DNA of 64,000 bases, from assembly GCA_902581585.1 (NCBI GenBank), contig CACHPB010000001.1:186001-250000 (forward strand). Direction: 5' to 3'. The stretch's first letter is position 1, and the number at the start of each line of letters is the position of its first letter. Source of the DNA: an uncultured Pelagibacteraceae bacterium (GTDB lineage Bacteria > Pseudomonadota > Alphaproteobacteria > Pelagibacterales > Pelagibacteraceae). Below the pieces are notes generated by a model. That model was given only the letters and a program-made list of their open reading frames with translations, was not told the DNA's origin and did no database searches. Positions 1 through 64,000 of the stretch are shown here, piece by piece. Both the position numbers and the translations under genes were made by a program.

Positions 1-288
1 CCTGTAGTTGTTTTAGCACCTAGAGATGAACATTACAAAAAAACAATTTCCAACATGCAAGAGGTGATTGCAAGAGGTGCTAAAGTTTTATTAATAACCA
101 ATAAAAACAAGGATGAGGTAATTTCAGAAAATATCTGGGAAAAAATTGAAGTTGATAAATTAGATGATGAGCTAATCCCTTTTTTAATGACAATACCTCT
201 GCAAAAACTTGCATTTTTTTCAGCATTAGTAAAAGGATACGACATTGATAAACCAAGAAATTTGGCAAAATCTGTAACAGTTGAATAA
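1..288 (+). CDS. glmS: GlmS, glucosamine-6-phosphate synthase (C-terminal fragment)
   Basis: This is the last 95 codons of a gene that begins before the window, read in frame from base 1. The product would be glutamine--fructose-6-phosphate aminotransferase, which makes glucosamine-6-phosphate for peptidoglycan and lipopolysaccharide. The fragment fits the end of the second SIS (sugar isomerase) domain, and the terminal DKPRNLAKSVTVE is the characteristic GlmS tail with the conserved lysine and the ending VTVE. The stop codon overlaps the putative TTG start of the next gene by 8 bp, which suggests co-transcription. The identification is confident although the catalytic N-terminal amidotransferase domain is not visible. 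Confidence 0.93.
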   Translation, partial: PVVVLAPRDEHYKKTISNMQEVIARGAKVLLITNKNKDEVISENIWEKIEVDKLDDELIPFLMTIPLQKLAFFSALVKGYDIDKPRNLAKSVTVE

Positions 289-1060
289 TTTGTATTTTTA
301 TTTATCTAAAATTTTTGCACCATTTTTAAACTTTGGAAATATAGTTATTCTAGGTTTAATTTTAAGTATTTTCTTATATTTTAAATTTAAAAACAAATTA
401 ATTAAATTTACATTAATTCTTTTTTCATCAATTATTTTATTATTTGGTTTTTTACCAATAGGATCTTATGGGATAAAGCAATTAGAAAAAAATTACATAT
501 CTCAAAACAATGATTTTCAAATAAATAATATTATTGTTTTAGGGGGAGCTGAATCAATTCTTCTAACTAAACAAACAAAAAAATTAAACCTTAATGATAG
601 TTCTGAAAGATTAATTTCATCAGTAAATTTAGCCTTAAAAAATAAAAATTCTCAGATAATCTATATAGGGGGTTCGGGTTTATTAAATAACAACAATCAA
701 ATTTCTGAGGTTGATGTAGCTAAAATGTTCTACAACGAGATAGGATTTGATATAGAAAGAGTACGTTTTATTTCAGGATCTAGAAATACAATTGAAAATT
801 TATTAAAATTCAAAGATTTAAAAATTAATAAACCAGGCGATATACTAATAACTTCAGCTTTTCATATGAATAGATCTCTGATTATATCAAAAAAACTTGA
901 ATTAGATCTCTTACCTTATGCTGTCGATTTTAGAGCATCAAATTCAAATATTGATATAATAAGTTACTATCAATCTTTTAGTATTCTGAAAAATCTACTA
1001 AATTTTAATTTATTCTTTAGAGAACTTATAGGAAACACTATTACTAAATTAGTCTTATAG
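281..1060 (+). CDS. YdcF/DUF218-family membrane protein
   Basis: The 259-residue product starts with two hydrophobic segments (about residues 15-60) followed by a DUF218 (YdcF/SanA/ElyC-like) domain. Visible family features are the IIVLGGAE strand-turn near residue 85, a conserved SERL motif, the GGSG motif and a late ITSAFHMNRS motif with a conserved His-x-x-Arg. Members act at the inner membrane or periplasm and have been linked to envelope polysaccharide or undecaprenyl-lipid homeostasis, but the reaction is not settled. The start is a TTG at 281 overlapping the glmS stop; no closer ATG gives the whole first membrane segment. The position after glmS fits an envelope role, which is inference. 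Confidence 0.8.
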   Translation: MNNLYFYLSKIFAPFLNFGNIVILGLILSIFLYFKFKNKLIKFTLILFSSIILLFGFLPIGSYGIKQLEKNYISQNNDFQINNIIVLGGAESILLTKQTKKLNLNDSSERLISSVNLALKNKNSQIIYIGGSGLLNNNNQISEVDVAKMFYNEIGFDIERVRFISGSRNTIENLLKFKDLKINKPGDILITSAFHMNRSLIISKKLELDLLPYAVDFRASNSNIDIISYYQSFSILKNLLNFNLFFRELIGNTITKLVL

Positions 1061-1117
1061 TTTTTAGCAAAAGTAAATAAATACAATAAATAATAAGAGT
1101 TTATCACAATTTTTACA

Positions 1118-1148
1118 TTGAAAAAAAATATACTTTTTTTTTTATAAA
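1118..1148 (+). promoter_or_regulatory. Candidate sigma-70 promoter for aroG
   Basis: TTGAAA at 1118-1123 and TATAAA at 1143-1148 are separated by 19 bp within the 118-bp gap before aroG. The spacer is longer than ideal and the region is very A/T-rich, so chance matches are likely. Confidence 0.35.
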
Positions 1149-1178
1149 TTGGATGTATATACACCTTGAGATTGAATT

Positions 1179-2558
1179 ATGAAAAAATGGAAAATAAATA
1201 GTTGGAGAAATTATCCTGTTAAACATATTCCTGAGTATGAGGATCAGGGTGAATTAGATTTAGTTTTAAGTAAATTAAAAAATTTTCCTCCATTAGTTTT
1301 CGCAGGCGAAACTAGGCATTTAAAAGATCAATTAGCAAATGTTACAGATGGAAAAGCTTTTTTGTTGCAAGGAGGTGATTGCGCCGAGAGTTTTGCTGAA
1401 TTTAATCCTGACAATATTAGAGATTATTTCAAGTTAATGCTTCAGATGTCTTTAGTATTAACATATTCAGCTTCCTTACCTGTTGTAAAATTAGGTAGAA
1501 TTGCTGGTCAATTTTCAAAACCCAGAAGTGCTCCTACAGAGAAAATAGGTGATACAGAACTACCAAGTTATTTAGGTGACAACATAAATTCAATAGAATT
1601 TACAAAAAAAGCTCGAGTACCAGATCCAAAAAGACTTTTTAGAGCATATTCACAGTCCGCTTCAACATTAAATTTATTAAGAGCATTTTCAAATGGCGGA
1701 TTCGCAGATTTAAAAAATGTTCACATGTGGAACTTAGGTTATATTAAATCAGCAACACAGGCTAAAAAATTTAAAGAGTTAGAAGATAAAATTGCAGATG
1801 CTCTAGCTTTTATGGAGGCTTGTGGGATAACTTCAGATTTTAATAGAAGACTATATACTGTAAATTTTTGGACTTCTCATGAAGCGTTACATTTACCTTT
1901 TGAAGAAACAATGACAAGAATTGACTCAACCACAGGTGAATATCACGATACGTCTGCTCATTTTGTTTGGATTGGTGATAGAACCAGACAGATTGATGGT
2001 GGTCATGTAGAGTTTTGTAGAGGAATTGAAAATCCTATAGGGATTAAATGTGGACCAACATCTGATCCAGAAGAAATTGCTAAAATATGTGAATTAATTA
2101 ATCCTAAAAATGAAAAAGGTAAAATTACATTAATATCTCGTTTTGGTTATGATAAAGTTGAAAAGTTTTTACCAAAATTAATCAGAGGTATAAAAAAAGA
2201 GGGTTTAAATGTCATATGGTCATGTGATCCAATGCATGGAAATACAATTAAATCATCAACCGGATTTAAAACACGACCATTTAACAATGTTTTAAATGAA
2301 GTTAAAAATGTGTTTGGAGTTCACCAGAGCGAGGGTTCATACGCGGGTGGTCTTCATATTGAAATGACAGGGCAAAATGTAACAGAATGTACTGGTGGCG
2401 CACAAAAAATATCAGATACCGATCTTTCTAGCAGATACCATACTCAATGTGATCCAAGATTAAACGCAAATCAAGCTTTGGAATTAGCCTTTTTAATTTC
2501 CGATGAAATTAAAAAAAATACAAATTACGCCAAAACTTCAATTAAAGAAGCTTCTTAA
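1179..2558 (+). CDS. aroG: 3-deoxy-7-phosphoheptulonate (DAHP) synthase, class II
   Basis: A 459-residue class II (plant/Mycobacterium-type) DAHP synthase, which condenses phosphoenolpyruvate and erythrose-4-phosphate in the first step of the shikimate pathway. Seen directly: the N-terminal W-R-N-Y-P stretch, the GGDCAESF motif with the metal-ligand Cys at residue 68, KLGRIAGQFSKPRS, and late metal-ligand motifs CDPMHGNT, HIEMTGQNVTEC and CDPRLNANQ. The length is normal for the family. It stands alone with a 118-bp upstream gap and an 82-bp downstream gap, so it probably has its own promoter. No extra regulatory domain for aromatic amino acids is apparent. Confidence 0.96.
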   Translation: MKKWKINSWRNYPVKHIPEYEDQGELDLVLSKLKNFPPLVFAGETRHLKDQLANVTDGKAFLLQGGDCAESFAEFNPDNIRDYFKLMLQMSLVLTYSASLPVVKLGRIAGQFSKPRSAPTEKIGDTELPSYLGDNINSIEFTKKARVPDPKRLFRAYSQSASTLNLLRAFSNGGFADLKNVHMWNLGYIKSATQAKKFKELEDKIADALAFMEACGITSDFNRRLYTVNFWTSHEALHLPFEETMTRIDSTTGEYHDTSAHFVWIGDRTRQIDGGHVEFCRGIENPIGIKCGPTSDPEEIAKICELINPKNEKGKITLISRFGYDKVEKFLPKLIRGIKKEGLNVIWSCDPMHGNTIKSSTGFKTRPFNNVLNEVKNVFGVHQSEGSYAGGLHIEMTGQNVTECTGGAQKISDTDLSSRYHTQCDPRLNANQALELAFLISDEIKKNTNYAKTSIKEAS

Positions 2559-2640
2559 GTTCTTAATTTCATTGAAATTAGGAGTTCATCATGAAATTTA
2601 TTAAACTATAATATTTGTTAAAATTGATTATATCTAAAAT

Positions 2641-4299
2641 ATGAGCACTAAACTTAAAATTGCACTAGCACAACTAAGTCCTTTAGTAGGTGATGTAAAT
2701 AAAAATATTTCAAAATTAATTGAAATTAGATCTAAGTTAGAAGATGATATTGATATTATAGTAGCACCTGAACTTTACGTCTCTGGTTATCCTATTGATG
2801 ACTTAGTTCTAAGAGAGGATTTTTTAAAATTAGTTAGTATGGGTATTGAGAATTTAGTCTCAATATCAAAAGATAATAAATCATCAATTATTGTTGGTGC
2901 GCCTAGAAAATTCAATAATTCAATAAGAAATTCAGTTTTTGTAATTGAAAATGGAAAAATTTTGACAATTAAAGATAAGTATGAGCTGCCTAACACTGGT
3001 GTTTTTGATGAACAAAGAATATTTAGTCAAGGAGAGCTGGAAGATTGTATAAATATTAAAAATGTTAATATTGGTTTACCTATTTGTGAGGATATATGGG
3101 AAAATAGAGTATTAAAAAATTTATCATTAAAAGGTGCTGAAATTATCATTTCAATTAATGCCTCACCGTATACGATGATAAAAAAAAATGAGAGAGATTC
3201 TGTTGCTTTACAAAGAGTCAATGAAACAAATTTACCACTAATTTATTTAAACAGAACTGGAGGACAAGATGAACTTATTTTTGATGGTTCATCTTTTGGA
3301 TTAAATTCTGATGGAAATAAATTTTTTTCATCTTTAGAATTTGAGGAGCAAGTTTCAGTTATTGAATTTAATAAAGAAAATAAAAAATGGATAGGGAGTG
3401 GTAAAATTGAAGGCAAATTTTCAAAAGAAGAAAGCTTATACAAAGCATTAGTAATAGGCTTACGAGATTATGTAAATAACAACAATTTCAAAGGAGTGAT
3501 ATTAGGTTTATCTGGCGGTGTAGACTCTGCTTTAGTAGCCGCTGTTGCAACCGATGCGTTTGGATCAAATGCGGTTCAAGCAATTATGTTACCTAGTCCA
3601 TTTACTGGAGATGAAAGTTTGACTGATGCAAAAAAAGCAGCAAGTCTTTTAAATATAAATTATTCAAATCTAAAAATAAATGAAGCTATGAAAATTATTG
3701 AAGAAATTTTGGGCGAATTTAAAGATCCAAATTATAAAGAAGGTATCACCGAGGAAAATATTCAATCTAGATTAAGAGGTCTTTTATTAATGGCTTTATC
3801 TAATAGATACGGATACATGGTGCTAGCAACTGGAAATAAGTCAGAATATGCAGTTGGATATTCAACTTTATATGGCGATATGTGTGGTGGATATGCACCA
3901 ATAAAAGATGTTTGGAAAACAGATGTATTTAAACTTTGTGAATGGAGAAATAAAAACTTTTCAAGTTTATTTAAAGGTCCTAATGGTCAAGTAATTCCAA
4001 AAAATATTATAAAAAAACCACCTACGGCAGAATTGAGAAATGACCAGAAAGATACCGATAGTTTGCCTGAATACGATATTTTAGATGAAATACTTAAAGG
4101 TCTGGTTGAGGAAGAAATTTCAGTTGAGAAAATTATTTCAAAAGGATTTGATAGAGATGTAGTAGAAAAGACTGCAAAACTGCTTGCTAGATCCGAATAC
4201 AAAAGATTTCAATCTGCACCAGGTCCAAAAGTTACACCTAAAGCATTTGGACGTGATCGAAGATTTCCATTAACTAGTGGTTTTAGGAATTGGAGATAG
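2641..4299 (+). CDS. nadE: Glutamine-dependent NAD+ synthetase
   Basis: The 552-residue protein joins an N-terminal nitrilase-type glutaminase (about residues 1-260) to a C-terminal NAD synthetase ATPase. The glutaminase triad is visible as Glu in APELYVSGYP, Lys in IKDKYELP and Cys in LPICEDIWEN. The synthetase P-loop is LSGGVDSALVAA near residue 292, followed by the GNKSEYAVGYSTLYGD loop. It amidates nicotinic acid adenine dinucleotide to NAD+ with ammonia from glutamine. The next gene, cysS, begins on the base after its stop codon, so both should share an mRNA. NAD kinase occurs much further on at 47356. Confidence 0.96.
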   Translation: MSTKLKIALAQLSPLVGDVNKNISKLIEIRSKLEDDIDIIVAPELYVSGYPIDDLVLREDFLKLVSMGIENLVSISKDNKSSIIVGAPRKFNNSIRNSVFVIENGKILTIKDKYELPNTGVFDEQRIFSQGELEDCINIKNVNIGLPICEDIWENRVLKNLSLKGAEIIISINASPYTMIKKNERDSVALQRVNETNLPLIYLNRTGGQDELIFDGSSFGLNSDGNKFFSSLEFEEQVSVIEFNKENKKWIGSGKIEGKFSKEESLYKALVIGLRDYVNNNNFKGVILGLSGGVDSALVAAVATDAFGSNAVQAIMLPSPFTGDESLTDAKKAASLLNINYSNLKINEAMKIIEEILGEFKDPNYKEGITEENIQSRLRGLLLMALSNRYGYMVLATGNKSEYAVGYSTLYGDMCGGYAPIKDVWKTDVFKLCEWRNKNFSSLFKGPNGQVIPKNIIKKPPTAELRNDQKDTDSLPEYDILDEILKGLVEEEISVEKIISKGFDRDVVEKTAKLLARSEYKRFQSAPGPKVTPKAFGRDRRFPLTSGFRNWR

Positions 4300-5661
4300 A
4301 TGAATAAAGATATTTTATTATCTAACTCATTAAGCAATAAAAAGGAAAAATTTGTTCCTTTAGATAACAAAAATATAAAAATGTATGTTTGTGGGCCTAC
4401 AGTTTATGACGATCCACATATTGGAAATGCAAGACCTTTAGTAATATTTGATATTTTATTTAAAGTACTTAGATGCAAATATGGTAATAAAAACGTTACT
4501 TATGTAAGAAATATTACTGATATTGATGATAAAATCATAGAAGCATCAAAAATTAAAAAAATATCTATTAAAGAACTTACTGAAAATATCACAAAGAGAT
4601 TTCATCAAGATTGTCAATATTTAAATTGCGATAAACCAACTTTTGAGCCTAGAGCGACTGATAATATAATTTTAATGATTAATATGATTGAAAATTTAAT
4701 TAATAAAGGCTTTGCATATGAAAGCAACAAACATGTTTATTTTGAAGTAAGCAAGTTTAAAGATTATGGAAAATTGTCAAATAAAAAAATAGAAGATCTT
4801 ATTGTAGGATCAAGAGTTGAAGAGTCTGAGAATAAAAAAAATCAAGAAGATTTTGTTTTATGGAAACCATCTACTGATGATGAACCTGGATGGGAGTCGC
4901 CTTGGGGAAAGGGACGACCAGGTTGGCATTTAGAATGTTCGGTTATGTCAAAAAAATATTTAGGTAGTAAATTTGATATCCATGGAGGAGGAAGAGACTT
5001 AATTTTCCCACATCATGAAAATGAAATTGCTCAATCAAGATGTGCAAATGATACAAAAATATTTTCTAACTACTGGGTACATAATGGATTTATAACACTT
5101 TCAAATGAAAAGATGTCAAAGTCTGTTGGAAATATATTAAAAATAAAAGATTTTAAGAATAAATATAATGGTCAGGTATTAAGACTTGCACTAATTAGCG
5201 CACATTACAAACAATCATTAGATTGGAATGATAATTTATTGAATGAATGTTCAAAAATTTTAAACAAATGGTATAGCAGCTATGTTCATATTGAAAAACC
5301 AAGATTAATATCCGATGATGATCTTTCACCACTATATGATGATTTAAATACACCTAAATATATTGCTAATCTTCATAAGCTTTTTGAAATATCTCAAAGT
5401 GGAAATTTAAATGATAAAGAGAAATTTGTTTCAGCTTGTAATTTTATAGGCCTACTATCACAAGACAAAAGTGAATGGATAAAGTTTAAAGAAAAAAGAT
5501 CAGATATAGATGTCAACTATATTCAAGGTAAAATTGATCAAAGAAATAAAGCTAGAGATAATAAAAATTACGATTTAGCAGATGAAATAAGAGATGAACT
5601 TTTGCAAAAAGGAGTTCAAATAGAGGATAAAGATGGTAAAACCTCGTGGAAATTTAAATAA
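4300..5661 (+). CDS. cysS: Cysteinyl-tRNA synthetase
   Basis: A class I aminoacyl-tRNA synthetase of 453 residues, normal size. Seen: CGPTVYDDPHIGNARP with the HIGH-type signature HIGN and the zinc-ligand Cys31, the WHLECSVMS and HGGGRDLIFPHHENE zinc and substrate motifs, and the KMSKS loop (EKMSKSVGN). The C-terminal helical tRNA-binding part ends in a short DALR-like helix. The ATG immediately follows the nadE stop and the stop codon shares one base with the cimA ATG, so nadE-cysS-cimA-trmJ looks like one operon. Confidence 0.97.
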   Translation: MNKDILLSNSLSNKKEKFVPLDNKNIKMYVCGPTVYDDPHIGNARPLVIFDILFKVLRCKYGNKNVTYVRNITDIDDKIIEASKIKKISIKELTENITKRFHQDCQYLNCDKPTFEPRATDNIILMINMIENLINKGFAYESNKHVYFEVSKFKDYGKLSNKKIEDLIVGSRVEESENKKNQEDFVLWKPSTDDEPGWESPWGKGRPGWHLECSVMSKKYLGSKFDIHGGGRDLIFPHHENEIAQSRCANDTKIFSNYWVHNGFITLSNEKMSKSVGNILKIKDFKNKYNGQVLRLALISAHYKQSLDWNDNLLNECSKILNKWYSSYVHIEKPRLISDDDLSPLYDDLNTPKYIANLHKLFEISQSGNLNDKEKFVSACNFIGLLSQDKSEWIKFKEKRSDIDVNYIQGKIDQRNKARDNKNYDLADEIRDELLQKGVQIEDKDGKTSWKFK

Positions 5662-7259
5662 TGACAGATAAGATATATATATTTGATACCACTCTGCGAG
5701 ATGGTGCTCAAACCCAAGGGGTTGATTTTTCTTTAGATGATAAAGAAAAAATTGCAACAGCATTAGATAATTTAGGCATTGACTATATCGAAGGCGGTTG
5801 GCCTGGAGCAAATCCAACTGACACAGAATTTTTTAACAAAAAACACTCTCTTATAAACTCAAAATTAATTGCATTTGGAATGACAAAGAAATCTGACCAT
5901 AGCGCAGAAAATGATCCAATGATATCGTCTCTAATTAATTCTAAGGCTAATGCAATTTGCTTGTTTGGAAAATCTTGGGACTTTCATGTTGACGTTGCTC
6001 TTGGTATTTCAAAAGATCAAAATTTGAAAAATATTAGTGAAAGTGCCAAACACATTATAAAGTCAGGTAAAGAATTTATGTTTGATGCAGAACATTTTTT
6101 TGATGGATATAAATCAAACAAAGAATATGCCTTAAGTTGCATTAAATCTGCATATGATGCAGGTGCACGTTGGGTTATTTTGTGTGACACCAATGGTGGA
6201 ACTTTGCCAAATGAAATTTCCGAAATTGTGACTGAAGTTACTAAATATGTTCCTGGAAAAAACTTAGGTATACACGCACATAATGATACTGAAAATGCAG
6301 TTGCAAATTCCTTAATAGCTATTCAAGCTGGTGTAAGACAGGTTCAAGGAACAATTAATGGTCTTGGTGAGAGATGTGGGAATGCTAATTTGATGTCCGT
6401 AATTCCATCCCTATATTTAAAAAAAGAATTTTCAAAAAAATTTGAAATAAATATTAAACAAAATAACATAGAGCATTTAACACAATGTTCTAGGCTGCTA
6501 GACGAGATTTTAAATAGAAAACCAAACAAACATTTACCTTATGTTGGGGCTGCTGCATTCTCTCATAAAGGGGGAATGCACGTTTCAGCAGTTCAAAAAG
6601 ATCCTAGAACATATGAACATATAGATCCAAAAAAAGTTGGCAATGTAAGAAATATTGTGGTTTCAGATCAAGCCGGGCAATCAAATATTTTATCAAGACT
6701 AGGAACTATTGGAATTGATATTGAAAAGAATGACCCAAAAATTAAACAACTTCTGGAGGAAGTTAAAGGAAGAGAGTTTATTGGTTATAGTTATGATGGT
6801 GCCGATGCTTCTTTTGAACTGTTAGCTAGGAGAATTGTGGGTGAAATCCCAAGGTACTTAATCATCAAAGCTTATGATGTATCTGTGAAAAAAAATTCTG
6901 CTGGAGATATAATTTCATCAGCAAAGGCGGAATTAGAAGTAGATGGAGAAAAAATTGTTTGTGAAGGTGAGGGCAATGGACCAGTTAATGCTTTAGATAA
7001 TGCAATCAGGAATAATATAGAGAAAATTTCTAAATATTCAGATTATTTAAAAGATTTAAGATTAGTTGATTACAAAGTTAGAATTTTAAATACTGGAACT
7101 GAAGCTGTAACGAGAGTTTCTATTGAAAGTACAGACTCTAAAGGAAAAAATTGGTTCACAATCGGTGTATCTCCAAATATTATAGATGCATCATTTAAAG
7201 CATTAATAGATAGTTTAGATTACAAATTATTTAAAGACAATGCACCTGCAAGTGCTTAA
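5661..7259 (+). CDS. cimA: (R)-citramalate synthase
   Basis: A 532-residue HMGL-like enzyme: an N-terminal TIM barrel with FDTTLRDGAQTQGV, and the HAHNDTENAVANS and GTINGLGERCGN metal and active-site motifs, then a C-terminal LeuA-type allosteric domain (about residues 390-520). The DGAQTQGV signature and the length fit the long citramalate synthase clade better than 2-isopropylmalate synthase. The enzyme condenses pyruvate and acetyl-CoA to citramalate, a threonine-independent route to 2-oxobutyrate and isoleucine. It overlaps cysS and trmJ by single bases. Assignment as CimA rather than a 2-isopropylmalate synthase paralogue rests on motif pattern only. Confidence 0.9.
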   Translation: MTDKIYIFDTTLRDGAQTQGVDFSLDDKEKIATALDNLGIDYIEGGWPGANPTDTEFFNKKHSLINSKLIAFGMTKKSDHSAENDPMISSLINSKANAICLFGKSWDFHVDVALGISKDQNLKNISESAKHIIKSGKEFMFDAEHFFDGYKSNKEYALSCIKSAYDAGARWVILCDTNGGTLPNEISEIVTEVTKYVPGKNLGIHAHNDTENAVANSLIAIQAGVRQVQGTINGLGERCGNANLMSVIPSLYLKKEFSKKFEINIKQNNIEHLTQCSRLLDEILNRKPNKHLPYVGAAAFSHKGGMHVSAVQKDPRTYEHIDPKKVGNVRNIVVSDQAGQSNILSRLGTIGIDIEKNDPKIKQLLEEVKGREFIGYSYDGADASFELLARRIVGEIPRYLIIKAYDVSVKKNSAGDIISSAKAELEVDGEKIVCEGEGNGPVNALDNAIRNNIEKISKYSDYLKDLRLVDYKVRILNTGTEAVTRVSIESTDSKGKNWFTIGVSPNIIDASFKALIDSLDYKLFKDNAPASA

Positions 7260-7972
7260 TGAATTTTAATAACATATCTTTTATATTACACAAACCTCAA
7301 CTATCTGAAAATATTGGATTGTGTGCAAGAGGTATGAAAAATTTTGGTTTTAAAAATTTATCACTAATAGATCCAAAACCCATTTTTCCAAATGATAAAG
7401 TTATAGCAACTTCTGTTGGAGCTAAGGATTTAATTCTTAAATCCAAAGTCTATCCAAATTTAGAAAAATCTCTTAAAAAAACTGATATTCTGATTGCTAC
7501 ATCTGCAAGATTTAGGAATAAAAATGTTAAACACATAACATTAGAGGGTTTAAAAAAAATCAATTTCAAAAAAAAAGTGACATTCTTGTTTGGATCCGAA
7601 GCATCTGGTTTGACTAATAACGAAATTAGTTATGCAGATTATACTTTGCAAATACCAAGTAATAATAATTTTAGATCATTAAATTTATCTCATAGTCTTG
7701 TAATTGTAGCACAAGTAGTTTCTAGCTTAATCTCAAAGAAAAATAATGAATTTCAAAAGTCAAAAAAAATTCAAAGAGCTACAAAAAATGAAATATCTAA
7801 CATGTTGAATTTTTGTCTGTACAATCTTGAAAAACAAAATTTTTTTAAGCAAAAGGCCAAAAAACCAATAATGTTAGAAAATTTGAGAAGTATTTTTTAT
7901 AAAATAGAACTTTCTCAAAAAGAAATACGCATTTTATCAAGTGTATTTGCAGGTCTTACCAAAAAACCTTGA
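7259..7972 (+). CDS. trmJ: tRNA (cytidine/uridine-2'-O)-methyltransferase, TrmJ-like
   Basis: A SPOUT-family RNA 2'-O-methyltransferase of 237 residues. The three conserved regions are visible: LSENIGLCARGMKNFGF near the N terminus, FLFGSEASGLTNNEI in the middle, and IPSNNNFRSLNLSHS forming the trefoil-knot SAM site. The C-terminal helical extension of about 80 residues is typical of TrmJ, which methylates position 32 of tRNAs. Its ATG overlaps the cimA stop. The stop codon is immediately followed by the rpsD -35 box. Confidence 0.88.
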   Translation: MNFNNISFILHKPQLSENIGLCARGMKNFGFKNLSLIDPKPIFPNDKVIATSVGAKDLILKSKVYPNLEKSLKKTDILIATSARFRNKNVKHITLEGLKKINFKKKVTFLFGSEASGLTNNEISYADYTLQIPSNNNFRSLNLSHSLVIVAQVVSSLISKKNNEFQKSKKIQRATKNEISNMLNFCLYNLEKQNFFKQKAKKPIMLENLRSIFYKIELSQKEIRILSSVFAGLTKKP

Positions 7973-8000
7973 TTGACAAAAACATTTTCATGTCTATAAA
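7973..8000 (+). promoter_or_regulatory. rpsD promoter
   Basis: A perfect TTGACA (7973-7978) begins on the base after the trmJ stop codon, with TATAAA at 7995-8000 and a 16-bp spacer. The expected start of transcription is near 8007, leaving an unusually short leader of roughly 9 nt before the rpsD ATG at 8016, with no clear Shine-Dalgarno sequence. Confidence 0.75.
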
Positions 8001-8015
8001 CCCCATAATCACAGT

Positions 8016-8633
8016 ATGACAAAACGATTAAATTCAAAACACAAAGTAGATAGAAGACTTAAAGTAAATCTATGGGGAAGACCCAAAAGTCCTTTTAATA
8101 CTCGAGCTTATCCCCCTGGGCAACATGGTCAAACTAAATCTGCAAAACCTTCAGATTATGGAATTCAGTTACAAGCTAAACAAAAACTAAAATGTTATTA
8201 TGGTAATATGAATGAGAGACAATTCAGAAACATGTACAAAAAAGCTATAATGAAGAAAGGCGATACCGCAGAAAATTTAATTGGATTACTCGAGAGAAGA
8301 CTGGATGCTGTAATTTATAGATCGAAGTTATCTAATACTATTTTTTCATCTAGACAACTAATTAATCATGGCCATGTGAGAGTTAATGGAAAAAAAGTAA
8401 ATATTTCTAGTTACCAGGTTAAAGAGGAAGATAGTATTGAAATAAGAGATAAGTCAAAACAGTTGGCTTTAATTGATATAGCACTAGCTAACAAAGAAAG
8501 AGAAGTTCCCGAATACCTACAATTAGATGAAAAAAATAAAAAAGTTAAATTCGTAAGAGTTCCAAAATTTGAGGAAGTCCCTTATCCGGTTGTAATGGAA
8601 CCCAACCTTGTAATCGAGTACTATTCTAGATAA
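8016..8633 (+). CDS. rpsD: Ribosomal protein uS4
   Basis: The 205-residue small-subunit protein S4 starts processing of the 16S rRNA 5' domain. Seen: the basic N terminus, the [12 protein letters not shown] motif, and the S4 RNA-binding domain with [10 protein letters not shown] and [16 protein letters not shown] (about residues 92-135). Length is normal for the family, and it lacks the zinc cysteines found in some S4 homologues. It has its own strong promoter and a very short predicted leader. It converges on grxD with a 21-bp gap. Confidence 0.98.
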
Positions 8634-8654
8634 TCAAACTATTAGATATTAGTC

Positions 8655-8993
8655 TCAGCTTTTCTTTTTAAAGGTTATTCCGTTATTCTCAAGAAGTTTA
8701 GCCAATTCACCATTTTCATACATTTCTTTTACTATATCACATCCACCAATAAACTCATTTTTGATGTATAGCTGAGGTATTGTTGGCCAATCACTATAAA
8801 CTTTAATTCCTTCTCTAAGATTTTGGTCTGCTAAAACATTTACACCTTTAAAATTAACTTCAAGTATTTTTAAAATATTTGTAACGGCCATAGAGAAGCC
8901 ACACTGTGGAGCATCTGGTGTACCTTTCATAAATAGACACACTTCGTTGTTTTTTATTTCATTATTTATTATATCTTTCGTTTTATCATCCAT
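8655..8993 (-). CDS. grxD: Monothiol glutaredoxin Grx4/GrxD
   Basis: A 112-residue CGFS-type monothiol glutaredoxin (motif PQCGFSMA near residues 29-36), with the conserved FMKGTPDAP, WPTIPQLYI and GGCDIV glutathione-binding motifs. Such proteins carry [2Fe-2S] clusters, often as complexes with BolA proteins. The bolA-like gene lies directly upstream with no spacing, so the two partners are made from one message, which strongly supports a shared iron-sulfur role. It is the last gene of the sfsA-map-pur operon. Confidence 0.96.
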   Translation of the reverse strand: MDDKTKDIINNEIKNNEVCLFMKGTPDAPQCGFSMAVTNILKILEVNFKGVNVLADQNLREGIKVYSDWPTIPQLYIKNEFIGGCDIVKEMYENGELAKLLENNGITFKKKS

Positions 8994-9224
8994 TTAGTCC
9001 TCCTTAGTTTTAACCGCTAAAGCATGTAATTCATTTCCCATCTTACCTTTTAAAGAATTATATACCATCTTATGTTGTTGAATTTTACTTTTTCCTGCAA
9101 ATTGCGACGAAGTTACTGTAGCTGAATAGTGATTACCATCACCAGCAAGATCTTGTACTTCTACTTTAGCATCAGGTAACGCATCTTTAATTAAAGTCTC
9201 TATTTCTTTTAAATCCATTGCCAT
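8994..9224 (-). CDS. bolA: BolA family protein
   Basis: A 76-residue BolA/IbaG-like protein with the class-II KH-like fold signature: DGNHYSATVTSSQFAGKS, then QHKMVYNSLKG and the terminal HALAVKT. The conserved His in GNHYS and the late His are candidate cluster ligands with the monothiol glutaredoxin encoded next. The annotated start overlaps the purL stop by one base; a second ATG two codons later is also possible. It could equally be called IbaG; the split between BolA and IbaG is not decided here. Confidence 0.92.
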   Translation of the reverse strand: MAMDLKEIETLIKDALPDAKVEVQDLAGDGNHYSATVTSSQFAGKSKIQQHKMVYNSLKGKMGNELHALAVKTKED

Positions 9225-11419
9225 TAGTTAACCATATATTCTTTTAACCAATTTTTATAGCCTTGTTTGATTTGGTCAATTGATATTTTTAGATCATTTC
9301 CATATGAAATGTAATTACTTTCAACTAAGCCCAACTTATCATAATGAATTGAGTCTTTTTTAAGCAAACTTTCAACTTTTTCTAAGTTTTCTGGTTTAAT
9401 TTCAATGATATATCTTCCCTGGTCTTCACCAAAAAAATATTCAAATTTGTTAACTAAATTCTCAATAGTAAACAATTTTACTCCTTTTTTTCCATTTATA
9501 CTCATTTTAGTAACTGCAGTTAAAATTCCTCCCAAAGAAACGTCATGACAAGCTTCAATTAAATTTAGTTTATTTAAATTTAATACGATCATTCCATTTT
9601 GTTTTTCATTAAATAAATTGATTTCTGGAGGAGGACCATTAAATTCAGATAATATAACTCTAGAAAAAGTAGATTGATCTAGATGCCCTTCAGTTTTGCC
9701 TATTACAATAAGATAATTTCCTTCTTTCTTTAACTCCATTGTCATCATGTTTTTATAGTTAGATAGTAACCCAATACCTCCTATAGATGGTGTAGGCTTA
9801 ATTCCCTTGTCTTTAGTTTCATTATAAAAAGACACGTTCCCCGAAACTACTGGGTAGTTTAAATATTTTGATGCTTCAGTAATACCTTCTACACATTCAA
9901 CAAATTCACCCATATTCTTTTCTTTTTCAGGATTTCCAAAATTTAGACAGTTTGTAATAGCTATAGGTTTTGCACCTACGGAGATCATATTTCTCCAACT
10001 TTCACAAACAATCTGTTTTCCACCAGTTAAAGGATGAGCATAACAATACGTAGCAGATGAATCTACTGATGCAGCAACAGCTTTGTTTGTATTATGAACT
10101 CTCACAACTCCTGCATTACCACCTGGTTTTTGAATAGTATCACCCATGACTGTGTGATCATATTGACTCCATATCCATTCTTTATCTGCAACATTTGGCT
10201 CTATCAAAATTTTTTTTAAACAGTCGATAAGTTTAAGAGATTTAAATTGATTTTTTGAATATTTGTTTTCTTTTGGAAGTTTAGTCTTAATCCATTTTCT
10301 ATCATACATAGGTGCATTCTCAGCTAAAAAATCTATCGGTATTTCAGCAACTTTCTCTTTTTTAAAAAACAATTCTATATTTTTACTGTCTGTCGTTTTT
10401 CCAATTACAGCAAAATCTAAATTCCACTTCTCAAATATCTTTTGAGCTTCATTTTCTCTTCCTTCTTCTAAAACTATAAGCATCCTTTCCTGACTCTCCG
10501 AAAGCATTATCTCATAAGGTGTCATATTTTCTTCTCTGCAAGGAACTTTTGTTAAATCTATTTCAATTCCTAAATCACCTTTTGAAGCCATTTCAATACT
10601 TGATGACGTTAAACCTGCAGCACCCATGTCTTGAATTGATATTATAGATTTTCCAGCCATAAGTTCTAGACATGCTTCTAAAAGAAGTTTTTCAGTAAAT
10701 GGATCACCCACTTGCACGGTTGGTTTTTTTTCTTCTATCTTTTCATCAAAAATTGCTGAAGCCATGCTTGCGCCATGAATGCCATCTCTCCCTGTTTTTG
10801 ATCCTACGTAAATAACTGGTTTATTAATACCTGCAGCTTTTGAGTAAAAAATCTTATTTTTATTAACCAAACCTAATGTCATTGCATTAACTAAAATATT
10901 TCCATTGTAAGACTCATCAAAACAAGTTTGACCAGCAATAGTTGGAACACCAATGCAATTTCCGTATCCACCAATACCCTTAACTACTCCTCTTAATAAA
11001 TTTCTTGTTTTTTCGTGTTTTGGTGAACCAAAATGTATGGAATTCAAATTAGCAATTGGTCTTGCTCCCATTGTAAATACATCTCTCATTATACCACCAA
11101 CTCCAGTAGCTGCACCCTGATATGGTTCAATGAAAGATGGGTGATTATGACTTTCTATTTTAAATACAATTGCATCATCGTCATCAATATCAACAACTCC
11201 AGCATTTTCTCCAGGTCCTTGAATAACTTGTTTACCCTTAGTATGTAATTTCTTTAGATGTAACCTTGAGGATTTATATGAACAATGTTCATTCCACATA
11301 GCAGAAAAAATACCTAATTCTGTAATATTAGGGGTTCTTTTTAACAAATCACAGATTTTTTTATATTCATCTTTCTTTAACCCATGTTCGATTGCAATTT
11401 TTTCATTAACCTCAACCAT
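9224..11419 (-). CDS. purL: Phosphoribosylformylglycinamidine synthase, PurL subunit
   Basis: A 731-residue small-form PurL, the ATP-dependent synthetase subunit that turns FGAR into FGAM in purine synthesis. Visible motifs include [16 protein letters not shown], the IESHNHPS nucleotide-binding stretch, GVGGIMRD, and the second-half GGNAGVVRV and DVSLGG motifs. The small form works with separate PurS and PurQ, both encoded directly upstream in the same operon (order purS, purQ, purL), so the whole complex is accounted for. Its ATG overlaps the purQ stop by one base. Confidence 0.97.
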
Positions 11420-12099
11420 TATAAACTACCAATTAAATTTTCAAAAAACAAAGATCCATCTTCACCTGATAGAAAAGGATCTATCATTCTTTCTGGATGA
11501 GGCATCATTCCTAAAATATTTTTATCTTTATTAAAAATGCCAGCAATATTCTTTAAAGCACCATTTGGATTGTTTTCCTCATTATCATCACCTTTTTGAT
11601 CACAATAGGTAACTGCAATTTGATTATTGTCTTCAATTGATTTTAATTCATCTTTTGAGCAAAAATAATTTCCTTCATTGTGAGCAATATGAAGCTCTAA
11701 AATCTCTTTCTTAATATTCTTGAAATATTTATTCTCTTTATTTTTAATTTTTACAAAAACATTTTTGCAGATAAAATTTAAGTACTTATTTTGTTGAAGT
11801 ATTCCTGGCAACAAACCTGTTTCAGTTAGAATTTGAAAACCATTACAAATTCCAAGCACTAATCCACCTGAATTTGCAAAATCTATAACTGATTTAATAA
11901 TTTTTGATTTTCCAGCTATGCTTCCGCATCTAAGATAGTCCCCATAAGAAAAACCACCTGGCAGTACAATTAAATCACTTTTTGGAATATCGGCATCATT
12001 GTGCCAAACCATCTGATTTTTAAAGCCAAATTTTTTTAGAGCCACATCCATATCTCTATCACAATTTGAACCAGGAAATATAATTACAGATGATTTCAT
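11419..12099 (-). CDS. purQ: Phosphoribosylformylglycinamidine synthase, PurQ glutaminase
   Basis: A 226-residue class I glutamine amidotransferase. The nucleophile Cys is in LGICNGFQ, the oxyanion region is [14 protein letters not shown], and the catalytic His-x-Glu is in MMPHPERM near the C terminus. It supplies ammonia to PurL, with PurS as adaptor. It starts 7 bp after the purS stop and overlaps purL by one base. Confidence 0.97.
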
Positions 12100-12106
12100 T
12101 AATTAG

Positions 12107-12340
12107 TTACAAGATTTTAAAATCCTCAATAACCAAGTTAGCTAAAAGTTTTTTACACATATCTTCGACTTGAGTTTTAGCTTTACTCTCATCGCTCTCA
12201 TTAACTTCAATATCAAAATATTTTCCTTGTCTCACTTCTGATACATTCTGAAAAGACATGCCATTTAAAGTTTGCTGTATAGCTTTACCCTGAGGATCAA
12301 GCACTCCATTTTTTAAAGTGACTATTACTTTTACTTTCAT
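12107..12340 (-). CDS. purS: Phosphoribosylformylglycinamidine synthase, PurS subunit
   Basis: A 77-residue PurS: the N-terminal KVKVIVTLKNGVLDPQGKA is the standard family opening, followed by VRQGKYFDIEV and the C-terminal helix with a conserved C-K-K-L-L-A-N pattern. PurS dimers bridge PurL and PurQ. The start overlaps the purC stop by 4 bp, a translational-coupling arrangement. Confidence 0.96.
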   Translation of the reverse strand: MKVKVIVTLKNGVLDPQGKAIQQTLNGMSFQNVSEVRQGKYFDIEVNESDESKAKTQVEDMCKKLLANLVIEDFKIL

Positions 12341-13122
12341 TTTTTCTTAATTTTTACAGCTTTTGGTTTAGGATAGTTTAAAGGTCTAATATTTGATTGT
12401 TCGTGTAGCAGATTAAGTCTGATTGCAACTTCTTGATAGGCTTCAACCAGATTTCCTAGATCATTTCTAAATCTATCTTTGTCTAGTTTTTTATCAGTTC
12501 TCATATCCCAAAGCCTGCATGTGTCAGGACTTATTTCATCAGCTAACATAACTTCTCTTTTTCCATCAATTTCAGATCTTCCAAATTCAACTTTGAAATC
12601 TACCAATTTGATACCAACACCTCTAAACATACCTTGTAAGAAATCATTTATTCTTCTTACTTCTTCATAAATAAAATCTAATTCAAATACATCCATCCAT
12701 TTAAAAGCTAAAATATGCTCTCTACTTACTAAGGGATCTCCTAATTCATCGTTCTTTAGACAATATTCAACTAGTGGATAATCTAATACCGTACCGTCTT
12801 CTATACCAAGTCTTTTTGTTAAAGATCCTGTAGCTATATTTCTCACTATAAATTCTATTGGAATTATTTCTACAAGCTTAACTAGCTGCTCTCTCATATT
12901 AAGTCTTTTCACTAAATGATTTTTTATTCCAACATTACTTAATTGTGTGAGGATATGCTCTGAAATTCTGTTATTCAAAATTCCTTTTCCTTCAATTACA
13001 TCTTTTTTTTGATTGTTAAAAGCAGTTGCATCATCTTTAAAATGCTGAATGACTAAATTCTTATCATTTGAAGCATAAATTATCTTTGCTTTACCTTCGT
13101 ATAATTTTTTACCTTTTTTCAT
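12337..13122 (-). CDS. purC: SAICAR synthetase
   Basis: A 261-residue phosphoribosylaminoimidazole-succinocarboxamide synthase. Family motifs seen are LYEGKAKIIY at the N terminus (ATP-binding), PIEFIVRNIATGSL, VDFKVEFGR and LADEISPDTCRLWD. It acts just before adenylosuccinate lyase (PurB), the upstream neighbour with which it shares one base. The terminal YPKPKAVKIKKK is a basic tail of no known importance. Confidence 0.97.
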   Translation of the reverse strand: MKKGKKLYEGKAKIIYASNDKNLVIQHFKDDATAFNNQKKDVIEGKGILNNRISEHILTQLSNVGIKNHLVKRLNMREQLVKLVEIIPIEFIVRNIATGSLTKRLGIEDGTVLDYPLVEYCLKNDELGDPLVSREHILAFKWMDVFELDFIYEEVRRINDFLQGMFRGVGIKLVDFKVEFGRSEIDGKREVMLADEISPDTCRLWDMRTDKKLDKDRFRNDLGNLVEAYQEVAIRLNLLHEQSNIRPLNYPKPKAVKIKKK

Positions 13123-14414
13123 TATTTAAAAACTCTATTAAATATTAAGTTAATATTCTTGAAGTGATTGGAATAATTAAATATTTTTTTCATTTTTTTA
13201 TAAGGTATTCTAGATGTAATGTTTTTATCATTCATGACAACATCTAAAAGGTTCAGATTATCTGCTATGCATTTTTTGGCATGTGATTGAACTAATCTGT
13301 AAGATTTTTCTCTACTTAAACCAGACTTAGTCAGTTCCAACATCAATTCTTGTGAAAAAATAGTGCCCTTAGTTATATTTAAATTTTGAAGCATTTTTTT
13401 TGGGTAGACTACCATTTTGTCCAAAACATTTGCTAATCTTACTAATGCAAAATCTAAAGTTATATTTGCATCTGGACCGATGTTTCGTTCAACACTCGAG
13501 TGAGAAATATCTCTTTCGTGCCATAGGGCAATATTTTCTAACGCAGGAATAGTATAGCTTCTAACCATTCTTGCCAGTCCAGTTAAATTTTCAGTTAAAA
13601 TCGGATTTTTTTTATGAGGCATTGCACTTGAGCCTTTTTGTTTTTTTGAAAAAAATTCTTGTAACTCGTATACCTCAGTTCTTTGTAAATGCCTTATTTC
13701 TGTTGAAACCCTCTCAATAGATCCTGCTATAATTCCAAGAATTGAAAAATAATGTGCATGTCTATCTCTTGGAATAACTTGTGTTGATATAGGCTCAACT
13801 TTTAATCCTAGTTTCCTCGCAACATGTTTTTCTACATTAGGGTTTATATTAGCGAATGTCCCCACTGCTCCTGAAATTGCACATGTTGACACTTCATCAA
13901 TTGCATTAATTAGTCTTTTTCTATTTCTTTTAAATTCTTCATAATATGATGCTAGTTTAAGACCAAATGTAATTGGTTCTGCATGAATACCATGACTTCT
14001 ACCAATACAAGGAGTGAATTTGTATTTTTTAGCTTTAGATTTTAATACTTTTAATATTTGATCTATATCTTTAACTAATATTTTGCCAGATTGGACTAAT
14101 TGAATATTAAAGCTTGTATCTAACACATCCGAAGATGTCATTCCTTGGTGTAAATATCTTGCCTTAATACCTACTTTTTCAGTAATTGAGGTTAGAAAAG
14201 CAATAACATCATGTTTTACTTTTCCTTCAATATTATGAATTCTTTTAACATTGATTTTGGCTTTTTTCTTAACAGAACTTGCAACACCTTTTGGAATAGT
14301 GCCTAATTTTTCCATAGCTTCAGCTGCAGCTATCTCAACATCTAACCAGATTTTATATTTATTATATTCTGACCAAATATCTGTTAGTTCTTTTCTAGAG
14401 TATCTTGTTATCAT
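13122..14414 (-). CDS. purB: Adenylosuccinate lyase
   Basis: A 430-residue fumarase/aspartase-superfamily enzyme acting twice in purine synthesis (SAICAR to AICAR, adenylosuccinate to AMP). Seen: the TSSDVLDTS and GRSHGIHAEPITFG motifs with the catalytic His, and the mobile signature loop GSSAMPHKKNPI. Length is ordinary. It is joined by one-base overlaps to map upstream and purC downstream, placing methionine aminopeptidase and purine genes on one message. Confidence 0.96.
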   Translation of the reverse strand: MITRYSRKELTDIWSEYNKYKIWLDVEIAAAEAMEKLGTIPKGVASSVKKKAKINVKRIHNIEGKVKHDVIAFLTSITEKVGIKARYLHQGMTSSDVLDTSFNIQLVQSGKILVKDIDQILKVLKSKAKKYKFTPCIGRSHGIHAEPITFGLKLASYYEEFKRNRKRLINAIDEVSTCAISGAVGTFANINPNVEKHVARKLGLKVEPISTQVIPRDRHAHYFSILGIIAGSIERVSTEIRHLQRTEVYELQEFFSKKQKGSSAMPHKKNPILTENLTGLARMVRSYTIPALENIALWHERDISHSSVERNIGPDANITLDFALVRLANVLDKMVVYPKKMLQNLNITKGTIFSQELMLELTKSGLSREKSYRLVQSHAKKCIADNLNLLDVVMNDKNITSRIPYKKMKKIFNYSNHFKNINLIFNRVFK

Positions 14415-15184
14415 TAATTATATGGAGGCCTCTTATAACCTTTAACAGATTCTGTAAAAATTTCATAAGAGTCTTCTGTAATACCTATAGTATGCTCAAA
14501 TTGTGCTGATAAAGACTTATCCTTTGTAACTGCTGTCCATCCATCATTAAGTACTTTTACATCTAATTTACCAACATTTATCATAGGTTCTATTGTAAAG
14601 GTCATACCAGGTGTTAGTTCGTGACCAGTATTTTTCTTACCATAATGAAGAATATTAGGTTGTTCATGAAAAGTATTGCTAATACCGTGACCACAAAAAT
14701 CTCTAACAACTGAAAAACCTCTTTCTTCAACAAAGGATTGAATTTCATAACCAATATCTCCTAATTTTATTCCTGGTTTTAGAATTTTAATTCCTTTCAT
14801 CATCGACTCATACGTTGTTTCAATTAAGTTTTTAGCTTTTACTGGAATATCTCCAATGGTAAACATTCTACTGGTATCACCGTAGTACTCATTAACTATT
14901 GCAGTTACATCAATATTAACCACATCTCCTTCATTTAAAACTCTATCAGAAGGAATGCCATGACAAACAACATGGTTTAAAGAAGTGCATAAAGATTTTT
15001 TAAAACCTCTATAGTAAAGTGGAGCAGAGTGACCACCATTGTCTCTTATAAATTCGTATCCTAATTGATCAATTTTATCTGTTGATACACCTTCTTTAAC
15101 TTCATCAGTTAACATATCTAAAGTTTTGGATGCAAGTTTCCCAGCAATTCGCATTTTTTCAAATTTCTCAGAATAATTACTCAT
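14414..15184 (-). CDS. map: Methionine aminopeptidase type I
   Basis: A 256-residue type I methionine aminopeptidase that removes the initiator Met from new proteins. The pita-bread metal site is visible: NHVVCHGIP (His), DVVNIDVTA and YGDTSRMF (two Asp), GHGISNTFHEQP (His), and TIEPMINVG with a later Glu in QFEHT. It overlaps sfsA by 8 bp. No zinc-finger extension precedes the catalytic domain. Confidence 0.97.
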   Translation of the reverse strand: MSNYSEKFEKMRIAGKLASKTLDMLTDEVKEGVSTDKIDQLGYEFIRDNGGHSAPLYYRGFKKSLCTSLNHVVCHGIPSDRVLNEGDVVNIDVTAIVNEYYGDTSRMFTIGDIPVKAKNLIETTYESMMKGIKILKPGIKLGDIGYEIQSFVEERGFSVVRDFCGHGISNTFHEQPNILHYGKKNTGHELTPGMTFTIEPMINVGKLDVKVLNDGWTAVTKDKSLSAQFEHTIGITEDSYEIFTESVKGYKRPPYN

Positions 15185-15863
15185 TTAAAATTTTTATTTT
15201 TTTTTCAATTTTTATTTCTTTAGAATTTAAACTGCATCTGTAAGCAAGAAAATTTACACCAGATTTTTTAGCTTCTAAATATTCTTTATAATAATTAGAG
15301 TCTATATCTTTTGCTATTCTAAAATTATTTATACCCTGAATTTGAGTTAAAAATAAGACATAAGGTTCATATCCTTTTTTAATAGATTCTCTCAATTTTA
15401 ATAGGTGTTTTGTGCCCCTAGAGGTTACTGCATCTGGAAATTCTGCTATATTATCTTCTCTCATTAATGTTGTATTTTTAACTTCTAATATTTTTTTATC
15501 ACATAAAAAATCGAATCTTGTATCATCAGAGAACTTAAATTCTGCTCGAATATTTTTAACGGTACTAAATTCTTTAATTAATTTATTTTTCAAAGCGTGT
15601 TCGACAATTCTATTAGCTCTATGAGTATTTACTCCAATTATCCTTTTTTTTACCTTTATCATCTCAAGAGTGAATTTTAATTTCCGCTTGGGATCATTAT
15701 GTTCGCTTATCCAAGCCTCATTTCCCTGGTCTAATAAACCCATCATTGAACCAGTGTTAGGACAGTGCGCCACAACTGTTTTATTATTTACTTCTATATC
15801 TGTGAAAAATCTCTTATATCTCCGTTGTAATTTGCCTTTTAATAAAGTGTTGGTAAATTTCAT
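15177..15863 (-). CDS. sfsA: SfsA family protein (DNA-binding/nuclease-like)
   Basis: A 228-residue SfsA homologue. Motifs include RRYKRFFTDIE, AHCPNTGSMMGL, VNTHRANRIVEHAL and the PD-(D/E)xK-like core in which an Asp in TRFDFLCD precedes EVKNTTL. The family was named for sugar-fermentation stimulation in Escherichia coli and its biochemical role remains unclear. It is the first gene of the nine-gene minus-strand run. Its ATG lies only 22 bp from the divergent start at 15886, so any promoter must reach into the neighbouring reading frames. Confidence 0.9.
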   Translation of the reverse strand: MKFTNTLLKGKLQRRYKRFFTDIEVNNKTVVAHCPNTGSMMGLLDQGNEAWISEHNDPKRKLKFTLEMIKVKKRIIGVNTHRANRIVEHALKNKLIKEFSTVKNIRAEFKFSDDTRFDFLCDKKILEVKNTTLMREDNIAEFPDAVTSRGTKHLLKLRESIKKGYEPYVLFLTQIQGINNFRIAKDIDSNYYKEYLEAKKSGVNFLAYRCSLNSKEIKIEKKIKILNE

Positions 15864-15885
15864 AGAATTTTATTTATATTTAGAA

Positions 15886-16638
15886 ATGACTAATAAAAAA
15901 GAAATATCTGCAGCAATTATTATCATAGGTAACGAGGTATTATCTGGAAGAACAAAAGACCTGAATACAAGCACACTAGCCACTTGGCTTAATTCTCTTG
16001 GAATCTCTGTTGGAGAAGTTCGAGTTATTCCAGATGTTGAAAAAACTATAATAGATACAGTTCATGAATTAAGAGCTAAATACAACTATGTGTTTACCAC
16101 TGGTGGTATTGGTCCTACACACGACGACATAACTGCAGAATCAATATCAAAAGCTTTTAATATTGAATATGGTTTTCATAAAGAAGCATTTGCTATTTTA
16201 GAAAAATATTATGAGCCAGATAATTTCAATGATGGTAGACAGAAAATGGCGAAAATGCCAGTTACAGCAAATTTAATTTTAAACCCAACTAGCGGTGCCC
16301 CAGGATTTTATGTAGAAAATGTGTTTTCTCTTCCAGGTGTTCCGTCAATATTAAAAGCAATGATTGGTGGATTAAACAATGTTTTGGTTGGAGGAGACCC
16401 TATTTTGAGTAAGACAATTAACTTAATGACATATGAAAGTGAGATTGCAAGTTCATTAACTGAAGTTCAAGATAATAATCAAGAAGTCGAAATAGGAAGC
16501 TATCCATTTTTTAGACAAGGAAAATTAGGTGTTTCAATTGTATTAAGATCTAAGGATCAAAGCAAAATAGATTTATGTAGTGAATTAATTATGAAATTTG
16601 TAAAAGAAAAAAAAATAAAAATGGTTGATCTCGATTAA
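15886..16638 (+). CDS. CinA/MoCF-domain (molybdopterin-binding-like) protein
   Basis: The domain starts at ATG 15886 (MTNKKEISAAII); the frame is open further upstream, but that part is antisense to sfsA and has no family features. The 250-residue product has a MoCF/CinA N-terminal fold: IIIIGNEVLSGRTKDLNT, the GGIGPTHDD binding motif near residue 80, and SGAPGFYVENVFSLPGVP. It resembles the pyrophosphatase (COG1058) half of CinA without the C-terminal deamidase domain. Stand-alone COG1058 proteins are linked to nicotinamide nucleotide recycling, but the substrate cannot be read from sequence. Its stop overlaps the next ATG by one base. Confidence 0.87.
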   Translation: MTNKKEISAAIIIIGNEVLSGRTKDLNTSTLATWLNSLGISVGEVRVIPDVEKTIIDTVHELRAKYNYVFTTGGIGPTHDDITAESISKAFNIEYGFHKEAFAILEKYYEPDNFNDGRQKMAKMPVTANLILNPTSGAPGFYVENVFSLPGVPSILKAMIGGLNNVLVGGDPILSKTINLMTYESEIASSLTEVQDNNQEVEIGSYPFFRQGKLGVSIVLRSKDQSKIDLCSELIMKFVKEKKIKMVDLD

Positions 16639-17042
16639 TGTTGTATTTTGCTTACGGAAGTAATCTTAACCTTTTTCAAATGAAACGCAGATGCAAAGAT
16701 TCAATTTTTCTTAAAAAGTATGAACTTAAAGGTTATCGTCTAAACTTTAGAAGCAAATATAGAGCTGCTGACATAGAAAAGAGCAAAAATTCTTTAGTTC
16801 CTGGTGCTTTATTTGAAATATCAAAAAGTGATGAAAAAAAACTAGATGTCTATGAAGATTATCCAAATCTTTATAAGAAACTTTATTTTACTTATTACAA
16901 TAAAACAGTGATGACTTATATCATGGTTAATAAAACAGAATTTAGATATCCAACAGAAAGATATCTTAATGTGGTAAAACAAGGCTATAAGGATTGTAAC
17001 TTAAATATTAGCTATTTAAAAAAAGCATTAAATAAATTTTAA
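16638..17042 (+). CDS. Gamma-glutamylcyclotransferase-like (AIG2/GGCT) protein
   Basis: A 134-residue small protein with the GGCT/AIG2 fold: the opening YFAYGSNL is the family hallmark (substrate-binding YGSN loop), followed by VPGALFEIS, then the LDVYEDYPNLYKK region with the expected acidic residue. Such enzymes release 5-oxoproline from gamma-glutamyl peptides or amines. The substrate is unknown. It is translationally coupled to the CinA-like gene, and its 3' end overlaps the convergent glycosyltransferase gene by 15 bp. Confidence 0.82.
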   Translation: MLYFAYGSNLNLFQMKRRCKDSIFLKKYELKGYRLNFRSKYRAADIEKSKNSLVPGALFEISKSDEKKLDVYEDYPNLYKKLYFTYYNKTVMTYIMVNKTEFRYPTERYLNVVKQGYKDCNLNISYLKKALNKF

Positions 17043-17996
17043 TACATCCTCTTCACTTATTGTTTCAATATCATCGGATTTATTAAGAATTTTTGAGTCT
17101 AAAATATCTATATTTTCAATCTTGGGTGCAAACTTTTCTGAATTTGTTGGTCCAAATAATACAATCATAGGAATATTTGCAAGCCCCATCATATGCATTA
17201 CACCATTATCAATTGAAACTGATTTATCCAATCTTGTTGCCATAGCAGTTACTAATGCTGGACAAGACATATTGCTATTTAATTCAGGAAAAATAGCTGA
17301 GTTATTTTCAGATTTAATTTTATTTATTAGATCTTTTTCATCCTTTTTAACAAAAAATACTGGCTTATATCCTCTTTCTACAAGTGATTTTGATAAATTT
17401 ATGAATTTATTTATAGACCAGGATTTTTTTCTATAAACATTACCTTGTGTTAAAGATATGCCTATATACATATTTTCAGGCAAAATTCTTCTTGCCTCCT
17501 CAAAGTATTTTTTATCAATATTATTAATATCATAAACCTCATGATTAATTTCTTCATTTATTAATTTGCCAATATTATCAAGGATTAGATTTAAATTATT
17601 CTTTGTATTTAAATATTCTTTCTTATGCGATGAAAAAAAATAATTCAATGTTGGTGAATAAAAGTAGTTACTTGGAATTCTTTTAAGGATTAAGGTATTT
17701 CTTATTTTAGACTGAAGATCTATTATTAAATCGAATTTATTTATAGATGTTTTTTTAAGATTTTTACTAGTTAATAAGAAATGTTTCCATCTAAATCCAA
17801 AATATCGCAAATTTAAATTTAAAGTAGGAATGGCAATATTGTATTCTTTTAAACTATTTTGAAAATGATTTTCATGTGCACCTAAATAATAAATTTCAGT
17901 ATTTCTAAATTTTTTTTTTAAACTAGTGATAAGATCAAATAATTGGATGCAATCACCAAGTCCCCCACCAGAATTATATAAAAGAATATTTTTCAT
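17028..17996 (-). CDS. Family 9 (heptosyltransferase-like) glycosyltransferase
   Basis: A 322-residue GT-B protein. The N-terminal ILLYNSGGGLGDCIQ is the glycine loop of ADP-heptose:LPS heptosyltransferases, and the C-terminal DNGVMHMMGLANIPMIVLFG followed by PTNSEKFAP is the donor-binding signature of family GT9. It probably adds a sugar to lipopolysaccharide or another envelope glycan on the cytoplasmic face. The neighbours give no substrate. The 3' ends of this gene and the GGCT-like gene overlap. Confidence 0.85.
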   Translation of the reverse strand: MKNILLYNSGGGLGDCIQLFDLITSLKKKFRNTEIYYLGAHENHFQNSLKEYNIAIPTLNLNLRYFGFRWKHFLLTSKNLKKTSINKFDLIIDLQSKIRNTLILKRIPSNYFYSPTLNYFFSSHKKEYLNTKNNLNLILDNIGKLINEEINHEVYDINNIDKKYFEEARRILPENMYIGISLTQGNVYRKKSWSINKFINLSKSLVERGYKPVFFVKKDEKDLINKIKSENNSAIFPELNSNMSCPALVTAMATRLDKSVSIDNGVMHMMGLANIPMIVLFGPTNSEKFAPKIENIDILDSKILNKSDDIETISEEDVLKFI

Positions 17997-18054
17997 ATAA
18001 ATGATATTTAAAGATTTTATTTAAAATAAATATATTATAGTTTGCTCTATCTAA

Positions 18055-18741
18055 ATGCTTACAAAAAAACAACTAATTACAAAGGGAATTTTAGCTGTTG
18101 CGCCTCATATGTTTTCAGTGATTCCATTTGGTATAGTTTGTGGAGCAATTGGTATTGAGCTAGGTTTTAGCCCTATTTTAGTTTATGCGATATCCATCAT
18201 CATATTTGGCGGTGCTTCTCAAATTGTATTTTTGCAACTTCTTTCAGGAGGAGCATCTGCATTTATTGCGGTTACTTCAGTAGGGGTAATTAATTCAAGA
18301 CATTTATTGTATGGAGCAGTTTTATCTGAGTATTTGGAAAAATTATCTTTTATTAAGAAGTTATTAATATCCTACATAGTAGTAGATCAAGGATTTGCAG
18401 AGTCTAAAAAGTTCTTTCAAAAAAATAAAACTGAACCATATCTTCATTATCATTTGATAGGAACCGGAGGAACACTTTGGATTTGTTGGCAACTATCAAC
18501 ACTATCAGGAATAATTCTTGGCTCATTCGTGCCAGAGGAATTAGGATTAAAATTTGCAGTGCCTTTGACTTTTATTGCAATTGTCGTTCAAGATTTGAAA
18601 AAATTAGATCATGTAATAGTTATGATTACATGTGGATTAAGTTCATTGTTATTTTTTGATGCACCTTTCAAATCCTACATAATAATATCACCAATCATAG
18701 CATTGTTTGTGGCTGCATTAGTTTTGAGGTTAAAAAAATGA
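18055..18741 (+). CDS. azlC: AzlC family branched-chain amino acid exporter, large subunit
   Basis: A 228-residue polytopic protein with an AzlC signature: VAPHMFSVIPFGIVCGA, the GGASQIVFLQLL stretch and SRHLLYGAVLS. It forms a branched-chain amino-acid (or related) exporter with AzlD, encoded next with a 4-bp overlap. In this family the amino acid specificity varies and cannot be inferred here. Length and hydrophobicity are normal. Confidence 0.92.
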   Translation: MLTKKQLITKGILAVAPHMFSVIPFGIVCGAIGIELGFSPILVYAISIIIFGGASQIVFLQLLSGGASAFIAVTSVGVINSRHLLYGAVLSEYLEKLSFIKKLLISYIVVDQGFAESKKFFQKNKTEPYLHYHLIGTGGTLWICWQLSTLSGIILGSFVPEELGLKFAVPLTFIAIVVQDLKKLDHVIVMITCGLSSLLFFDAPFKSYIIISPIIALFVAALVLRLKK

Positions 18742-19049
18742 CGTGGTCATCAATTATTATTGCAGGGATAGTTACTTATTTTATGAGAATGACTATGGTT
18801 GCTTTAGTTGATAGGGATTTATTAGGTGAAAGAGTTAAAGCTGTGCTAGCATATGTACCATCAGCTGTATTTCCGGCAATAATATTTCCAGGAATATTTA
18901 TTAATGATTACGGAACTTTTATAGAAATCAATGATCCAAAAATATTTGGAGCAATAGTTGCTATATTAGTTGGCTATTTTTCTAGAAATGTAATTGCTAC
19001 AATATTGTCTGGATTATTTTCATATTGGATTATCATATTTTTATTATAA
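18738..19049 (+). CDS. azlD: AzlD family branched-chain amino acid exporter, small subunit
   Basis: A 103-residue membrane protein with three to four hydrophobic helices and the AzlD signature: IVTYFMRMTMVAL, AYVPSAVFPAII and VGYFSRNVIATI. The ATG overlaps the azlC stop by 4 bp, giving translational coupling with its partner. No terminator is evident before the next gene, which begins 9 bp later. Confidence 0.92.
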   Translation: MTWSSIIIAGIVTYFMRMTMVALVDRDLLGERVKAVLAYVPSAVFPAIIFPGIFINDYGTFIEINDPKIFGAIVAILVGYFSRNVIATILSGLFSYWIIIFLL

Positions 19050-19058
19050 AATTTACTT

Positions 19059-19958
19059 ATGAGCATCTCTAGATCTGAAAGTAATTTCTATAAAAAGAAT
19101 GGCTATTTATTAAAAGATGAGCTTATTTCAAAGAATGACATCAAAAAGTTAAATGTTCTTATTAAAAAGATCATTACCAAGGAGAAGAAAAGCAAAAAAA
19201 AAATAAAAGATCAGGGTGGAAGACAAAGTTATGATAATTATCACTTTGTATTCAACAGTAACTCATCAAAAAATAAAGAAATATTAAGACTTAATAATCC
19301 TCAAAATAATAATAAATTATTTTATGATTTATCAAGGAATAAAAAAATTATTGATATCGTTAAAAAATTAATTGGAGGAACGGTAAGATTTCATCTTGGA
19401 AAATTAAACTTTAAATTACCAAATAAGAAAATGGGAAGTTTAGTCGAGTGGCATCAGGATTTTGCCTTTTATCCACATACAAATGATGATTTGATTACTG
19501 TAGGAATTTATCTTGAAGATTGTTATGAAAAAAATGGTCCTTTAAAGGTTATTAAAGGTTCTCATAAAAAAGAGCTATTTAGTCATCATAGTAAAGATAA
19601 TTATTTTGTAGGAAAAATTAATACTAAAAAAAATAAGATTAATTTAAAAAAATCAGTTTCTTTAACTGGAAAAGCAGGATCTGTTGCTTTTTTTCATTGC
19701 CGAACAATTCATGGTTCAGGGTTAAATCATACTAATGGGTCAAGACCTTTAATATTATTTGGCTATAGAGCATGTGACGCATGGCCTATTATTAATGATG
19801 GTAATCCTCATCCAGAAACAAACTTTGAAAATTATGATAAAAATATTATTTATGGAAAAAAATCAATTGTTCCAAGGTGTACCAATATACCTGTGATCAT
19901 TCCACTCCCTAAAAAGAAACATTATGTATCAATTTATCAACTTCAGAAAAATAAATAA
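19059..19958 (+). CDS. Phytanoyl-CoA dioxygenase (PhyH)-like oxygenase
   Basis: A 299-residue Fe(II)/2-oxoglutarate oxygenase of the PhyH family. The metal triad is visible as His-x-Asp in WHQDFAFYP and the distal His in FFHCRTIHGSGLNH; the 2-oxoglutarate Arg is likely that of TNGSRPLILFGY. The N terminus is lysine-rich. Marine bacterial PhyH-like proteins act on diverse small molecules, so the substrate is open. It starts 9 bp after azlD, and the next gene begins inside its last 35 bp. Confidence 0.85.
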   Translation: MSISRSESNFYKKNGYLLKDELISKNDIKKLNVLIKKIITKEKKSKKKIKDQGGRQSYDNYHFVFNSNSSKNKEILRLNNPQNNNKLFYDLSRNKKIIDIVKKLIGGTVRFHLGKLNFKLPNKKMGSLVEWHQDFAFYPHTNDDLITVGIYLEDCYEKNGPLKVIKGSHKKELFSHHSKDNYFVGKINTKKNKINLKKSVSLTGKAGSVAFFHCRTIHGSGLNHTNGSRPLILFGYRACDAWPIINDGNPHPETNFENYDKNIIYGKKSIVPRCTNIPVIIPLPKKKHYVSIYQLQKNK

Positions 19959-21699
19959 ATTATTTTTACTAATTTCCTTTTTTTTAGTTCTTTTTGGAAC
20001 AGCTAATTCGATAGAAAGGACAAAAAAAGAAATTAAGATCGGAGTATTTATGGAAGATTTTCAAAAATTTGGAAAGTTCCAAAAAATAAACGATACACCT
20101 GCAGGTATGTTTTCCGATACTGAAAATTCTTTTCATAAAAAGCAGGTAATTGCACAGAAGAAGTTCATTGATACATTCATTACAAGAAAAGGGCAGATGG
20201 AGAAAAATATGGACCAGGTTATTCTTGGAATGGCATACTTTGAGTTTTTTTATATGCAACAATTAAAAGAAAATAAAAAATCTTTAGAAACATTTGAGAA
20301 AAAATATCCCAATATAAATGCTGCTACCAAGAAAAATATTCATAAAATTTATGGATTGAATAAAGCAAGAAAATCAATGAGAGAATCTCTAGGCTTATCA
20401 TTAGAAAATACTCCTAAGGAAGCTATAGAAAGATATTACGTTCTGTATAAACTATTAAACCAAGCTGAAATAAAAATAATCAAATTATCAAAACAAGAAA
20501 AAAATAATTCAAAATTACATACCAAGATTTCTAAAAATATATCTCAGTTAAAAAATATAACTGCCGATAAATTGAATAATAGATTGACAGAAAAAAAATT
20601 TAATAGTGAGTATAAAAAAACTTTCAAAAAACTTTCTAAAAATCTGAAAAAATCTATTTTAATTAAAGATTATGAGCTCTTATCATCTTTTATTATTGAA
20701 ATAGATAAATATAAAAATAGTAATAATTCAGGATTATTGAGTGGATATAAAATCGCAGAATATATTCTTCAAAAAATTAAGAATGATAAAATTACAAAAA
20801 AGTATGAACAAGATCTTTCAAATGCCAAATTTGAAATATTCTCTCAAAATGAATTATCAATTTTAGGTGATATAACAAAATCAATGAAACTTACTAAAAA
20901 TGAGAAGTCTAATGATATTCAGTTACAAATAATGAATCTTGAAAATGGAGGAATACCAGTAAATAGATTTCTTGAAGTTTATCAAGATGAATTAAATGTG
21001 AGACTTGACGATATAAATCTTCAAGTTGCCTCAGCATCTAAAATGAAAGATTGGACATTAAGTGACTGGGCAAATGCTTGGAAAAATCCAATTCCCGAGA
21101 TTATAGTTGATGATGCAGGTATCGAAATAAATCTTTCACCAGAAGAAATTGAATCAATCAAGGCTCAACTAGCAATGAAAAATTTCAAAGAATTATTAGA
21201 TCTAGAGTCTTTTAGTAGTTTGATACAAAATGAAGCTAACATATTTAATGATATAGCAAAAAATTTAGAACTTAATTCTGATTCTTTCAAGTTTTCATTT
21301 ACACTAGATGATTTTGCAAGATCTTTTGGTGATTCTTATGGTTTAGATATAAATAATTATGCAGATCTAACTGATCTAGCAAATGCACAACACAATGCTA
21401 ATTGGTCTGTAGAAGAATATGCAGCAGCTTATCAAGATAATGTTGATATGATAAATGCACTTCAGTCAGGATCATTGAGTTCATTTGATGCTGGAAGATT
21501 AGCTGCTGCAGCAAATACTGGTTTGCAAGAAGTTGCTGACACAATTAGAGCTGCAACAAGCGCAGGTGTCTCAGTTGATTTAGAGGCAACAGCAGAAGGA
21601 CTTGGCTATAGTAGTTTTGCAGATGCGGTAGCTGCCTATAATAAACAGCATGGAACTAATTATTCTGTTGAGGAAGCAAAACAGTCTTTGGGTCAATAA
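19924..21699 (+). CDS. Large exported protein of unknown function
   Basis: I do not recognise this 591-residue protein. It has a hydrophobic segment near residues 13-28 (LFLLISFFLVLFGTANS) that looks like a signal peptide, then a long lysine-rich helical middle of coiled-coil character (residues about 30-330). The C-terminal third is acidic and alanine-rich with short recurring helix-turn motifs (WSVEEYAAAYQ, FADAVAAYNKQ, YSVEEAKQSLG). Composition changes markedly near residue 400, as if two modules were joined. Its ATG is inside the preceding oxygenase gene. It may be a periplasmic scaffold or surface protein, which is inference only. Confidence 0.7.
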   Translation: MYQFINFRKINKLFLLISFFLVLFGTANSIERTKKEIKIGVFMEDFQKFGKFQKINDTPAGMFSDTENSFHKKQVIAQKKFIDTFITRKGQMEKNMDQVILGMAYFEFFYMQQLKENKKSLETFEKKYPNINAATKKNIHKIYGLNKARKSMRESLGLSLENTPKEAIERYYVLYKLLNQAEIKIIKLSKQEKNNSKLHTKISKNISQLKNITADKLNNRLTEKKFNSEYKKTFKKLSKNLKKSILIKDYELLSSFIIEIDKYKNSNNSGLLSGYKIAEYILQKIKNDKITKKYEQDLSNAKFEIFSQNELSILGDITKSMKLTKNEKSNDIQLQIMNLENGGIPVNRFLEVYQDELNVRLDDINLQVASASKMKDWTLSDWANAWKNPIPEIIVDDAGIEINLSPEEIESIKAQLAMKNFKELLDLESFSSLIQNEANIFNDIAKNLELNSDSFKFSFTLDDFARSFGDSYGLDINNYADLTDLANAQHNANWSVEEYAAAYQDNVDMINALQSGSLSSFDAGRLAAAANTGLQEVADTIRAATSAGVSVDLEATAEGLGYSSFADAVAAYNKQHGTNYSVEEAKQSLGQ

Positions 21700-21762
21700 A
21701 AATCAACTAAAAAATAAATCCTAATAGACTTAATATTAGTAATGCTTCCATTCCAACAAACA

Positions 21763-22335
21763 TCAACTTTCCTTTAAAATCGTTTTTTCTTTACAACGTC
21801 TATAAAACTCAGCAAACTTTTCTGAGAAATTTGTTAAATTCCATTTATTTTTAGTAATATCGAAATATTTATTTACTTCAAAATGCAATCCGTTAGTTAA
21901 AGAAATTTCATATTTATCATTCTTTTTTATAAATCCTGTTAGTAATTTTGCATATTTTTGCGTTTCATAACCACCAAGTTCAAATACTACCCAATGAGCT
22001 TTATGGTTTAATATTTTTTCAATATGAATTACTTCCGCATGAAACTCAGTTTCATTTAGAGTTATAGGAAGTTTCTTATTTTCAAATTGATAAATATTTG
22101 AGTCACCTTTAGTTGTTAGAAAGGTAAATAATTGATGAACCTTGTTACAATTTTTATAACTTAATGAAAAAATTAATCTATCTCCATAAAGATATTCACC
22201 ATTTTTAGTTAAATAAATATAGTCTTTATCTCCATCTGCAATTGTCCATCCATCATCTGCTCGAGCATGTGGATGGACAATTAAGAGGATAACAAACGCT
22301 ACTAAATGAAGAAAAAAGAATAATGATAATCTCAC
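21763..22335 (-). CDS. Secreted protein of unknown function
   Basis: A 190-residue product with a clear signal peptide: MRLSL, a hydrophobic run and a cleavage-like HPHARA/DDG site near residue 27. The mature part has a two-cysteine, beta-rich look (Cys near residues 63 and 181) with motifs YIYLTKNGEYLYGDR and HWVVFELGGYE. No family is recognised. It faces the preceding large exported gene, and its upstream 170 bp separate it from the lipoprotein gene on the other strand. Confidence 0.7.
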   Translation of the reverse strand: MRLSLFFFLHLVAFVILLIVHPHARADDGWTIADGDKDYIYLTKNGEYLYGDRLIFSLSYKNCNKVHQLFTFLTTKGDSNIYQFENKKLPITLNETEFHAEVIHIEKILNHKAHWVVFELGGYETQKYAKLLTGFIKKNDKYEISLTNGLHFEVNKYFDITKNKWNLTNFSEKFAEFYRRCKEKTILKES

Positions 22336-22518
22336 GATTCTATTTCTAGAATATTGATTTGTTTTAATTAGGTTCTAATTTCGTTACGAATATGAATAAT
22401 AATCACATTTTAGACACAGATCATTTTAGATATATTTAAGTGAGTTAATAAATTTAGATATATGTCAATTTGATACATAAAAACCTAAATCAAATAATGT
22501 ATAAAATTGACTGTGAGA

Positions 22519-22689
22519 ATGTTTTTAATATTTTTTTTATTGATATTTTCTACGAGTTGTAAATCATCTAAAGAAATAACGGAAAAAAATATTAAATTTT
22601 TAAAAGTTAATTCAAAATGTTTGTTTGAAGGTTTTGAGAGAGATACATATAAATATAAAAAGTGTATAAAAGATAATATGGCCAAATAA
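22519..22689 (+). CDS. Small lipoprotein
   Basis: A 56-residue protein starting at ATG 22519 (in-frame TTG and GTG codons lie just upstream). It consists of a lipoprotein signal peptide, MFLIFFLLIFSTSC, with the lipidated Cys at residue 14, and a short charged tail with two further Cys residues. The next gene starts two bases after the stop. The function is unknown; small lipoproteins of this kind are easy to miss. Confidence 0.6.
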   Translation: MFLIFFLLIFSTSCKSSKEITEKNIKFLKVNSKCLFEGFERDTYKYKKCIKDNMAK

Positions 22690-22690
22690 T

Positions 22691-23134
22691 ATGAGTGCAG
22701 AAATAATTAGTTTTAATTGGAAATGTAAACATACATGGAGAAGAAGTGCCAAAAATACAGCTTGGTGTTTGTTAGGCTGTGCAATTGGTGATTTTGGAAC
22801 TATATTATTTTTTCAAATAACAAAAATTCCTTTCCCAGTTTTAAGTATTATGATTTTAGCAATTATTAATGGACTTATTACGAGTATTATTTTAGAAACT
22901 TTTATTTTAATGAAACAAAATTTTTCATTTCAAAAAGCTTTAAAAACAGCTTTAGGTATGAGCTTTATTTCTATGGTTAGTATGGAAGTTGCAATGAATT
23001 TAACAGATTATGCTTTGACAGGTGGAGCAATACTAACTTGGTGGGTGGTACCAATAATGCTTGCAGTAGGATTTGTTACTCCTTGGCCTTATAATTATTG
23101 GAGACTAAAAAAGCATAATCAAGCCTGTCATTAA
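22691..23134 (+). CDS. DUF4396-like membrane protein
   Basis: A 147-residue protein with about four transmembrane helices. The stretch RRSAKNTAWCLLGCAIGDFG, together with the later NLTDYALTGG and WWVVPIMLAVGFVTPWPYNYWR motifs, matches the DUF4396 pattern as I know it. Members are uncharacterised inner-membrane proteins, some fused to metal-related domains; a cysteine-histidine rich C-terminus (KKHNQACH) is compatible with metal binding but proves nothing. It lies in a short run with the lipoprotein and DUF4149-like genes. Confidence 0.75.
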   Translation: MSAEIISFNWKCKHTWRRSAKNTAWCLLGCAIGDFGTILFFQITKIPFPVLSIMILAIINGLITSIILETFILMKQNFSFQKALKTALGMSFISMVSMEVAMNLTDYALTGGAILTWWVVPIMLAVGFVTPWPYNYWRLKKHNQACH

Positions 23135-23145
23135 GAAATTTAATT

Positions 23146-23535
23146 ATGGTTGATCAAATCAGCATTTATCTAATATCTATGATTTTAGGGATTATGCTTT
23201 TTTTTTCATTTGTTATTGCGCCTGTTGTATTCACCACATTAGATGAGCAAAATGCTCGAAAATTTATAAGACGAATATTTCCATTTTATTATAATGTTAA
23301 TTTAGGGTTAAGTTTTTTTGTTCTGTTAACATTTTTATTTTTAAGAAAGTTAGGAATTGATTTTTATTTAATTATAGCAACAATAATCTTATTTGCTGCA
23401 TCAAACTATTTATTAATGCCTTTAATCAATAAATATAGAGATGAAAAAGAAGATAAAAAATTCAAGTATTCTCACTTTCTTTCCGTAGTTATTAACTTTA
23501 TACAAATGATTTTTTTAGTACTTTTACTAATATAA
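23146..23535 (+). CDS. DUF4149-like membrane protein
   Basis: A 129-residue protein with four hydrophobic helices, resembling DUF4149 (TMEM205-like) membrane proteins: FSFVIAPVVFTTLDEQNARKF, the FPFYYNVN motif near residue 48 and a terminal helix rich in Leu and Ile. The function is unknown. It begins 11 bp after the DUF4396-like gene and ends 1 bp from the convergent glycosyltransferase gene, so transcription must end within coding sequence. Confidence 0.7.
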   Translation: MVDQISIYLISMILGIMLFFSFVIAPVVFTTLDEQNARKFIRRIFPFYYNVNLGLSFFVLLTFLFLRKLGIDFYLIIATIILFAASNYLLMPLINKYRDEKEDKKFKYSHFLSVVINFIQMIFLVLLLI

Positions 23536-23536
23536 A

Positions 23537-24757
23537 TTAAATATATCGCATATTATCTTCATTTACTGCTTTTTTTAATCTTTCTAAAAAATCTGGTATT
23601 GCACTTTTAACTCTACTCCATGTTGGAATGAAAGGCGTATCCATTGGGTTTTGATAAAAAGCTTCACCAGCCTTCATAATGTTGGCAGCAAATAATTCTA
23701 CTGTTTTTTCCTCTGTATGTGAGTCAAATTTTAATCCATTCATCTGAGCGTCATTTCTATAAGCATCAATTAAATCTAGTGCTGCTCTGTAGTAGGTTGC
23801 TTTTAAAGATCTAAATTGTTCTTTACTAAATGAGTGACCTTGAGTGGCTAATTTTTTTATAAAAGTTTTGATGATGTCAATTGACATTCTAGATAAACCA
23901 TGATTTTCATCATTTAAAGATAGATTTTGATGTTTGTGATCATAGGTATCTGCTAAATCTACCTGACATATATTTTGAGGAGAAAAATTTCTTTGCATCT
24001 CAGACAAAATTCCGATTTCTATACCCCAGTCTGATGAAATTCGTAATTCAGGTAAAATATTTCTTCTAAATGAAAATTCGCCTGCTAGAGGATATTTAAA
24101 AGATTTCATAAAGTTTAAGTAATCGCTATTTCCTATAGTTTTCTCCAATGCGTTTAATAAAGGAAATACTAGTAATCTTGCCACTCTTCCATTCATTTTA
24201 TAATCTGCTACACGAGGGTAGTATCCTTTGCAAAATTCAAAATTAAACAATGGATTTACAACAGGATAGAACAGTTTAGCCAACATTCTTCTGTCGTATG
24301 TCTTAATATCACAATCGTGCAAAGCAACAGATCTTGCACTATCTCTTGCTATAGACATACCAATGCAATACCAAACATTTCTACCTTTACCATACTCATT
24401 TGGAGCAAGACCTAATTTTTTTAATTCTTTGTCTAATTTTTTAAGATTAGGTCCATCGTTCCAAAGGATAGTAAAAGGTGTCTCTAATTTTTCAAAAAAA
24501 TTCCATGCTTTCCTTGCTTGACCTTCAGTTGCTTGATCTAAACCAATTATTATATGATTTAGATAATTTGTTTTGCTTATTTCACTAACTATTTTTGGTA
24601 ACGCATCTCCATTTAATTCAGAATAAAGGCAAGGTAAAATTAGCTCCATTTTTCTTTCCTTAGAAAACTTTAGCAAATCTTTTTCTAAATCACTGGTAGT
24701 CTTCGTACCAAAGTCATGAAGAGTAGAAATAGTCCCATCCTGATAAAAATCACTCAT
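23537..24757 (-). CDS. Glucosyl-3-phosphoglycerate synthase-like glycosyltransferase
   Basis: A 406-residue GT-A glycosyltransferase. The N-terminal half contains ELILPCLYSELNGDALPKI, the ATEGQARKAWNFF region and the metal-binding D-x-D within ALHDCDIKTYDRR. This layout and the FEFCKGYYPRVADYKMNGRVARL motif match glucosyl- or mannosyl-3-phosphoglycerate synthases. The product would join a nucleotide sugar to 3-phosphoglycerate. A phosphatase of the matching family lies immediately upstream in the same operon (20-bp gap), supporting synthesis of glucosylglycerate or mannosylglycerate, a marine compatible solute. Glucose versus mannose cannot be decided here. Confidence 0.82.
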   Translation of the reverse strand: MSDFYQDGTISTLHDFGTKTTSDLEKDLLKFSKERKMELILPCLYSELNGDALPKIVSEISKTNYLNHIIIGLDQATEGQARKAWNFFEKLETPFTILWNDGPNLKKLDKELKKLGLAPNEYGKGRNVWYCIGMSIARDSARSVALHDCDIKTYDRRMLAKLFYPVVNPLFNFEFCKGYYPRVADYKMNGRVARLLVFPLLNALEKTIGNSDYLNFMKSFKYPLAGEFSFRRNILPELRISSDWGIEIGILSEMQRNFSPQNICQVDLADTYDHKHQNLSLNDENHGLSRMSIDIIKTFIKKLATQGHSFSKEQFRSLKATYYRAALDLIDAYRNDAQMNGLKFDSHTEEKTVELFAANIMKAGEAFYQNPMDTPFIPTWSRVKSAIPDFLERLKKAVNEDNMRYI

Positions 24758-24777
24758 AAATATAATGTATAGTTAAC

Positions 24778-25575
24778 TTATATTTTTTGTAGAGCTGTTT
24801 TGATCACATCAGACCATCCCATAGGAGATAGCTTCGTTGATTTGATTAAATTATCAATATTTAAGGTCGAACTATCAAAATTATCATTCTTGACCAAACA
24901 GGGGTAATCGGCCTGTTTTAGCATTTCTATGTCATTCTCATTGTCTCCAACACCAATTGTTACTAACTCTTTATCAAATTCTTCTTTAATAATTTGAAGA
25001 GCTTTTGACATTGCATTTGCTTTATTAGTATTATCACATATATTCATAATTCTACCTCCTGTCTGAACTGATAAGCCCATATTATTTATATTTTCTATTA
25101 AAATATTTTTTTCGATTTCAGTACCTTCAAAGAGAATAGGTATAGAATGCATTCTCTTAGTTGCTAGTAACAATTGATCAAATTTTAAACCAAAAATTTT
25201 TTCTTGTTTTTTTTTTTCTAATTTTAAAATAAGTGTAATTTTTTTTTTTAAATCTAAAGATATATTATCATTATAAATTTTATAAATTTCATTTACAGGT
25301 CTACTAATTGATATCTTGCTTGGAAAGTTTTTATTTATCAAATTTAATCCATGAATCGAGGATCCATTTTCTGATATAAAACATAAATTTAATTTGCTTT
25401 TTCTATTAAAATCTAACAATTCAGCCTCAGTTTTACTGGAGTTTGGGATTATGATAACGCCACTAGAAATTAATTTTTTGATGTAGTCCTTAATTACATC
25501 AAATTTAAAAGTTTTATTATCCAAAAGTGAGCCATCTAAATCAGTGAAAATTATGATATTTTTTTTATTTTTCAT
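24778..25575 (-). CDS. HAD phosphatase, mannosyl/glucosyl-3-phosphoglycerate phosphatase type
   Basis: A 265-residue HAD-superfamily (Cof type) phosphatase. Motif I is FTDLDGSLLD, motif II is IIPNSSKTEAE, and motif IV is GVGDNENDIEML; the cap lies between. This arrangement fits mannosyl-3-phosphoglycerate phosphatase (MpgP) and close relatives. It would dephosphorylate the product of the synthase encoded next (minus strand), completing solute synthesis. Its start is 92 bp from the divergent radical-SAM gene, so both promoters likely sit there. Confidence 0.85.
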   Translation of the reverse strand: MKNKKNIIIFTDLDGSLLDNKTFKFDVIKDYIKKLISSGVIIIPNSSKTEAELLDFNRKSKLNLCFISENGSSIHGLNLINKNFPSKISISRPVNEIYKIYNDNISLDLKKKITLILKLEKKKQEKIFGLKFDQLLLATKRMHSIPILFEGTEIEKNILIENINNMGLSVQTGGRIMNICDNTNKANAMSKALQIIKEEFDKELVTIGVGDNENDIEMLKQADYPCLVKNDNFDSSTLNIDNLIKSTKLSPMGWSDVIKTALQKI

Positions 25576-25667
25576 AAAGTAAATATTAGCATAAATACTT
25601 GCTAAAATAACTTATGCTATCAGATAATCATAATGTATTATAAACAATTAATAATTTTTTAATAACA

Positions 25668-27158
25668 ATGAATGAAGTTGATATTATAGTTCCTCCAGTT
25701 ATCAATCATAATTTGGATCCTCATACGGGAATACCTTTCCTGCCTCACATGGCTGGATATCTAGCATCAAGTATAAATAAGATAGGATATGAAGTTAATG
25801 TTATCGACTCCTTTGGGATAAATTCTAAAGAAATAAAAAGGTATGGAAGTTTCTTAATGATCGGTTTAGGTCCTGATAAAATAACTGAAAAAATTAATCC
25901 TAAATCAAAAATATGTTTCATATATTGTAAAGTAATAGAAGATCTATTTGGTGTAGAAAAAGTTATAGAAAAAATTAAAGAAAAATACCCAGAAAAAAAA
26001 ATTTGTCTTTTCGAAAATATTCAAACTACTAACTCATTTTCTTTAAAAAAAATTATAAATTATCTTTTTAATAAAGGTTGTGATTTTGCTATATTTGGTG
26101 AACCTGAAAATAAAATAAAAAATTTTTTAGAAAATTTAGATTCTCAAGAATTTTTAAGCAAAATACCAGGTATTGCCTTTAAAATTAAAGATCAAATAAA
26201 AGTCAATGATGATGAAGAATATAATAAAAATTTAGATGATATTCCATTTCCATTATGGGAGAAATTTGACATGACGGGATATTGGTCTGCTGGATACTCT
26301 CATGCACCAGTAAAAAAAAATAAGAAATTTCTTCCTATAATATCTTCTAGAGGTTGCCCTTATAGATGTAAATTTTGTGTTTCACCAACATTAAATCCGA
26401 TTTGGAGAAAAAGATCTGCTTCAAATGTTGTAAATGAAATGGAATATTTTAACAAAAAAATGGGTGTAACTGATTTTCATATTTCAGATCTAGATCCAAC
26501 CGTAAATGAAAAAAGAATAATAAATATTGCTGAAGAAATAATTAAAAGAAAATTAAAAATTGAATGGAAGTTATCACAAGGAACAAAAGTTGAAACAATA
26601 AAAAATTTATCCTCTCTAGAAATAATGAAAGAGTCAGGTTTAAGTTTTTTTTCATTTTCTCCAGAAAGTGGATCGATAGATCTTATGAAAAAACTTAATA
26701 AACCTTTTGATTATGAGCATGGAATAAAAATTACAAAACATCTTAACAAATTGAATATTCCAACACAGGCATGTTTTATAGCTGGAACTCCTCCAGAAAA
26801 AAAAATAGATAGAAACCTTTCTTTAAAATACATGAAAAGATTAGCAAGAGAAGGTATAGATGAAATTGCTGTGTTTATATATTCTCCAATACCAGGATCT
26901 TTTTTTGCTGACAAAATAGGAGGTTTCAAACATTATTCCGAATTAAGCAGATCTCCCACATGGAGGGAGGATTATAAAGAGATTAACAACTACAGATATA
27001 AAATGTATATCTTATTTTTTTTATACAAAGTTATTTATCATCCCAAAAAAATTTTTCTTAATTTTTCAAATTTAATTTCAAGAAATTTTAAGACAAAACT
27101 TGAAATGTCAATATATAAGTATTTTAAACTAAGATTTATGAATTTATTTTATAAATGA
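25668..27158 (+). CDS. B12-binding-domain radical SAM protein
   Basis: A 496-residue protein of the cobalamin-binding radical SAM class (BchE/HpnP-like). The N-terminal 180 residues have the opening IIVPPVINHNLDPHTGIPF and look like a divergent B12-binding domain; the usual D-x-H-x-x-G motif is not obvious. The radical SAM core has the cluster cysteines C230, C234 and C237 (GCPYRCKFC), with FSPESGS and ACFIAGTPPE after it. Likely reactions include methylation or ring chemistry on a lipid-like substrate. It precedes a UbiA-family gene that starts 4 bp before its stop, so the two are probably functionally linked. Confidence 0.85.
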   Translation: MNEVDIIVPPVINHNLDPHTGIPFLPHMAGYLASSINKIGYEVNVIDSFGINSKEIKRYGSFLMIGLGPDKITEKINPKSKICFIYCKVIEDLFGVEKVIEKIKEKYPEKKICLFENIQTTNSFSLKKIINYLFNKGCDFAIFGEPENKIKNFLENLDSQEFLSKIPGIAFKIKDQIKVNDDEEYNKNLDDIPFPLWEKFDMTGYWSAGYSHAPVKKNKKFLPIISSRGCPYRCKFCVSPTLNPIWRKRSASNVVNEMEYFNKKMGVTDFHISDLDPTVNEKRIINIAEEIIKRKLKIEWKLSQGTKVETIKNLSSLEIMKESGLSFFSFSPESGSIDLMKKLNKPFDYEHGIKITKHLNKLNIPTQACFIAGTPPEKKIDRNLSLKYMKRLAREGIDEIAVFIYSPIPGSFFADKIGGFKHYSELSRSPTWREDYKEINNYRYKMYILFFLYKVIYHPKKIFLNFSNLISRNFKTKLEMSIYKYFKLRFMNLFYK

Positions 27159-28078
27159 AATTGCTAGATTATTGGAGAATATCAAGACCTGATAATATTA
27201 CAAAACATGTATTTATAATACCAGGAATTTTTTTAGCATTAATTTATCAACCTTTCCAAATTGAACATCTTCAAAGTATATTTATAGGAATTTTAAGCTC
27301 TGTATTAGCAGCATCAGCAAATTATACTATCAATGAATTTATTGATCATAAAACAGATAAATATCATCCTTTAAAAAAAAATAGAACTCTAAATAAAATC
27401 AATGTTGATAAAAAAAAAATTATTGTTTTTTATTTTTTTTTGGTAATTTTTTCTATTTCATTAGCCACAAGTATAAATAAATACTTTACCTACACAGTCT
27501 TAACTTTTTTATTCTCAGGAATTATATATAACATTGAACCTTTTAAATTTAAAAACGTAGTTTATCTAGATATATTAAATGAAGCATTAAATAATCCTAT
27601 AAGGCTGTTTTTAGGATGGTATATGATATTCTCAGATTTATCTTTAATACCCCCAGCTAGCTTTATCTTATTTTATTTTTTTGTCGGCGCTTTTTTAATG
27701 ACCTCTAAAAGACTATCAGAAGTTATATTTTTTAAAAAATTTGGAAATATTAGATCTTTAATAAAATATAGACCAAACTATAAATATTATGATCAAACAA
27801 ATTTAACCATTGCTGCAGTTTTCTTTTTAATGTTAATTTCGTTTAATTCTGCAATTTTTTTAATTAAATATAGAATTGAGTTAATTTTAATTTATCCAGT
27901 CATAACCGTCTTGTTCACATTATATTTTTTCATGACTATCAAGTCCCCTGAAAAAGGTGTATTTCCCGAAAAAGTGTACTTAGATAAATCTATTTTAATA
28001 CTTACATTAATATCTTTTATGCTGTTTTTTATTTTATATAATTTTGATATTAATTTTTTAAAACTTTTAGTTGAATAA
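27155..28078 (+). CDS. UbiA-family prenyltransferase
   Basis: A 307-residue polytopic protein with eight or nine hydrophobic helices. The first Asp-rich motif of UbiA enzymes is clear in NEFIDHKTDKYHPLK (N-x-x-x-D-x-x-x-D); a second Asp/Glu-containing region follows near EALNNPIRLFLGW. The pattern near the start (YWRISRPDNITKHVFIIPG) recalls decaprenyl-phosphate phosphoribosyltransferase-like members. These enzymes transfer a polyprenyl group or join sugar phosphate to polyprenyl phosphate. Its ATG overlaps the radical SAM stop by 4 bp and a methyltransferase follows 6 bp later. Confidence 0.8.
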   Translation: MKLLDYWRISRPDNITKHVFIIPGIFLALIYQPFQIEHLQSIFIGILSSVLAASANYTINEFIDHKTDKYHPLKKNRTLNKINVDKKKIIVFYFFLVIFSISLATSINKYFTYTVLTFLFSGIIYNIEPFKFKNVVYLDILNEALNNPIRLFLGWYMIFSDLSLIPPASFILFYFFVGAFLMTSKRLSEVIFFKKFGNIRSLIKYRPNYKYYDQTNLTIAAVFFLMLISFNSAIFLIKYRIELILIYPVITVLFTLYFFMTIKSPEKGVFPEKVYLDKSILILTLISFMLFFILYNFDINFLKLLVE

Positions 28079-28084
28079 TAATTT

Positions 28085-28837
28085 ATGAAAAAAAAATTTT
28101 CAGAGAAAAAAACAAAAAATTTTTATGATAAACTTATGAATGGTAAATCAATTTTTACATTTTTTACCAAAGATACAAGGTACAATGTAGATACAATTTT
28201 AAAAAAAAATAATATAGAAGTGTATTTTGATAATGAAGTTAAGAAAATAATAAATAAGGATGATTTAATATTAGATTATGGTTGTGGACCAGGTACTTTT
28301 TCAATAAAATTATCTAAATTAACAAATAAAAATGTGCATTCTGTTGATATTAGTAAACAATTTTTAGAAGAGTGCGAAAAAAGTAAAAAAAAATATAATT
28401 CAGATAATATAAAAACACAGTTGATAGAGGGAAACAAATTACCTTTTAATAATGACTATTTTGACAAAGTTTTATTATTCGATGTAATTCATCATCTGGA
28501 AGAACCAGAAATAGCCCTAAGAGAAATCTATAGAGTATTAAAAAAAAATGGTAAAATCATAATTTATGAACCAAACAAACTAAATCCTTTAATTGCTTTA
28601 ATGCATTTAATTGATCCTATTGAAAGAGGTTTGCTTAAATTTGGTACAAAAAAAACCTATTTAAATCTTTTAAAAAAAGTAAATTTAAAAATTACATTTG
28701 ATCAATATAGTGGAATTATAGTAGGACCAGACTCCTTAATATTTGAAATGATAAGTATAATATTAAACAAAAACTTCATCTTTAAGTATTTTGGTTGGCT
28801 GAACCCAAAAATTTTCTTAATAGCTGAAAAAAATTAA
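28085..28837 (+). CDS. Class I SAM-dependent methyltransferase
   Basis: A 250-residue methyltransferase. Motif I is LDYGCGPGTFSIKLS, followed by the acidic SVDIS end of beta-2, the post-motif KLPFNNDYFDKVLLFDVIHHLEE and the GKIIIYEPN strand. It has an extra N-terminal segment of about 50 residues and a C-terminal part with hydrophobic stretches. The substrate is unknown; the radical SAM-UbiA neighbours suggest a lipid or polyprenyl-linked product. The 3' end overlaps the convergent membrane-protein gene by 4 bp. Confidence 0.83.
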   Translation: MKKKFSEKKTKNFYDKLMNGKSIFTFFTKDTRYNVDTILKKNNIEVYFDNEVKKIINKDDLILDYGCGPGTFSIKLSKLTNKNVHSVDISKQFLEECEKSKKKYNSDNIKTQLIEGNKLPFNNDYFDKVLLFDVIHHLEEPEIALREIYRVLKKNGKIIIYEPNKLNPLIALMHLIDPIERGLLKFGTKKTYLNLLKKVNLKITFDQYSGIIVGPDSLIFEMISIILNKNFIFKYFGWLNPKIFLIAEKN

Positions 28838-30123
28838 ATTTTATACTTATTTACGTTGATAAAAGAAATATATATTAGCACGACACCAACGTACGGCGCG
28901 TGAGAAAAAATAAACGCTTTCCATCCAATCAATTCATTTGGATAATACAAAAAAGCTTTATAATAGTTAAATAAATTGAGATCATCCATAATACTAATAG
29001 GAATAATATTTCCAAAAAATAAAAGACCTAAAAAGAATATTATTATTATTCTGTAGCTTTGTCGAAAATCAGAATAATTATTTCCAATAAGTGGCGAAAG
29101 TATACATATAAAATACATTAAAGATTTTTCGATAGAAACTTCAAAAAATAAAAAAAGAAAGCTAAATCCAGATAAAATGTAAAATTTTATCAAACTTTCT
29201 TCTCTAGATAAATTTATTTTGTTAGGATTTTGAATTTTAAAGATTCTCATAAATATAAATAAAATTGAAAATATATATAAAAATGAAAATATTATTATTA
29301 AAGTTTTATTTATTAAATCGATGTTTAATTGTTCAGTATCCAAGAAAATAAAATTTGAATAAATTGTTAACTTCAAAATTAAAGTTCTCAAATCAAAAAG
29401 TTCAAAGCTTATTGGCGGCGTGAAATTGTTTGTATCTGTAATCAAATTTATAATTATGTTTATTGGATATTTAATTTGCGACAAATTAAACACAATATAA
29501 GTTAGAAATAATAAAAAAAGAAAAATCAAAAAATGAAAGAATAATTTTCGCTCTTTTTTAATTATTAGTGATATAAATAGAATTGTCCCAAACGGTATTA
29601 TTAATATAAATTTATAATAAATTCCAAAAATTATGACAAGTGCTGAGTAAAAATATTTCTTTTTAAGAAAAAAATAAAATTGTAAAATTGATAATAGGGC
29701 AGTAATTAAATCACCAGAACCATAAATAAAAGAATAATATAATGATGATGACATCAAAATTATTAGCAATATTAATACATCGTAAATATTTTGATTATAT
29801 TTTTCATAAACTTTTATACGAAACAATTTAAACACTACATAAATTAAAATATTTAAACATATAAATTCAATGATTTTAAAAATTAAATTTTTATTCTTGT
29901 TGTCGTTAATGTATTTATAGCTCTCAAAAAAAATTGGTCCCCATTCTCTATTTTTTTCAAGTTTTGAATCTAATTTGGAAATTTTTTTATTAAAAATTTG
30001 ATCTGCATAATTTTTGTTTAATATTGCATTATTATCTAAAAAAAAAAATTTTATGAATATGAGAAATAATAAAAAAACTAAAACAATTTTATGATTACGG
30101 TGAAAAAAATCACTTTTTATCAT
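28834..30123 (-). CDS. Polytopic membrane protein, possible GT-C glycosyltransferase
   Basis: A 429-residue protein with about ten to eleven transmembrane helices. An early polar loop (about residues 40-68, containing EKNREWGPIFFESYKYIND) precedes the second helix, which matches the layout of GT-C mannosyltransferases that use lipid-linked donors (PIG-M/DUF2029-like). I see no unambiguous catalytic Asp-x-Asp. The context of UbiA and methyltransferase genes fits lipid-linked sugar chemistry. The call is tentative. Confidence 0.6.
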   Translation of the reverse strand: MIKSDFFHRNHKIVLVFLLFLIFIKFFFLDNNAILNKNYADQIFNKKISKLDSKLEKNREWGPIFFESYKYINDNKNKNLIFKIIEFICLNILIYVVFKLFRIKVYEKYNQNIYDVLILLIILMSSSLYYSFIYGSGDLITALLSILQFYFFLKKKYFYSALVIIFGIYYKFILIIPFGTILFISLIIKKERKLFFHFLIFLFLLFLTYIVFNLSQIKYPINIIINLITDTNNFTPPISFELFDLRTLILKLTIYSNFIFLDTEQLNIDLINKTLIIIFSFLYIFSILFIFMRIFKIQNPNKINLSREESLIKFYILSGFSFLFLFFEVSIEKSLMYFICILSPLIGNNYSDFRQSYRIIIIFFLGLLFFGNIIPISIMDDLNLFNYYKAFLYYPNELIGWKAFIFSHAPYVGVVLIYISFINVNKYKI

Positions 30124-30357
30124 TTTGATAACTAAACATTCTTTGTGATTTTAGACTTTTTATTACTTTCAAGTCAAATCTTTAAACAACTAGTAACATT
30201 TTTTACAACTAATTCAACACGGAATAATCTCAAATAATTGTTGAACCAAAAATAAATAAATTCATTTTATTTATTCATAGATTAATCTTGAGGAAATTTG
30301 ATTTAAATGTAAAATTTTAAAAATTTAACTAAATTAAGTTTTTTAAAACATTATTTT
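30124..30357. promoter_or_regulatory. Divergent intergenic region
   Basis: These 234 bp lie between two divergent genes and contain no open frame. It is nearly all A/T, with an imperfect AT-only inverted repeat around 30250-30275. Promoters for both neighbours are expected here, but no match is good enough to name. Confidence 0.3.
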
Positions 30358-31284
30358 ATGAAATGTGTAATTTGTAAAAAAATATTAAAAAAATATATTG
30401 ATGTTAAAAACTTAGAAAATTTCAAAAAATTTAAACTTTTAAAGTGTCAAAATTGTGAACATACACAAACCTATTTTTCTAAAAATACTGATCTACAAAA
30501 ATATTATAATGTTAAATACTATGGCACAAATAAACAGAAGTTCACTTTTTTTTTTGAAAAAATTTCAATAGCAACAAGGTTTTTTAGAATAAAAAAATTA
30601 TTATTTAAAAAAAATAAAAAAATTCTTGATATAGGTTTTGGGCGGGGAATTGAATTAAGTATTCTTCAAAAAAAAAATCAAACTTATGGGGTTGAAATTA
30701 ATGATAAGAATTTCAAAAAACTTAATAAGATTGGTATTAAAACTTATTTATTTAAAAATTTTATAAAAGAAAAATTTAATCTTAGTTTTGATTATATTAT
30801 GATGTGGCATAATCTAGAGCATCAAAAACATATAAGCACGGTCTTAAAAAAATGTCACAAAATTGTAAAAAAAAATGGATACTTGATTATTGAAGTGCCC
30901 AATTCAAATTCCTTTCAATCAAAAATAGATAGAAAAAATTGGATATACTGGGATGTGCCCCGTCATAATCACCATTTTTCATCACAAAGCATTACTAAAT
31001 TATTAAAACAAAATGGATTTTCTATCAAAAAAATTAAAACTTTTTCTTTAGAATATGGAGGATTTGGAATGTTGAGTTCTTTGCTGAATTTTTTTTTCAA
31101 TAATAAAAATTTACTTTTTAAACAAATTCAAAGCAATAATGTAAAAAAATTTAACAAGTTTAAATTATCTATATTTCTAATTTTCTCATTTGCTTTGTCT
31201 CCATTTGCATTAATAATTGAACTTGTTGCTAGCTATATATTTAAGAGTGGGTCTGTATTAAATGTAGTTGCTAAAAAAATATAA
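30358..31284 (+). CDS. Zinc-ribbon SAM-dependent methyltransferase
   Basis: A 308-residue protein opening with a two-Cys-pair zinc ribbon (CVICKK ... CQNC within the first 40 residues), then a class I methyltransferase core: motif I LDIGFGRGIELSILQ, acidic VEIND and MMWHNLEHQK. Proteins of this build modify sugars in envelope polysaccharide synthesis. A hydrophobic segment lies near residues 265-290. Its stop is only about 36 bp upstream of the oldest tRNA-Leu fragment, so it is the last gene of the chromosome before the stacked islands. Confidence 0.8.
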   Translation: MKCVICKKILKKYIDVKNLENFKKFKLLKCQNCEHTQTYFSKNTDLQKYYNVKYYGTNKQKFTFFFEKISIATRFFRIKKLLFKKNKKILDIGFGRGIELSILQKKNQTYGVEINDKNFKKLNKIGIKTYLFKNFIKEKFNLSFDYIMMWHNLEHQKHISTVLKKCHKIVKKNGYLIIEVPNSNSFQSKIDRKNWIYWDVPRHNHHFSSQSITKLLKQNGFSIKKIKTFSLEYGGFGMLSSLLNFFFNNKNLLFKQIQSNNVKKFNKFKLSIFLIFSFALSPFALIIELVASYIFKSGSVLNVVAKKI

Positions 31285-31320
31285 TAAATATTTCTATAAA
31301 AACTCATGAAATTAATTTAT

Positions 31321-31359
31321 GCTCTCTTGGTGAAATTTGTAGACACAAAGAACTTAAAA
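31321..31359 (+). pseudogene. Decayed 5' half of tRNA-Leu(UAA), oldest attachment scar
   Basis: This 39-nt stretch matches the first 39 nt of the intact tRNA-Leu at 47266 with four substitutions (positions 3, 7, 18 and 31 of the tRNA). It lacks the 3' half. It sits downstream of sequence similar to the last 40 nt of the tRNA-Leu promoter module (AAACTCATGAAATTAA). As the leftmost and most degraded copy, it probably is the chromosome's original 5' half, left behind by the first insertion. Confidence 0.85.
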
Positions 31360-31496
31360 AACATAGGGTAGGGATATTTTATGGTCTCATACAGTCTTAA
31401 TTCCCATTAAATCCTATACTTTAAAAAAAAATTTAATTATTTTTATTGGAAAATATGAATAATAAATTCTCTCAGGCTAACGTAGACTAAAAGTTG
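31360..31496 (+). repeat. Left-end repeat shared with island C
   Basis: This sequence aligns with 40690-40838. Both have ACATAGGGTAG, GTCTCATACAGTCTTA, CCCATTAAATCCTA and TTGGAAAATATGAATAATAA in the same order and spacing, except that island C has one extra ~10-bp unit. One 11-bp arm-like unit at 31486-31496 (ACTAAAAGTTG) still resembles the island C arm sequence; the first unit has decayed. Confidence 0.75.
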
Positions 31497-32060
31497 TATA
31501 ACAATTTCTTACATTCTTTGTTAATATATATCGTGAGATATATTTTAATATTTCTAGGCTTATTATTTTTATATTCTTGTACAACAGGCCAAGAATTAAT
31601 TTCATCTGGAAAAATTCAAAAGGGACTTTCCAAACAAGATATGAGAAGTAAGTTCATGAGCTCCACATTAAGCGAAGATCCTTTTTTACCAGAGGGCGGA
31701 AGACTCTATTTTAGTGAAACAAAAACTGAAATTATATATCCATCTTCGAAATCATATTTTTATGTTTTTACAAATGTTTTTAAGCCAATGAAATGTGGAA
31801 ATTGGGCGTGTGACTTAGGAAATGGATACTACGACTCTTGGCACGTCTCTATTCCAGCTGCTAGAAAATATATAGATGAAACTTATGGAAATAAGAAAAA
31901 AACAGTTACAAAAAAGCAAAAAAAAGTATTGCCTAAAATCTCAAAACCAAAATCATCTGATAAAATTGATAAACTGCAAGAACTTATAAATAAATTTGAA
32001 AAAGGGGTTATATCACGAGAAGAATTTAATAAACAAAAAAAAGAACTTTTGCAAAATTAG
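31494..32060 (+). CDS. Lipoprotein with SHOCT-like C-terminal motif
   Basis: A 188-residue protein with a hydrophobic N terminus ending in a lipobox (LLFLYSC, Cys near residue 29), giving an exported lipoprotein. The start is a TTG; another TTG and a GTG lie downstream, and the first ATG comes after the lipobox so it cannot be the start. The middle has two Cys (CGNWAC). The last 32 residues (LQELINKFEKGVISREEF...) look like a SHOCT oligomerisation motif. First gene of island A; the next gene follows after 3 bp. Confidence 0.7.
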   Translation: MYNNFLHSLLIYIVRYILIFLGLLFLYSCTTGQELISSGKIQKGLSKQDMRSKFMSSTLSEDPFLPEGGRLYFSETKTEIIYPSSKSYFYVFTNVFKPMKCGNWACDLGNGYYDSWHVSIPAARKYIDETYGNKKKTVTKKQKKVLPKISKPKSSDKIDKLQELINKFEKGVISREEFNKQKKELLQN

Positions 32061-32063
32061 AAA

Positions 32064-33767
32064 ATGAAAAGAGTTTTATATATTTTAGTTATTCTTTTAT
32101 TCAGTTCAACAAACTCTAATGGATCAAAGAACGATGAAATAAAAAAAATTAATGAAATGTATATCAATGGATATATTACACAAACCGAATGTGAAGATTT
32201 GAAATATGATGTTTGGAAGGAATTTTTTCCTGATAAATCTTTTAAGTGTGATAATTTAAAACAGAAGACCGTTGTAAAAAAGAAGGGCAACTCTCTAAAA
32301 GAAATACTGGAATATAGTGAAGAATATAAAGTTGATGGTAAATTTATATTTGACTCTAAAGATTATGCAATATGGACTAAAAAAGATTTTAAAGATGATG
32401 GAAGTGAAAGAAAATATTTAGCAATCATACATCCTAATAGTGACAATACCAATAAAGAGCAACATTTTATAATTTATTATAAAAATAGTATAGCTTATCA
32501 AACATTTGAGGATCCTAATGGAGATAACACAACTAATAAATGGCACACAAGTTTAGATGAAGTTGCATGGTATAGCTCAAGACATATTTTTTTAAAAAAT
32601 AATGATATAGGCGGACACAAAACTTATTATGGTAAATGGTTTATAAGAGATAAAAAAAAATGGGTTATTGGTGTATTTGTGGATATTAAGGATAGCGATG
32701 ATGATTGCTGGATAGCTTATGGTTACGACGTAAGTTCCATCGATCATCATAAATGTGCTAAAGAATTACTTGGAAGTAAACTTACAAGAAATAAAAAAAA
32801 ACAATATTTTGAAATAGCTAAAAGATATGCTTTGGAGGCAGAAGAATATTTTTATTATATTAAGGATTTGGAAAAATCATATTATGCAGAGGTTACAGAC
32901 GGTAAAATTGATCAGCAAAAATTATTAGTTGAAAAAAATAAACCAAGTAAACTTGATGAAGAAAAAAAATTTCTTGAAAAAGAAAAACAAAAACTAGAGG
33001 AAGAAAAGTTAAAAATTGCTGAAGAAAGAAGAAAGCTTGAGAAAGAGAAACAAAAATTAGCTCAAAAAATTAAAGAAAAAAATGAAAATGAAAAATTGTA
33101 TCCATTTGGATCAGGAACAGGGTTTTTAACATCAACTGGAAATAACGCAAATATTGTTACAAATTTTCATGTCATAGACAATTGCGATCAAGTGGTAATT
33201 GCACACAAGGGCAACAGAATTAAGAGCAAAATATATGCAATTGATCAAACAAATGATATGGCCATTCTTAAAGCAAAAATTAATGGATCAAAATTTTTCC
33301 ATGTAGCATCAGAGGATGTTCAGTTATTAGAGGATATTATAATTGCAGGATTTCCACTAGGAAAAGAAGTCAGTGGCAATGTTAAAGTTACCAAAGGGAG
33401 CGTTTCATCATTGGCTGGCTTTGGTGATAATTCATCAAACTTTCAAACTGATGCAGCTATAAATCAAGGTAATAGCGGAGGACCAATTATTAACGAAAAA
33501 GGAAACGTAGTTGGAGTTGCGGTTGCAACATGGGTTGAGGAAGGTGTTCAAGGTGTTCATTTTGGAATTAAATCTTCATCTTTACGATCTTTCGCAAAAA
33601 CACATAATATTAACCTTAATGCTCCAAGAAATGCAAAATTAACTAATAAAGAATTAGGTGAATTAATCACTGAGGCTACAGTTTATTTAGAATGTCAAAT
33701 GACTAAAGCTAAAATTGAAAAAATAATAAAGGAAGAGGAAAAAGCCGAAAAAGCAAAGAAAAACTAA
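32064..33767 (+). CDS. Exported trypsin-like (HtrA-type) serine protease with coiled coil
   Basis: A 567-residue protein: signal peptide (residues 1-20), a SHOCT-like helix pair (about 24-50), an unrecognised beta-rich region (about 80-250), a highly charged coiled coil (about 285-350) and a chymotrypsin-fold protease (about 355-525). The catalytic triad is intact: H369 in TNFHVIDN, D398 in TNDMA and S471 in GNSGGP. There is no PDZ domain, unlike DegP/DegQ. The combination suggests a periplasmic protease whose activity or placement is set by the coiled coil and SHOCT-like part. The three neighbouring exported genes are possible partners or substrates. Confidence 0.82.
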   Translation: MKRVLYILVILLFSSTNSNGSKNDEIKKINEMYINGYITQTECEDLKYDVWKEFFPDKSFKCDNLKQKTVVKKKGNSLKEILEYSEEYKVDGKFIFDSKDYAIWTKKDFKDDGSERKYLAIIHPNSDNTNKEQHFIIYYKNSIAYQTFEDPNGDNTTNKWHTSLDEVAWYSSRHIFLKNNDIGGHKTYYGKWFIRDKKKWVIGVFVDIKDSDDDCWIAYGYDVSSIDHHKCAKELLGSKLTRNKKKQYFEIAKRYALEAEEYFYYIKDLEKSYYAEVTDGKIDQQKLLVEKNKPSKLDEEKKFLEKEKQKLEEEKLKIAEERRKLEKEKQKLAQKIKEKNENEKLYPFGSGTGFLTSTGNNANIVTNFHVIDNCDQVVIAHKGNRIKSKIYAIDQTNDMAILKAKINGSKFFHVASEDVQLLEDIIIAGFPLGKEVSGNVKVTKGSVSSLAGFGDNSSNFQTDAAINQGNSGGPIINEKGNVVGVAVATWVEEGVQGVHFGIKSSSLRSFAKTHNINLNAPRNAKLTNKELGELITEATVYLECQMTKAKIEKIIKEEEKAEKAKKN

Positions 33768-33772
33768 TTTAA

Positions 33773-34372
33773 ATGAAAAAAAGTATTTTAATTATTGTTA
33801 TTTTTTTATTTTCTATAAAAAATATTTCATCCAATGAAAATGTCGACTCTTATTCTTTGTTTTATGAGGAAGATGGAGAAGGTGCATTAATTCTTTATTA
33901 TCAAAACGATGATATATTTGGACAAATTATATCATACGGAGGATACAAATGGTTTAAAACCACATATACTAAATCTGACAATGAAACTTCAACTTTTATT
34001 CAACCATCTAATTTAGGAATATCAATGAATCAGGACTCTTGGATGCAGCCAAGATATGAAATTGATGAGTTCGTTTATGAATTTGAGGAAATTAATAACG
34101 ATCAATTTTTAACATTTTATTCACCAGAAGCTACTCAAACTATAGTTGGCTACATGACAAGAAACGAGTCTTTTTCAATCGCCTCCTCATCAAGCGTTGC
34201 CTGGTATGCAGGTACTTTTATTCCAATAAAAAATACAAAGAATCTAGATGATTTGCTTAAGCTAAATACAAAAACTTTCTGTATGCTGATAAACGATCAA
34301 ACAATAATAAATGTGAAGAGTAAACAGCTTAATATAGAAGATCTCACAACTTATAGAGAACCTTGTATATGA
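33773..34372 (+). CDS. Secreted protein of unknown function (island A)
   Basis: A 199-residue protein with a signal peptide (KKSILIIVIFLFSIKNISS) and a mature part of beta-strand character rich in aromatic and acidic residues (for example GALILYYQNDDIFGQIISYGG). No family is recognised. It starts 5 bp after the protease stop, and its stop codon overlaps the next ATG (ATGA), so it is translated in the same operon. Confidence 0.68.
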   Translation: MKKSILIIVIFLFSIKNISSNENVDSYSLFYEEDGEGALILYYQNDDIFGQIISYGGYKWFKTTYTKSDNETSTFIQPSNLGISMNQDSWMQPRYEIDEFVYEFEEINNDQFLTFYSPEATQTIVGYMTRNESFSIASSSSVAWYAGTFIPIKNTKNLDDLLKLNTKTFCMLINDQTIINVKSKQLNIEDLTTYREPCI

Positions 34373-35475
34373 AATTACTAATTAAAACAATCATTTTATT
34401 ATTAGTTTGTTCTAATCTGTCTTTTTCTGCAACAAAAGCAGAGGATGAAATTAGTAAGCAACTTAAAAATTTAGAAAAAGTAATTGGTACATCTTTTAAG
34501 GCAATTAGCGGCAAAGGTTTAGGCAAAAAAGAAACAGAAAAATTTCTTTTAGAATATGTTTTAATACTGCAAGATGAAAGGGGAGATGGAGAGGTTACAT
34601 ACTTATTTAATGAGTCTGAATATGTAAGGTATAAAAATTACGAGGAAATTTCCTCAGGAGCATGGAGGTTTACTAAAACAGGTAAATTAAGAATTTTTAA
34701 CGATGACGTTAAATTGACATGGAAAATTAAGCTGGGAAAAGAAAATAAAATTAATATTAAAACAAAATATGATCCAATAGGTAAGCTATATAAATTTAAA
34801 TATAAAATCAAATCAGTTTATATAACTGAATTAATTGATTTTAGAAAAAAAATACAAGAAGATAAAGAACGTCTTGAACAAGAAAAACTTGACGCACAAA
34901 GAAAAGCAGAGGAAGAAAAAAAACGTCTAGAACAAGAAAAACTTGACGCACAAAGAAAAGCAGAGGAAGATAAACAACGTCTTGAACAAGAAAAACTAGA
35001 TGCACAAAGAAAAGCTGAGGAAGAAAAACAACGTCTAGAACAAGAAAAACTTGACGCACAAAGAAAAGCAGAGGAAGAAAAAAAACGTCTAGAACAAGAA
35101 AAACTTGATACAGAAAGAAAAGCTGAGGTAGAAAAAGCTAGGTTAGAGAAAGAAATTGCCGAACAAAAAAGAATTCTAGAAAAAGAAAAACAACGTCTAG
35201 AACAAGAAAAACTTGACGCACAAAGAAAAGCAGAGGTAGAAAAAGCTAGATTAGAGAAAGAAGTTACTGAACAAAAAAGAATTCTTGAAGAAGAAAAAGC
35301 CAAATTAGAAAAGGAAATTGCTGAACAAAAAAGAAAGCTGGAGTTAGAAAAATTATATATTGAATTAGAACCTAATTTCAGAAAAAAATGTCAAAAGAAA
35401 TTATTAAATGATCTTTATGAGATTGGAACACCTGAATATAAAGCTTGTATTTTAAATAAAGGACCAAAAAAATAA
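34369..35475 (+). CDS. Secreted coiled-coil repeat protein
   Basis: A 368-residue protein starting at ATG 34369, set by the ATGA overlap with the preceding stop (an in-frame TTG lies two codons upstream). It has a signal peptide (LLIKTIILLLVCSNLSFSA), a globular region to about residue 155, then nine 18-residue coiled-coil repeats of the type RLEQEKLDAQRKAEEEK up to about residue 330, and a short Cys-containing end (KKCQKKLLNDLYEIGTPEYK). The globular domain has alternating hydrophobic strands (SGAWRFTKTGKLRIF). It may form an extended periplasmic rod, and the coiled coil resembles that of the protease two genes upstream. Confidence 0.72.
   Translation: MKLLIKTIILLLVCSNLSFSATKAEDEISKQLKNLEKVIGTSFKAISGKGLGKKETEKFLLEYVLILQDERGDGEVTYLFNESEYVRYKNYEEISSGAWRFTKTGKLRIFNDDVKLTWKIKLGKENKINIKTKYDPIGKLYKFKYKIKSVYITELIDFRKKIQEDKERLEQEKLDAQRKAEEEKKRLEQEKLDAQRKAEEDKQRLEQEKLDAQRKAEEEKQRLEQEKLDAQRKAEEEKKRLEQEKLDTERKAEVEKARLEKEIAEQKRILEKEKQRLEQEKLDAQRKAEVEKARLEKEVTEQKRILEEEKAKLEKEIAEQKRKLELEKLYIELEPNFRKKCQKKLLNDLYEIGTPEYKACILNKGPKK
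34870..35355 (+). repeat. 54-bp tandem coding repeat
   Basis: The DNA repeats with a 54-bp period (18 codons) from 34870, with unit starts at 34924, 34978, 35032, 35086, 35140, 35194, 35248 and 35302. Units 1-5 and 7 are the close RLEQEKLDAQRK type; units 6, 8 and 9 are a variant RLEKEIAEQKRIL type. Mixed near-exact and divergent units suggest recent unit duplication or gene conversion. Confidence 0.9.
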
Positions 35476-35478
35476 TAA

Positions 35479-35539
35479 TTTACTTATTTATATTGTTGAA
35501 TTATAAATTTTGACGTAAACACTCATGAAATTAACTCAT
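35479..35539 (+). promoter_or_regulatory. tRNA-Leu promoter module, copy 1
   Basis: A 61-nt segment ending directly before the tRNA fragment at 35540. It aligns without gaps to 43120-43180 and 47205-47265. TTGTTG at 35493-35498 and TAAACA at 35516-35521 are spaced by 17 bp. If active it now drives a truncated tRNA. Confidence 0.65.
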
Positions 35540-35578
35540 GCCCTCGTGGTGAAATTGGTAGACACAAAGGACTTAAAA
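35540..35578 (+). pseudogene. 5' half of tRNA-Leu(UAA), attachment scar 2
   Basis: An exact 39-nt copy of the 5' end of the intact tRNA-Leu (acceptor 5' strand, D arm and anticodon stem 5' strand through the AAAA of the anticodon loop). The 3' half is absent; the sequence turns to unrelated T-rich DNA at 35579. It marks the boundary of islands A and B. Confidence 0.9.
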
Positions 35579-35600
35579 TATTTTTTTAGAAAAAGTTAAC

Positions 35601-36464
35601 TTATTTATCTTTCACAGAAATTAATTCTGGATACTTATCAAATAAAATTTCAGCAGGTCTCTCTCCAGACCTTAATGGATCAATTAGCATTACTTGGCTA
35701 GGCATAATATTAGTTAAATTGCAATCTGTACCAAAAAGTTCAAAATAATTAAGTATATCTGAATACCATCTCACTTCAGCTTCCTTTGGTGAAGTAACTT
35801 CAAATGCAACCTTATTTTTACCAAAGTGTTCGAGCACTCCAGTTAGTACATCTGACTTACTATCATGAAGTTCAATTTCTTCATGATCAATAAGCATTGA
35901 AAATGCTCCATATTCAAAAAAAGGTTCAGCACTTTCAACAATTTGTTTTAATGTTGCAGGAGTATTTTTTTTTGTTTTATCCCATCCACTTTCTGGATGA
36001 TGTTCATAAATTATATTCATTCCATTTTTAATTGCATGATTGCACCAAGCTTTAATTTGATTTTCAGGGATGTCTCCAAATGTATTCATGAATTCCATTG
36101 CAGAAAATCCTAAATCTGCCGCAACATCAATTGCTTCATTTACTTTTCCCTTTTTAAAAGCTTTTATAAAATAACCATGATCCAAGTAAGGCTCTATCGA
36201 GTGTTTTTTGTAAAGATCATTTTTACGTTCTAACCATTCCTTTGGATGTCCTAGAACTTGCATTGTTGCAATTTTAACATGGTCAATCCTGTTACCTGCA
36301 ACCTCTAGAAAGTCTTCTAATTCACGAAGTCCCATTCTTTCGTGGTACCAAGGGCCTTCATCAAAACCCACATCTTTCAACCATAGTTGTGATTTAGTTC
36401 TGGGCTTGGGTTCTATAGCATTTAAATCAAATACTTTTGATATCGAATTTTTTGTTTTAGACAT
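35601..36464 (-). CDS. Phosphosulfolactate synthase (ComA)-like protein
   Basis: A 287-residue TIM-barrel protein of the ComA family. Regions matching ComA are LEDFLEVAGNRIDHVKIATM, IEPYLDHGYFIKAFKKGK with a following ADLGFSAMEFMNTFGDI, and the C-terminal NLTNIMPSQVMLIDPLRSG. ComA joins sulfite to phosphoenolpyruvate to give phosphosulfolactate in coenzyme M synthesis; bacterial relatives vary. It is divergent (152 bp) from the transporter genes, with a second ComA-like gene at their other end. The reaction in this organism is not established, and a different C3 or sulfonate substrate is possible. Confidence 0.75.
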   Translation of the reverse strand: MSKTKNSISKVFDLNAIEPKPRTKSQLWLKDVGFDEGPWYHERMGLRELEDFLEVAGNRIDHVKIATMQVLGHPKEWLERKNDLYKKHSIEPYLDHGYFIKAFKKGKVNEAIDVAADLGFSAMEFMNTFGDIPENQIKAWCNHAIKNGMNIIYEHHPESGWDKTKKNTPATLKQIVESAEPFFEYGAFSMLIDHEEIELHDSKSDVLTGVLEHFGKNKVAFEVTSPKEAEVRWYSDILNYFELFGTDCNLTNIMPSQVMLIDPLRSGERPAEILFDKYPELISVKDK

Positions 36465-36555
36465 GTTTTTGCTTTTATATTATTCAAATAGATAAATTTC
36501 TAACTAAATACTTCATTTTCATAGTTTTCTTGGAGATATAAAAAAATATAATTAG

Positions 36556-36585
36556 TTGAAAGACCCATAATGAACACGTTATACT
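36556..36585 (+). promoter_or_regulatory. Promoter of the TctC-type binding protein gene
   Basis: TTGAAA (36556-36561) and TATACT (36580-36585) are separated by 18 bp. A strong Shine-Dalgarno run (AAGGGGGG, about 36603-36610) lies 7 bp before the ATG at 36617. This SD is far stronger than is usual elsewhere in the window, as expected for an abundant periplasmic binding protein. Confidence 0.7.
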
Positions 36586-36616
36586 ACCTCTAACAATATT
36601 CTCAAGGGGGGAAATT

Positions 36617-37690
36617 ATGCGTAAAATTCTAATATTAATATTAATGTCGTTATTCTCGTTTGCATCAATTGGAAATGCAGATGTGAATTTCGCAGGCAAA
36701 ACAGTTACATGGGTTGTGCCATTTAAAGAAGGTGGTGGTACAAGTAGATTTGCAAGATTTATTCAACCTTTCTTAAAAAAATATTTACCTGGAAATCCTG
36801 ATGTCCAAATCATGCACATACCAGGAGGTGGAGCTATTAAAGGTTCAAATTATTTTGAAAAAAATGCAAAAGCAGATGGAACTTTTATTTTTGGATGCTC
36901 AACTTCAGTTATAGTTAATGTTGCGACTGGAAATCCACTTGTTAAATATAATCTTAGTGAATACCGACCAGTAGTTTTGCTACCACAAAATACTCATTGG
37001 TTCACACGTTCAGATTTAGCTGAGCCTCACGATCTATCAAAAATTAAAGAAAGAAAATTGGTTCTCTACGCATTGAAAACTCCAGCATCTGCAGATTTAT
37101 TTCACATATGGATTTATGAGAAACTTGGTATTAAAGGTGCCAAACCTATACCTGGTCTTTCATCTTCAGGAGGTTATCAAGCATTCCTAAGAGGTGAAAT
37201 TCATCTAAGTTCACATGGTGCAGCGAATTATGTAAAAAAAGTTAAGCCTGAAATAGAAAAAGGAAAAGTTGTAGATTTAATGACATTAGGAATTATTGGG
37301 GCTGATGGTTCAGTTTCTAGAAATCCTTTGGCACCAAATGCACCTACATTTCCTGAAATGTATGAGAAGGTAAATGGTAAAAAACTTGAGGGTGATGACT
37401 TAGAAGCATACTATGCAATAGGCGCTGCATGGTCTCAAGCATCTAAAGCAATGATGCTTCCAGCAGGTGCATCCGATGAAATAGTAAAAGCATACAGAGA
37501 TGCAGCTATTAAAATGACAAATGACCCAGAGTTTAAGGCTAAAGCTGTAAAAGCTCTTGGACCATTTCCATTAATCATAGGAGAAGAAGCAGGTGAAATT
37601 ATTAAAAAGGCTGCAGTATTTTCAGATACTACTAAAAAGCAATTAAATGCAGCTCTAAAGAAACATAAATTCACATATAGAGTTCAATAG
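36617..37690 (+). CDS. tctC: Tripartite tricarboxylate transporter substrate-binding protein (TctC/Bug)
   Basis: A 357-residue periplasmic binding protein with a signal peptide (cleavage near SIGNADVNFAG). The Bug-family signature appears as KTVTWVVPFKEGGGTSRFAR near residue 30 and the MHIPGGGAIKGSNYF ligand loop. It delivers a carboxylated substrate to the TctA permease encoded downstream. Genes of this family bind citrate, other carboxylates or sulfonated acids; flanking ComA-like genes hint at a sulfonate or C3-phosphate-related acid, which is inference. A strong promoter, a strong SD and a downstream hairpin suggest far more of this protein than of the permease. Confidence 0.9.
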   Translation: MRKILILILMSLFSFASIGNADVNFAGKTVTWVVPFKEGGGTSRFARFIQPFLKKYLPGNPDVQIMHIPGGGAIKGSNYFEKNAKADGTFIFGCSTSVIVNVATGNPLVKYNLSEYRPVVLLPQNTHWFTRSDLAEPHDLSKIKERKLVLYALKTPASADLFHIWIYEKLGIKGAKPIPGLSSSGGYQAFLRGEIHLSSHGAANYVKKVKPEIEKGKVVDLMTLGIIGADGSVSRNPLAPNAPTFPEMYEKVNGKKLEGDDLEAYYAIGAAWSQASKAMMLPAGASDEIVKAYRDAAIKMTNDPEFKAKAVKALGPFPLIIGEEAGEIIKKAAVFSDTTKKQLNAALKKHKFTYRVQ

Positions 37691-37706
37691 AACAAATAAA
37701 AAAAGT

Positions 37707-37736
37707 GCTGCTAGCTATTAGCTAGCAGCTTTTTTT
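37707..37736 (+). terminator. Intrinsic terminator/attenuator between tctC and tctA
   Basis: GCTGCTAGC (37707-37715) pairs with GCTAGCAGC (37721-37729) around a TATTA loop, and is followed by seven T (37730-37736). The next base is the A of the tctA start codon. It should stop most transcripts after tctC and reduce permease expression. The hairpin also occupies the place where a ribosome site for tctA would be. Confidence 0.88.
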
Positions 37737-39722
37737 ATGGAACAATTATTAGCTGCACTTTTTCAACTTTTTGAACCTACTCATTTAGCATTTCTATTTG
37801 CAGGTACTTTACTTGGTTTAATTGTTGGTATTCTACCAGGTATGGGTGGAACATCAGGTTTAGCTCTTGTTTTACCTTTCGTTTTTACAATGGAGCCATC
37901 ACATGCTCTTGCAATGATGATTGGAGTTTTGGCTCCTACAACAACTTCTGATACTTTTCCTGCTGTGCTTATGGGAGTACCTGGTACTGCAGGATCTCAA
38001 GCAACAGTAATGGATGGTTTTCCACTTTCCAAAAAAGGCATGGCTGCAAGAGCGTTAAGTGCTGCCTTTAGTGCTTCGTTGCTTGGAGGTATATTTGGAG
38101 CTTTTATATTATCAATATCTATTTATTACGCCATTCCAATAATAATGGCTTTTGGATTTGGAGAACAGTTCCTTTTAGTCGTTCTTGCTTTATTAATGGT
38201 TGGAGCTCTTACAGGTGACAATTTATTTAAAGGTATTGCCTCTTGTTTTTTAGGATTAATTATTGGATCAATAGGAACAGCCCCAATTACAGGAGATCCA
38301 AGATACACATTTAATACATTGTATCTTTTAGAAGGTGTTCCTCTTGTTGTTGTTGGACTAGGATTGTTTGCAATTCCAGAAATAGTTGGCCTACTTGATG
38401 CTAAAGGCTCAATTGCAAAATCACTGAATACAAAAAAAGGGTGGTTCACAGGTTTAAAAGATGTAGTAAAAAATTGGTTTTTAGTTTTAAGATGTTCTAC
38501 TCTCGGTTGTCTAGTTGGAGCTTTACCAGGTTTAGGAGGGACAGTAGTTGATTGGATTGCGTATAGTCACTTAAAACAAACCACAAAAGATACTTCTCAA
38601 TTTGGCAAAGGAGATATCAGAGGAGTTATAGCACCTGAGTCTGCAAATAATGCAAAAGAGGGTGGAGCATTAATTCCAACATTGATTTTTGGAATACCTG
38701 GTTCTGGTAATAAGGTTTTATTACTTGGAGGTTTTGTTCTAATTGGAATTGAACCTGGTTTAGATATGGTAACGACAAACTTAGATCTTACCTATCTAAT
38801 GATTTGGTCATTAGCTATTGCAAATATTTTAGGTGCTGGGATTTGTATGGGCTTTTCATCTCAAATTTCGAAATTCACTTTAGTTCCATATTACATACTT
38901 GCACCTGTAATGGTTTGTTTAATATTTTTTGCAACATTTAACATTAATAGGGACTGGTATGATTTTATTGGACTATTATCATTTGGTATAATTGGTATTA
39001 CCTTTAAAAACTTTGGTTGGTCTAGACCGGCACTTTTAATTGGTTTCTTTTTATCAAGCAAAGTTGAACTGCTAAGCTATCAAACTCAAGCAGTATATGG
39101 TTTAAGTTTTTTATCCCGTCCAGTTTCAATAATTCTTATAATTTTGTGTCTTGCTACTATAGTTCTTTTGACAAAACAAAAGTTTGATAGCAATTATAAA
39201 TCTGATCTTATTAAAGGTAAACTTACTCAAATTTATTATATAGTCATATTACTCTGTCTACCTTTATCTATGATTTGGTTTACAAGTAGTTTAGATTATC
39301 GAGCTAATTTGTTTCCAATAAGTCTAAGTGTAATAGCTTTATCGCTTTTAGTTTTTATACTTATCATAAAAATTGCTGACTTAAAAAATTTATCATTTTT
39401 AAATAATACATTTATGAAATTTGCTCGATCAAATATTTTTGAAATAAGTGGGAACTTTAATAATCAACTTTTTTATTATTTTAGTTTTATTGGTTTCTTA
39501 TTAATGAATTTTATATTTGGTTTTCCAATTGCAGCAGCAATTTTTATAAATATATTTATATTATTTCACAATAGAAAAGCTTATGTGTCATCAATTTGTA
39601 TTTCTGCTGTATTGATGGTAATACTCTGGTTGTTATCCTCCTTGCTAACTTTACAGTTTCCAAATGGTTTGATAGGATTATTTATCGATTTACCTTGGTG
39701 GCTAGGTGGGCAATTGAATTAG
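37737..39722 (+). CDS. tctA: TctA-TctB fusion permease
   Basis: A 661-residue membrane protein. Residues 1 to about 490 are TctA: GTLLGLIVGILPGMGGTSG, PTTTSDTFPAVLMGVPGTAG and CLVGALPGLGGTVVDW are the duplicated glycine-proline signatures. The last 160 residues carry four more hydrophobic helices in the layout of the small TctB subunit, so the two are fused in the order A-B, and no separate tctB exists nearby. It forms the secondary transporter served by the upstream binding protein. Its ATG directly follows the U-tract of a terminator, so how it is initiated is unclear. Confidence 0.9.
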   Translation: MEQLLAALFQLFEPTHLAFLFAGTLLGLIVGILPGMGGTSGLALVLPFVFTMEPSHALAMMIGVLAPTTTSDTFPAVLMGVPGTAGSQATVMDGFPLSKKGMAARALSAAFSASLLGGIFGAFILSISIYYAIPIIMAFGFGEQFLLVVLALLMVGALTGDNLFKGIASCFLGLIIGSIGTAPITGDPRYTFNTLYLLEGVPLVVVGLGLFAIPEIVGLLDAKGSIAKSLNTKKGWFTGLKDVVKNWFLVLRCSTLGCLVGALPGLGGTVVDWIAYSHLKQTTKDTSQFGKGDIRGVIAPESANNAKEGGALIPTLIFGIPGSGNKVLLLGGFVLIGIEPGLDMVTTNLDLTYLMIWSLAIANILGAGICMGFSSQISKFTLVPYYILAPVMVCLIFFATFNINRDWYDFIGLLSFGIIGITFKNFGWSRPALLIGFFLSSKVELLSYQTQAVYGLSFLSRPVSIILIILCLATIVLLTKQKFDSNYKSDLIKGKLTQIYYIVILLCLPLSMIWFTSSLDYRANLFPISLSVIALSLLVFILIIKIADLKNLSFLNNTFMKFARSNIFEISGNFNNQLFYYFSFIGFLLMNFIFGFPIAAAIFINIFILFHNRKAYVSSICISAVLMVILWLLSSLLTLQFPNGLIGLFIDLPWWLGGQLN

Positions 39723-39738
39723 ATAAATAGAATTTATA

Positions 39739-40533
39739 ATGACTGATGTAACATTTCCTAAATTACCTTTCATAAAAAGAAAGGAAAAACCTCGTGAGAC
39801 GGGTATAAATTATGTAAGAGCACCTGTGATGGTGGGAAATTGTATTGATGATTACCTAGAGGCATATGCAAACCTTGTTGATATCTTTAAGATTTCTGGG
39901 AAACAAGGTGCAATGATGAGCAAAAAATCTCTTTTAAGATTTATTGAAACTTGCAAAAAACATAGTGTTCAAGTTGCATTAGGAAACCCAATTATGGACG
40001 TTGCATTGTCTGGTGGGAAAGAAGTGGTAGATGATTATCTAGATACTGTTGTTCATCTTGGTATTGATATAATTGAAATTTCAAGAATAGCTCGTTCTTT
40101 AGATGATGATGAGATGTGTAGACTGATCGAAAATGCAACAGGCAAAGGGATAAAAGTTATTAATGAGGTTGGTGTCGCGTTTGCACATTCCAAGGTTATC
40201 GAGGAAGAAATATTTGTAGAACGAATTAAAATGCAATCTAAAAGATTTATTGAGGCTGGATCTTGGAAAATATTACTAGAATCAGAAGGTTTGACAGAAA
40301 ACCTTGATAAGAAAGATTATAGATGGAATGTAATTGATAAAATCATTAGTCCACTTGAATTGAATCAGTTTATGGTTGAAGCTGATGATCAAGATGTATT
40401 ATCAAAATATATCGATATCTATGGTCCTGGTATAAATATGATGGTTGATCATAGTAGAGTTCTCAAAATGGAAGATGCTCGAATAGGGTATGGACCATCT
40501 CAATCCCTGTGGGGTAAAGTAGTAAAATATTAG
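39739..40533 (+). CDS. Second phosphosulfolactate synthase (ComA)-like protein
   Basis: A 264-residue ComA-family TIM-barrel protein, clearly divergent from the one at 35601. Matching regions include IDDYLEAYANLVDIFKIS (family IDFVKF region), GIDIIEISRIARSLDDDE and GIKVINEVGVAFAHSK, with ILLESEGLTENL as the acidic strand. It begins 16 bp after tctA and is likely co-transcribed. Two paralogues around one transporter suggest consecutive or complementary steps. Whether it uses sulfite and phosphoenolpyruvate is unknown. Confidence 0.75.
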   Translation: MTDVTFPKLPFIKRKEKPRETGINYVRAPVMVGNCIDDYLEAYANLVDIFKISGKQGAMMSKKSLLRFIETCKKHSVQVALGNPIMDVALSGGKEVVDDYLDTVVHLGIDIIEISRIARSLDDDEMCRLIENATGKGIKVINEVGVAFAHSKVIEEEIFVERIKMQSKRFIEAGSWKILLESEGLTENLDKKDYRWNVIDKIISPLELNQFMVEADDQDVLSKYIDIYGPGINMMVDHSRVLKMEDARIGYGPSQSLWGKVVKY

Positions 40534-40560
40534 ATTAAATTAGTATAATTTTTTAAAAAA

Positions 40561-40582
40561 GTTAGCCACCAGTTAGACAACG
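40561..40582 (+). repeat. Arm-like tandem 11-bp repeat, right end of island B
   Basis: Two tandem imperfect units, GTTAGCCACCA (40561-40571) and GTTAGACAACG (40572-40582). The unit length of 11 bp equals that of the arm repeats in islands C and D, but the sequence is different. Best read as integrase arm-type sites of a separate recombinase specificity. Confidence 0.55.
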
Positions 40583-40589
40583 ATAATTC

Positions 40590-40619
40590 TTGAACAAGAT
40601 AAATGCGTTGTGTTAAAAT
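40590..40619 (+). promoter_or_regulatory. Promoter before tRNA-Leu fragment 3
   Basis: TTGAAC (40590-40595) and TAAAAT (40614-40619) with an 18-bp spacer, about 32 bp before the tRNA fragment. It differs entirely from the 61-nt module upstream of the other tRNA copies, so this island supplied its own promoter. Confidence 0.55.
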
Positions 40620-40651
40620 AAAAGATAGATATAACAATGCAAACTCTAGGA

Positions 40652-40690
40652 GCCCTCGTGGTGAAATTGGTAGACACAAAGGACTTAAAA
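40652..40690 (+). pseudogene. 5' half of tRNA-Leu(UAA), attachment scar 3
   Basis: An exact 39-nt copy of the tRNA-Leu 5' half, ending in the anticodon loop. It is followed by GACATAGGGTAG, the left-end sequence of island C, in place of the tRNA 3' half. It marks the boundary of islands B and C. Confidence 0.9.
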
Positions 40691-40838
40691 GACATAGGGT
40701 AGAGTAATCTTATAGTCTCACACAGTCTCATACAGTCTTAAATCCCATTAAATCCTACACTTTAAAAAAACCTTTAATTATTTTTATTGGAAAATATGAA
40801 TAATAAATTCTCTCAAACTAGAAGCAGACTAGAAGTCA
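40690..40838 (+). repeat. Left end of island C with arm repeats
   Basis: Shared with 31360-31496. Contains tandem AGTCTCACAC/AGTCTCATAC units, CCCATTAAATCCTA, and then two 11-bp units: ACTAGAAGCAG (40817-40827) and ACTAGAAGTCA (40828-40838), followed by GGGAGATAAAAT. Confidence 0.78.
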
Positions 40839-40864
40839 GGGAGATAAAATAATATGATTATCCA

Positions 40865-41362
40865 ATGAAAAATTTTCTGGCAATTTTGAAGCTTTTAGAA
40901 ATTAAATTAAAAACCTCAGGAACTATAGGTTATTTAATTTATCTCATAATTGGTTTAACAGTAATGTTTGCGATTTGGACACCAATATTTCAATTTATTG
41001 GATGGTTAATTTCACCATTTACAACTCCAATAATTGACATTAAAAATTTTGGATCTTTATCAATATTTGGTTTGATTGGATACTCATTGTTAATTTTGCT
41101 AATACTCGCAGCTCTAACAGGAATTATTGCTTGTATTTTTGATATATTCAAATCTATTTATAAAAAAGAAAAAATTAATTTTAAAATAAAAGAATTCATT
41201 TTGGGTGTTGGATCTATATTATTTGTTATATTTTTAGCTAAATATTTTGAAAATGGGCAAATCAGAAATATAATTATTGGTTTATTATTATTAGGTGGAT
41301 TAGGTAATATTTTAATTGCTTTTGATAACAAAAAAATTTTAGAAGAAAATGATAATAGCTAG
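40865..41362 (+). CDS. Membrane protein of unknown function (island C)
   Basis: A 165-residue protein with four predicted transmembrane helices (about residues 18-50, 64-92, 110-125 and 135-152) and charged loops. No family is recognised. It starts 26 bp after the arm repeats, so the island's left end probably carries its promoter. Its composition is like the surrounding genome. Confidence 0.65.
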   Translation: MKNFLAILKLLEIKLKTSGTIGYLIYLIIGLTVMFAIWTPIFQFIGWLISPFTTPIIDIKNFGSLSIFGLIGYSLLILLILAALTGIIACIFDIFKSIYKKEKINFKIKEFILGVGSILFVIFLAKYFENGQIRNIIIGLLLLGGLGNILIAFDNKKILEENDNS

Positions 41363-41457
41363 ATTAAATTGGAATACACCACTTTATAAAGTAGATGAAT
41401 TTGTAACCAAATTTAGAAATAAATATAAAAATAGAAAAATAAGAATTGATATAAAGC

Positions 41458-41498
41458 TCACGCAAACGAAGTGCTTTATTTATCTTTTTAGAAGATTA
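41458..41498 (+). terminator. Weak hairpin, possible terminator
   Basis: AAAGCTCAC and GTGCTTT can pair with one bulge around a 10-nt loop, followed by a T-rich but interrupted tail. It lies in the 141-bp gap between two island C genes. This is weak evidence. Confidence 0.3.
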
Positions 41499-41503
41499 CA
41501 TTA

Positions 41504-42052
41504 ATGAAAAGACCAAATTTTAATGTAGATATTTTTTTTGAGATTTTGTTGGGAAAAAATTTAGATAAATTAGTCAAAAAATTTCCATTTTTAAAAATGC
41601 CGGATTTTTTTTTTGGTTATGCTTTAGCAAAAGCTAGTGGTTTTAAAGGTTCTTTATTCAATTTTAGAGATGAGGCTGAACCTTTTCCATTAAAAGAAAG
41701 ATTTAAACAAACAGATAAAAAATTAATTTACAAATCATTAGTTCAATTAAGGGATGGTGATTCAAAGGGTATTTATAGTTTATCTATAGGTTTATTAACT
41801 GAAAAAAATATAAAAAATGAATTTCTAGTTTATCATTACTACACTTCAGATGATAGTAATTATCCACAAATTGTAAAAATTTATGACACAAACAAAGTTC
41901 CAAAGATTTCTGAAATTAAAAAAGATGTCTCAAAACTGATAAAGAAAGAAAAATTTTTCACTCCATTTATTAAAAAAAAACTGAAACAATGGAAAAATAC
42001 TAAAATGGTTGAAGATAGAAGATTAACAAAACAAGAAATGAGAGAATTATAA
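41504..42052 (+). CDS. Protein of unknown function (island C)
   Basis: A 182-residue, lysine-rich soluble protein with no recognised family. It has an N-terminal aromatic stretch (KFPFLKMPDFFFGYALAKAS), a beta-rich middle (KLIYKSLVQLRDGDSKGIYS) and a basic helical C terminus. It has no signal peptide or membrane segment. It starts 141 bp after the membrane protein gene and is followed by a small membrane protein gene after 13 bp. Confidence 0.62.
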   Translation: MKRPNFNVDIFFEILLGKNLDKLVKKFPFLKMPDFFFGYALAKASGFKGSLFNFRDEAEPFPLKERFKQTDKKLIYKSLVQLRDGDSKGIYSLSIGLLTEKNIKNEFLVYHYYTSDDSNYPQIVKIYDTNKVPKISEIKKDVSKLIKKEKFFTPFIKKKLKQWKNTKMVEDRRLTKQEMREL

Positions 42053-42065
42053 AAATAAATTTAGG

Positions 42066-42284
42066 ATGAAAAAAAAAACAAACACAAAATCTATTTGGAT
42101 TACAGTAATATTTTTACTTTTGTTGATACATCTTTTTAGGTTAGCAGACAGAAATGATTGGTTAAAACCCAAAGAAAAAGAATCTTCCAATGAAATAATG
42201 CGTGAAGATACACTTAAAATAATTAAGGAAATTGAAAAAATGAAAAAACAAAATGAATTAATGAATAAAAATAACAACAATTAA
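42066..42284 (+). CDS. Small single-pass membrane protein (island C)
   Basis: A 72-residue protein with one hydrophobic segment (SIWITVIFLLLLIHLF, about residues 9-24) preceded by lysines and followed by a charged helix likely to form a coiled coil. No family is recognised. It sits between two other small genes with gaps of 13 and 4 bp, which supports it being real. Confidence 0.58.
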   Translation: MKKKTNTKSIWITVIFLLLLIHLFRLADRNDWLKPKEKESSNEIMREDTLKIIKEIEKMKKQNELMNKNNNN

Positions 42285-42288
42285 GTAA

Positions 42289-43053
42289 ATGAAAAAATTC
42301 ATTCACACTCTTAAGAAAAAAGCAGACAAAGATGACCCTAAATCATTAAATGAATTAGCATTTGAATATTACGCAGGAAAAAATATAAAAAAAAATAATA
42401 AATTAGCAGTAAAATTATGGCTTAAATCTGCAAAACAAAAATATCCAATGGCTTATTATAATCTTGGTTATATGTATTATAATGGATTTGGAGTTACCAA
42501 AAATATAAAAAAAGCAATTTATTATCATGAACTCAGCTGTAAGATAGAACATAAGTATCAAACCACATCTTTATTTTGGCTGGCTTACAATATTTATCTA
42601 AATAAAATAAGTGGTAAACCAAATATCAAGAAAGGTCTTAAATACTTAGAAGAATCTGCAAAAAGAAATTTAGTCAATGCTCAATGGTTTTTATCATTAT
42701 TTTATAAAGATGGAAAAGTTTCCTATCAAGATCAACAAGATCCAAAGAAAAAAGTTCACGAATATAAAATAAAAGTCAATAAAGCTAAAACAATAAAATA
42801 TCTTAAGATGGCATCTATTAATAACTTTATACCTGCTACTTCACTATTAGCATCATGTTACATTAATGGGTTCGGAGTTAAAAAAGATTATACTACGGCC
42901 TATGTGCTTTTGGATTCAATCAAATTTTCCAATAATAGTAAAATGATAAGTTCAATGACATTAACTCAAGAAGATAAAAAATACTTAAAGAAAACGATTA
43001 TTAATCAAAAAAAAAGAGTTTTATATCTCTTAAATAAATTAAAAAAAAAATAA
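42289..43053 (+). CDS. Sel1-like repeat protein
   Basis: A 254-residue protein of Sel1/TPR-like helical repeats. Clear repeats are ALAVKLWLKSAKQKYPMAYYNLGYMYYNG-type units near residues 30-70, 70-110, 110-145 and 165-215, with the typical AxxxLGxxYxxGxGVxKD consensus seen in LASCYINGFGVKKDYTTA. It has no signal peptide, so it may act in the cytoplasm as a protein-binding scaffold. Last gene of island C, ending 25 bp before the right-end arm repeats. Confidence 0.78.
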   Translation: MKKFIHTLKKKADKDDPKSLNELAFEYYAGKNIKKNNKLAVKLWLKSAKQKYPMAYYNLGYMYYNGFGVTKNIKKAIYYHELSCKIEHKYQTTSLFWLAYNIYLNKISGKPNIKKGLKYLEESAKRNLVNAQWFLSLFYKDGKVSYQDQQDPKKKVHEYKIKVNKAKTIKYLKMASINNFIPATSLLASCYINGFGVKKDYTTAYVLLDSIKFSNNSKMISSMTLTQEDKKYLKKTIINQKKRVLYLLNKLKKK

Positions 43054-43077
43054 CAACTTATAGGATTTTATAGGATA

Positions 43078-43099
43078 ACTAGAAGCCAACTAGAAGCCA
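43078..43099 (+). repeat. Arm-like tandem repeat, right end of island C
   Basis: Two identical 11-bp units, ACTAGAAGCCA (43078-43088 and 43089-43099), then GAGAGATAAAAT. The same type and orientation as the left-end pair of the same island (40817-40838), and unlike those of island D. Confidence 0.8.
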
Positions 43100-43119
43100 G
43101 AGAGATAAAATAAAAAAAA

Positions 43120-43180
43120 TTTACTTATTCCTCTTGTTCAATTATAAATATTGGCATAAACACTCATGAAAATAACTCAT
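43120..43180 (+). promoter_or_regulatory. tRNA-Leu promoter module, copy 2
   Basis: A 61-nt segment, exactly abutting the tRNA fragment, aligned without gaps with copies at 35479 and 47205. TTGTTC (43134-43139) and TAAACA (43157-43162) are 17 bp apart. It likely still transcribes the truncated tRNA fragment. Confidence 0.65.
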
Positions 43181-43219
43181 GCCCTCGTGGTGAAATTGGT
43201 AGACACAAAGGACTTAAAA
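43181..43219 (+). pseudogene. 5' half of tRNA-Leu(UAA), attachment scar 4
   Basis: An exact 39-nt copy of the tRNA-Leu 5' half. It is followed by GCCGAGGGATTCACAAGAG instead of the tRNA 3' half. It marks the boundary of islands C and D and, by position, the insertion of the youngest island. Confidence 0.9.
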
Positions 43220-43343
43220 GCCGAGGGATTCACAAGAGAGTCAGTCCGTGGTAGTCTAACTTAGTATAAAAATACATTTTTTTATAATATTTATAATCAA
43301 ACTCAATTTATCGTTGTAAACTCTGATAATTTTTTTTCAATAA

Positions 43344-43365
43344 ACCAGTACAATACCAGTACATA
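43344..43365 (+). repeat. Arm-like tandem repeat, left end of island D
   Basis: Two 11-bp units, ACCAGTACAAT (43344-43354) and ACCAGTACATA (43355-43365), followed by GAGATATAT. They match the repeat at the right end of the island (47163-47184). Confidence 0.78.
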
Positions 43366-43394
43366 GAGATATATATAATTAATTTGAAATTTTT

Positions 43395-45737
43395 ATGAAT
43401 TTAGATCAAATTTTTAGGAACCCAAATACTAAACATAGATTAACATTATTTAAGACTCAAAGTATCAAATGGGTTGAAGGAAAAATATTCTTAAAAAATA
43501 ATAAACCATATATAAAATGTTTAGCTAGCGAAAAAGATAGACCGGCAAAACCCGAGGAAATCGTTAGGCAATTATGGATAAAAAAAATTATAGAAGAATA
43601 TAGTTATCCCAAAGATAGACTAAGAGTAGAGTATGCTGTTTGGTTTGGTTCTGGAGTAAGTGATAAAAGTGCAGATATAGTAATAATGCACGAGGATAAT
43701 GAACATCCTTATATTATATTTGAAGTAAAAAAACCAAAACGTAACGATGGTATAAAGCAGTTAAAATCATACTGTAATGCTGAAGGATCACCTCTTGGAG
43801 CATGGTCAAACGGTGAAGAACTTATTATCTTAAATCGACAAGAACCCAATACTTTTGTGCAGATTTCATCATTACCAACAATTGACCAAAATCTTCAAGA
43901 TATAATTACGGAACAGTGGACTATAGATAAATTAATTTCTGAGAATAAACTTGTTAAACAACAACTTTCTCTAAAAAAAATTATATTAGATCTGGAAGAT
44001 TTGGTTTTAGCAAATGCAGAAGGTATCGACGATACTTTTGATGAAGTTTTTAAACTTATTTATGCAAAACTTTATGATGAATGGTCAGCCAAAAATGATC
44101 CTACAAGAGATAAAAAGGTTCATTTTAGAATTTATGGTGAGTCTCCAATAGAATTGTCAAATAAGATAAATAATTTATTTAATAAATCTAAAGATAAATG
44201 GAGAGGTATTTTTTCAAGAGATGAGAAAATAAAACTTAAGCCTGAGCATTTACTAACATGTGTTTCTTTTCTTCAAGATATAAGATTATTCAATGCTAAT
44301 TTACAAATTATTGACGAGGCATTTGAATATTTAATTACCGAAGTCGCCAAAGGTAAGAAAGGTCAATACTTCACACCAAGATGGGTTATAGATATGTGTG
44401 TAAAAATATTAAATCCAAAGATTAATGAGCGTGTAATTGATCCATCTTGTGGATCTTCTGGTTTTACAACTCACTCAATATTCTGGGTAGCGGGACAAAA
44501 ATTTACAATTGATGGATTTGATCCGGAAATAGTTGAGTATGCAAATTCTATGATTTACGCAATCGACTCAAGTCCCAAGGCTGTTAAAATTGCAAAGGCA
44601 TTAAATTTAATTGCAGGCGATGGTAAGTCGAATGTCTTTGAACTTAATAGTCTTAACCCCGTTAAATGGAATGATACAGGAAAATCAAGTTTTAGAGATC
44701 TTCTAACAAGATTTGATGAAAATTCAAAAGATGAAGATAATCAAATAAACTTTCAGAATTTTGATTTTGATATTGTTATGACAAACCCACCTTTTTCTGG
44801 AGGTATTAGTGAAAGAGAAATATTAAGACAATATGTTTTGGCAGAAAAATCAGGTCGAACAGTATCTAAAATTGGAAGAGATATTATCTTTATAGAGCGA
44901 AATATAAAATTTCTAAAAGATGGAGGAAGAATGGCAATTGTATTACCACAAGGTAGACTAAGCAATTCAAATGATCTTTTTATAAGAAACTATATATTTA
45001 ATTCTGGAAGAGTTTTAGGTGTTATCGGATTACACGGTAATACCTTTAAACCTCATACTGGAGCAAAAACCAGTGTATTAATTTTTCAAAAATATACCGA
45101 TGAAGAAAGAAAAAAAATTAATGAAATTAAGAATAAATTTATAAAAGATTGGGAAGAGTATTTTGATGAATTAAAATTATTAATATCTAAAAAAAAAATT
45201 GAAGAAAAAGATTTATCAAATTCTCTTATTTCTTTCTTAGAAGATGAGTTCGATGATATGAATAATGATGAAAATGATGGAGTTTCTGATGAGGAAGATT
45301 TAAAAGAAGAAGATGATGAAGAGACTTTAAAAGAAAGAATTGAGGATCTAGAAAAACAATTAAATAATCTACCTGGTCGATCGAAGGGAAAGGCTTCAAT
45401 TAAAAAAGCATTAAAATCTGCAATAAGAAAATTGGCTTCAAGATCTTTGAAAGGTCAGTTTGATTTCTTTATGAGAGAAGAAAAATTAATAAAAAAATTT
45501 TCAGAAATTTTTTTAAACGAGAAAACTACTCAAAAACTCAATTATAATATTTTTTTTGCTGTATCTGAAAAAGGAGGAAAAGATAATAGTGGTGATTTGA
45601 TTTATAAAAAAAATAATAATAATGACTTAGTTCTTGACGAACATGGTCATTTAATTGTTGAAAATGACTTAGATGATATAGCAAATGATTTTATTAAATT
45701 TGCAAAAAAAGAAAAACTTAACTTTTATAAGGAATAA
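43395..45737 (+). CDS. Restriction endonuclease-DNA adenine methyltransferase fusion (type IIB/type I-like)
   Basis: A 780-residue protein. The N-terminal 200 residues form a HSDR_N-type nuclease: PEEIVRQ near residue 53 and the PD-(D/E)xK core D94 ... E110-V-K112. After a helical section, the N6-adenine methylase has the KGQYFTPRWVIDMCV opening, SAM motif DPSCGSSGF (349-357) and catalytic NPPF (464-467). An acidic coiled-coil region (about 605-655) precedes a basic C terminus. There is no helicase/translocase domain, in contrast to HsdR. Paired with the specificity subunit that follows after 3 bp, this resembles BcgI-like type IIB systems, a classification that is inferred. Confidence 0.85.
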   Translation: MNLDQIFRNPNTKHRLTLFKTQSIKWVEGKIFLKNNKPYIKCLASEKDRPAKPEEIVRQLWIKKIIEEYSYPKDRLRVEYAVWFGSGVSDKSADIVIMHEDNEHPYIIFEVKKPKRNDGIKQLKSYCNAEGSPLGAWSNGEELIILNRQEPNTFVQISSLPTIDQNLQDIITEQWTIDKLISENKLVKQQLSLKKIILDLEDLVLANAEGIDDTFDEVFKLIYAKLYDEWSAKNDPTRDKKVHFRIYGESPIELSNKINNLFNKSKDKWRGIFSRDEKIKLKPEHLLTCVSFLQDIRLFNANLQIIDEAFEYLITEVAKGKKGQYFTPRWVIDMCVKILNPKINERVIDPSCGSSGFTTHSIFWVAGQKFTIDGFDPEIVEYANSMIYAIDSSPKAVKIAKALNLIAGDGKSNVFELNSLNPVKWNDTGKSSFRDLLTRFDENSKDEDNQINFQNFDFDIVMTNPPFSGGISEREILRQYVLAEKSGRTVSKIGRDIIFIERNIKFLKDGGRMAIVLPQGRLSNSNDLFIRNYIFNSGRVLGVIGLHGNTFKPHTGAKTSVLIFQKYTDEERKKINEIKNKFIKDWEEYFDELKLLISKKKIEEKDLSNSLISFLEDEFDDMNNDENDGVSDEEDLKEEDDEETLKERIEDLEKQLNNLPGRSKGKASIKKALKSAIRKLASRSLKGQFDFFMREEKLIKKFSEIFLNEKTTQKLNYNIFFAVSEKGGKDNSGDLIYKKNNNNDLVLDEHGHLIVENDLDDIANDFIKFAKKEKLNFYKE

Positions 45738-45740
45738 TCA

Positions 45741-47138
45741 ATGGCATCTGTAAGTGTTGTACCGACCTCTTTACTTGTAAGGCAAAAAAGATGTGACGCT
45801 GAATATTATCAAAAAAAATATTTAGAGTATGACAAATTAATGGATAAAAATAACTGGTTACCTTTAAAGAAGTATTTTACATCATGTGATTATGGCATTT
45901 CTATTAAGATGAATGAGGATTCAAAAGGCGAAAAAATTTTTAGAATGGATGATTTAAAAAAAGGTTTTGCTGTAGATTATAATATGAAGTATGCAGATGT
46001 TGATCAAAATACTGTTAATAGATATGAAGTTAAATATAACGACGTACTTTTTAATAGAGTAAATTCTGAAGAGTTTGTTGGAAGAACAGGGATATTTAAA
46101 TTAAAAAAAAAATATATATTTGCATCTTATTTGGTAAGAGTTAAAGCAAACTCTTCTATAACACCCGATGTGATAAATATTTTTCTTAATTGTAAATTTG
46201 GAAAATCATCTATCAAAAGATTATCAAGAAGAGCTGTTAATCAAGCAAATGTAAATGCTCAAGAGCTAAAATCAATCAGAATACCCAATATTACAAAAAA
46301 AATTATTACAAATTTAACTAATCTCTCAAATATGTCTTGGGATTTTTATGAAAAATCAAATTTGTTATACGATAAGGCTGAAAAGTTACTTCTTCATGCA
46401 TTAAATTTTAAAAAATTAAAAATAAACAATGACATTACTTTTTCAGAAAAATACAAAAATGTCGTAGCTTCTGGCAGAATAGATGCTGAGCATTTTATGC
46501 CAAAATATAAATCAATAACCTCACATATAAAAAATTACAGTAATGGTTATAAAAGACTAATTGATTTTATTTCAGTTTCTAAAGAAAAAATTGATCCCAA
46601 ATTAAATCCTGCAAAAGAAATTAAATATGTTGAATTGTCTGACATAAATCATTTAGTTGGAACAATAGAAAGTTCAAGTGAAATTCAAGGCAAATTTGCA
46701 CCAAGTCGTGCAAGAATGCTTTTAAATGAAAATGATATTATAGTTTCTTCTGTAGAGGGGTCATTCAATAAATCAGCTATTGTTCCAGATGAATTTAATA
46801 AATCTGTGGGCTCAACAGGTTTTTTTGTTTTTAAATCTAAACAAAATCAACCAGGTTATGTACTTGCATTAATTAAAAGTATTTTTTTTAAGGAACAAAT
46901 GCACAGAGAAGCCTCGGGTACAATATTGACTGCAGTTTCTGATAAATCTTTAAAAAATATTTTGATACCAATTCTTCCAAATAAAACTGTTAATGAAATA
47001 AATAAACTAATAATAGAGTCACACAAATTTCAAAAGAAAGCGTTAAAAATATTTAATGTGGCAAAAACAGCTTTGGAGATTTATATAGAAAAGAACGAGT
47101 CATTATCATTGGAATATATTAGGAAAAATATAAAATAA
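45741..47138 (+). CDS. DNA specificity subunit (HsdS-like)
   Basis: A 465-residue protein with two target-recognition-like halves: residues about 35-190 and 250-440, each ending in a helical segment (conserved-region pattern around NQANVNAQELKSIRIP and AVSDKSLKNILIP). The repeated IRIPNIT/ILIPILPN motif is typical of HsdS-type specificity subunits, and the two divergent halves imply a split recognition sequence. It begins 3 bp after the methylase-nuclease gene, whose product needs it to bind DNA. Its stop is 25 bp upstream of the island's right arm repeats. Confidence 0.85.
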   Translation: MASVSVVPTSLLVRQKRCDAEYYQKKYLEYDKLMDKNNWLPLKKYFTSCDYGISIKMNEDSKGEKIFRMDDLKKGFAVDYNMKYADVDQNTVNRYEVKYNDVLFNRVNSEEFVGRTGIFKLKKKYIFASYLVRVKANSSITPDVINIFLNCKFGKSSIKRLSRRAVNQANVNAQELKSIRIPNITKKIITNLTNLSNMSWDFYEKSNLLYDKAEKLLLHALNFKKLKINNDITFSEKYKNVVASGRIDAEHFMPKYKSITSHIKNYSNGYKRLIDFISVSKEKIDPKLNPAKEIKYVELSDINHLVGTIESSSEIQGKFAPSRARMLLNENDIIVSSVEGSFNKSAIVPDEFNKSVGSTGFFVFKSKQNQPGYVLALIKSIFFKEQMHREASGTILTAVSDKSLKNILIPILPNKTVNEINKLIIESHKFQKKALKIFNVAKTALEIYIEKNESLSLEYIRKNIK

Positions 47139-47162
47139 GCGAATATGGGATTTTATAGGATA

Positions 47163-47184
47163 ACCAGTACACAACCAGTACACA
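47163..47184 (+). repeat. Arm-like tandem repeat, right end of island D
   Basis: Two identical 11-bp units, ACCAGTACACA (47163-47173 and 47174-47184), followed by GAGAGATAAAT and the promoter module. Preceded by GGGATTTTATAGGATA, also present in the same place at the right end of island C. Confidence 0.8.
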
Positions 47185-47204
47185 GAGAGATAAATTAAAA
47201 AAAT

Positions 47205-47265
47205 TTTACTTATTCCACTTGTTGAATTATAAATATTAGCATAAATACTCATGAAATTCATTAAT
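47205..47265 (+). promoter_or_regulatory. Active tRNA-Leu (and probably nadK) promoter module
   Basis: The third copy of the 61-nt module. TTGTTG (47219-47224) and TAAATA (47242-47247) have a 17-bp spacer; transcription should start near 47254, 12 nt before the tRNA. NadK has only 4 nt between its ATG and the tRNA, so this promoter probably also drives nadK. Confidence 0.68.
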
Positions 47266-47351
47266 GCCCTCGTGGTGAAATTGGTAGACACAAAGGACTT
47301 AAAATCCTTGCCATTTATGGAGTGCCAGTTCGAGTCTGGCCGAGGGCACCA
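47266..47351 (+). tRNA. tRNA-Leu(UAA), intact
   Basis: An 86-nt class II tRNA. The acceptor strands GCCCTCG and CGAGGGC pair perfectly, with discriminator A and an encoded CCA. The anticodon stem AAGGA/TCCTT encloses loop CTTAAAA with anticodon TAA. There is a long variable arm (GCCATTTATGGAGT) and a T arm with GTTCGAGTC. This is the only complete copy in the window; its first 39 nt recur four times to the left as attachment scars. Confidence 0.97.
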
Positions 47352-47355
47352 CTAA

Positions 47356-48126
47356 ATGATTAATCCCCATATTCTTTTTGATAACACGAAGCAGTCTAGA
47401 AAAATAAAAAATTTTTTAGAGCAAAAAATTAATAATTTTTCATTGAGCAAATGTAATTTATTAATAGTAATTGGTGGTGATGGTTTCATGCTTGCATCAT
47501 TAAAAAAATATAATAAATACAAAAAACCTTTTTATGGTATAAATGCTGGCAGTTATGGTTTTTTGATGAATAAATTCTCTTCAAAAAATACTGTTAAAAA
47601 TTTATCAAAAGCAAAAGCTGTTACAATTTCACCTTTAGAAATGAACGTTAAAAATAAGTTAAACAAAATTAAAAAATCTATTGCTATAAATGAGGTATCA
47701 ATTTTAAGACAAAGCAGACAAACAGCATCGCTTGAAATCTCAAATGGTTCACAAAAAATTATAAAAAAATTAGTTTCTGATGGAGTGTTGATATCAACTC
47801 CAGCAGGAAGCACTGCTTACAATATGTCGGTATATGGTCCCATTTTAAATTTAGATTCTAACAAATTATCAATTAGACCTATTAGTGCATTTAGACCAAG
47901 AAGGTGGAAGGGAAGAATTGTAAGCGATAAATCAAAAATTATTATTAAAAATCTTAATATTAATAAAAGACCTATAAGTGCTGTAGCCGATAATTATGAG
48001 GTCAGAAATGCAAAGTCAATTTCTATCCAGACGAATAAAAGAATTAAATTTAATCTTTTATATGATTCAAATAAAAGTCTTCAAAAGAAAATTAAAATAG
48101 AACAAATCAGAAAAGAAACTAATTAA
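47356..48126 (+). CDS. nadK: NAD kinase
   Basis: A 256-residue NAD kinase that makes NADP+. The signature GGDGFMLASL near residue 42 (GGDG kinase motif), INAGSYGFLMN and the second conserved block SDGVLISTPAGSTAYN are clear. The ATG is four bases after the CCA of tRNA-Leu, leaving no room for a separate promoter or ribosome site, so it should be transcribed together with the tRNA. This coupling probably explains why islands at this site restore the tRNA's 5' side. It overlaps the next gene by one base. Confidence 0.95.
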   Translation: MINPHILFDNTKQSRKIKNFLEQKINNFSLSKCNLLIVIGGDGFMLASLKKYNKYKKPFYGINAGSYGFLMNKFSSKNTVKNLSKAKAVTISPLEMNVKNKLNKIKKSIAINEVSILRQSRQTASLEISNGSQKIIKKLVSDGVLISTPAGSTAYNMSVYGPILNLDSNKLSIRPISAFRPRRWKGRIVSDKSKIIIKNLNINKRPISAVADNYEVRNAKSISIQTNKRIKFNLLYDSNKSLQKKIKIEQIRKETN

Positions 48127-49271
48127 TGAGTAATAAAAATTTTGGGTTCGGTACTCAAATTAGAAAATCACCATATTTTGATGCAACAGTGAGGTGGGGT
48201 GCAACAGGTTTTTCAGTCTACAATCATATGTATATTCCTCGTGATTTTGGAGATCCTGAGCAAAACTTTTGGAACTTAATTCAAACAGCAATACTTTGTG
48301 ATGTTGCTGTTGAAAGGCAAGTCGAAATTACAGGACCTGATGCTTATAAATTTATACAATTATTAACTCCAAGAGATCTTACAAAACTATCAGTTGGTCA
48401 ATGTAAATATGTTTTAATTACAAATGCAGAAGGTGGAATTTTAAACGATCCAGTTCTTTTAAGGCTCGGAAATAATCATTTTTGGTTATCTTTAGGTGAT
48501 AGTGATATTTTATTATGGGCTCAAGGAGTTGCAATTAATTCAGGATTAAATGTTAAAATTTCAGAACCTGATGTTTCGCCATTGCAATTACAAGGACCAA
48601 ATTCAGGTAAAATAATGATTAAATTATTTGGAGATAACATAAAAGATTTAAAATATTATTGGTTCAGAGAATTAGAACTCGATGGAATTCCATTGGTAGT
48701 ATCCCGAACTGGTTGGTCTAGTGAATTTGGATATGAATTATTTTTAAGAGATGGATCTAAAGGAGACGAGCTATACGAGAAAATAATGTCTGCTGGAAAA
48801 GAATTTGGAATTAAACCTGGTCACACATCTTCAATAAGGAGAATTGAAGGAGCAATGCTTTCTTATCACGCAGATGCTGATATTCATACTAATCCTTTTG
48901 AGTTAGGTTTAGATCGTTTAGTTAATTTAGAAAGTAATGTAAATTTTATAGGTAAGGAAGCCCTCAAAAAGATAAAGGCCGATGGAATAAAAAGACTGCA
49001 GGTTGGCCTAGAGATTAAATGTGAAAAGTTAATTGCTCCAAATACAACATTTTGGATATTGAGAGCCGACAATAAAAATATTGGAAAAATTACTTCAGCT
49101 GTTTATTCACCTCGTCTAAAAAAAAATATTTCCCTAGCCATGGTAGATGTTGCTTATTCTAAAATTGGAACAAAGATTGATGTTATAATAGAAGATAGAA
49201 TATTCGAATGTGAAGTTATTGAGAAACCTTTCTTTGATCCAAAAAAACAAATTACTTCTAAATCAATTTAA
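48126..49271 (+). CDS. GcvT-family (DmdA-like) methyltransferase
   Basis: A 381-residue folate-binding protein of the aminomethyltransferase/DMSP demethylase family. The regions GYTVYNHM-like (GFSVYNHMYIPRDFGD), VERQVEITGPDA, TPRDL, GGILNDPVLL, SPLQLQGPNSG and GYELF are strongly reminiscent of DmdA, which takes a methyl group from dimethylsulfoniopropionate to tetrahydrofolate. SAR11 genomes carry several such paralogues, and DmdA status needs the specific DMSP-binding residues. It overlaps nadK by one base. I leave the symbol blank because a different methyl donor is quite possible. Confidence 0.8.
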   Translation: MSNKNFGFGTQIRKSPYFDATVRWGATGFSVYNHMYIPRDFGDPEQNFWNLIQTAILCDVAVERQVEITGPDAYKFIQLLTPRDLTKLSVGQCKYVLITNAEGGILNDPVLLRLGNNHFWLSLGDSDILLWAQGVAINSGLNVKISEPDVSPLQLQGPNSGKIMIKLFGDNIKDLKYYWFRELELDGIPLVVSRTGWSSEFGYELFLRDGSKGDELYEKIMSAGKEFGIKPGHTSSIRRIEGAMLSYHADADIHTNPFELGLDRLVNLESNVNFIGKEALKKIKADGIKRLQVGLEIKCEKLIAPNTTFWILRADNKNIGKITSAVYSPRLKKNISLAMVDVAYSKIGTKIDVIIEDRIFECEVIEKPFFDPKKQITSKSI

Positions 49272-49294
49272 ACTACTTTAAAGTAAATTTTATA

Positions 49295-50191
49295 ATGAAA
49301 AAATATGCTATCTTTACTTTATTAATATTATTCTTTTTTTATGGTTTTGTTAGTGGTGCAAAACAAATATTTCCATATAAAGAAATTAAATTTTTGTATT
49401 CATTTATCAAAAAGAATAATTCAAATGAAAATAAATTTAGCAAAATAGAAACATTCAAAGAATGTAAAATTCCAATTATAAAAAAAATTCCAAAAGACTC
49501 AGTGGCAATAATTGGACATGCTTATGGAGATAGAGCGAAATCAGATATTCACGACTCTATGGCAGACAATGTTAAGAAATTTCTAATCAATAATTCTAAT
49601 AATTTAACAAAAGTTATTTTTACTGGAGATGTTTTTCAAGTTCCGTCACTTAAAAAATGGCAAAATTTACATAATGATTTTAATACAGAGTTTAAAATTT
49701 ATGTTTCTCCTGGAAATCATGATGTAGGTAGACCAGACTCTGATGATGTTTTTAAAATGAGTAATTTTGGAAAAAAAAAATTCCCTTATTCATTAAAGTA
49801 TAATGATAAAAATTTAATTATAGAAAATAGTGTTGAAACTAATTGGTCTGTGTCAAGTGAAACTAAAAAATTGATATCAGATTCAAAGTATAAAAATATT
49901 ATTTTAAGACACCATATTCCAATAAAGGAACTTTCAAGTTTAGCAAATGAGGCTGCCCACCTAAAACTAGAAACATTTAATGAGCTTATTGATAAATTTG
50001 GTGATGAGAAAAATATAATATGGATCATTGGTGATAGTGGTGGTCGCCCATATTTGCCACGTCTGATTTGTTTAAAAAAAAAAAATCACAAATTTATTTT
50101 AAATGGAATAGGAGAAATTAAAGGTGACAAGATAATAATATTGAATGGTAATTATCTGTATTCATTTATTTTAGATTATGTTATTAATTAA
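49295..50191 (+). CDS. Calcineurin-like metallophosphoesterase, membrane-anchored or exported
   Basis: A 298-residue protein with an N-terminal hydrophobic segment (IFTLLILFFFYGFVSGA). Metallophosphoesterase motifs are visible: GDVFQVPS (Asp metal ligand), SPGNHDVG (the GNHD signature) and RHHIPIKE with late His ligand; the first D-x-H motif is altered to IIGHAYGDR. It is located outside the cytoplasm if the segment is a signal anchor. It is followed after 33 bp by a DUF4956-CotH-VTC cluster and may act with it. Confidence 0.75.
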   Translation: MKKYAIFTLLILFFFYGFVSGAKQIFPYKEIKFLYSFIKKNNSNENKFSKIETFKECKIPIIKKIPKDSVAIIGHAYGDRAKSDIHDSMADNVKKFLINNSNNLTKVIFTGDVFQVPSLKKWQNLHNDFNTEFKIYVSPGNHDVGRPDSDDVFKMSNFGKKKFPYSLKYNDKNLIIENSVETNWSVSSETKKLISDSKYKNIILRHHIPIKELSSLANEAAHLKLETFNELIDKFGDEKNIIWIIGDSGGRPYLPRLICLKKKNHKFILNGIGEIKGDKIIILNGNYLYSFILDYVIN

Positions 50192-50224
50192 TTTACGTTT
50201 TGATTTAAAATTTTTAAAAATAAA

Positions 50225-50866
50225 ATGTCTTTTGACTTATTAATTAACAATCTAGACAAGATTAATGCTATTTTCCTTTTAATATTTATATCCTTGTTCA
50301 TTAGATTTGCTTTACAGTTTTTAGGACAGGTTTGGATTACAACAACTAGTCATACTGCAACCTTAATTTTTTTACCATTAATAACATATGTAATTACAAA
50401 TGTAATATCGGGAAATATTGCATTATCTCTCGGAATGGTAGGTGCATTATCAATAGTTCGTTTTCGTAATCCAGTTCGTTCGCCACTTGAATTGTCAGTT
50501 TATTTTGGTGCTATTACAATGGGGATAGCTGCCTCAGTAAATCTTTTATGGTTAATTTTTTTAGTTTTTGCTGTAGCATCATCAATAGTAATTCTTCTTA
50601 TAACAAACTTTATAAGTAAAAAATATTTTCAAAAACCTTTTTTTTCAAGTTCTTTCTCTGAAGGTAATTCTTTGAGTACTGTTGATTTGTTAGCAACAGA
50701 GGAGATTGAAATGTTAGAAAAAAGCAACTTGTTAAATCTAAAACGTTTTTCTGCAGAAAATAAAGTTCAATATGTTCTGGTTTCAAATAATTTCGATGAG
50801 ATCAATAATATAATTCAAAAACTCAAAAATGATAAAAGAGTTTTGAGTTACGAATTAAATAGATAA
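50225..50866 (+). CDS. DUF4956 membrane protein
   Basis: A 213-residue protein with three or four transmembrane helices followed by a cytoplasmic domain. The signature GMVGALSIVRFRNPVRSPLELSVYF (residues about 75-95, quoted in part: GALSIVRFRNPVR) is the DUF4956 hallmark. Members nearly always occur beside VTC-domain and CotH genes, as here. The function is unknown, but the association suggests phosphate or polyphosphate-related work on envelope or extracellular proteins. Confidence 0.85.
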   Translation: MSFDLLINNLDKINAIFLLIFISLFIRFALQFLGQVWITTTSHTATLIFLPLITYVITNVISGNIALSLGMVGALSIVRFRNPVRSPLELSVYFGAITMGIAASVNLLWLIFLVFAVASSIVILLITNFISKKYFQKPFFSSSFSEGNSLSTVDLLATEEIEMLEKSNLLNLKRFSAENKVQYVLVSNNFDEINNIIQKLKNDKRVLSYELNR

Positions 50867-50878
50867 AAATTTCAATAG

Positions 50879-53068
50879 ATGGGAAGATATATAACATTAT
50901 TTATTTCTTTGCTTTTCCACACATCACTTAATGCTGAGTGTGATTTTAAATCCTTTGAATATCTAAAAGAACTTAATAATCCTTCATCAATCAAAGAGAT
51001 AAAAATTGAAGTTAATAAAAGTCAAAAATATTACAAAAACGTTCTAAAAATTTTAACATCAAAAACAAAAGACATTCCTAATAAACTTAAAAAACAATAT
51101 AATTCTAAAATTATTGTTAATTATGATTTTGGAAAATGTGTTTATGATGGAAAAGTAAGGCAGCATGGAGACCACCGAGATCATATTGTAAATATAAATG
51201 GTAATATTCATAGTTCATTACAAGTAGAACTAGCTAATGGAAATATTTTCAACTCTGTAAGATTTAAATTACTCTTGCCTGAAACAAGAGGAAATTTAAA
51301 TGAGATATTAGGAACTATTATTTACAGAGATTTAGGATTTATCGCACCTGAGACCTTTCAAGTAAATTCCAATATAAATGGATTGAAAGGAGTTATGTTG
51401 TTTCAAGAAAATATCAGAAAAGAAATGTTGGAACGTAATTTAAGAACAGAAGGACCTTTGTTTGAAGGCGATGAAAGTCTTTTATTTGTTGATGGTGAAA
51501 GAAAACATGTTGATGATATCGCTCTTGCAAGACAGATTAATAAAAAATGGTTTTTAAAAGGAAAGAATTATTCAAAAATATCTTTACAATCTTTTCATAA
51601 GTTACAATCAGCATATTTAACAAGAGCTGATAATATAGAATTATTTGATAAATTTATTCAGCCAAATTCAAATTTACCAGAAATATTTAAAAACTTTCAT
51701 TATATTTCTTTGGCACTTAACGCTGAGCATGGTTTAATTCCGCATAATAGAAATTTTTATTACAATGTTTTTTTAGGTGATTTTGAACCAGTATATTATG
51801 ATGGTGATATTAAATTCAAAAAATTTGATCAAATTAGTTTATTTAAAGAAGATATTTTAAAATTATCATTTAATAGAAAGTATAAATTTCCTTTTGTAAA
51901 TAGCATTACTGATGATGAATTTGAGAACCGTATATATCTTGCATTTAAAAAAAGAACAATTCAAAATAAAAATAAAGATTATGAATTTCTAAAAAAAAAT
52001 TTAGAAATATTTAGAGAAAATATCATCGCTTTACAGAAAATTGTTGAGAACTATTCAAACTACATAGATTATAAAAAATATCTATCAACAACCGTTGTTC
52101 CTTATGTAGATCGTGTTATTGATAAAAATATAGACCAAGATCACATAATTGATGTTAAATTCCGTGACAATGAATTTATAATAAAATATTTAAATGGAAC
52201 AAAAAAAAATATTACAACTGAAAATCTTTCAAATTTAATATCTAAAATGACATTATTTAATACACGAGCTATCTTAATTAAGAATAAATATAATTTTTAC
52301 AAAATATTGGAATTGGAACATAAAGATTTTCTAGATGGTTCATTTATCAAATCATCTGGCATAAATATGAATATTAATACTAAAAAAAAAAAACTAGAAA
52401 TATTTCAAGAAACTTCTAACGACTGGATACTTTTTAAAAATATAACTTTTGAAAATTGGACTATAGAATTTAATGGAAAAAAAAACATATCAAATAAATT
52501 AAATAAAAGTGAAAGAATTAATGAATTTGGAATGACTGGATGTTTAAGTTTTTATAATTCTTATTTTAATGCAGTAACGATTTATTCCAACAACGCTTCT
52601 TGCGAAGATAGTATTAATATTGTTTCCTCCAAAGGAAATATACAAAAAATTATTATTGAAAATTCATATCAAGATGCTTTAGATCTTGATTTTTCGAATA
52701 TAAAAGTTGAATCTGCGAGTATTTCTAAAGCACAAAATGATTGTATTGATGTAAGTGGAGGTAAATATTTTTTTATTAATCTTAGTCTTCAATTTTGTGG
52801 TGACAAAGGTGTCTCAGTTGGAGAAAAATCTAATTTAGTATCTTCAGATATATTAGTTAAAAATACCAATACAGCCATTTCGTCAAAAGATTTATCAATT
52901 ACCAATATTAAAAATGCAAATTTTATAAATGTTAAAGAATGTTATCAAGTCTTTCAAAAGAAGCAAGAATTTGGAGGATCAATTATTAAATTTAATAATA
53001 TTTCTTGTTCAGGTAAAAAGATAATTGATGAGAACTCAATGGTAAAAAACATATCAAATGACCTTTAG
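50879..53068 (+). CDS. CotH kinase-like protein with C-terminal beta-helix
   Basis: A 729-residue exported protein with a signal peptide (residues 1-18, cleavage near SLNA/ECD). Residues about 60-400 are CotH-kinase-like: VRQHGDHRDHI, KLLLPETRGN, and the catalytic-looking HNRNFYYNVF and EPVYYDGDIKF with Asp residues. The final 230 residues contain repeated beta-strand rungs (IIIENSYQDALDLDF, NDCIDVSGGKYFFIN), typical of a right-handed beta-helix. CotH proteins phosphorylate spore-coat proteins in Bacillus; targets in marine bacteria are unknown. It overlaps the VTC gene by 11 bp. Confidence 0.78.
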   Translation: MGRYITLFISLLFHTSLNAECDFKSFEYLKELNNPSSIKEIKIEVNKSQKYYKNVLKILTSKTKDIPNKLKKQYNSKIIVNYDFGKCVYDGKVRQHGDHRDHIVNINGNIHSSLQVELANGNIFNSVRFKLLLPETRGNLNEILGTIIYRDLGFIAPETFQVNSNINGLKGVMLFQENIRKEMLERNLRTEGPLFEGDESLLFVDGERKHVDDIALARQINKKWFLKGKNYSKISLQSFHKLQSAYLTRADNIELFDKFIQPNSNLPEIFKNFHYISLALNAEHGLIPHNRNFYYNVFLGDFEPVYYDGDIKFKKFDQISLFKEDILKLSFNRKYKFPFVNSITDDEFENRIYLAFKKRTIQNKNKDYEFLKKNLEIFRENIIALQKIVENYSNYIDYKKYLSTTVVPYVDRVIDKNIDQDHIIDVKFRDNEFIIKYLNGTKKNITTENLSNLISKMTLFNTRAILIKNKYNFYKILELEHKDFLDGSFIKSSGINMNINTKKKKLEIFQETSNDWILFKNITFENWTIEFNGKKNISNKLNKSERINEFGMTGCLSFYNSYFNAVTIYSNNASCEDSINIVSSKGNIQKIIIENSYQDALDLDFSNIKVESASISKAQNDCIDVSGGKYFFINLSLQFCGDKGVSVGEKSNLVSSDILVKNTNTAISSKDLSITNIKNANFINVKECYQVFQKKQEFGGSIIKFNNISCSGKKIIDENSMVKNISNDL

Positions 53069-53657
53069 AAAAGAAAAAAAATATCAACTATGTAAAAGCG
53101 AGATGGTTGAAGTTAAAAAAAAATTATTTTCGCTAGGTATGAGAGAATTATTTCCATCAAGAATAGTAAATAGTTGTTATTTTGACACAAAAAATCTTTC
53201 ATTACATCATGACTCCGAGGAAGGTGTTATGCCAAGAAAAAAAATAAGAGTTAGATGGTACAATGAAGAAAATAATTTTAAGAAAGAAATTAAATATTCT
53301 TCTATAGAGGGAAGATTTAAATACTCAGAATTTGCTGACAACTTAAAGAGTCAGAATGAAATATTTAAATTTAAATATATTGATAAAAACTATGGAGAAG
53401 TAATTCCGACTCTTTTTGTAAAATATAAAAGAGACTATTTTATAATTAATAAGTTACGTTTTACATTTGATACGCAGATAATTTATCAAAATGTAAAATC
53501 TAATTCAAATCAGACTTATCAAGATAGAGAATGTGTTATGGAAATTAAAGCTCCGATTAGTTGTGATGATGATTATATTCAAAAATTAATTAATCATTCA
53601 ACAAGCAGATTTTCTAAATATTCACGAGGATTAAAGTACATAAGTGGAAATTTATAG
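53058..53657 (+). CDS. VTC-domain protein
   Basis: A 199-residue VTC (vacuolar transporter chaperone, triphosphate tunnel) domain. The start FRKEKKYQL matches the family, followed by SCYFDTKNLSLHHDS, KIRVRWYNEE and EIKYSSIEGRFK, with lysines and arginines that line the tunnel; the late CVMEIKAP is the expected acidic strand. Such domains make or bind polyphosphate or triphosphate. It is encoded with DUF4956 and CotH proteins, a known association. The stop lies 46 bp from the tRNA-Thr 3' end. Confidence 0.85.
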   Translation: MTFRKEKKYQLCKSEMVEVKKKLFSLGMRELFPSRIVNSCYFDTKNLSLHHDSEEGVMPRKKIRVRWYNEENNFKKEIKYSSIEGRFKYSEFADNLKSQNEIFKFKYIDKNYGEVIPTLFVKYKRDYFIINKLRFTFDTQIIYQNVKSNSNQTYQDRECVMEIKAPISCDDDYIQKLINHSTSRFSKYSRGLKYISGNL

Positions 53658-53703
53658 AAAATAAAAAAAAAGAAATTAATAATTTTAATTTTAAAATAAT
53701 CAA

Positions 53704-53779
53704 TGGTGCCCCCGCACGGACTCGAACCGCGGACCTATTGATTACAAATCAATTGCTCTACCAGCTGAGCTACAAGGGC
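53704..53779 (-). tRNA. tRNA-Thr(UGU)
   Basis: A 76-nt tRNA on the minus strand. The acceptor GCCCTTG pairs with CGGGGGC (two G-T pairs), discriminator A and encoded CCA. The anticodon loop is TTTGTAA, with anticodon TGT; the T loop has TTCGAGT. It is likely co-transcribed behind rlmB. Confidence 0.96.
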
Positions 53780-53820
53780 ATATTTGTTTTTTAATATCAT
53801 TTAATTTATTATCAAGAAAA

Positions 53821-54558
53821 TTATTTATATTGATTTATATGGTGAAATACTATCGCTGCACTATTAGAAATATTTAAACTTTCAATATTCTTATTAATAT
53901 CAATCTTAACTAAGAAATCAGTATACTTTTTTGTGTGTTGTTTAAGTCCATATCCTTCAGATCCAAACAACAAAACATTATTCCCTTTCCATTCAACTTT
54001 TGTAAAATCTTTGTTACTACTTGCAGAAAAACCATATATCCAAAAATTTTTATCTCTTAGATATTTTAAAGTTGTGTTTATGTTAGAGACAGTAAATATA
54101 TTTAAGTACTCAAGACAACCACTTGCTGACTTATACATTGCTTTACTTTCACTTGGAAAGTGTCTTTCTTTAACTATCAGTCCATCAATATTAAAAGAAG
54201 CAGCGCTTCTGATTAATGATCCAATATTTCTTGGATCGGTAACTTCATCTAAACATGCAAATGTTAATTTGTTTTTATTTTTTATAAATTCTTTTAATTC
54301 AGGATTTTCTAAATGTTCTATTTCTGCAACATAGCCTTGGTGTAATATGTCATCACTTCTACAATACTTATCTAACTCTTTTTTAGTTTTAAAAAAAACT
54401 TTTACATCTTTTAATAGGTTTATATTTGGATTTTGTTTGTGAATATTTTTTTTGCTATCTTCAGTTAAAAAAATTTTAATAACTCTTCTTTTTGGGTTTT
54501 TTAACGCTTCAACAACCGCGTGACGACCAGCTATAAAAAAAGATGATTTTTTTGACAT
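53821..54558 (-). CDS. rlmB: 23S rRNA/tRNA 2'-O-methyltransferase (TrmH/RlmB-like)
   Basis: A 245-residue SPOUT methyltransferase beginning MSKKSSFFIAGRHAV at 54558. The frame is open further upstream, but that part is antisense to tRNA-Tyr and is not protein. Motifs are the N-terminal L30e-like AGRHAVVEALKN, DEVTDPRNIGSLIRSA, LFGSEGYGL and VKIDINKNIESLNISNSAAIV. RlmB methylates G2251 of 23S rRNA; a tRNA target cannot be excluded. The gene runs opposite to the tRNA-Tyr-Gly-tuf transcription unit. Confidence 0.88.
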   Translation of the reverse strand: MSKKSSFFIAGRHAVVEALKNPKRRVIKIFLTEDSKKNIHKQNPNINLLKDVKVFFKTKKELDKYCRSDDILHQGYVAEIEHLENPELKEFIKNKNKLTFACLDEVTDPRNIGSLIRSAASFNIDGLIVKERHFPSESKAMYKSASGCLEYLNIFTVSNINTTLKYLRDKNFWIYGFSASSNKDFTKVEWKGNNVLLFGSEGYGLKQHTKKYTDFLVKIDINKNIESLNISNSAAIVFHHINQYK

Positions 54559-54608
54559 AATTAATGATTTTATTGAGTTTTTATAGTATTTTTCCTTAAT
54601 TTCACGTA

Positions 54609-54636
54609 TTGCATTTGTACAATAAAAATATATAAA
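54609..54636 (+). promoter_or_regulatory. Promoter for tRNA-Tyr, tRNA-Gly and tuf
   Basis: TTGCAT (54609-54614) and TATAAA (54631-54636) with a 16-bp spacer. The start would be near 54643, 47 nt before tRNA-Tyr. No other good promoter precedes tuf, so the tRNAs and tuf are likely one transcript. Confidence 0.6.
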
Positions 54637-54689
54637 ACGCATGTTGTTTAAAGCTTTATTGAACAAGGGGACGCTTACCCTGCTATTAG

Positions 54690-54775
<86 letters not shown>

Positions 54776-54815
54776 TTCAATATTTTAAATGACTTTGGAG
54801 TGCGCACTTGGGTAT

Positions 54816-54889
54816 GCGGGTGTAGTTCAGTGGTAGAACACTAGCCTTCCAAGCTGGTTGCGTGAGTTCGATTCTCATCACCCGCTCCA
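54816..54889 (+). tRNA. tRNA-Gly(UCC)
   Basis: A 74-nt tRNA with acceptor GCGGGTG/CACCCGC, discriminator T and encoded CCA. The anticodon stem CTAGC/GCTGG holds loop CTTCCAA with anticodon TCC. It is 40 bp after tRNA-Tyr and 39 bp before tuf, a classic tRNA-tuf arrangement. Confidence 0.97.
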
Positions 54890-54928
54890 AAAAAATATAA
54901 TCTAAATATAAAGTGAGGAAAAAAAGTA

Positions 54929-56119
54929 ATGTCGAAGGAAAAATTTGTAAGAAATAAACCGCATTGTAATATTGGAACAATCGGCCACGTTGACCATGGA
55001 AAAACAACTTTAACAGCAGCTATAACAAAAGTATTATCAGAAGGTGGTGGAGCAAACTTTGTTGCTTATGATCAAATTGATAAAGCTCCAGAGGAAAAAG
55101 AAAGAGGTATAACAATTTCAACTGCTCACGTTGAATACGAAACTGAGAATAGACATTACGCTCATGTAGATTGCCCAGGACACGCAGACTACGTTAAAAA
55201 CATGATTACAGGTGCTGCACAAATGGATGGAGCAATTTTAGTTGTAAATGCAGCAGATGGACCTATGCCTCAAACCAGAGAACATATTTTGCTAGCACGT
55301 CAAGTTGGCGTTCCTGCTATAGTTGTCTATTTAAATAAAGTTGACCAAGTTGATGATAAAGAAATGATTGACTTAGTTGAGGAGGAAATCAAGGATCTAT
55401 TAACATCTTATAAATTTCCAGGTGACAAAACACCGATTATAAAGGGTTCAGCTTTAGCAGCAGTAGAAGGAAGAGATGACGAAATTGGAAAAAATTCAAT
55501 TATGGAATTAATGAAGTCTGTTGATGAGTTTATACCACAACCTGATAGACCTAAAGATAAGGATTTCTTAATGCCCGTTGAGGACGTATTTTCCATTTCT
55601 GGAAGGGGTACAGTTGTAACAGGAAGAGTAGAGTCAGGTGTTATTAAAACTGGTGAAGAAATTGAAATAGTTGGAATTAGAGAAACGAAAAAGTCAGTTT
55701 GTACTGGCGTAGAAATGTTTAGAAAATTACTAGACTCTGGTGAAGCTGGAGATAACATTGGAGCACTCTTGAGAGGTGTAGAGAGAACTGACGTTGAAAG
55801 AGGACAAGTTCTATGTAAACCAGGATCTATAAAACCTCACACTAAATTTGAGGCTCAAGCATATGTTTTGAAGAAAGAGGAAGGTGGGAGACACACGCCA
55901 TTCTTTACAAAATATAGACCTCAATTTTACTTTAGAACAACAGATGTAACTGGAGAAGTTGAATTACCAGCAGGTACAGAGATGGTAATGCCAGGTGATG
56001 ATGCAAAATTTACAGTTAAACTAATCACACCTATTGCAATGGATGAAAAATTAAATTTTGCAATTAGAGAAGGTGGTAGAACAGTAGGAGCTGGAGTAGT
56101 AACTAAAATTTTAGAGTAA
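54929..56119 (+). CDS. tuf: Elongation factor Tu
   Basis: A 396-residue EF-Tu, the GTPase that brings aminoacyl-tRNA to the ribosome. Seen: P-loop [10 protein letters not shown], switch [10 protein letters not shown], the base-specificity NKVDQVD and GSAL motifs, and domain 2/3 sequences such as [11 protein letters not shown] and [10 protein letters not shown]. The start is preceded by a GAGG Shine-Dalgarno sequence. It lies between tRNA-Gly and tRNA-Trp, upstream of secE-nusG. Only this copy occurs in the window. Confidence 0.99.
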
Positions 56120-56126
56120 ACTCAAT

Positions 56127-56202
56127 AGGAGTGTAGCTCAATTGGTAGAGCGCCGGTCTCCAAAACCGGAGGTTGGGGGTTCGATTCCCTTCGCTCCTGC
56201 CA
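56127..56202 (+). tRNA. tRNA-Trp(CCA)
   Basis: A 76-nt tRNA with acceptor AGGAGTG/CGCTCCT (one G-T pair), discriminator G and encoded CCA. The anticodon stem CCGGT/ACCGG encloses loop CTCCAAA with anticodon CCA. The conserved tuf-trpT-secE-nusG order is complete. Confidence 0.97.
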
Positions 56203-56222
56203 TTAAATTTGATAAAATTATG

Positions 56223-56411
56223 ATGAACCCTTTAAAATTTATTCAAGACGTTAAACAAGAGGCTTTTAAAGTAACTTGGCCAACTGCAAAAGAAACTATC
56301 CAAGGAGCATTAATGGTTTTTGCTATGGCTGTTTTGGCATCATTATTTTTTTTATTATTAGATCAGGTCCTTAAGTTTTTTTTAGAAATTATACTTAAGG
56401 TAAGTATATAA
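56223..56411 (+). CDS. secE: Preprotein translocase subunit SecE
   Basis: A 62-residue SecE with a basic N-terminal amphipathic stretch (FIQDVKQEAFKVTWPTAKE, the family consensus) and one transmembrane helix. It clamps the SecY channel. ATG codons at 56220 and 56223 are adjacent; the longer reading frame into the tRNA-Trp gene is spurious. The stop overlaps the nusG ATG by one base. Confidence 0.94.
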   Translation: MNPLKFIQDVKQEAFKVTWPTAKETIQGALMVFAMAVLASLFFLLLDQVLKFFLEIILKVSI

Positions 56412-56941
56412 TGAAAAACTGGTATATAGTGCAATCACACTCAAGTTTTGAGAATAAAGTTGCTCAATTAATTAAGGAAGAGGCAGAAAAGGCAAATGTT
56501 TCTGAGAAAATTGAGGAAATTATTGTTCCAACTCACGATATAACTGAAGTTAAAAGGGGAAAAAGAGTTCAAAGGAAAAAAAAATATTTTCCAGGATATG
56601 TATTAATTAAAAGTGAAATGGATAATAACATTTATCATATGATTAAAAATTTAAAAAAAGTAAGCGGTTTTCTTGGGTCAAAAGGAACTCCAATCCCAGT
56701 ATCGGATAAAGAAATTGAAAAAATCTTAGGTCAAATTAAAGATGGTGTTGCACAGCCAAAATCAGGCGTTGAGTACAACGTTGGTGAAAAGGTACAAGTG
56801 ATAGACGGACCTTTCGCATCGTTTAGTGGGTTGGTTGAGGATATAGATGAGGAAAAACTAAGGCTCAAAGTTTCCGTCTCTATTTTTGGCAGACCAACAC
56901 CTGTTGATTTAGAATATAACCAAGTTGAAAAGGCAAGTTAA
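56411..56941 (+). CDS. nusG: Transcription termination/antitermination protein NusG
   Basis: A 176-residue NusG: the NGN domain starts with [15 protein letters not shown] and contains [13 protein letters not shown]-like [12 protein letters not shown], and the C-terminal KOW domain has [16 protein letters not shown]. It links RNA polymerase to Rho and the ribosome. One-base overlaps join it to secE and rplK. Length is normal. Confidence 0.98.
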
Positions 56942-57369
56942 TGGCAAAAAAAGAGATAAGTGGTTACGTAAAATTACAGATTAAAGGTGGACAAGCTAAC
57001 CCAGCACCCCCTGTAGGACCTGCTTTAGGTCAGAGAGGAATAAATATAATGGAATTTTGCAAAGCTTTTAACGATAAAACTAAATCATTTGCTGGAAAAC
57101 CAGTTCCAGTAATAATCACTGTTTACAAGGATAAAAAATTTGATTTTATTATCAAAAGTCCACCAGCTTCGCATTTTATAAAAGAAGCAATGAAATTAAA
57201 AAGTGGTTCTAAAGAACCTGGAAGAAATATAATTGGTTCAATTACAATGAAACAATTAAAAGACATAGCAGAAAAGAAAATGGAAGATTTAAACGCTCAT
57301 GATATAGATGAGGCAGCAAAAATTATTGCCGGATCAGCAAGATCAATGGGGATAGAGGTTAAAGAATAA
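56941..57369 (+). CDS. rplK: Ribosomal protein uL11
   Basis: A 142-residue L11 with the proline-rich N-terminal loop [17 protein letters not shown] and [12 protein letters not shown]. The RNA-binding C-terminal domain ends with [10 protein letters not shown]. It forms part of the GTPase-associated centre with L10/L12. It overlaps nusG and rplA by one base each. Confidence 0.99.
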
Positions 57370-58058
57370 TGAAATCAAAGAGATATAAAAAATTGCCAGA
57401 AAAAACAAAAGACTTACCCTCAAATACAATCGAGAATGTTTTAAGCTTGGTAAAATCAAATTGCACAACTAAATTTGATGAGTCAGTTGATTTAAATTTT
57501 CGTATCAATAATAAACAGAAAAAAAATGAAATTAATTTAAGAACAGTTGTAAATTTACCTGGGGGAACAGGCAAAACAATTAAAGTTGCAGTTGTATGTG
57601 AAGAGGCTAAAATAAATGAGGCTAAAGATGCAAAAGCTGATTTAGTTGGTAGTGATGATTTAGTTGAAAAAATAAAGAATGGCGATTTAAATTTTGAAAA
57701 ATTAATATGTACTCCATCGATGATGATTAAGCTTTCTAAATTAGGTAAAGTGTTAGGTCCAAAGGGATTGATGCCGAACCCTAAATTAGGAACAGTTACT
57801 AATGATATTTTAAAAGCAGTGAAAGAAGCCAAGGCAGGTCAAGTAGAAATAAGAAATGATAAAGATGGAAACATTGGATTAAGTATTGGAAAAAAATCAT
57901 TTGATGATGAAAAACTAATTAAAAATTACAATGCTGTAATTGATGCTATTGATAAAGAAAAGTCGAATTTAACAATTAAAGGAGACTTAATAAAACAATT
58001 ATTTATTACCTCAACTATGGGTGTATCTTATAAAATAAAATTAGCTAAGGGTATTTAA
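57369..58058 (+). CDS. rplA: Ribosomal protein uL1
   Basis: A 229-residue L1, forming the mobile L1 stalk. Family motifs are NFRINNKQKK-like NFRIN, LPGGTGK, LGPKGLMPNPKLGTV and the C-terminal STMGVSYKI. In many bacteria L1 represses its own operon by binding the rplK leader; I did not find a clear mimic of the rRNA site here. rplJ begins 3 bp downstream. Confidence 0.98.
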   Translation: MKSKRYKKLPEKTKDLPSNTIENVLSLVKSNCTTKFDESVDLNFRINNKQKKNEINLRTVVNLPGGTGKTIKVAVVCEEAKINEAKDAKADLVGSDDLVEKIKNGDLNFEKLICTPSMMIKLSKLGKVLGPKGLMPNPKLGTVTNDILKAVKEAKAGQVEIRNDKDGNIGLSIGKKSFDDEKLIKNYNAVIDAIDKEKSNLTIKGDLIKQLFITSTMGVSYKIKLAKGI

Positions 58059-58060
58059 TC

Positions 58061-58570
58061 ATGATGAACAAAGAGCAAAAAAAACAATATATACAAAATA
58101 TGACTGAACAGTTTGATAATACTGAGGCAGTTATTGTTACTCATTATCAAGGTTTATCAGTCACTCAATTAGATGATTTGAGAAAAAAAATGAGAGAGCA
58201 TGGTATTAAGTTTAAAATTACAAATAATAGGATTACAAAACTAGCATTGGAAAAAACAAGATGCAAAGATCTATCAAACTTGTTTTCAGGTCCAACAGCT
58301 GTAGCTTTATCTGAGGATGCTATAACATCAGCTAAAATATTAACAAAATTTTCTAAAGAAAACGAAAATCTAAAAATTCTAGGTGGAATCATGGGTGCTG
58401 ACATATTGGACGTAGCAGGAGTCAAAAATGTAGCAACTTTACCATCGTTAGATGAGGCTAGAGCTAAAATTGTAGGTATTTTAAGGTCTCCAGCACAAAA
58501 AATTGCAAGTATTTTACTTGCACCGGCGTCAAAAATCGCTATTTTAGCGCTCGAAAAATCAAAAAAATAA
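58061..58570 (+). CDS. rplJ: Ribosomal protein uL10
   Basis: A 169-residue L10, base of the L7/L12 stalk. Motifs seen are [32 protein letters not shown] and [10 protein letters not shown]; the C-terminal helix that binds L12 dimers is present. The gene starts only 3 bp after rplA, so a long L10-binding leader typical of some bacteria is not possible between them. Confidence 0.98.
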
Positions 58571-58592
58571 CCAGGGACAAAAAACTATTATT

Positions 58593-58964
58593 ATGGCTGA
58601 CTTAAATAAAATTATAGAAGACTTATCAAGCTTAACTGTAGTAGAAGCAGCTGAGCTTTCAAAACAATTAGAGGAAAAGTGGGGAGTAACAGCTGCTGCT
58701 GCAGTTGCTGCTGCGCCTGCTGCAGCCGGAGGAGAAGCTCCAGCTGATGACAAAGATGAATTTACAGTTATGTTAACTGCTGCTGGAGATAAAAAAATAA
58801 ATGTTATTAAAGAAGTAAGAGCAGTTACTGAATTAGGTTTAAAAGAAGCTAAAGATTTAGTTGAAGGCGCACCAAAAGAAGTTAAATCCGGTGTAAACAA
58901 AAAAGAAGCAGAAGAAATCAAATCTAAATTGGAAGCTGCGGGCGCAAAAGTAGAACTTAAGTAA
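58593..58964 (+). CDS. rplL: Ribosomal protein bL12 (L7/L12)
   Basis: A 123-residue L7/L12: N-terminal dimerisation helix ([21 protein letters not shown]), an alanine-rich hinge and a C-terminal domain with [21 protein letters not shown]-type sequence (shown here as [11 protein letters not shown]). Length is normal. It is separated by 22 bp from rplJ and by 55 bp from rpoB. Confidence 0.99.
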
Positions 58965-58983
58965 ACAAAATTAGAGAGAATTA

Positions 58984-59009
58984 AATTGCTGAGATATTTT
59001 TCAGCAATT
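58984..59009 (+). terminator. Hairpin between rplL and rpoB (attenuator or processing site)
   Basis: AATTGCTGA (58984-58992) and TCAGCAATT (59001-59009) form a 9-bp stem with an 8-nt loop GATATTTT. There is no U-tract after it. It lies 10 bp before the rpoB ATG. In Escherichia coli the same gap holds an attenuator and an RNase III site, so a similar role in lowering rpoBC output is plausible. Confidence 0.6.
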
Positions 59010-59019
59010 AACATTATAT

Positions 59020-62000
59020 ATGCAACTATCTTTTACTGAGAAAAAAAACATCAGAAAAAGCTTTGGTAAACTTAAAGAAAGCTTGTCGATACCTAACTTA
59101 ATTGAGGTTCAAAAGAACTCTTATAAGGAATTAACAGAACATAAAGATGATGTTGAATCTCATTTAATAAAAGGCTTTCATAGAGTTTTTAAAAGTATTT
59201 TTCCGATTGAAGACCTTAATGATAAAGCAACTCTCGAATACGTTTCTTATAGACTTGATAAACCAAAATTTGATGTTGAAGAGTGTATCACCAGAGGTTT
59301 AACATATTCAGCTGCACTTAAGTGTACATTAAGACTTGTTGTTTATGAAATTGATCAAGAAAACAACACCAAAGATATTTTGTCAGCTAAAGAACAAGAA
59401 GTTTATATGGGTGAAGTTCCTATGATGACAAACAGCGGAACTTTTATAACAAATGGAGTTCAAAGAGTTGTAGTAAATCAAATGCATAGAAGTCCTGGAG
59501 TTTTTTTTGATCACGATAAAGGAAAATCTCATGCAAGTGGTAAACTTTTATTCAATTGTCGTGTTATCCCAAATAGAGGTTCTTGGTTAGATTTTGAATA
59601 TGATGTTAAAGATTTTTTATATTTTAGAATTGATAGAAAAAAGAAAATATTTGTTTCTACCTTGCTACAAGCATTGGGATATTCAAAGTCAGATATAGTT
59701 AATGAATTTTATGAAAAAGAAACTTTTATATTTAATGAAGCCCTAAATAAGTGGAAAACAAAATTTGATCCTGAAAACTATAGAGCTAAAAATTTTTCTG
59801 AGGAGGTCGTAGATGCAAAAAACAATAAAATTGTTGTAAATACTGGTGATCAGATAAATTTTTTAACTGCTAAAAAATTGGAAAAGGATGGATTAAAAGA
59901 AATCCTTGTATCTGACAAATCATTATATGGGAAATTCTTACATAAAGATATCGTTGTTGGAGAAGACACCTTTAAGATAGGTACAGAGTTAAATGAAACT
60001 ATACTTCAAAAATTAGTAGAAAATAATATTAAAACTATAGAAATTTCAAAAACAAATTCAATATCAAAGGGACCTTATCTATTACAAACTTTATTGAATG
60101 ATAAAAATGATAATAAAAATGATGCTATAACTGAAATTTATAAAATTTTAAGACCAGGAGAACCACCAACTATTGAAATTGCTACACAAATTTTTAATAA
60201 CCTTTTCTTTAGTTCTGACAGATATGATTTATCAGACGTGGGAAGAGTAAAAATGAACTCTAGATTAGATTTAAATTGTTCAGATAAAATTACAATTCTT
60301 AGAAATGATGACATTTTAGCAATAATAAAAAAAATGTTAGATCTAAGAGATGGAAAAGATGAAGTTGATGATATTGATCATCTTGGAAATCGAAGAGTAA
60401 GGTCTGTGGGTGAACTAGTGGAAAATCAAGCTAGAATTGGTGTTTATAGAATGGAAAGAGCAATTAAGGAAAAAATGACTACCTTAGATGTCGAGTCAGC
60501 AATGCCACAAGATTTGATAAATGCAAAGCCTTTAACAATATCATTGAAAGATTTCTTTGCCACTTCTCAACTTTCACAATTTATGGATCAAACAAATCCT
60601 CTTTCAGAGATTACTCACAAAAGAAGAGTTTCTGCATTAGGACCAGGGGGGTTAACGAGAGAAAGAGCTGGATTTGAGGTTCGTGACGTTCATCCAACTC
60701 ATTATGGCAGAATTTGTCCAATAGAAACTCCCGAGGGTCCAAATATCGGTTTGATAAATAGTTTATCAACTTATTCAAAAATTAACAAATATGGTTTTAT
60801 TGAGAGTCCATATAAAAAAGTTCAAAATGGTATTGTACAAGATAAAATTGAATACTTATCAGCTATGGAAGAAACTAAATTTACTATAGCTCAAGCTAAT
60901 TCAGTTTTAGACAAAAAAGGAAAATTCGTTGAGGATTTAGTTTCAAGTAGAGCGAATTTAGATTTTATTTTATCAAAACCCGAAAACATAGATTACATTG
61001 ATGTTTCTCCAAAACAACTTGTTTCGGTTGCAGCGTCGCTAATTCCATTTTTAGAAAATGATGATGCAAATAGAGCATTAATGGGATCGAATATGATGAG
61101 ACAGGCAGTTCCACTTTTGAAACCTGAGGCTCCACTAGTTGGAACAGGTATAGAAAGCGATGTTGCGTTGGACTCTGGAGTTACTATTGTAGCAAAAAGA
61201 GATGGTATAGTTGATAAAATAGATGGTAAAAGAATTGTGATAAAGGCATCAAATGAAAAAGATTATTCACAATCTGGTGTAGACATTTATAACCTTCAAA
61301 AATTTAAAAGATCAAATCAAAATACATGTATCAATCAAAAACCATTGGTAAGAGTTGGAGATAAAGTAAAATCTGGTGATATAATTGCGGATGGTCCTTC
61401 TACCAAAACTGGCGAGCTAGCTCTTGGAAAAAATGTTACGGTAGCATTTATGCCCTGGCAGGGATATAATTTTGAAGACTCAATTCTGATTTCAGAAAGA
61501 TGTGTAACTGATGATGTTTTTACCTCTATTCATATAGAGGAATACGAAGTTATGGCAAGAGACACAAAGCTTGGTGAGGAAGACATAACAAGAGATATAC
61601 CAAATATTAATGAGGACGCTTTAAAAAATCTAGACGAGTCTGGAATTGTTTATATTGGGGCAGAAGTTAAACCTGGTGATATATTAGTTGGTAAAGTTAC
61701 CCCCAAAGGTGATTCAGCGTCTGGTCCAGAAGAAAAGTTATTAAGATCAATTTTTGGAGAAAAAGCTATAGATGTAACTGATACTTCTTTAAAAATGCCA
61801 AGTGGTAGTGGCGGAATAGTTGTCGACGTTAGAGTGTTTAATAGGCATGGAATAGAAAAAGACGAGAGATCAATAACTATTGAAAGAGCTGAAATAGAAA
61901 GTGTTCAACAAGATAAAAATGTTGAGGAGGAAATTCTTGAGAGAAGTATTAAACAAAGAGCATCTTCTATTCTTTCAAACACAAAGTTAGCAAAAAAAAT

Positions 62001-63102
62001 AAAAAATCTTGACGAAGGTGTTATATTAGATGAGAAAAAAATATTTGAAATATCAGTATCAGATTTATTTAAAATAAGTGTTGAAGATAATTCAAAATCT
62101 GAATCCTTGCTAAAATTAAAATTACAATATGAAAATGCAAAAAAAGATATTCAAGATAGATTTGAAGATAAGGTTCTTAAAATTAGACAAGGTGATGATT
62201 TATTACCTAGTGTAATGAAAATGGTAAAAGTATTCGTTGCAATTAAAAGAAGATTAAGACCAGGTGATAAAATGTCAGGAAGACATGGAAACAAAGGTGT
62301 CGTTAGTAAAATTGTGCCAGTGGAGGACATGCCTTATAGAGAAAATGGAAAACCAGTGGATATAGTATTAAATCCTTTGGGTGTACCTAGTAGGATGAAT
62401 GTGGGTCAAATTTTGGAGACACATTTAGGATGGTCGTGTAAAGAACTTGGAGAACAGTTAACAGATTTAATTAATCAAAACCAAAAAAAAATTGAAAAAG
62501 TAGAAAAAATATCTAATTTTTTGAAATCTGTGTATGGTGAAGAGATTTATTCTAATAACATTGAAAGTTTATCAGATACTGAATTTAACGATTTATGTCA
62601 GAATATTCAGAATGGTGTGCCTATTTCAACACCTGTATTCGATGGAGCCAAAGAAAATGATGTTACAAAAATGCTTGATTTAGCAAAGTTACCAAATTCA
62701 GGACAAACAACTTTATGGGATGGAAGAACAGGAGAAAAATTCGATAGACCAGTTACAGTTGGAATTATTTATATGCTTAAACTTCATCACTTAGTAGAAG
62801 ATAAAATACATGCTAGATCAACTGGACCTTATAGTTTAGTTACACAGCAGCCATTAGGCGGTAAAGCCCAACTAGGTGGACAAAGATTTGGAGAAATGGA
62901 AGTATGGGCTCTAGAGGCATATGGAGCTTCATACACTCTACAAGAAATATTAACTGTTAAATCAGATGATGTAGCAGGAAGAGTGAAAGTTTATGAAACA
63001 ATTGTAAAAGGCGAAGAAAATTTTGAGTCAGGTATACCAGAGTCATTTAATGTTTTAGTAAAAGAAATAAAATCATTAGCACTTAATGTGGAGTTAAACT
63101 AA
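59020..63102 (+). CDS. rpoB: RNA polymerase beta subunit
   Basis: A 1360-residue beta subunit, normal for alphaproteobacteria. Landmarks in order: [14 protein letters not shown] at the N terminus, the rifampicin region with [15 protein letters not shown] and [39 protein letters not shown], the Switch/active-site [30 protein letters not shown] and the C-terminal [18 protein letters not shown] (quoted in part as [13 protein letters not shown]). No rifampicin-resistance-type change is obvious in that region (D, H, R and S residues are conserved). It ends 1 bp before rpoC. Confidence 0.99.
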
Positions 63103-63103
63103 C

Positions 63104-64000
63104 ATGAGCAAAGAGTTATCGGATTTATTTAAATCGTCAGAAATTTCTGAAGCACAAAATTTTAATAGTATTAAAATTACGCTAGCAAGTCCTGAAAAGA
63201 TTAAGTCATGGACTTTTGGTGAAATTAAAAAACCAGAAACAATTAATTATAGAACTTTTAGGCCTGAAAAAGATGGACTATTCTGTGCAAGAATATTTGG
63301 CCCTATCAAGGATTATGAGTGTCTATGTGGTAAATATAAAAGAATGAAATTTAGAGGCATCATATGTGAAAAATGTGGTGTTGAGGTTACAAAATCAAAT
63401 GTAAGAAGAGAGAGAATGGGGCATATAAACTTAGCAACACCAGTAGCTCACATATGGTTTCTAAAATCTTTGCCAAGCAGAATTTCTCTTGTCGTTGATA
63501 TGAAGTTAAAAGAAGTGGAAAGAGTATTATACTTTGAAAACTTTATAGTCATAGAACCAGGCCTTACAGGATTGAAAAAGAACCAACTCTTAGGTGAGGA
63601 AGAATTGATTAAATATCAGGATGAATATGGTGAAGAAGCATTTACAGCTGGTATTGGAGCTGAAGCTATACTTGAGATACTAAAATCTATTAACTTAGAA
63701 GAAGAAAGAAATTTTCTAATTAAAGATATTAAGGAAACAAAATCAAAAGTTTCTGAAGAGAGATCTATTAAAAGATTAAAATTAATTGAGTCATTTATTG
63801 AAACTGGCAACAAACCAGAATGGATGATTTTAACTACAGTACCAGTGATCCCACCAGAATTGAGACCGCTTGTACCACTTGATGGTGGTAGATTTGCAAC
63901 ATCAGATTTGAATGATTTGTACAGAAGAGTAATTAATAGAAATAACAGACTTAAAAGATTAATGGATTTAAAAGCTCCTGACATAATTGTAAGAAATGAA
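63104..64000 (+). CDS. rpoC: RNA polymerase beta' subunit (N-terminal part)
   Basis: The first 299 codons of rpoC run off the window end. The reading frame from ATG 63104 gives [13 protein letters not shown], then the [20 protein letters not shown] opening (start of the clamp), and a zinc-binding domain with four cysteines (ECLCGKYKR ... CEKCGVEV, about residues 72-92). The [20 protein letters not shown] stretch leads to the rudder and lid. It begins one base after the rpoB stop. Catalytic NADFDGD lies beyond the window. Confidence 0.98.

Follow-up and report, generated by a model that had tools for sequence, protein, structure and literature searches.

Islands inserted at tRNA-Leu(UAA) in SAR11 bacteria probably swap the promoter of the tRNA and of nadK

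In SAR11, a bacterial group that ranks with the most abundant in the sea, islands inserted in the tRNA-Leu(UAA) gene probably exchange the promoter of this tRNA and of the adjoining NAD kinase gene, nadK, at each insertion. Under this explanation, the anticodon loop would be the insertion site of a tyrosine recombinase, and the right end of each element would consist of upstream sequence of its own followed by a copy of tRNA positions 1–39. Insertion would strand the host promoter and the old 5′ half at the element's left end. The tRNA would be rebuilt from the element's 5′ half and the host 3′ half, behind element-borne upstream sequence that most likely includes a promoter. Because the few bases between tRNA and nadK leave no space for a promoter, nadK would be transcribed with the tRNA, as would a DmdA-like gene in this clade, and their promoter would be exchanged every time an element inserts. 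If this is correct, mobile elements repeatedly replace the promoter of the single UUA-reading tRNA of SAR11, of its NAD kinase and, in one clade, of the DmdA-like gene, so that acquiring genes and re-wiring a core operon would be a single event; a likely essential operon would then appear to be driven by a mobile-element promoter.

In the window, the 64-kb stretch of DNA that was analysed and that its relatives place in a SAR11 (Pelagibacteraceae) genome, the first 39 nt of the intact tRNA-Leu(UAA) form the right end of an island (island C) and the remainder is host sequence (Table 1). The initial annotation had placed the nadK ATG 4 nt past the CCA of the tRNA, and this was borne out (tRNA end 47351, ATG 47356). 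The nadK product scored 301.8 bits against the NCBIfam NAD kinase model NF003406 (cut-off 211). The DmdA-like gene behind it matched NF009133 at 376.9 bits, below that model's cut-off of 410, and PDB 3tfh at E 1e-84. It overlaps or abuts nadK in all 48 loci that have it (47 by 1 nt, one abutting), is absent from 47 loci with more than 1.5 kb of downstream sequence, and probably forms one operon with nadK. UUA accounts for 197 of 364 leucine codons in seven window ORFs. Folding of the tRNA–nadK leader gave no signal (z = −0.98).

Table 1 Features of the tRNA-Leu(UAA)–nadK locus and its islands in the window
Feature	Position	Strand	Basis or content
Decayed upstream module of leftmost 5′-half copy	31260..31320	+	59–61% identical to three intact modules
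Displaced 5′ half, decayed (4 mismatches), leftmost	31321..31359	+	5′-half search
Leftmost island	31360..35578	+	Four ORFs of 80 aa or more, all on the + strand; one HtrA-like, others unknown
Upstream module, right end of leftmost island	35479..35539	+	61-nt repeat comparison
Displaced 5′ half, exact 39 nt	35540..35578	+	5′-half search
Island A	35579..40690	.	ComA-like (−), 357-aa ORF, TctA, ComA-like
Class II (different) upstream region, island A right end	40590..40651	+	Sequence comparison
Displaced 5′ half, exact 39 nt	40652..40690	+	5′-half search
Island B	40691..43219	+	Three + strand ORFs, one with Sel1 repeats, others unknown
Island B left direct-repeat pair (ACTAGAAG type)	40816..40852	+	Repeat search
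Island B right direct-repeat pair (ACTAGAAG type)	43077..43113	+	Repeat search
Upstream module, island B right end	43120..43180	+	61-nt repeat comparison
Displaced 5′ half, exact 39 nt	43181..43219	+	5′-half search
Island C	43220..47304	+	HSDR_N + N6-methylase protein (780 aa); 465-aa protein
Island C left direct-repeat pair (ACCAGTACA type)	43343..43376	+	Repeat search
Island C right direct-repeat pair (ACCAGTACA type)	47162..47198	+	Repeat search
Putative promoter module, island C right end, in the active position upstream of tRNA-Leu and nadK	47205..47265	+	61-nt repeat; class I upstream family
tRNA-Leu(UAA), intact, CCA encoded	47266..47351	+	ARAGORN; 5′-half copies
nadK (NAD kinase)	47356..48126	+	NCBIfam NF003406; conserved gap to tRNA
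DmdA-like aminomethyltransferase-fold gene	48126..49271	+	Start overlaps nadK stop

The close spacing is conserved among relatives. Close loci were the best 80 of 383 relatives; their genomes are related, making the loci non-independent, and ORFs were called mechanically. Of the 79 close loci that can be read across the junction, 76 have a tRNA–nadK gap of 3–8 nt, and the remaining three have an intervening gene (L079, whose sequence begins within nadK, was left out of this count). Among 58 more distant loci chosen across genera, the tRNA lies within 20 nt of nadK in 34 and is separated from it by intervening genes in 7; ARAGORN found no tRNA-Leu in the examined stretch of 17. Together, the 4-nt gap and its conservation support the earlier proposal that nadK has no room for a promoter of its own. 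In 13 of the 17 loci with no tRNA-Leu in the stretch, which are all 13 from genera g5, g7, g9 and g12, the unlinked nadK is divergent from its neighbour, with 35–42 nt upstream; a co-directional gene precedes nadK in the other four (L134, L136, L168 and L172), one of which (L168) has a tRNA-like remnant in the gap. Genes intervene between tRNA and nadK in 11 loci (the three close ones, the seven distant ones and L023), and in every one of these they are co-directional. The pattern would fit a nadK that lost its own promoter once it was tied to an upstream unit.

These loci also bear on an explanation that we regard as unlikely, in which the tRNA alone matters, nadK transcription starts inside the tRNA 3′ half, and the closeness of the two genes reflects genome streamlining. 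Consistent with it, each of 12 genomes tested has one full tRNA-Leu(UAA) (in G003, 31 tRNAs were listed and Leu(UAA) once, and tRNAs at stretch ends could escape), and nadK is intact in L155, where nothing but a tRNA 3′ half precedes it and the previous gene lies 157 nt away. However, in 9 of the 11 intervening-gene loci nadK lies at most 21 nt behind a co-directional gene, with no adjoining tRNA 3′ half listed (L157, at 50 nt, and L155 are the others), and unlinked nadK has upstream space of its own in all 13 cases. The displaced 3′ half adjoining nadK in L155 marks a 3′-half-restoring insertion. This second kind of insertion, in which the 3′ half is displaced downstream, was seen at L155:1500–2800 (nadK oriented +) and L023:1–260, and both have a common right-end sequence ending in GAAGGGAAGGAGACT.

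The initial annotation had taken the dependence of nadK on the tRNA promoter as the functional reason for 5′-half restoration, and had concluded that islands must restore the promoter. We retain the dependence of nadK as an extra reason; the main one is the tRNA itself. Since tRNA-Leu(UAA) is single-copy in the genomes tested, displacing its 5′ half obliges an element to bring in a new promoter for the sake of the tRNA alone: a 5′ half left behind with its promoter would silence the tRNA, so both need restoring whether or not nadK lies downstream. nadK and, in this clade, the DmdA-like gene ride along with this re-supply. As a statement about all loci, 'must' is too strong, given the loci with an extra gene between tRNA and nadK, at least one of which (L155) has the 3′-half-restoring insertion, and two loci (L078 and L177) in which a co-directional ORF runs from upstream 13 nt into the tRNA 5′ end and leaves no intergenic space for a promoter.

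Exact copies of tRNA positions 1–39 start at 35540, 40652 and 43181 in the window, in addition to the one at 47266 within the intact tRNA. The initial annotation had missed a further, decayed copy at 31321–31359, preceded by a decayed module at 31260–31320. With this fifth copy the array comprises four tandem islands, and the module at 35479 becomes the right end of the leftmost. A native chromosomal promoter at 35479 is ruled out by the decayed 5′ half and module further left; the decayed module is the probable original promoter region. Cargo differs between the islands, that of island C being a restriction–modification-like pair. Other loci also contain island A with its pair of ComA-like genes and its TctA transporter (5,112 bp in L066 and L068, 5,111 bp in L075), and its first gene lies on the opposite strand, 22–23 nt from the 5′ half. 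The last gene of the leftmost island (ORF 34363–35475) contains a tandem array of a 54-nt unit at 34737–35384. Islands B and C carry direct-repeat pairs that differ between the islands and are alike at both ends of one, and are likely to be arm-type recombinase sites; neither a left nor a right pair was detected in the leftmost island.

Empty and occupied sites were compared. We surveyed 80 loci with an intact tRNA (the window and 79 others), seeking displaced 5′-half copies with at most five mismatches within 10 kb or the contig, and sorted upstream sequences into classes that are patterns of our own definition. At least one displaced copy was in reach in 46 of the 80 loci, window included, yielding 70 intervals with the layout of a 5′-fragment island, that is, an intact tRNA and a displaced fragment in the same orientation with the element between them. 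In one clade, native class III upstream sequence adjoins the tRNA in eight empty loci; in eight occupied loci of the same clade, class III is displaced and island-borne class I now stands before the tRNA. Left flanks of the empty and occupied loci are 85–98% identical over 400 nt. The proposal that an inserted element places new sequence upstream of the rebuilt tRNA is thus supported by eight loci in each state. Of the 80 active upstream sequences, 48 belong to class I and have a GATAA motif, and 11 belong to class I but lack the motif; 8 are of class III, 7 of class II and 2 of class IV, and the rest are one native hybrid and three others (one of them a contig end). Displaced 5′ halves decay: 20 of 81 have mismatches, compared with 1 of 119 functional halves (Fisher p = 4e-8).

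The islands also share an internal organization. Intervals span 0.27–7.7 kb (median 2.7 kb; n = 70). Island ORFs are predominantly co-directional with the tRNA (157 to 14, or 143 to 13 with each cargo set counted once), as compared with 186 to 96 for control ORFs upstream of the arrays and 226 to 77 for those downstream of nadK in the same loci. The first ORF is co-directional in 62 of 69 islands and starts 160–190 nt past the half in 49 of 69. Of the 69 islands that reach 600 nt, 63 have a 9-mer direct-repeat pair at the right end and 53 have one at the left end, compared with 3% of random windows. The right repeat unit differs from its own left end by a mean of 0.46 mismatches (50 islands with both) and from those of other islands by 2.58, and none of 2,000 permutations matched own ends as well.

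In all 69 islands the last ORF runs in the direction of the tRNA, as might be expected if read-through from co-directional upstream genes fed tRNA and nadK and made promoter restoration unneeded; the upstream ORFs that overlap the tRNA in L078 and L177 would suit this as well. We nevertheless consider read-through quite improbable as the general explanation, because at least 64 nt (median 131) is kept between last ORF and 5′ half in all 69 islands, 44 nt likewise stand before the tRNA at the native empty sites L080 and L090, and the gene upstream of the tRNA is divergent in L161, L167 and L171.

Whether the upstream sequences have the properties of promoters was assessed by sequence comparison and modelling. 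The initial annotation's three gap-free 61-nt modules (35479, 43120 and 47205) were confirmed, with pairwise identities of 0.87, 0.87 and 0.80; the next-best site in the 64-kb window matches at 39 of 61 positions (mean 19.1, s.d. 3.7), and the repeat is far beyond chance. The region before the half at 40652 does differ, as had been noted, with 39–43% identity to the three. A generic consensus scan of 47100–47500 returned two promoter-like sites compared with a shuffle mean of 2.5, and both sites lie outside the module. Scoring with an E. coli sigma-70 matrix failed to pick out the modules: against random windows, the class I module reached p = 0.15 and 4 of 31 upstream families fell below 0.05; against shuffles, 1 of 31 families did so. 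Pooled p values over families were 1e-4 and 7e-3, respectively. A SAR11 promoter model trained on the upstream regions of 26 other tRNAs of G003 gave AUCs against random windows of 0.78 for held-out tRNAs, 0.83 and 0.82 for functional upstream sequences, 0.75–0.85 for displaced ones and 0.80 for viral ones. Taken singly, the five window copies were non-significant (p 0.11–0.22), and the model backs the promoter reading at the level of the group only.

ATAAA occurs in 25 of 31 upstream families compared with 16.9 in shuffles; TATAA is weakly enriched (20 of 31 versus 14.3, p = 0.018); and a bipartite TTG...TATAA-type pattern, composed after viewing the sequences, occurs in 9 of 31 versus 1.9. 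The SAR11 model's best site in the window modules is TTTACT-N17-TATAAA and not the TTGTTG-N17-TAAATA that had been put forward earlier, but native hybrids of the L072 type keep only the tRNA-proximal part of the module, so TTGTTG-N17-TAAATA fits these better. Ahead of the tRNA half of pelagiphage HTVC105P, TTGAAG-N17-TATACA can be seen by eye. On this basis, the upstream modules likely act as promoters.

The module could instead be kept as part of the recombination site, such as an attP arm or an accessory-protein site. Its placement between repeat pair and core in every class I island, and its unremarkable scores with the E. coli consensus, are compatible with such a role, to which we give a low probability as the sole explanation. 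Against it, island A, the integrase-bearing elements and the phages pair unrelated upstream sequences with the same core, and native class III sequence is present at empty host sites. The promoter and recombination-site roles can coexist.

How the islands move is suggested by their relationship to integrase-bearing elements. A PF00589 search of 45 genomes of island-bearing loci placed no match within any island (contig numbers were paired by accession number, verified on two cases, and divergent integrases could escape, the L111 integrase itself scoring 23.6 bits, under the 27.1 cut-off). Comparison of five integrases with 171 island ORFs gave no match at E 1, and profile searches found no integrase in the window islands. 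The PF00589 search and the five-integrase comparison being empty, the possibility that every island carries its own integrase is rejected as far as tested. The same tRNA half is present in three kinds of element: islands, integrase-bearing elements and phage. It is also carried by an IMG/VR contig of 7.8 kb whose ends are identical over 99 nt. L111 is circular-looking and carries its own integrase. Relatives of the L111 integrase were found in 5 of 297 genomes, two of the five being weak, and 2 of the 5 lie at tRNA-Leu(UAA), in integrase-bearing elements of 7.8 kb (L258) and 10.2 kb (L259) in G248 and G182; the L111 integrase had no match in the phage collection searched. L258 shares its tRNA half and its ACTAGAAAC repeat pair with several islands, L092 and L096 among them, so that island att ends match those of an autonomous element, as in trans-mobilised (hitcher or CIME-like) elements. 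Pelagiphage HTVC105P carries the same 5′ half beside its integrase gene. The half lies between the integrase and RNA polymerase genes (L260:2916–3176); once the phage had inserted, the host tRNA promoter would therefore face the phage RNA polymerase gene. Co-directional islands, the absence of a detected integrase and matched island-specific repeats suggest mobilisation in trans, and integrases supplied by satellites or phages are the likeliest source.

A broader reading, which we offer tentatively and consider rather doubtful in full, is that the tRNA-Leu(UAA)–nadK locus is a promoter-relay cassette array. The integrase-poor cassettes would be expressed from the resident tRNA promoter and truncated 5′ half, and each would hand a fresh promoter to tRNA-Leu, nadK and the next gene; the repeat pairs would be arm-type sites tying each cassette to one of many satellite or phage integrases. 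For promoter supply itself, the SAR11 locus offers many natural before-and-after pairs for testing.

Several known systems resemble parts of this arrangement. SXT, a conjugative element of about 100 kb, integrates at the 5′ end of prfC and provides a new 5′ end and promoter; it differs from the SAR11 islands in size and in targeting a protein gene. Integron attC sites differ from the tRNA-half core of these islands. Islands at the 5′ end of dusA replace the 5′ end of the host gene, with putative −10 and −35 elements before and after insertion, but are integrase-bearing and target a protein gene, unlike the SAR11 tRNA islands, according to the passages on them in PMC4482086. For ICEKp1 at tRNA-Asn, the relevant passages of PMC13023037 describe how the resident tRNA promoter, after insertion, drives int, which is the element's first gene and lies 161 bp downstream; there, unlike here, insertion is at the 3′ end and the tRNA retains its own promoter. 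Tycheposons, as summarized second-hand in PMC10872708, are cargo-bearing elements of 4–200 kb at marine bacterial tRNA genes with a tyrosine recombinase; the SAR11 islands differ in their size (0.27–7.7 kb) and in that no tyrosine recombinase was found at an end. One reported pelagiphage encodes an integrase, and its tRNA-Leu fragment exactly matches that of HTCC7211 (PMC3861242); such pelagiphages are integrase-bearing phages, and the passages on them contain neither promoter supply nor nadK. Islander tRNA islands share with ours the tRNA insertion, the displaced upstream 5′ fragment and possible tandems; the sections of PMC4383910 on these list 159 of 3,919 islands with a 5′ fragment and four tandems of three or more, and require an integrase per island and at least 2 kb, whereas none was found here and 30 of 70 intervals are shorter than 2 kb.

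Among titles, opening lines of abstracts and passages of the open-licence literature, no description of the array or its promoter exchange was found. Those texts thus appear to contain no account of the scale seen here, of tandem cassettes poor in integrases, of variable repeats that match within an island, or of promoter exchange in a downstream protein operon. Restoration of a tRNA from the 5′ side with an element promoter is, as far as the cited passages go, known but rare: pTN3-like archaeal integrases use the 5′ half of tRNA-Leu as attB, and a promoter of the element then drives the rebuilt tRNA, a situation that the portion of the review on these elements calls seldom met in bacteria (PMC8371274). 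If our explanation holds, the SAR11 islands are an extensive bacterial case of it. As those passages describe them, the pTN3-like elements are archaeal and their integrase gene is split on integration, whereas the SAR11 islands are bacterial, arrayed and mostly integrase-less, and their insertion would affect a downstream protein operon.
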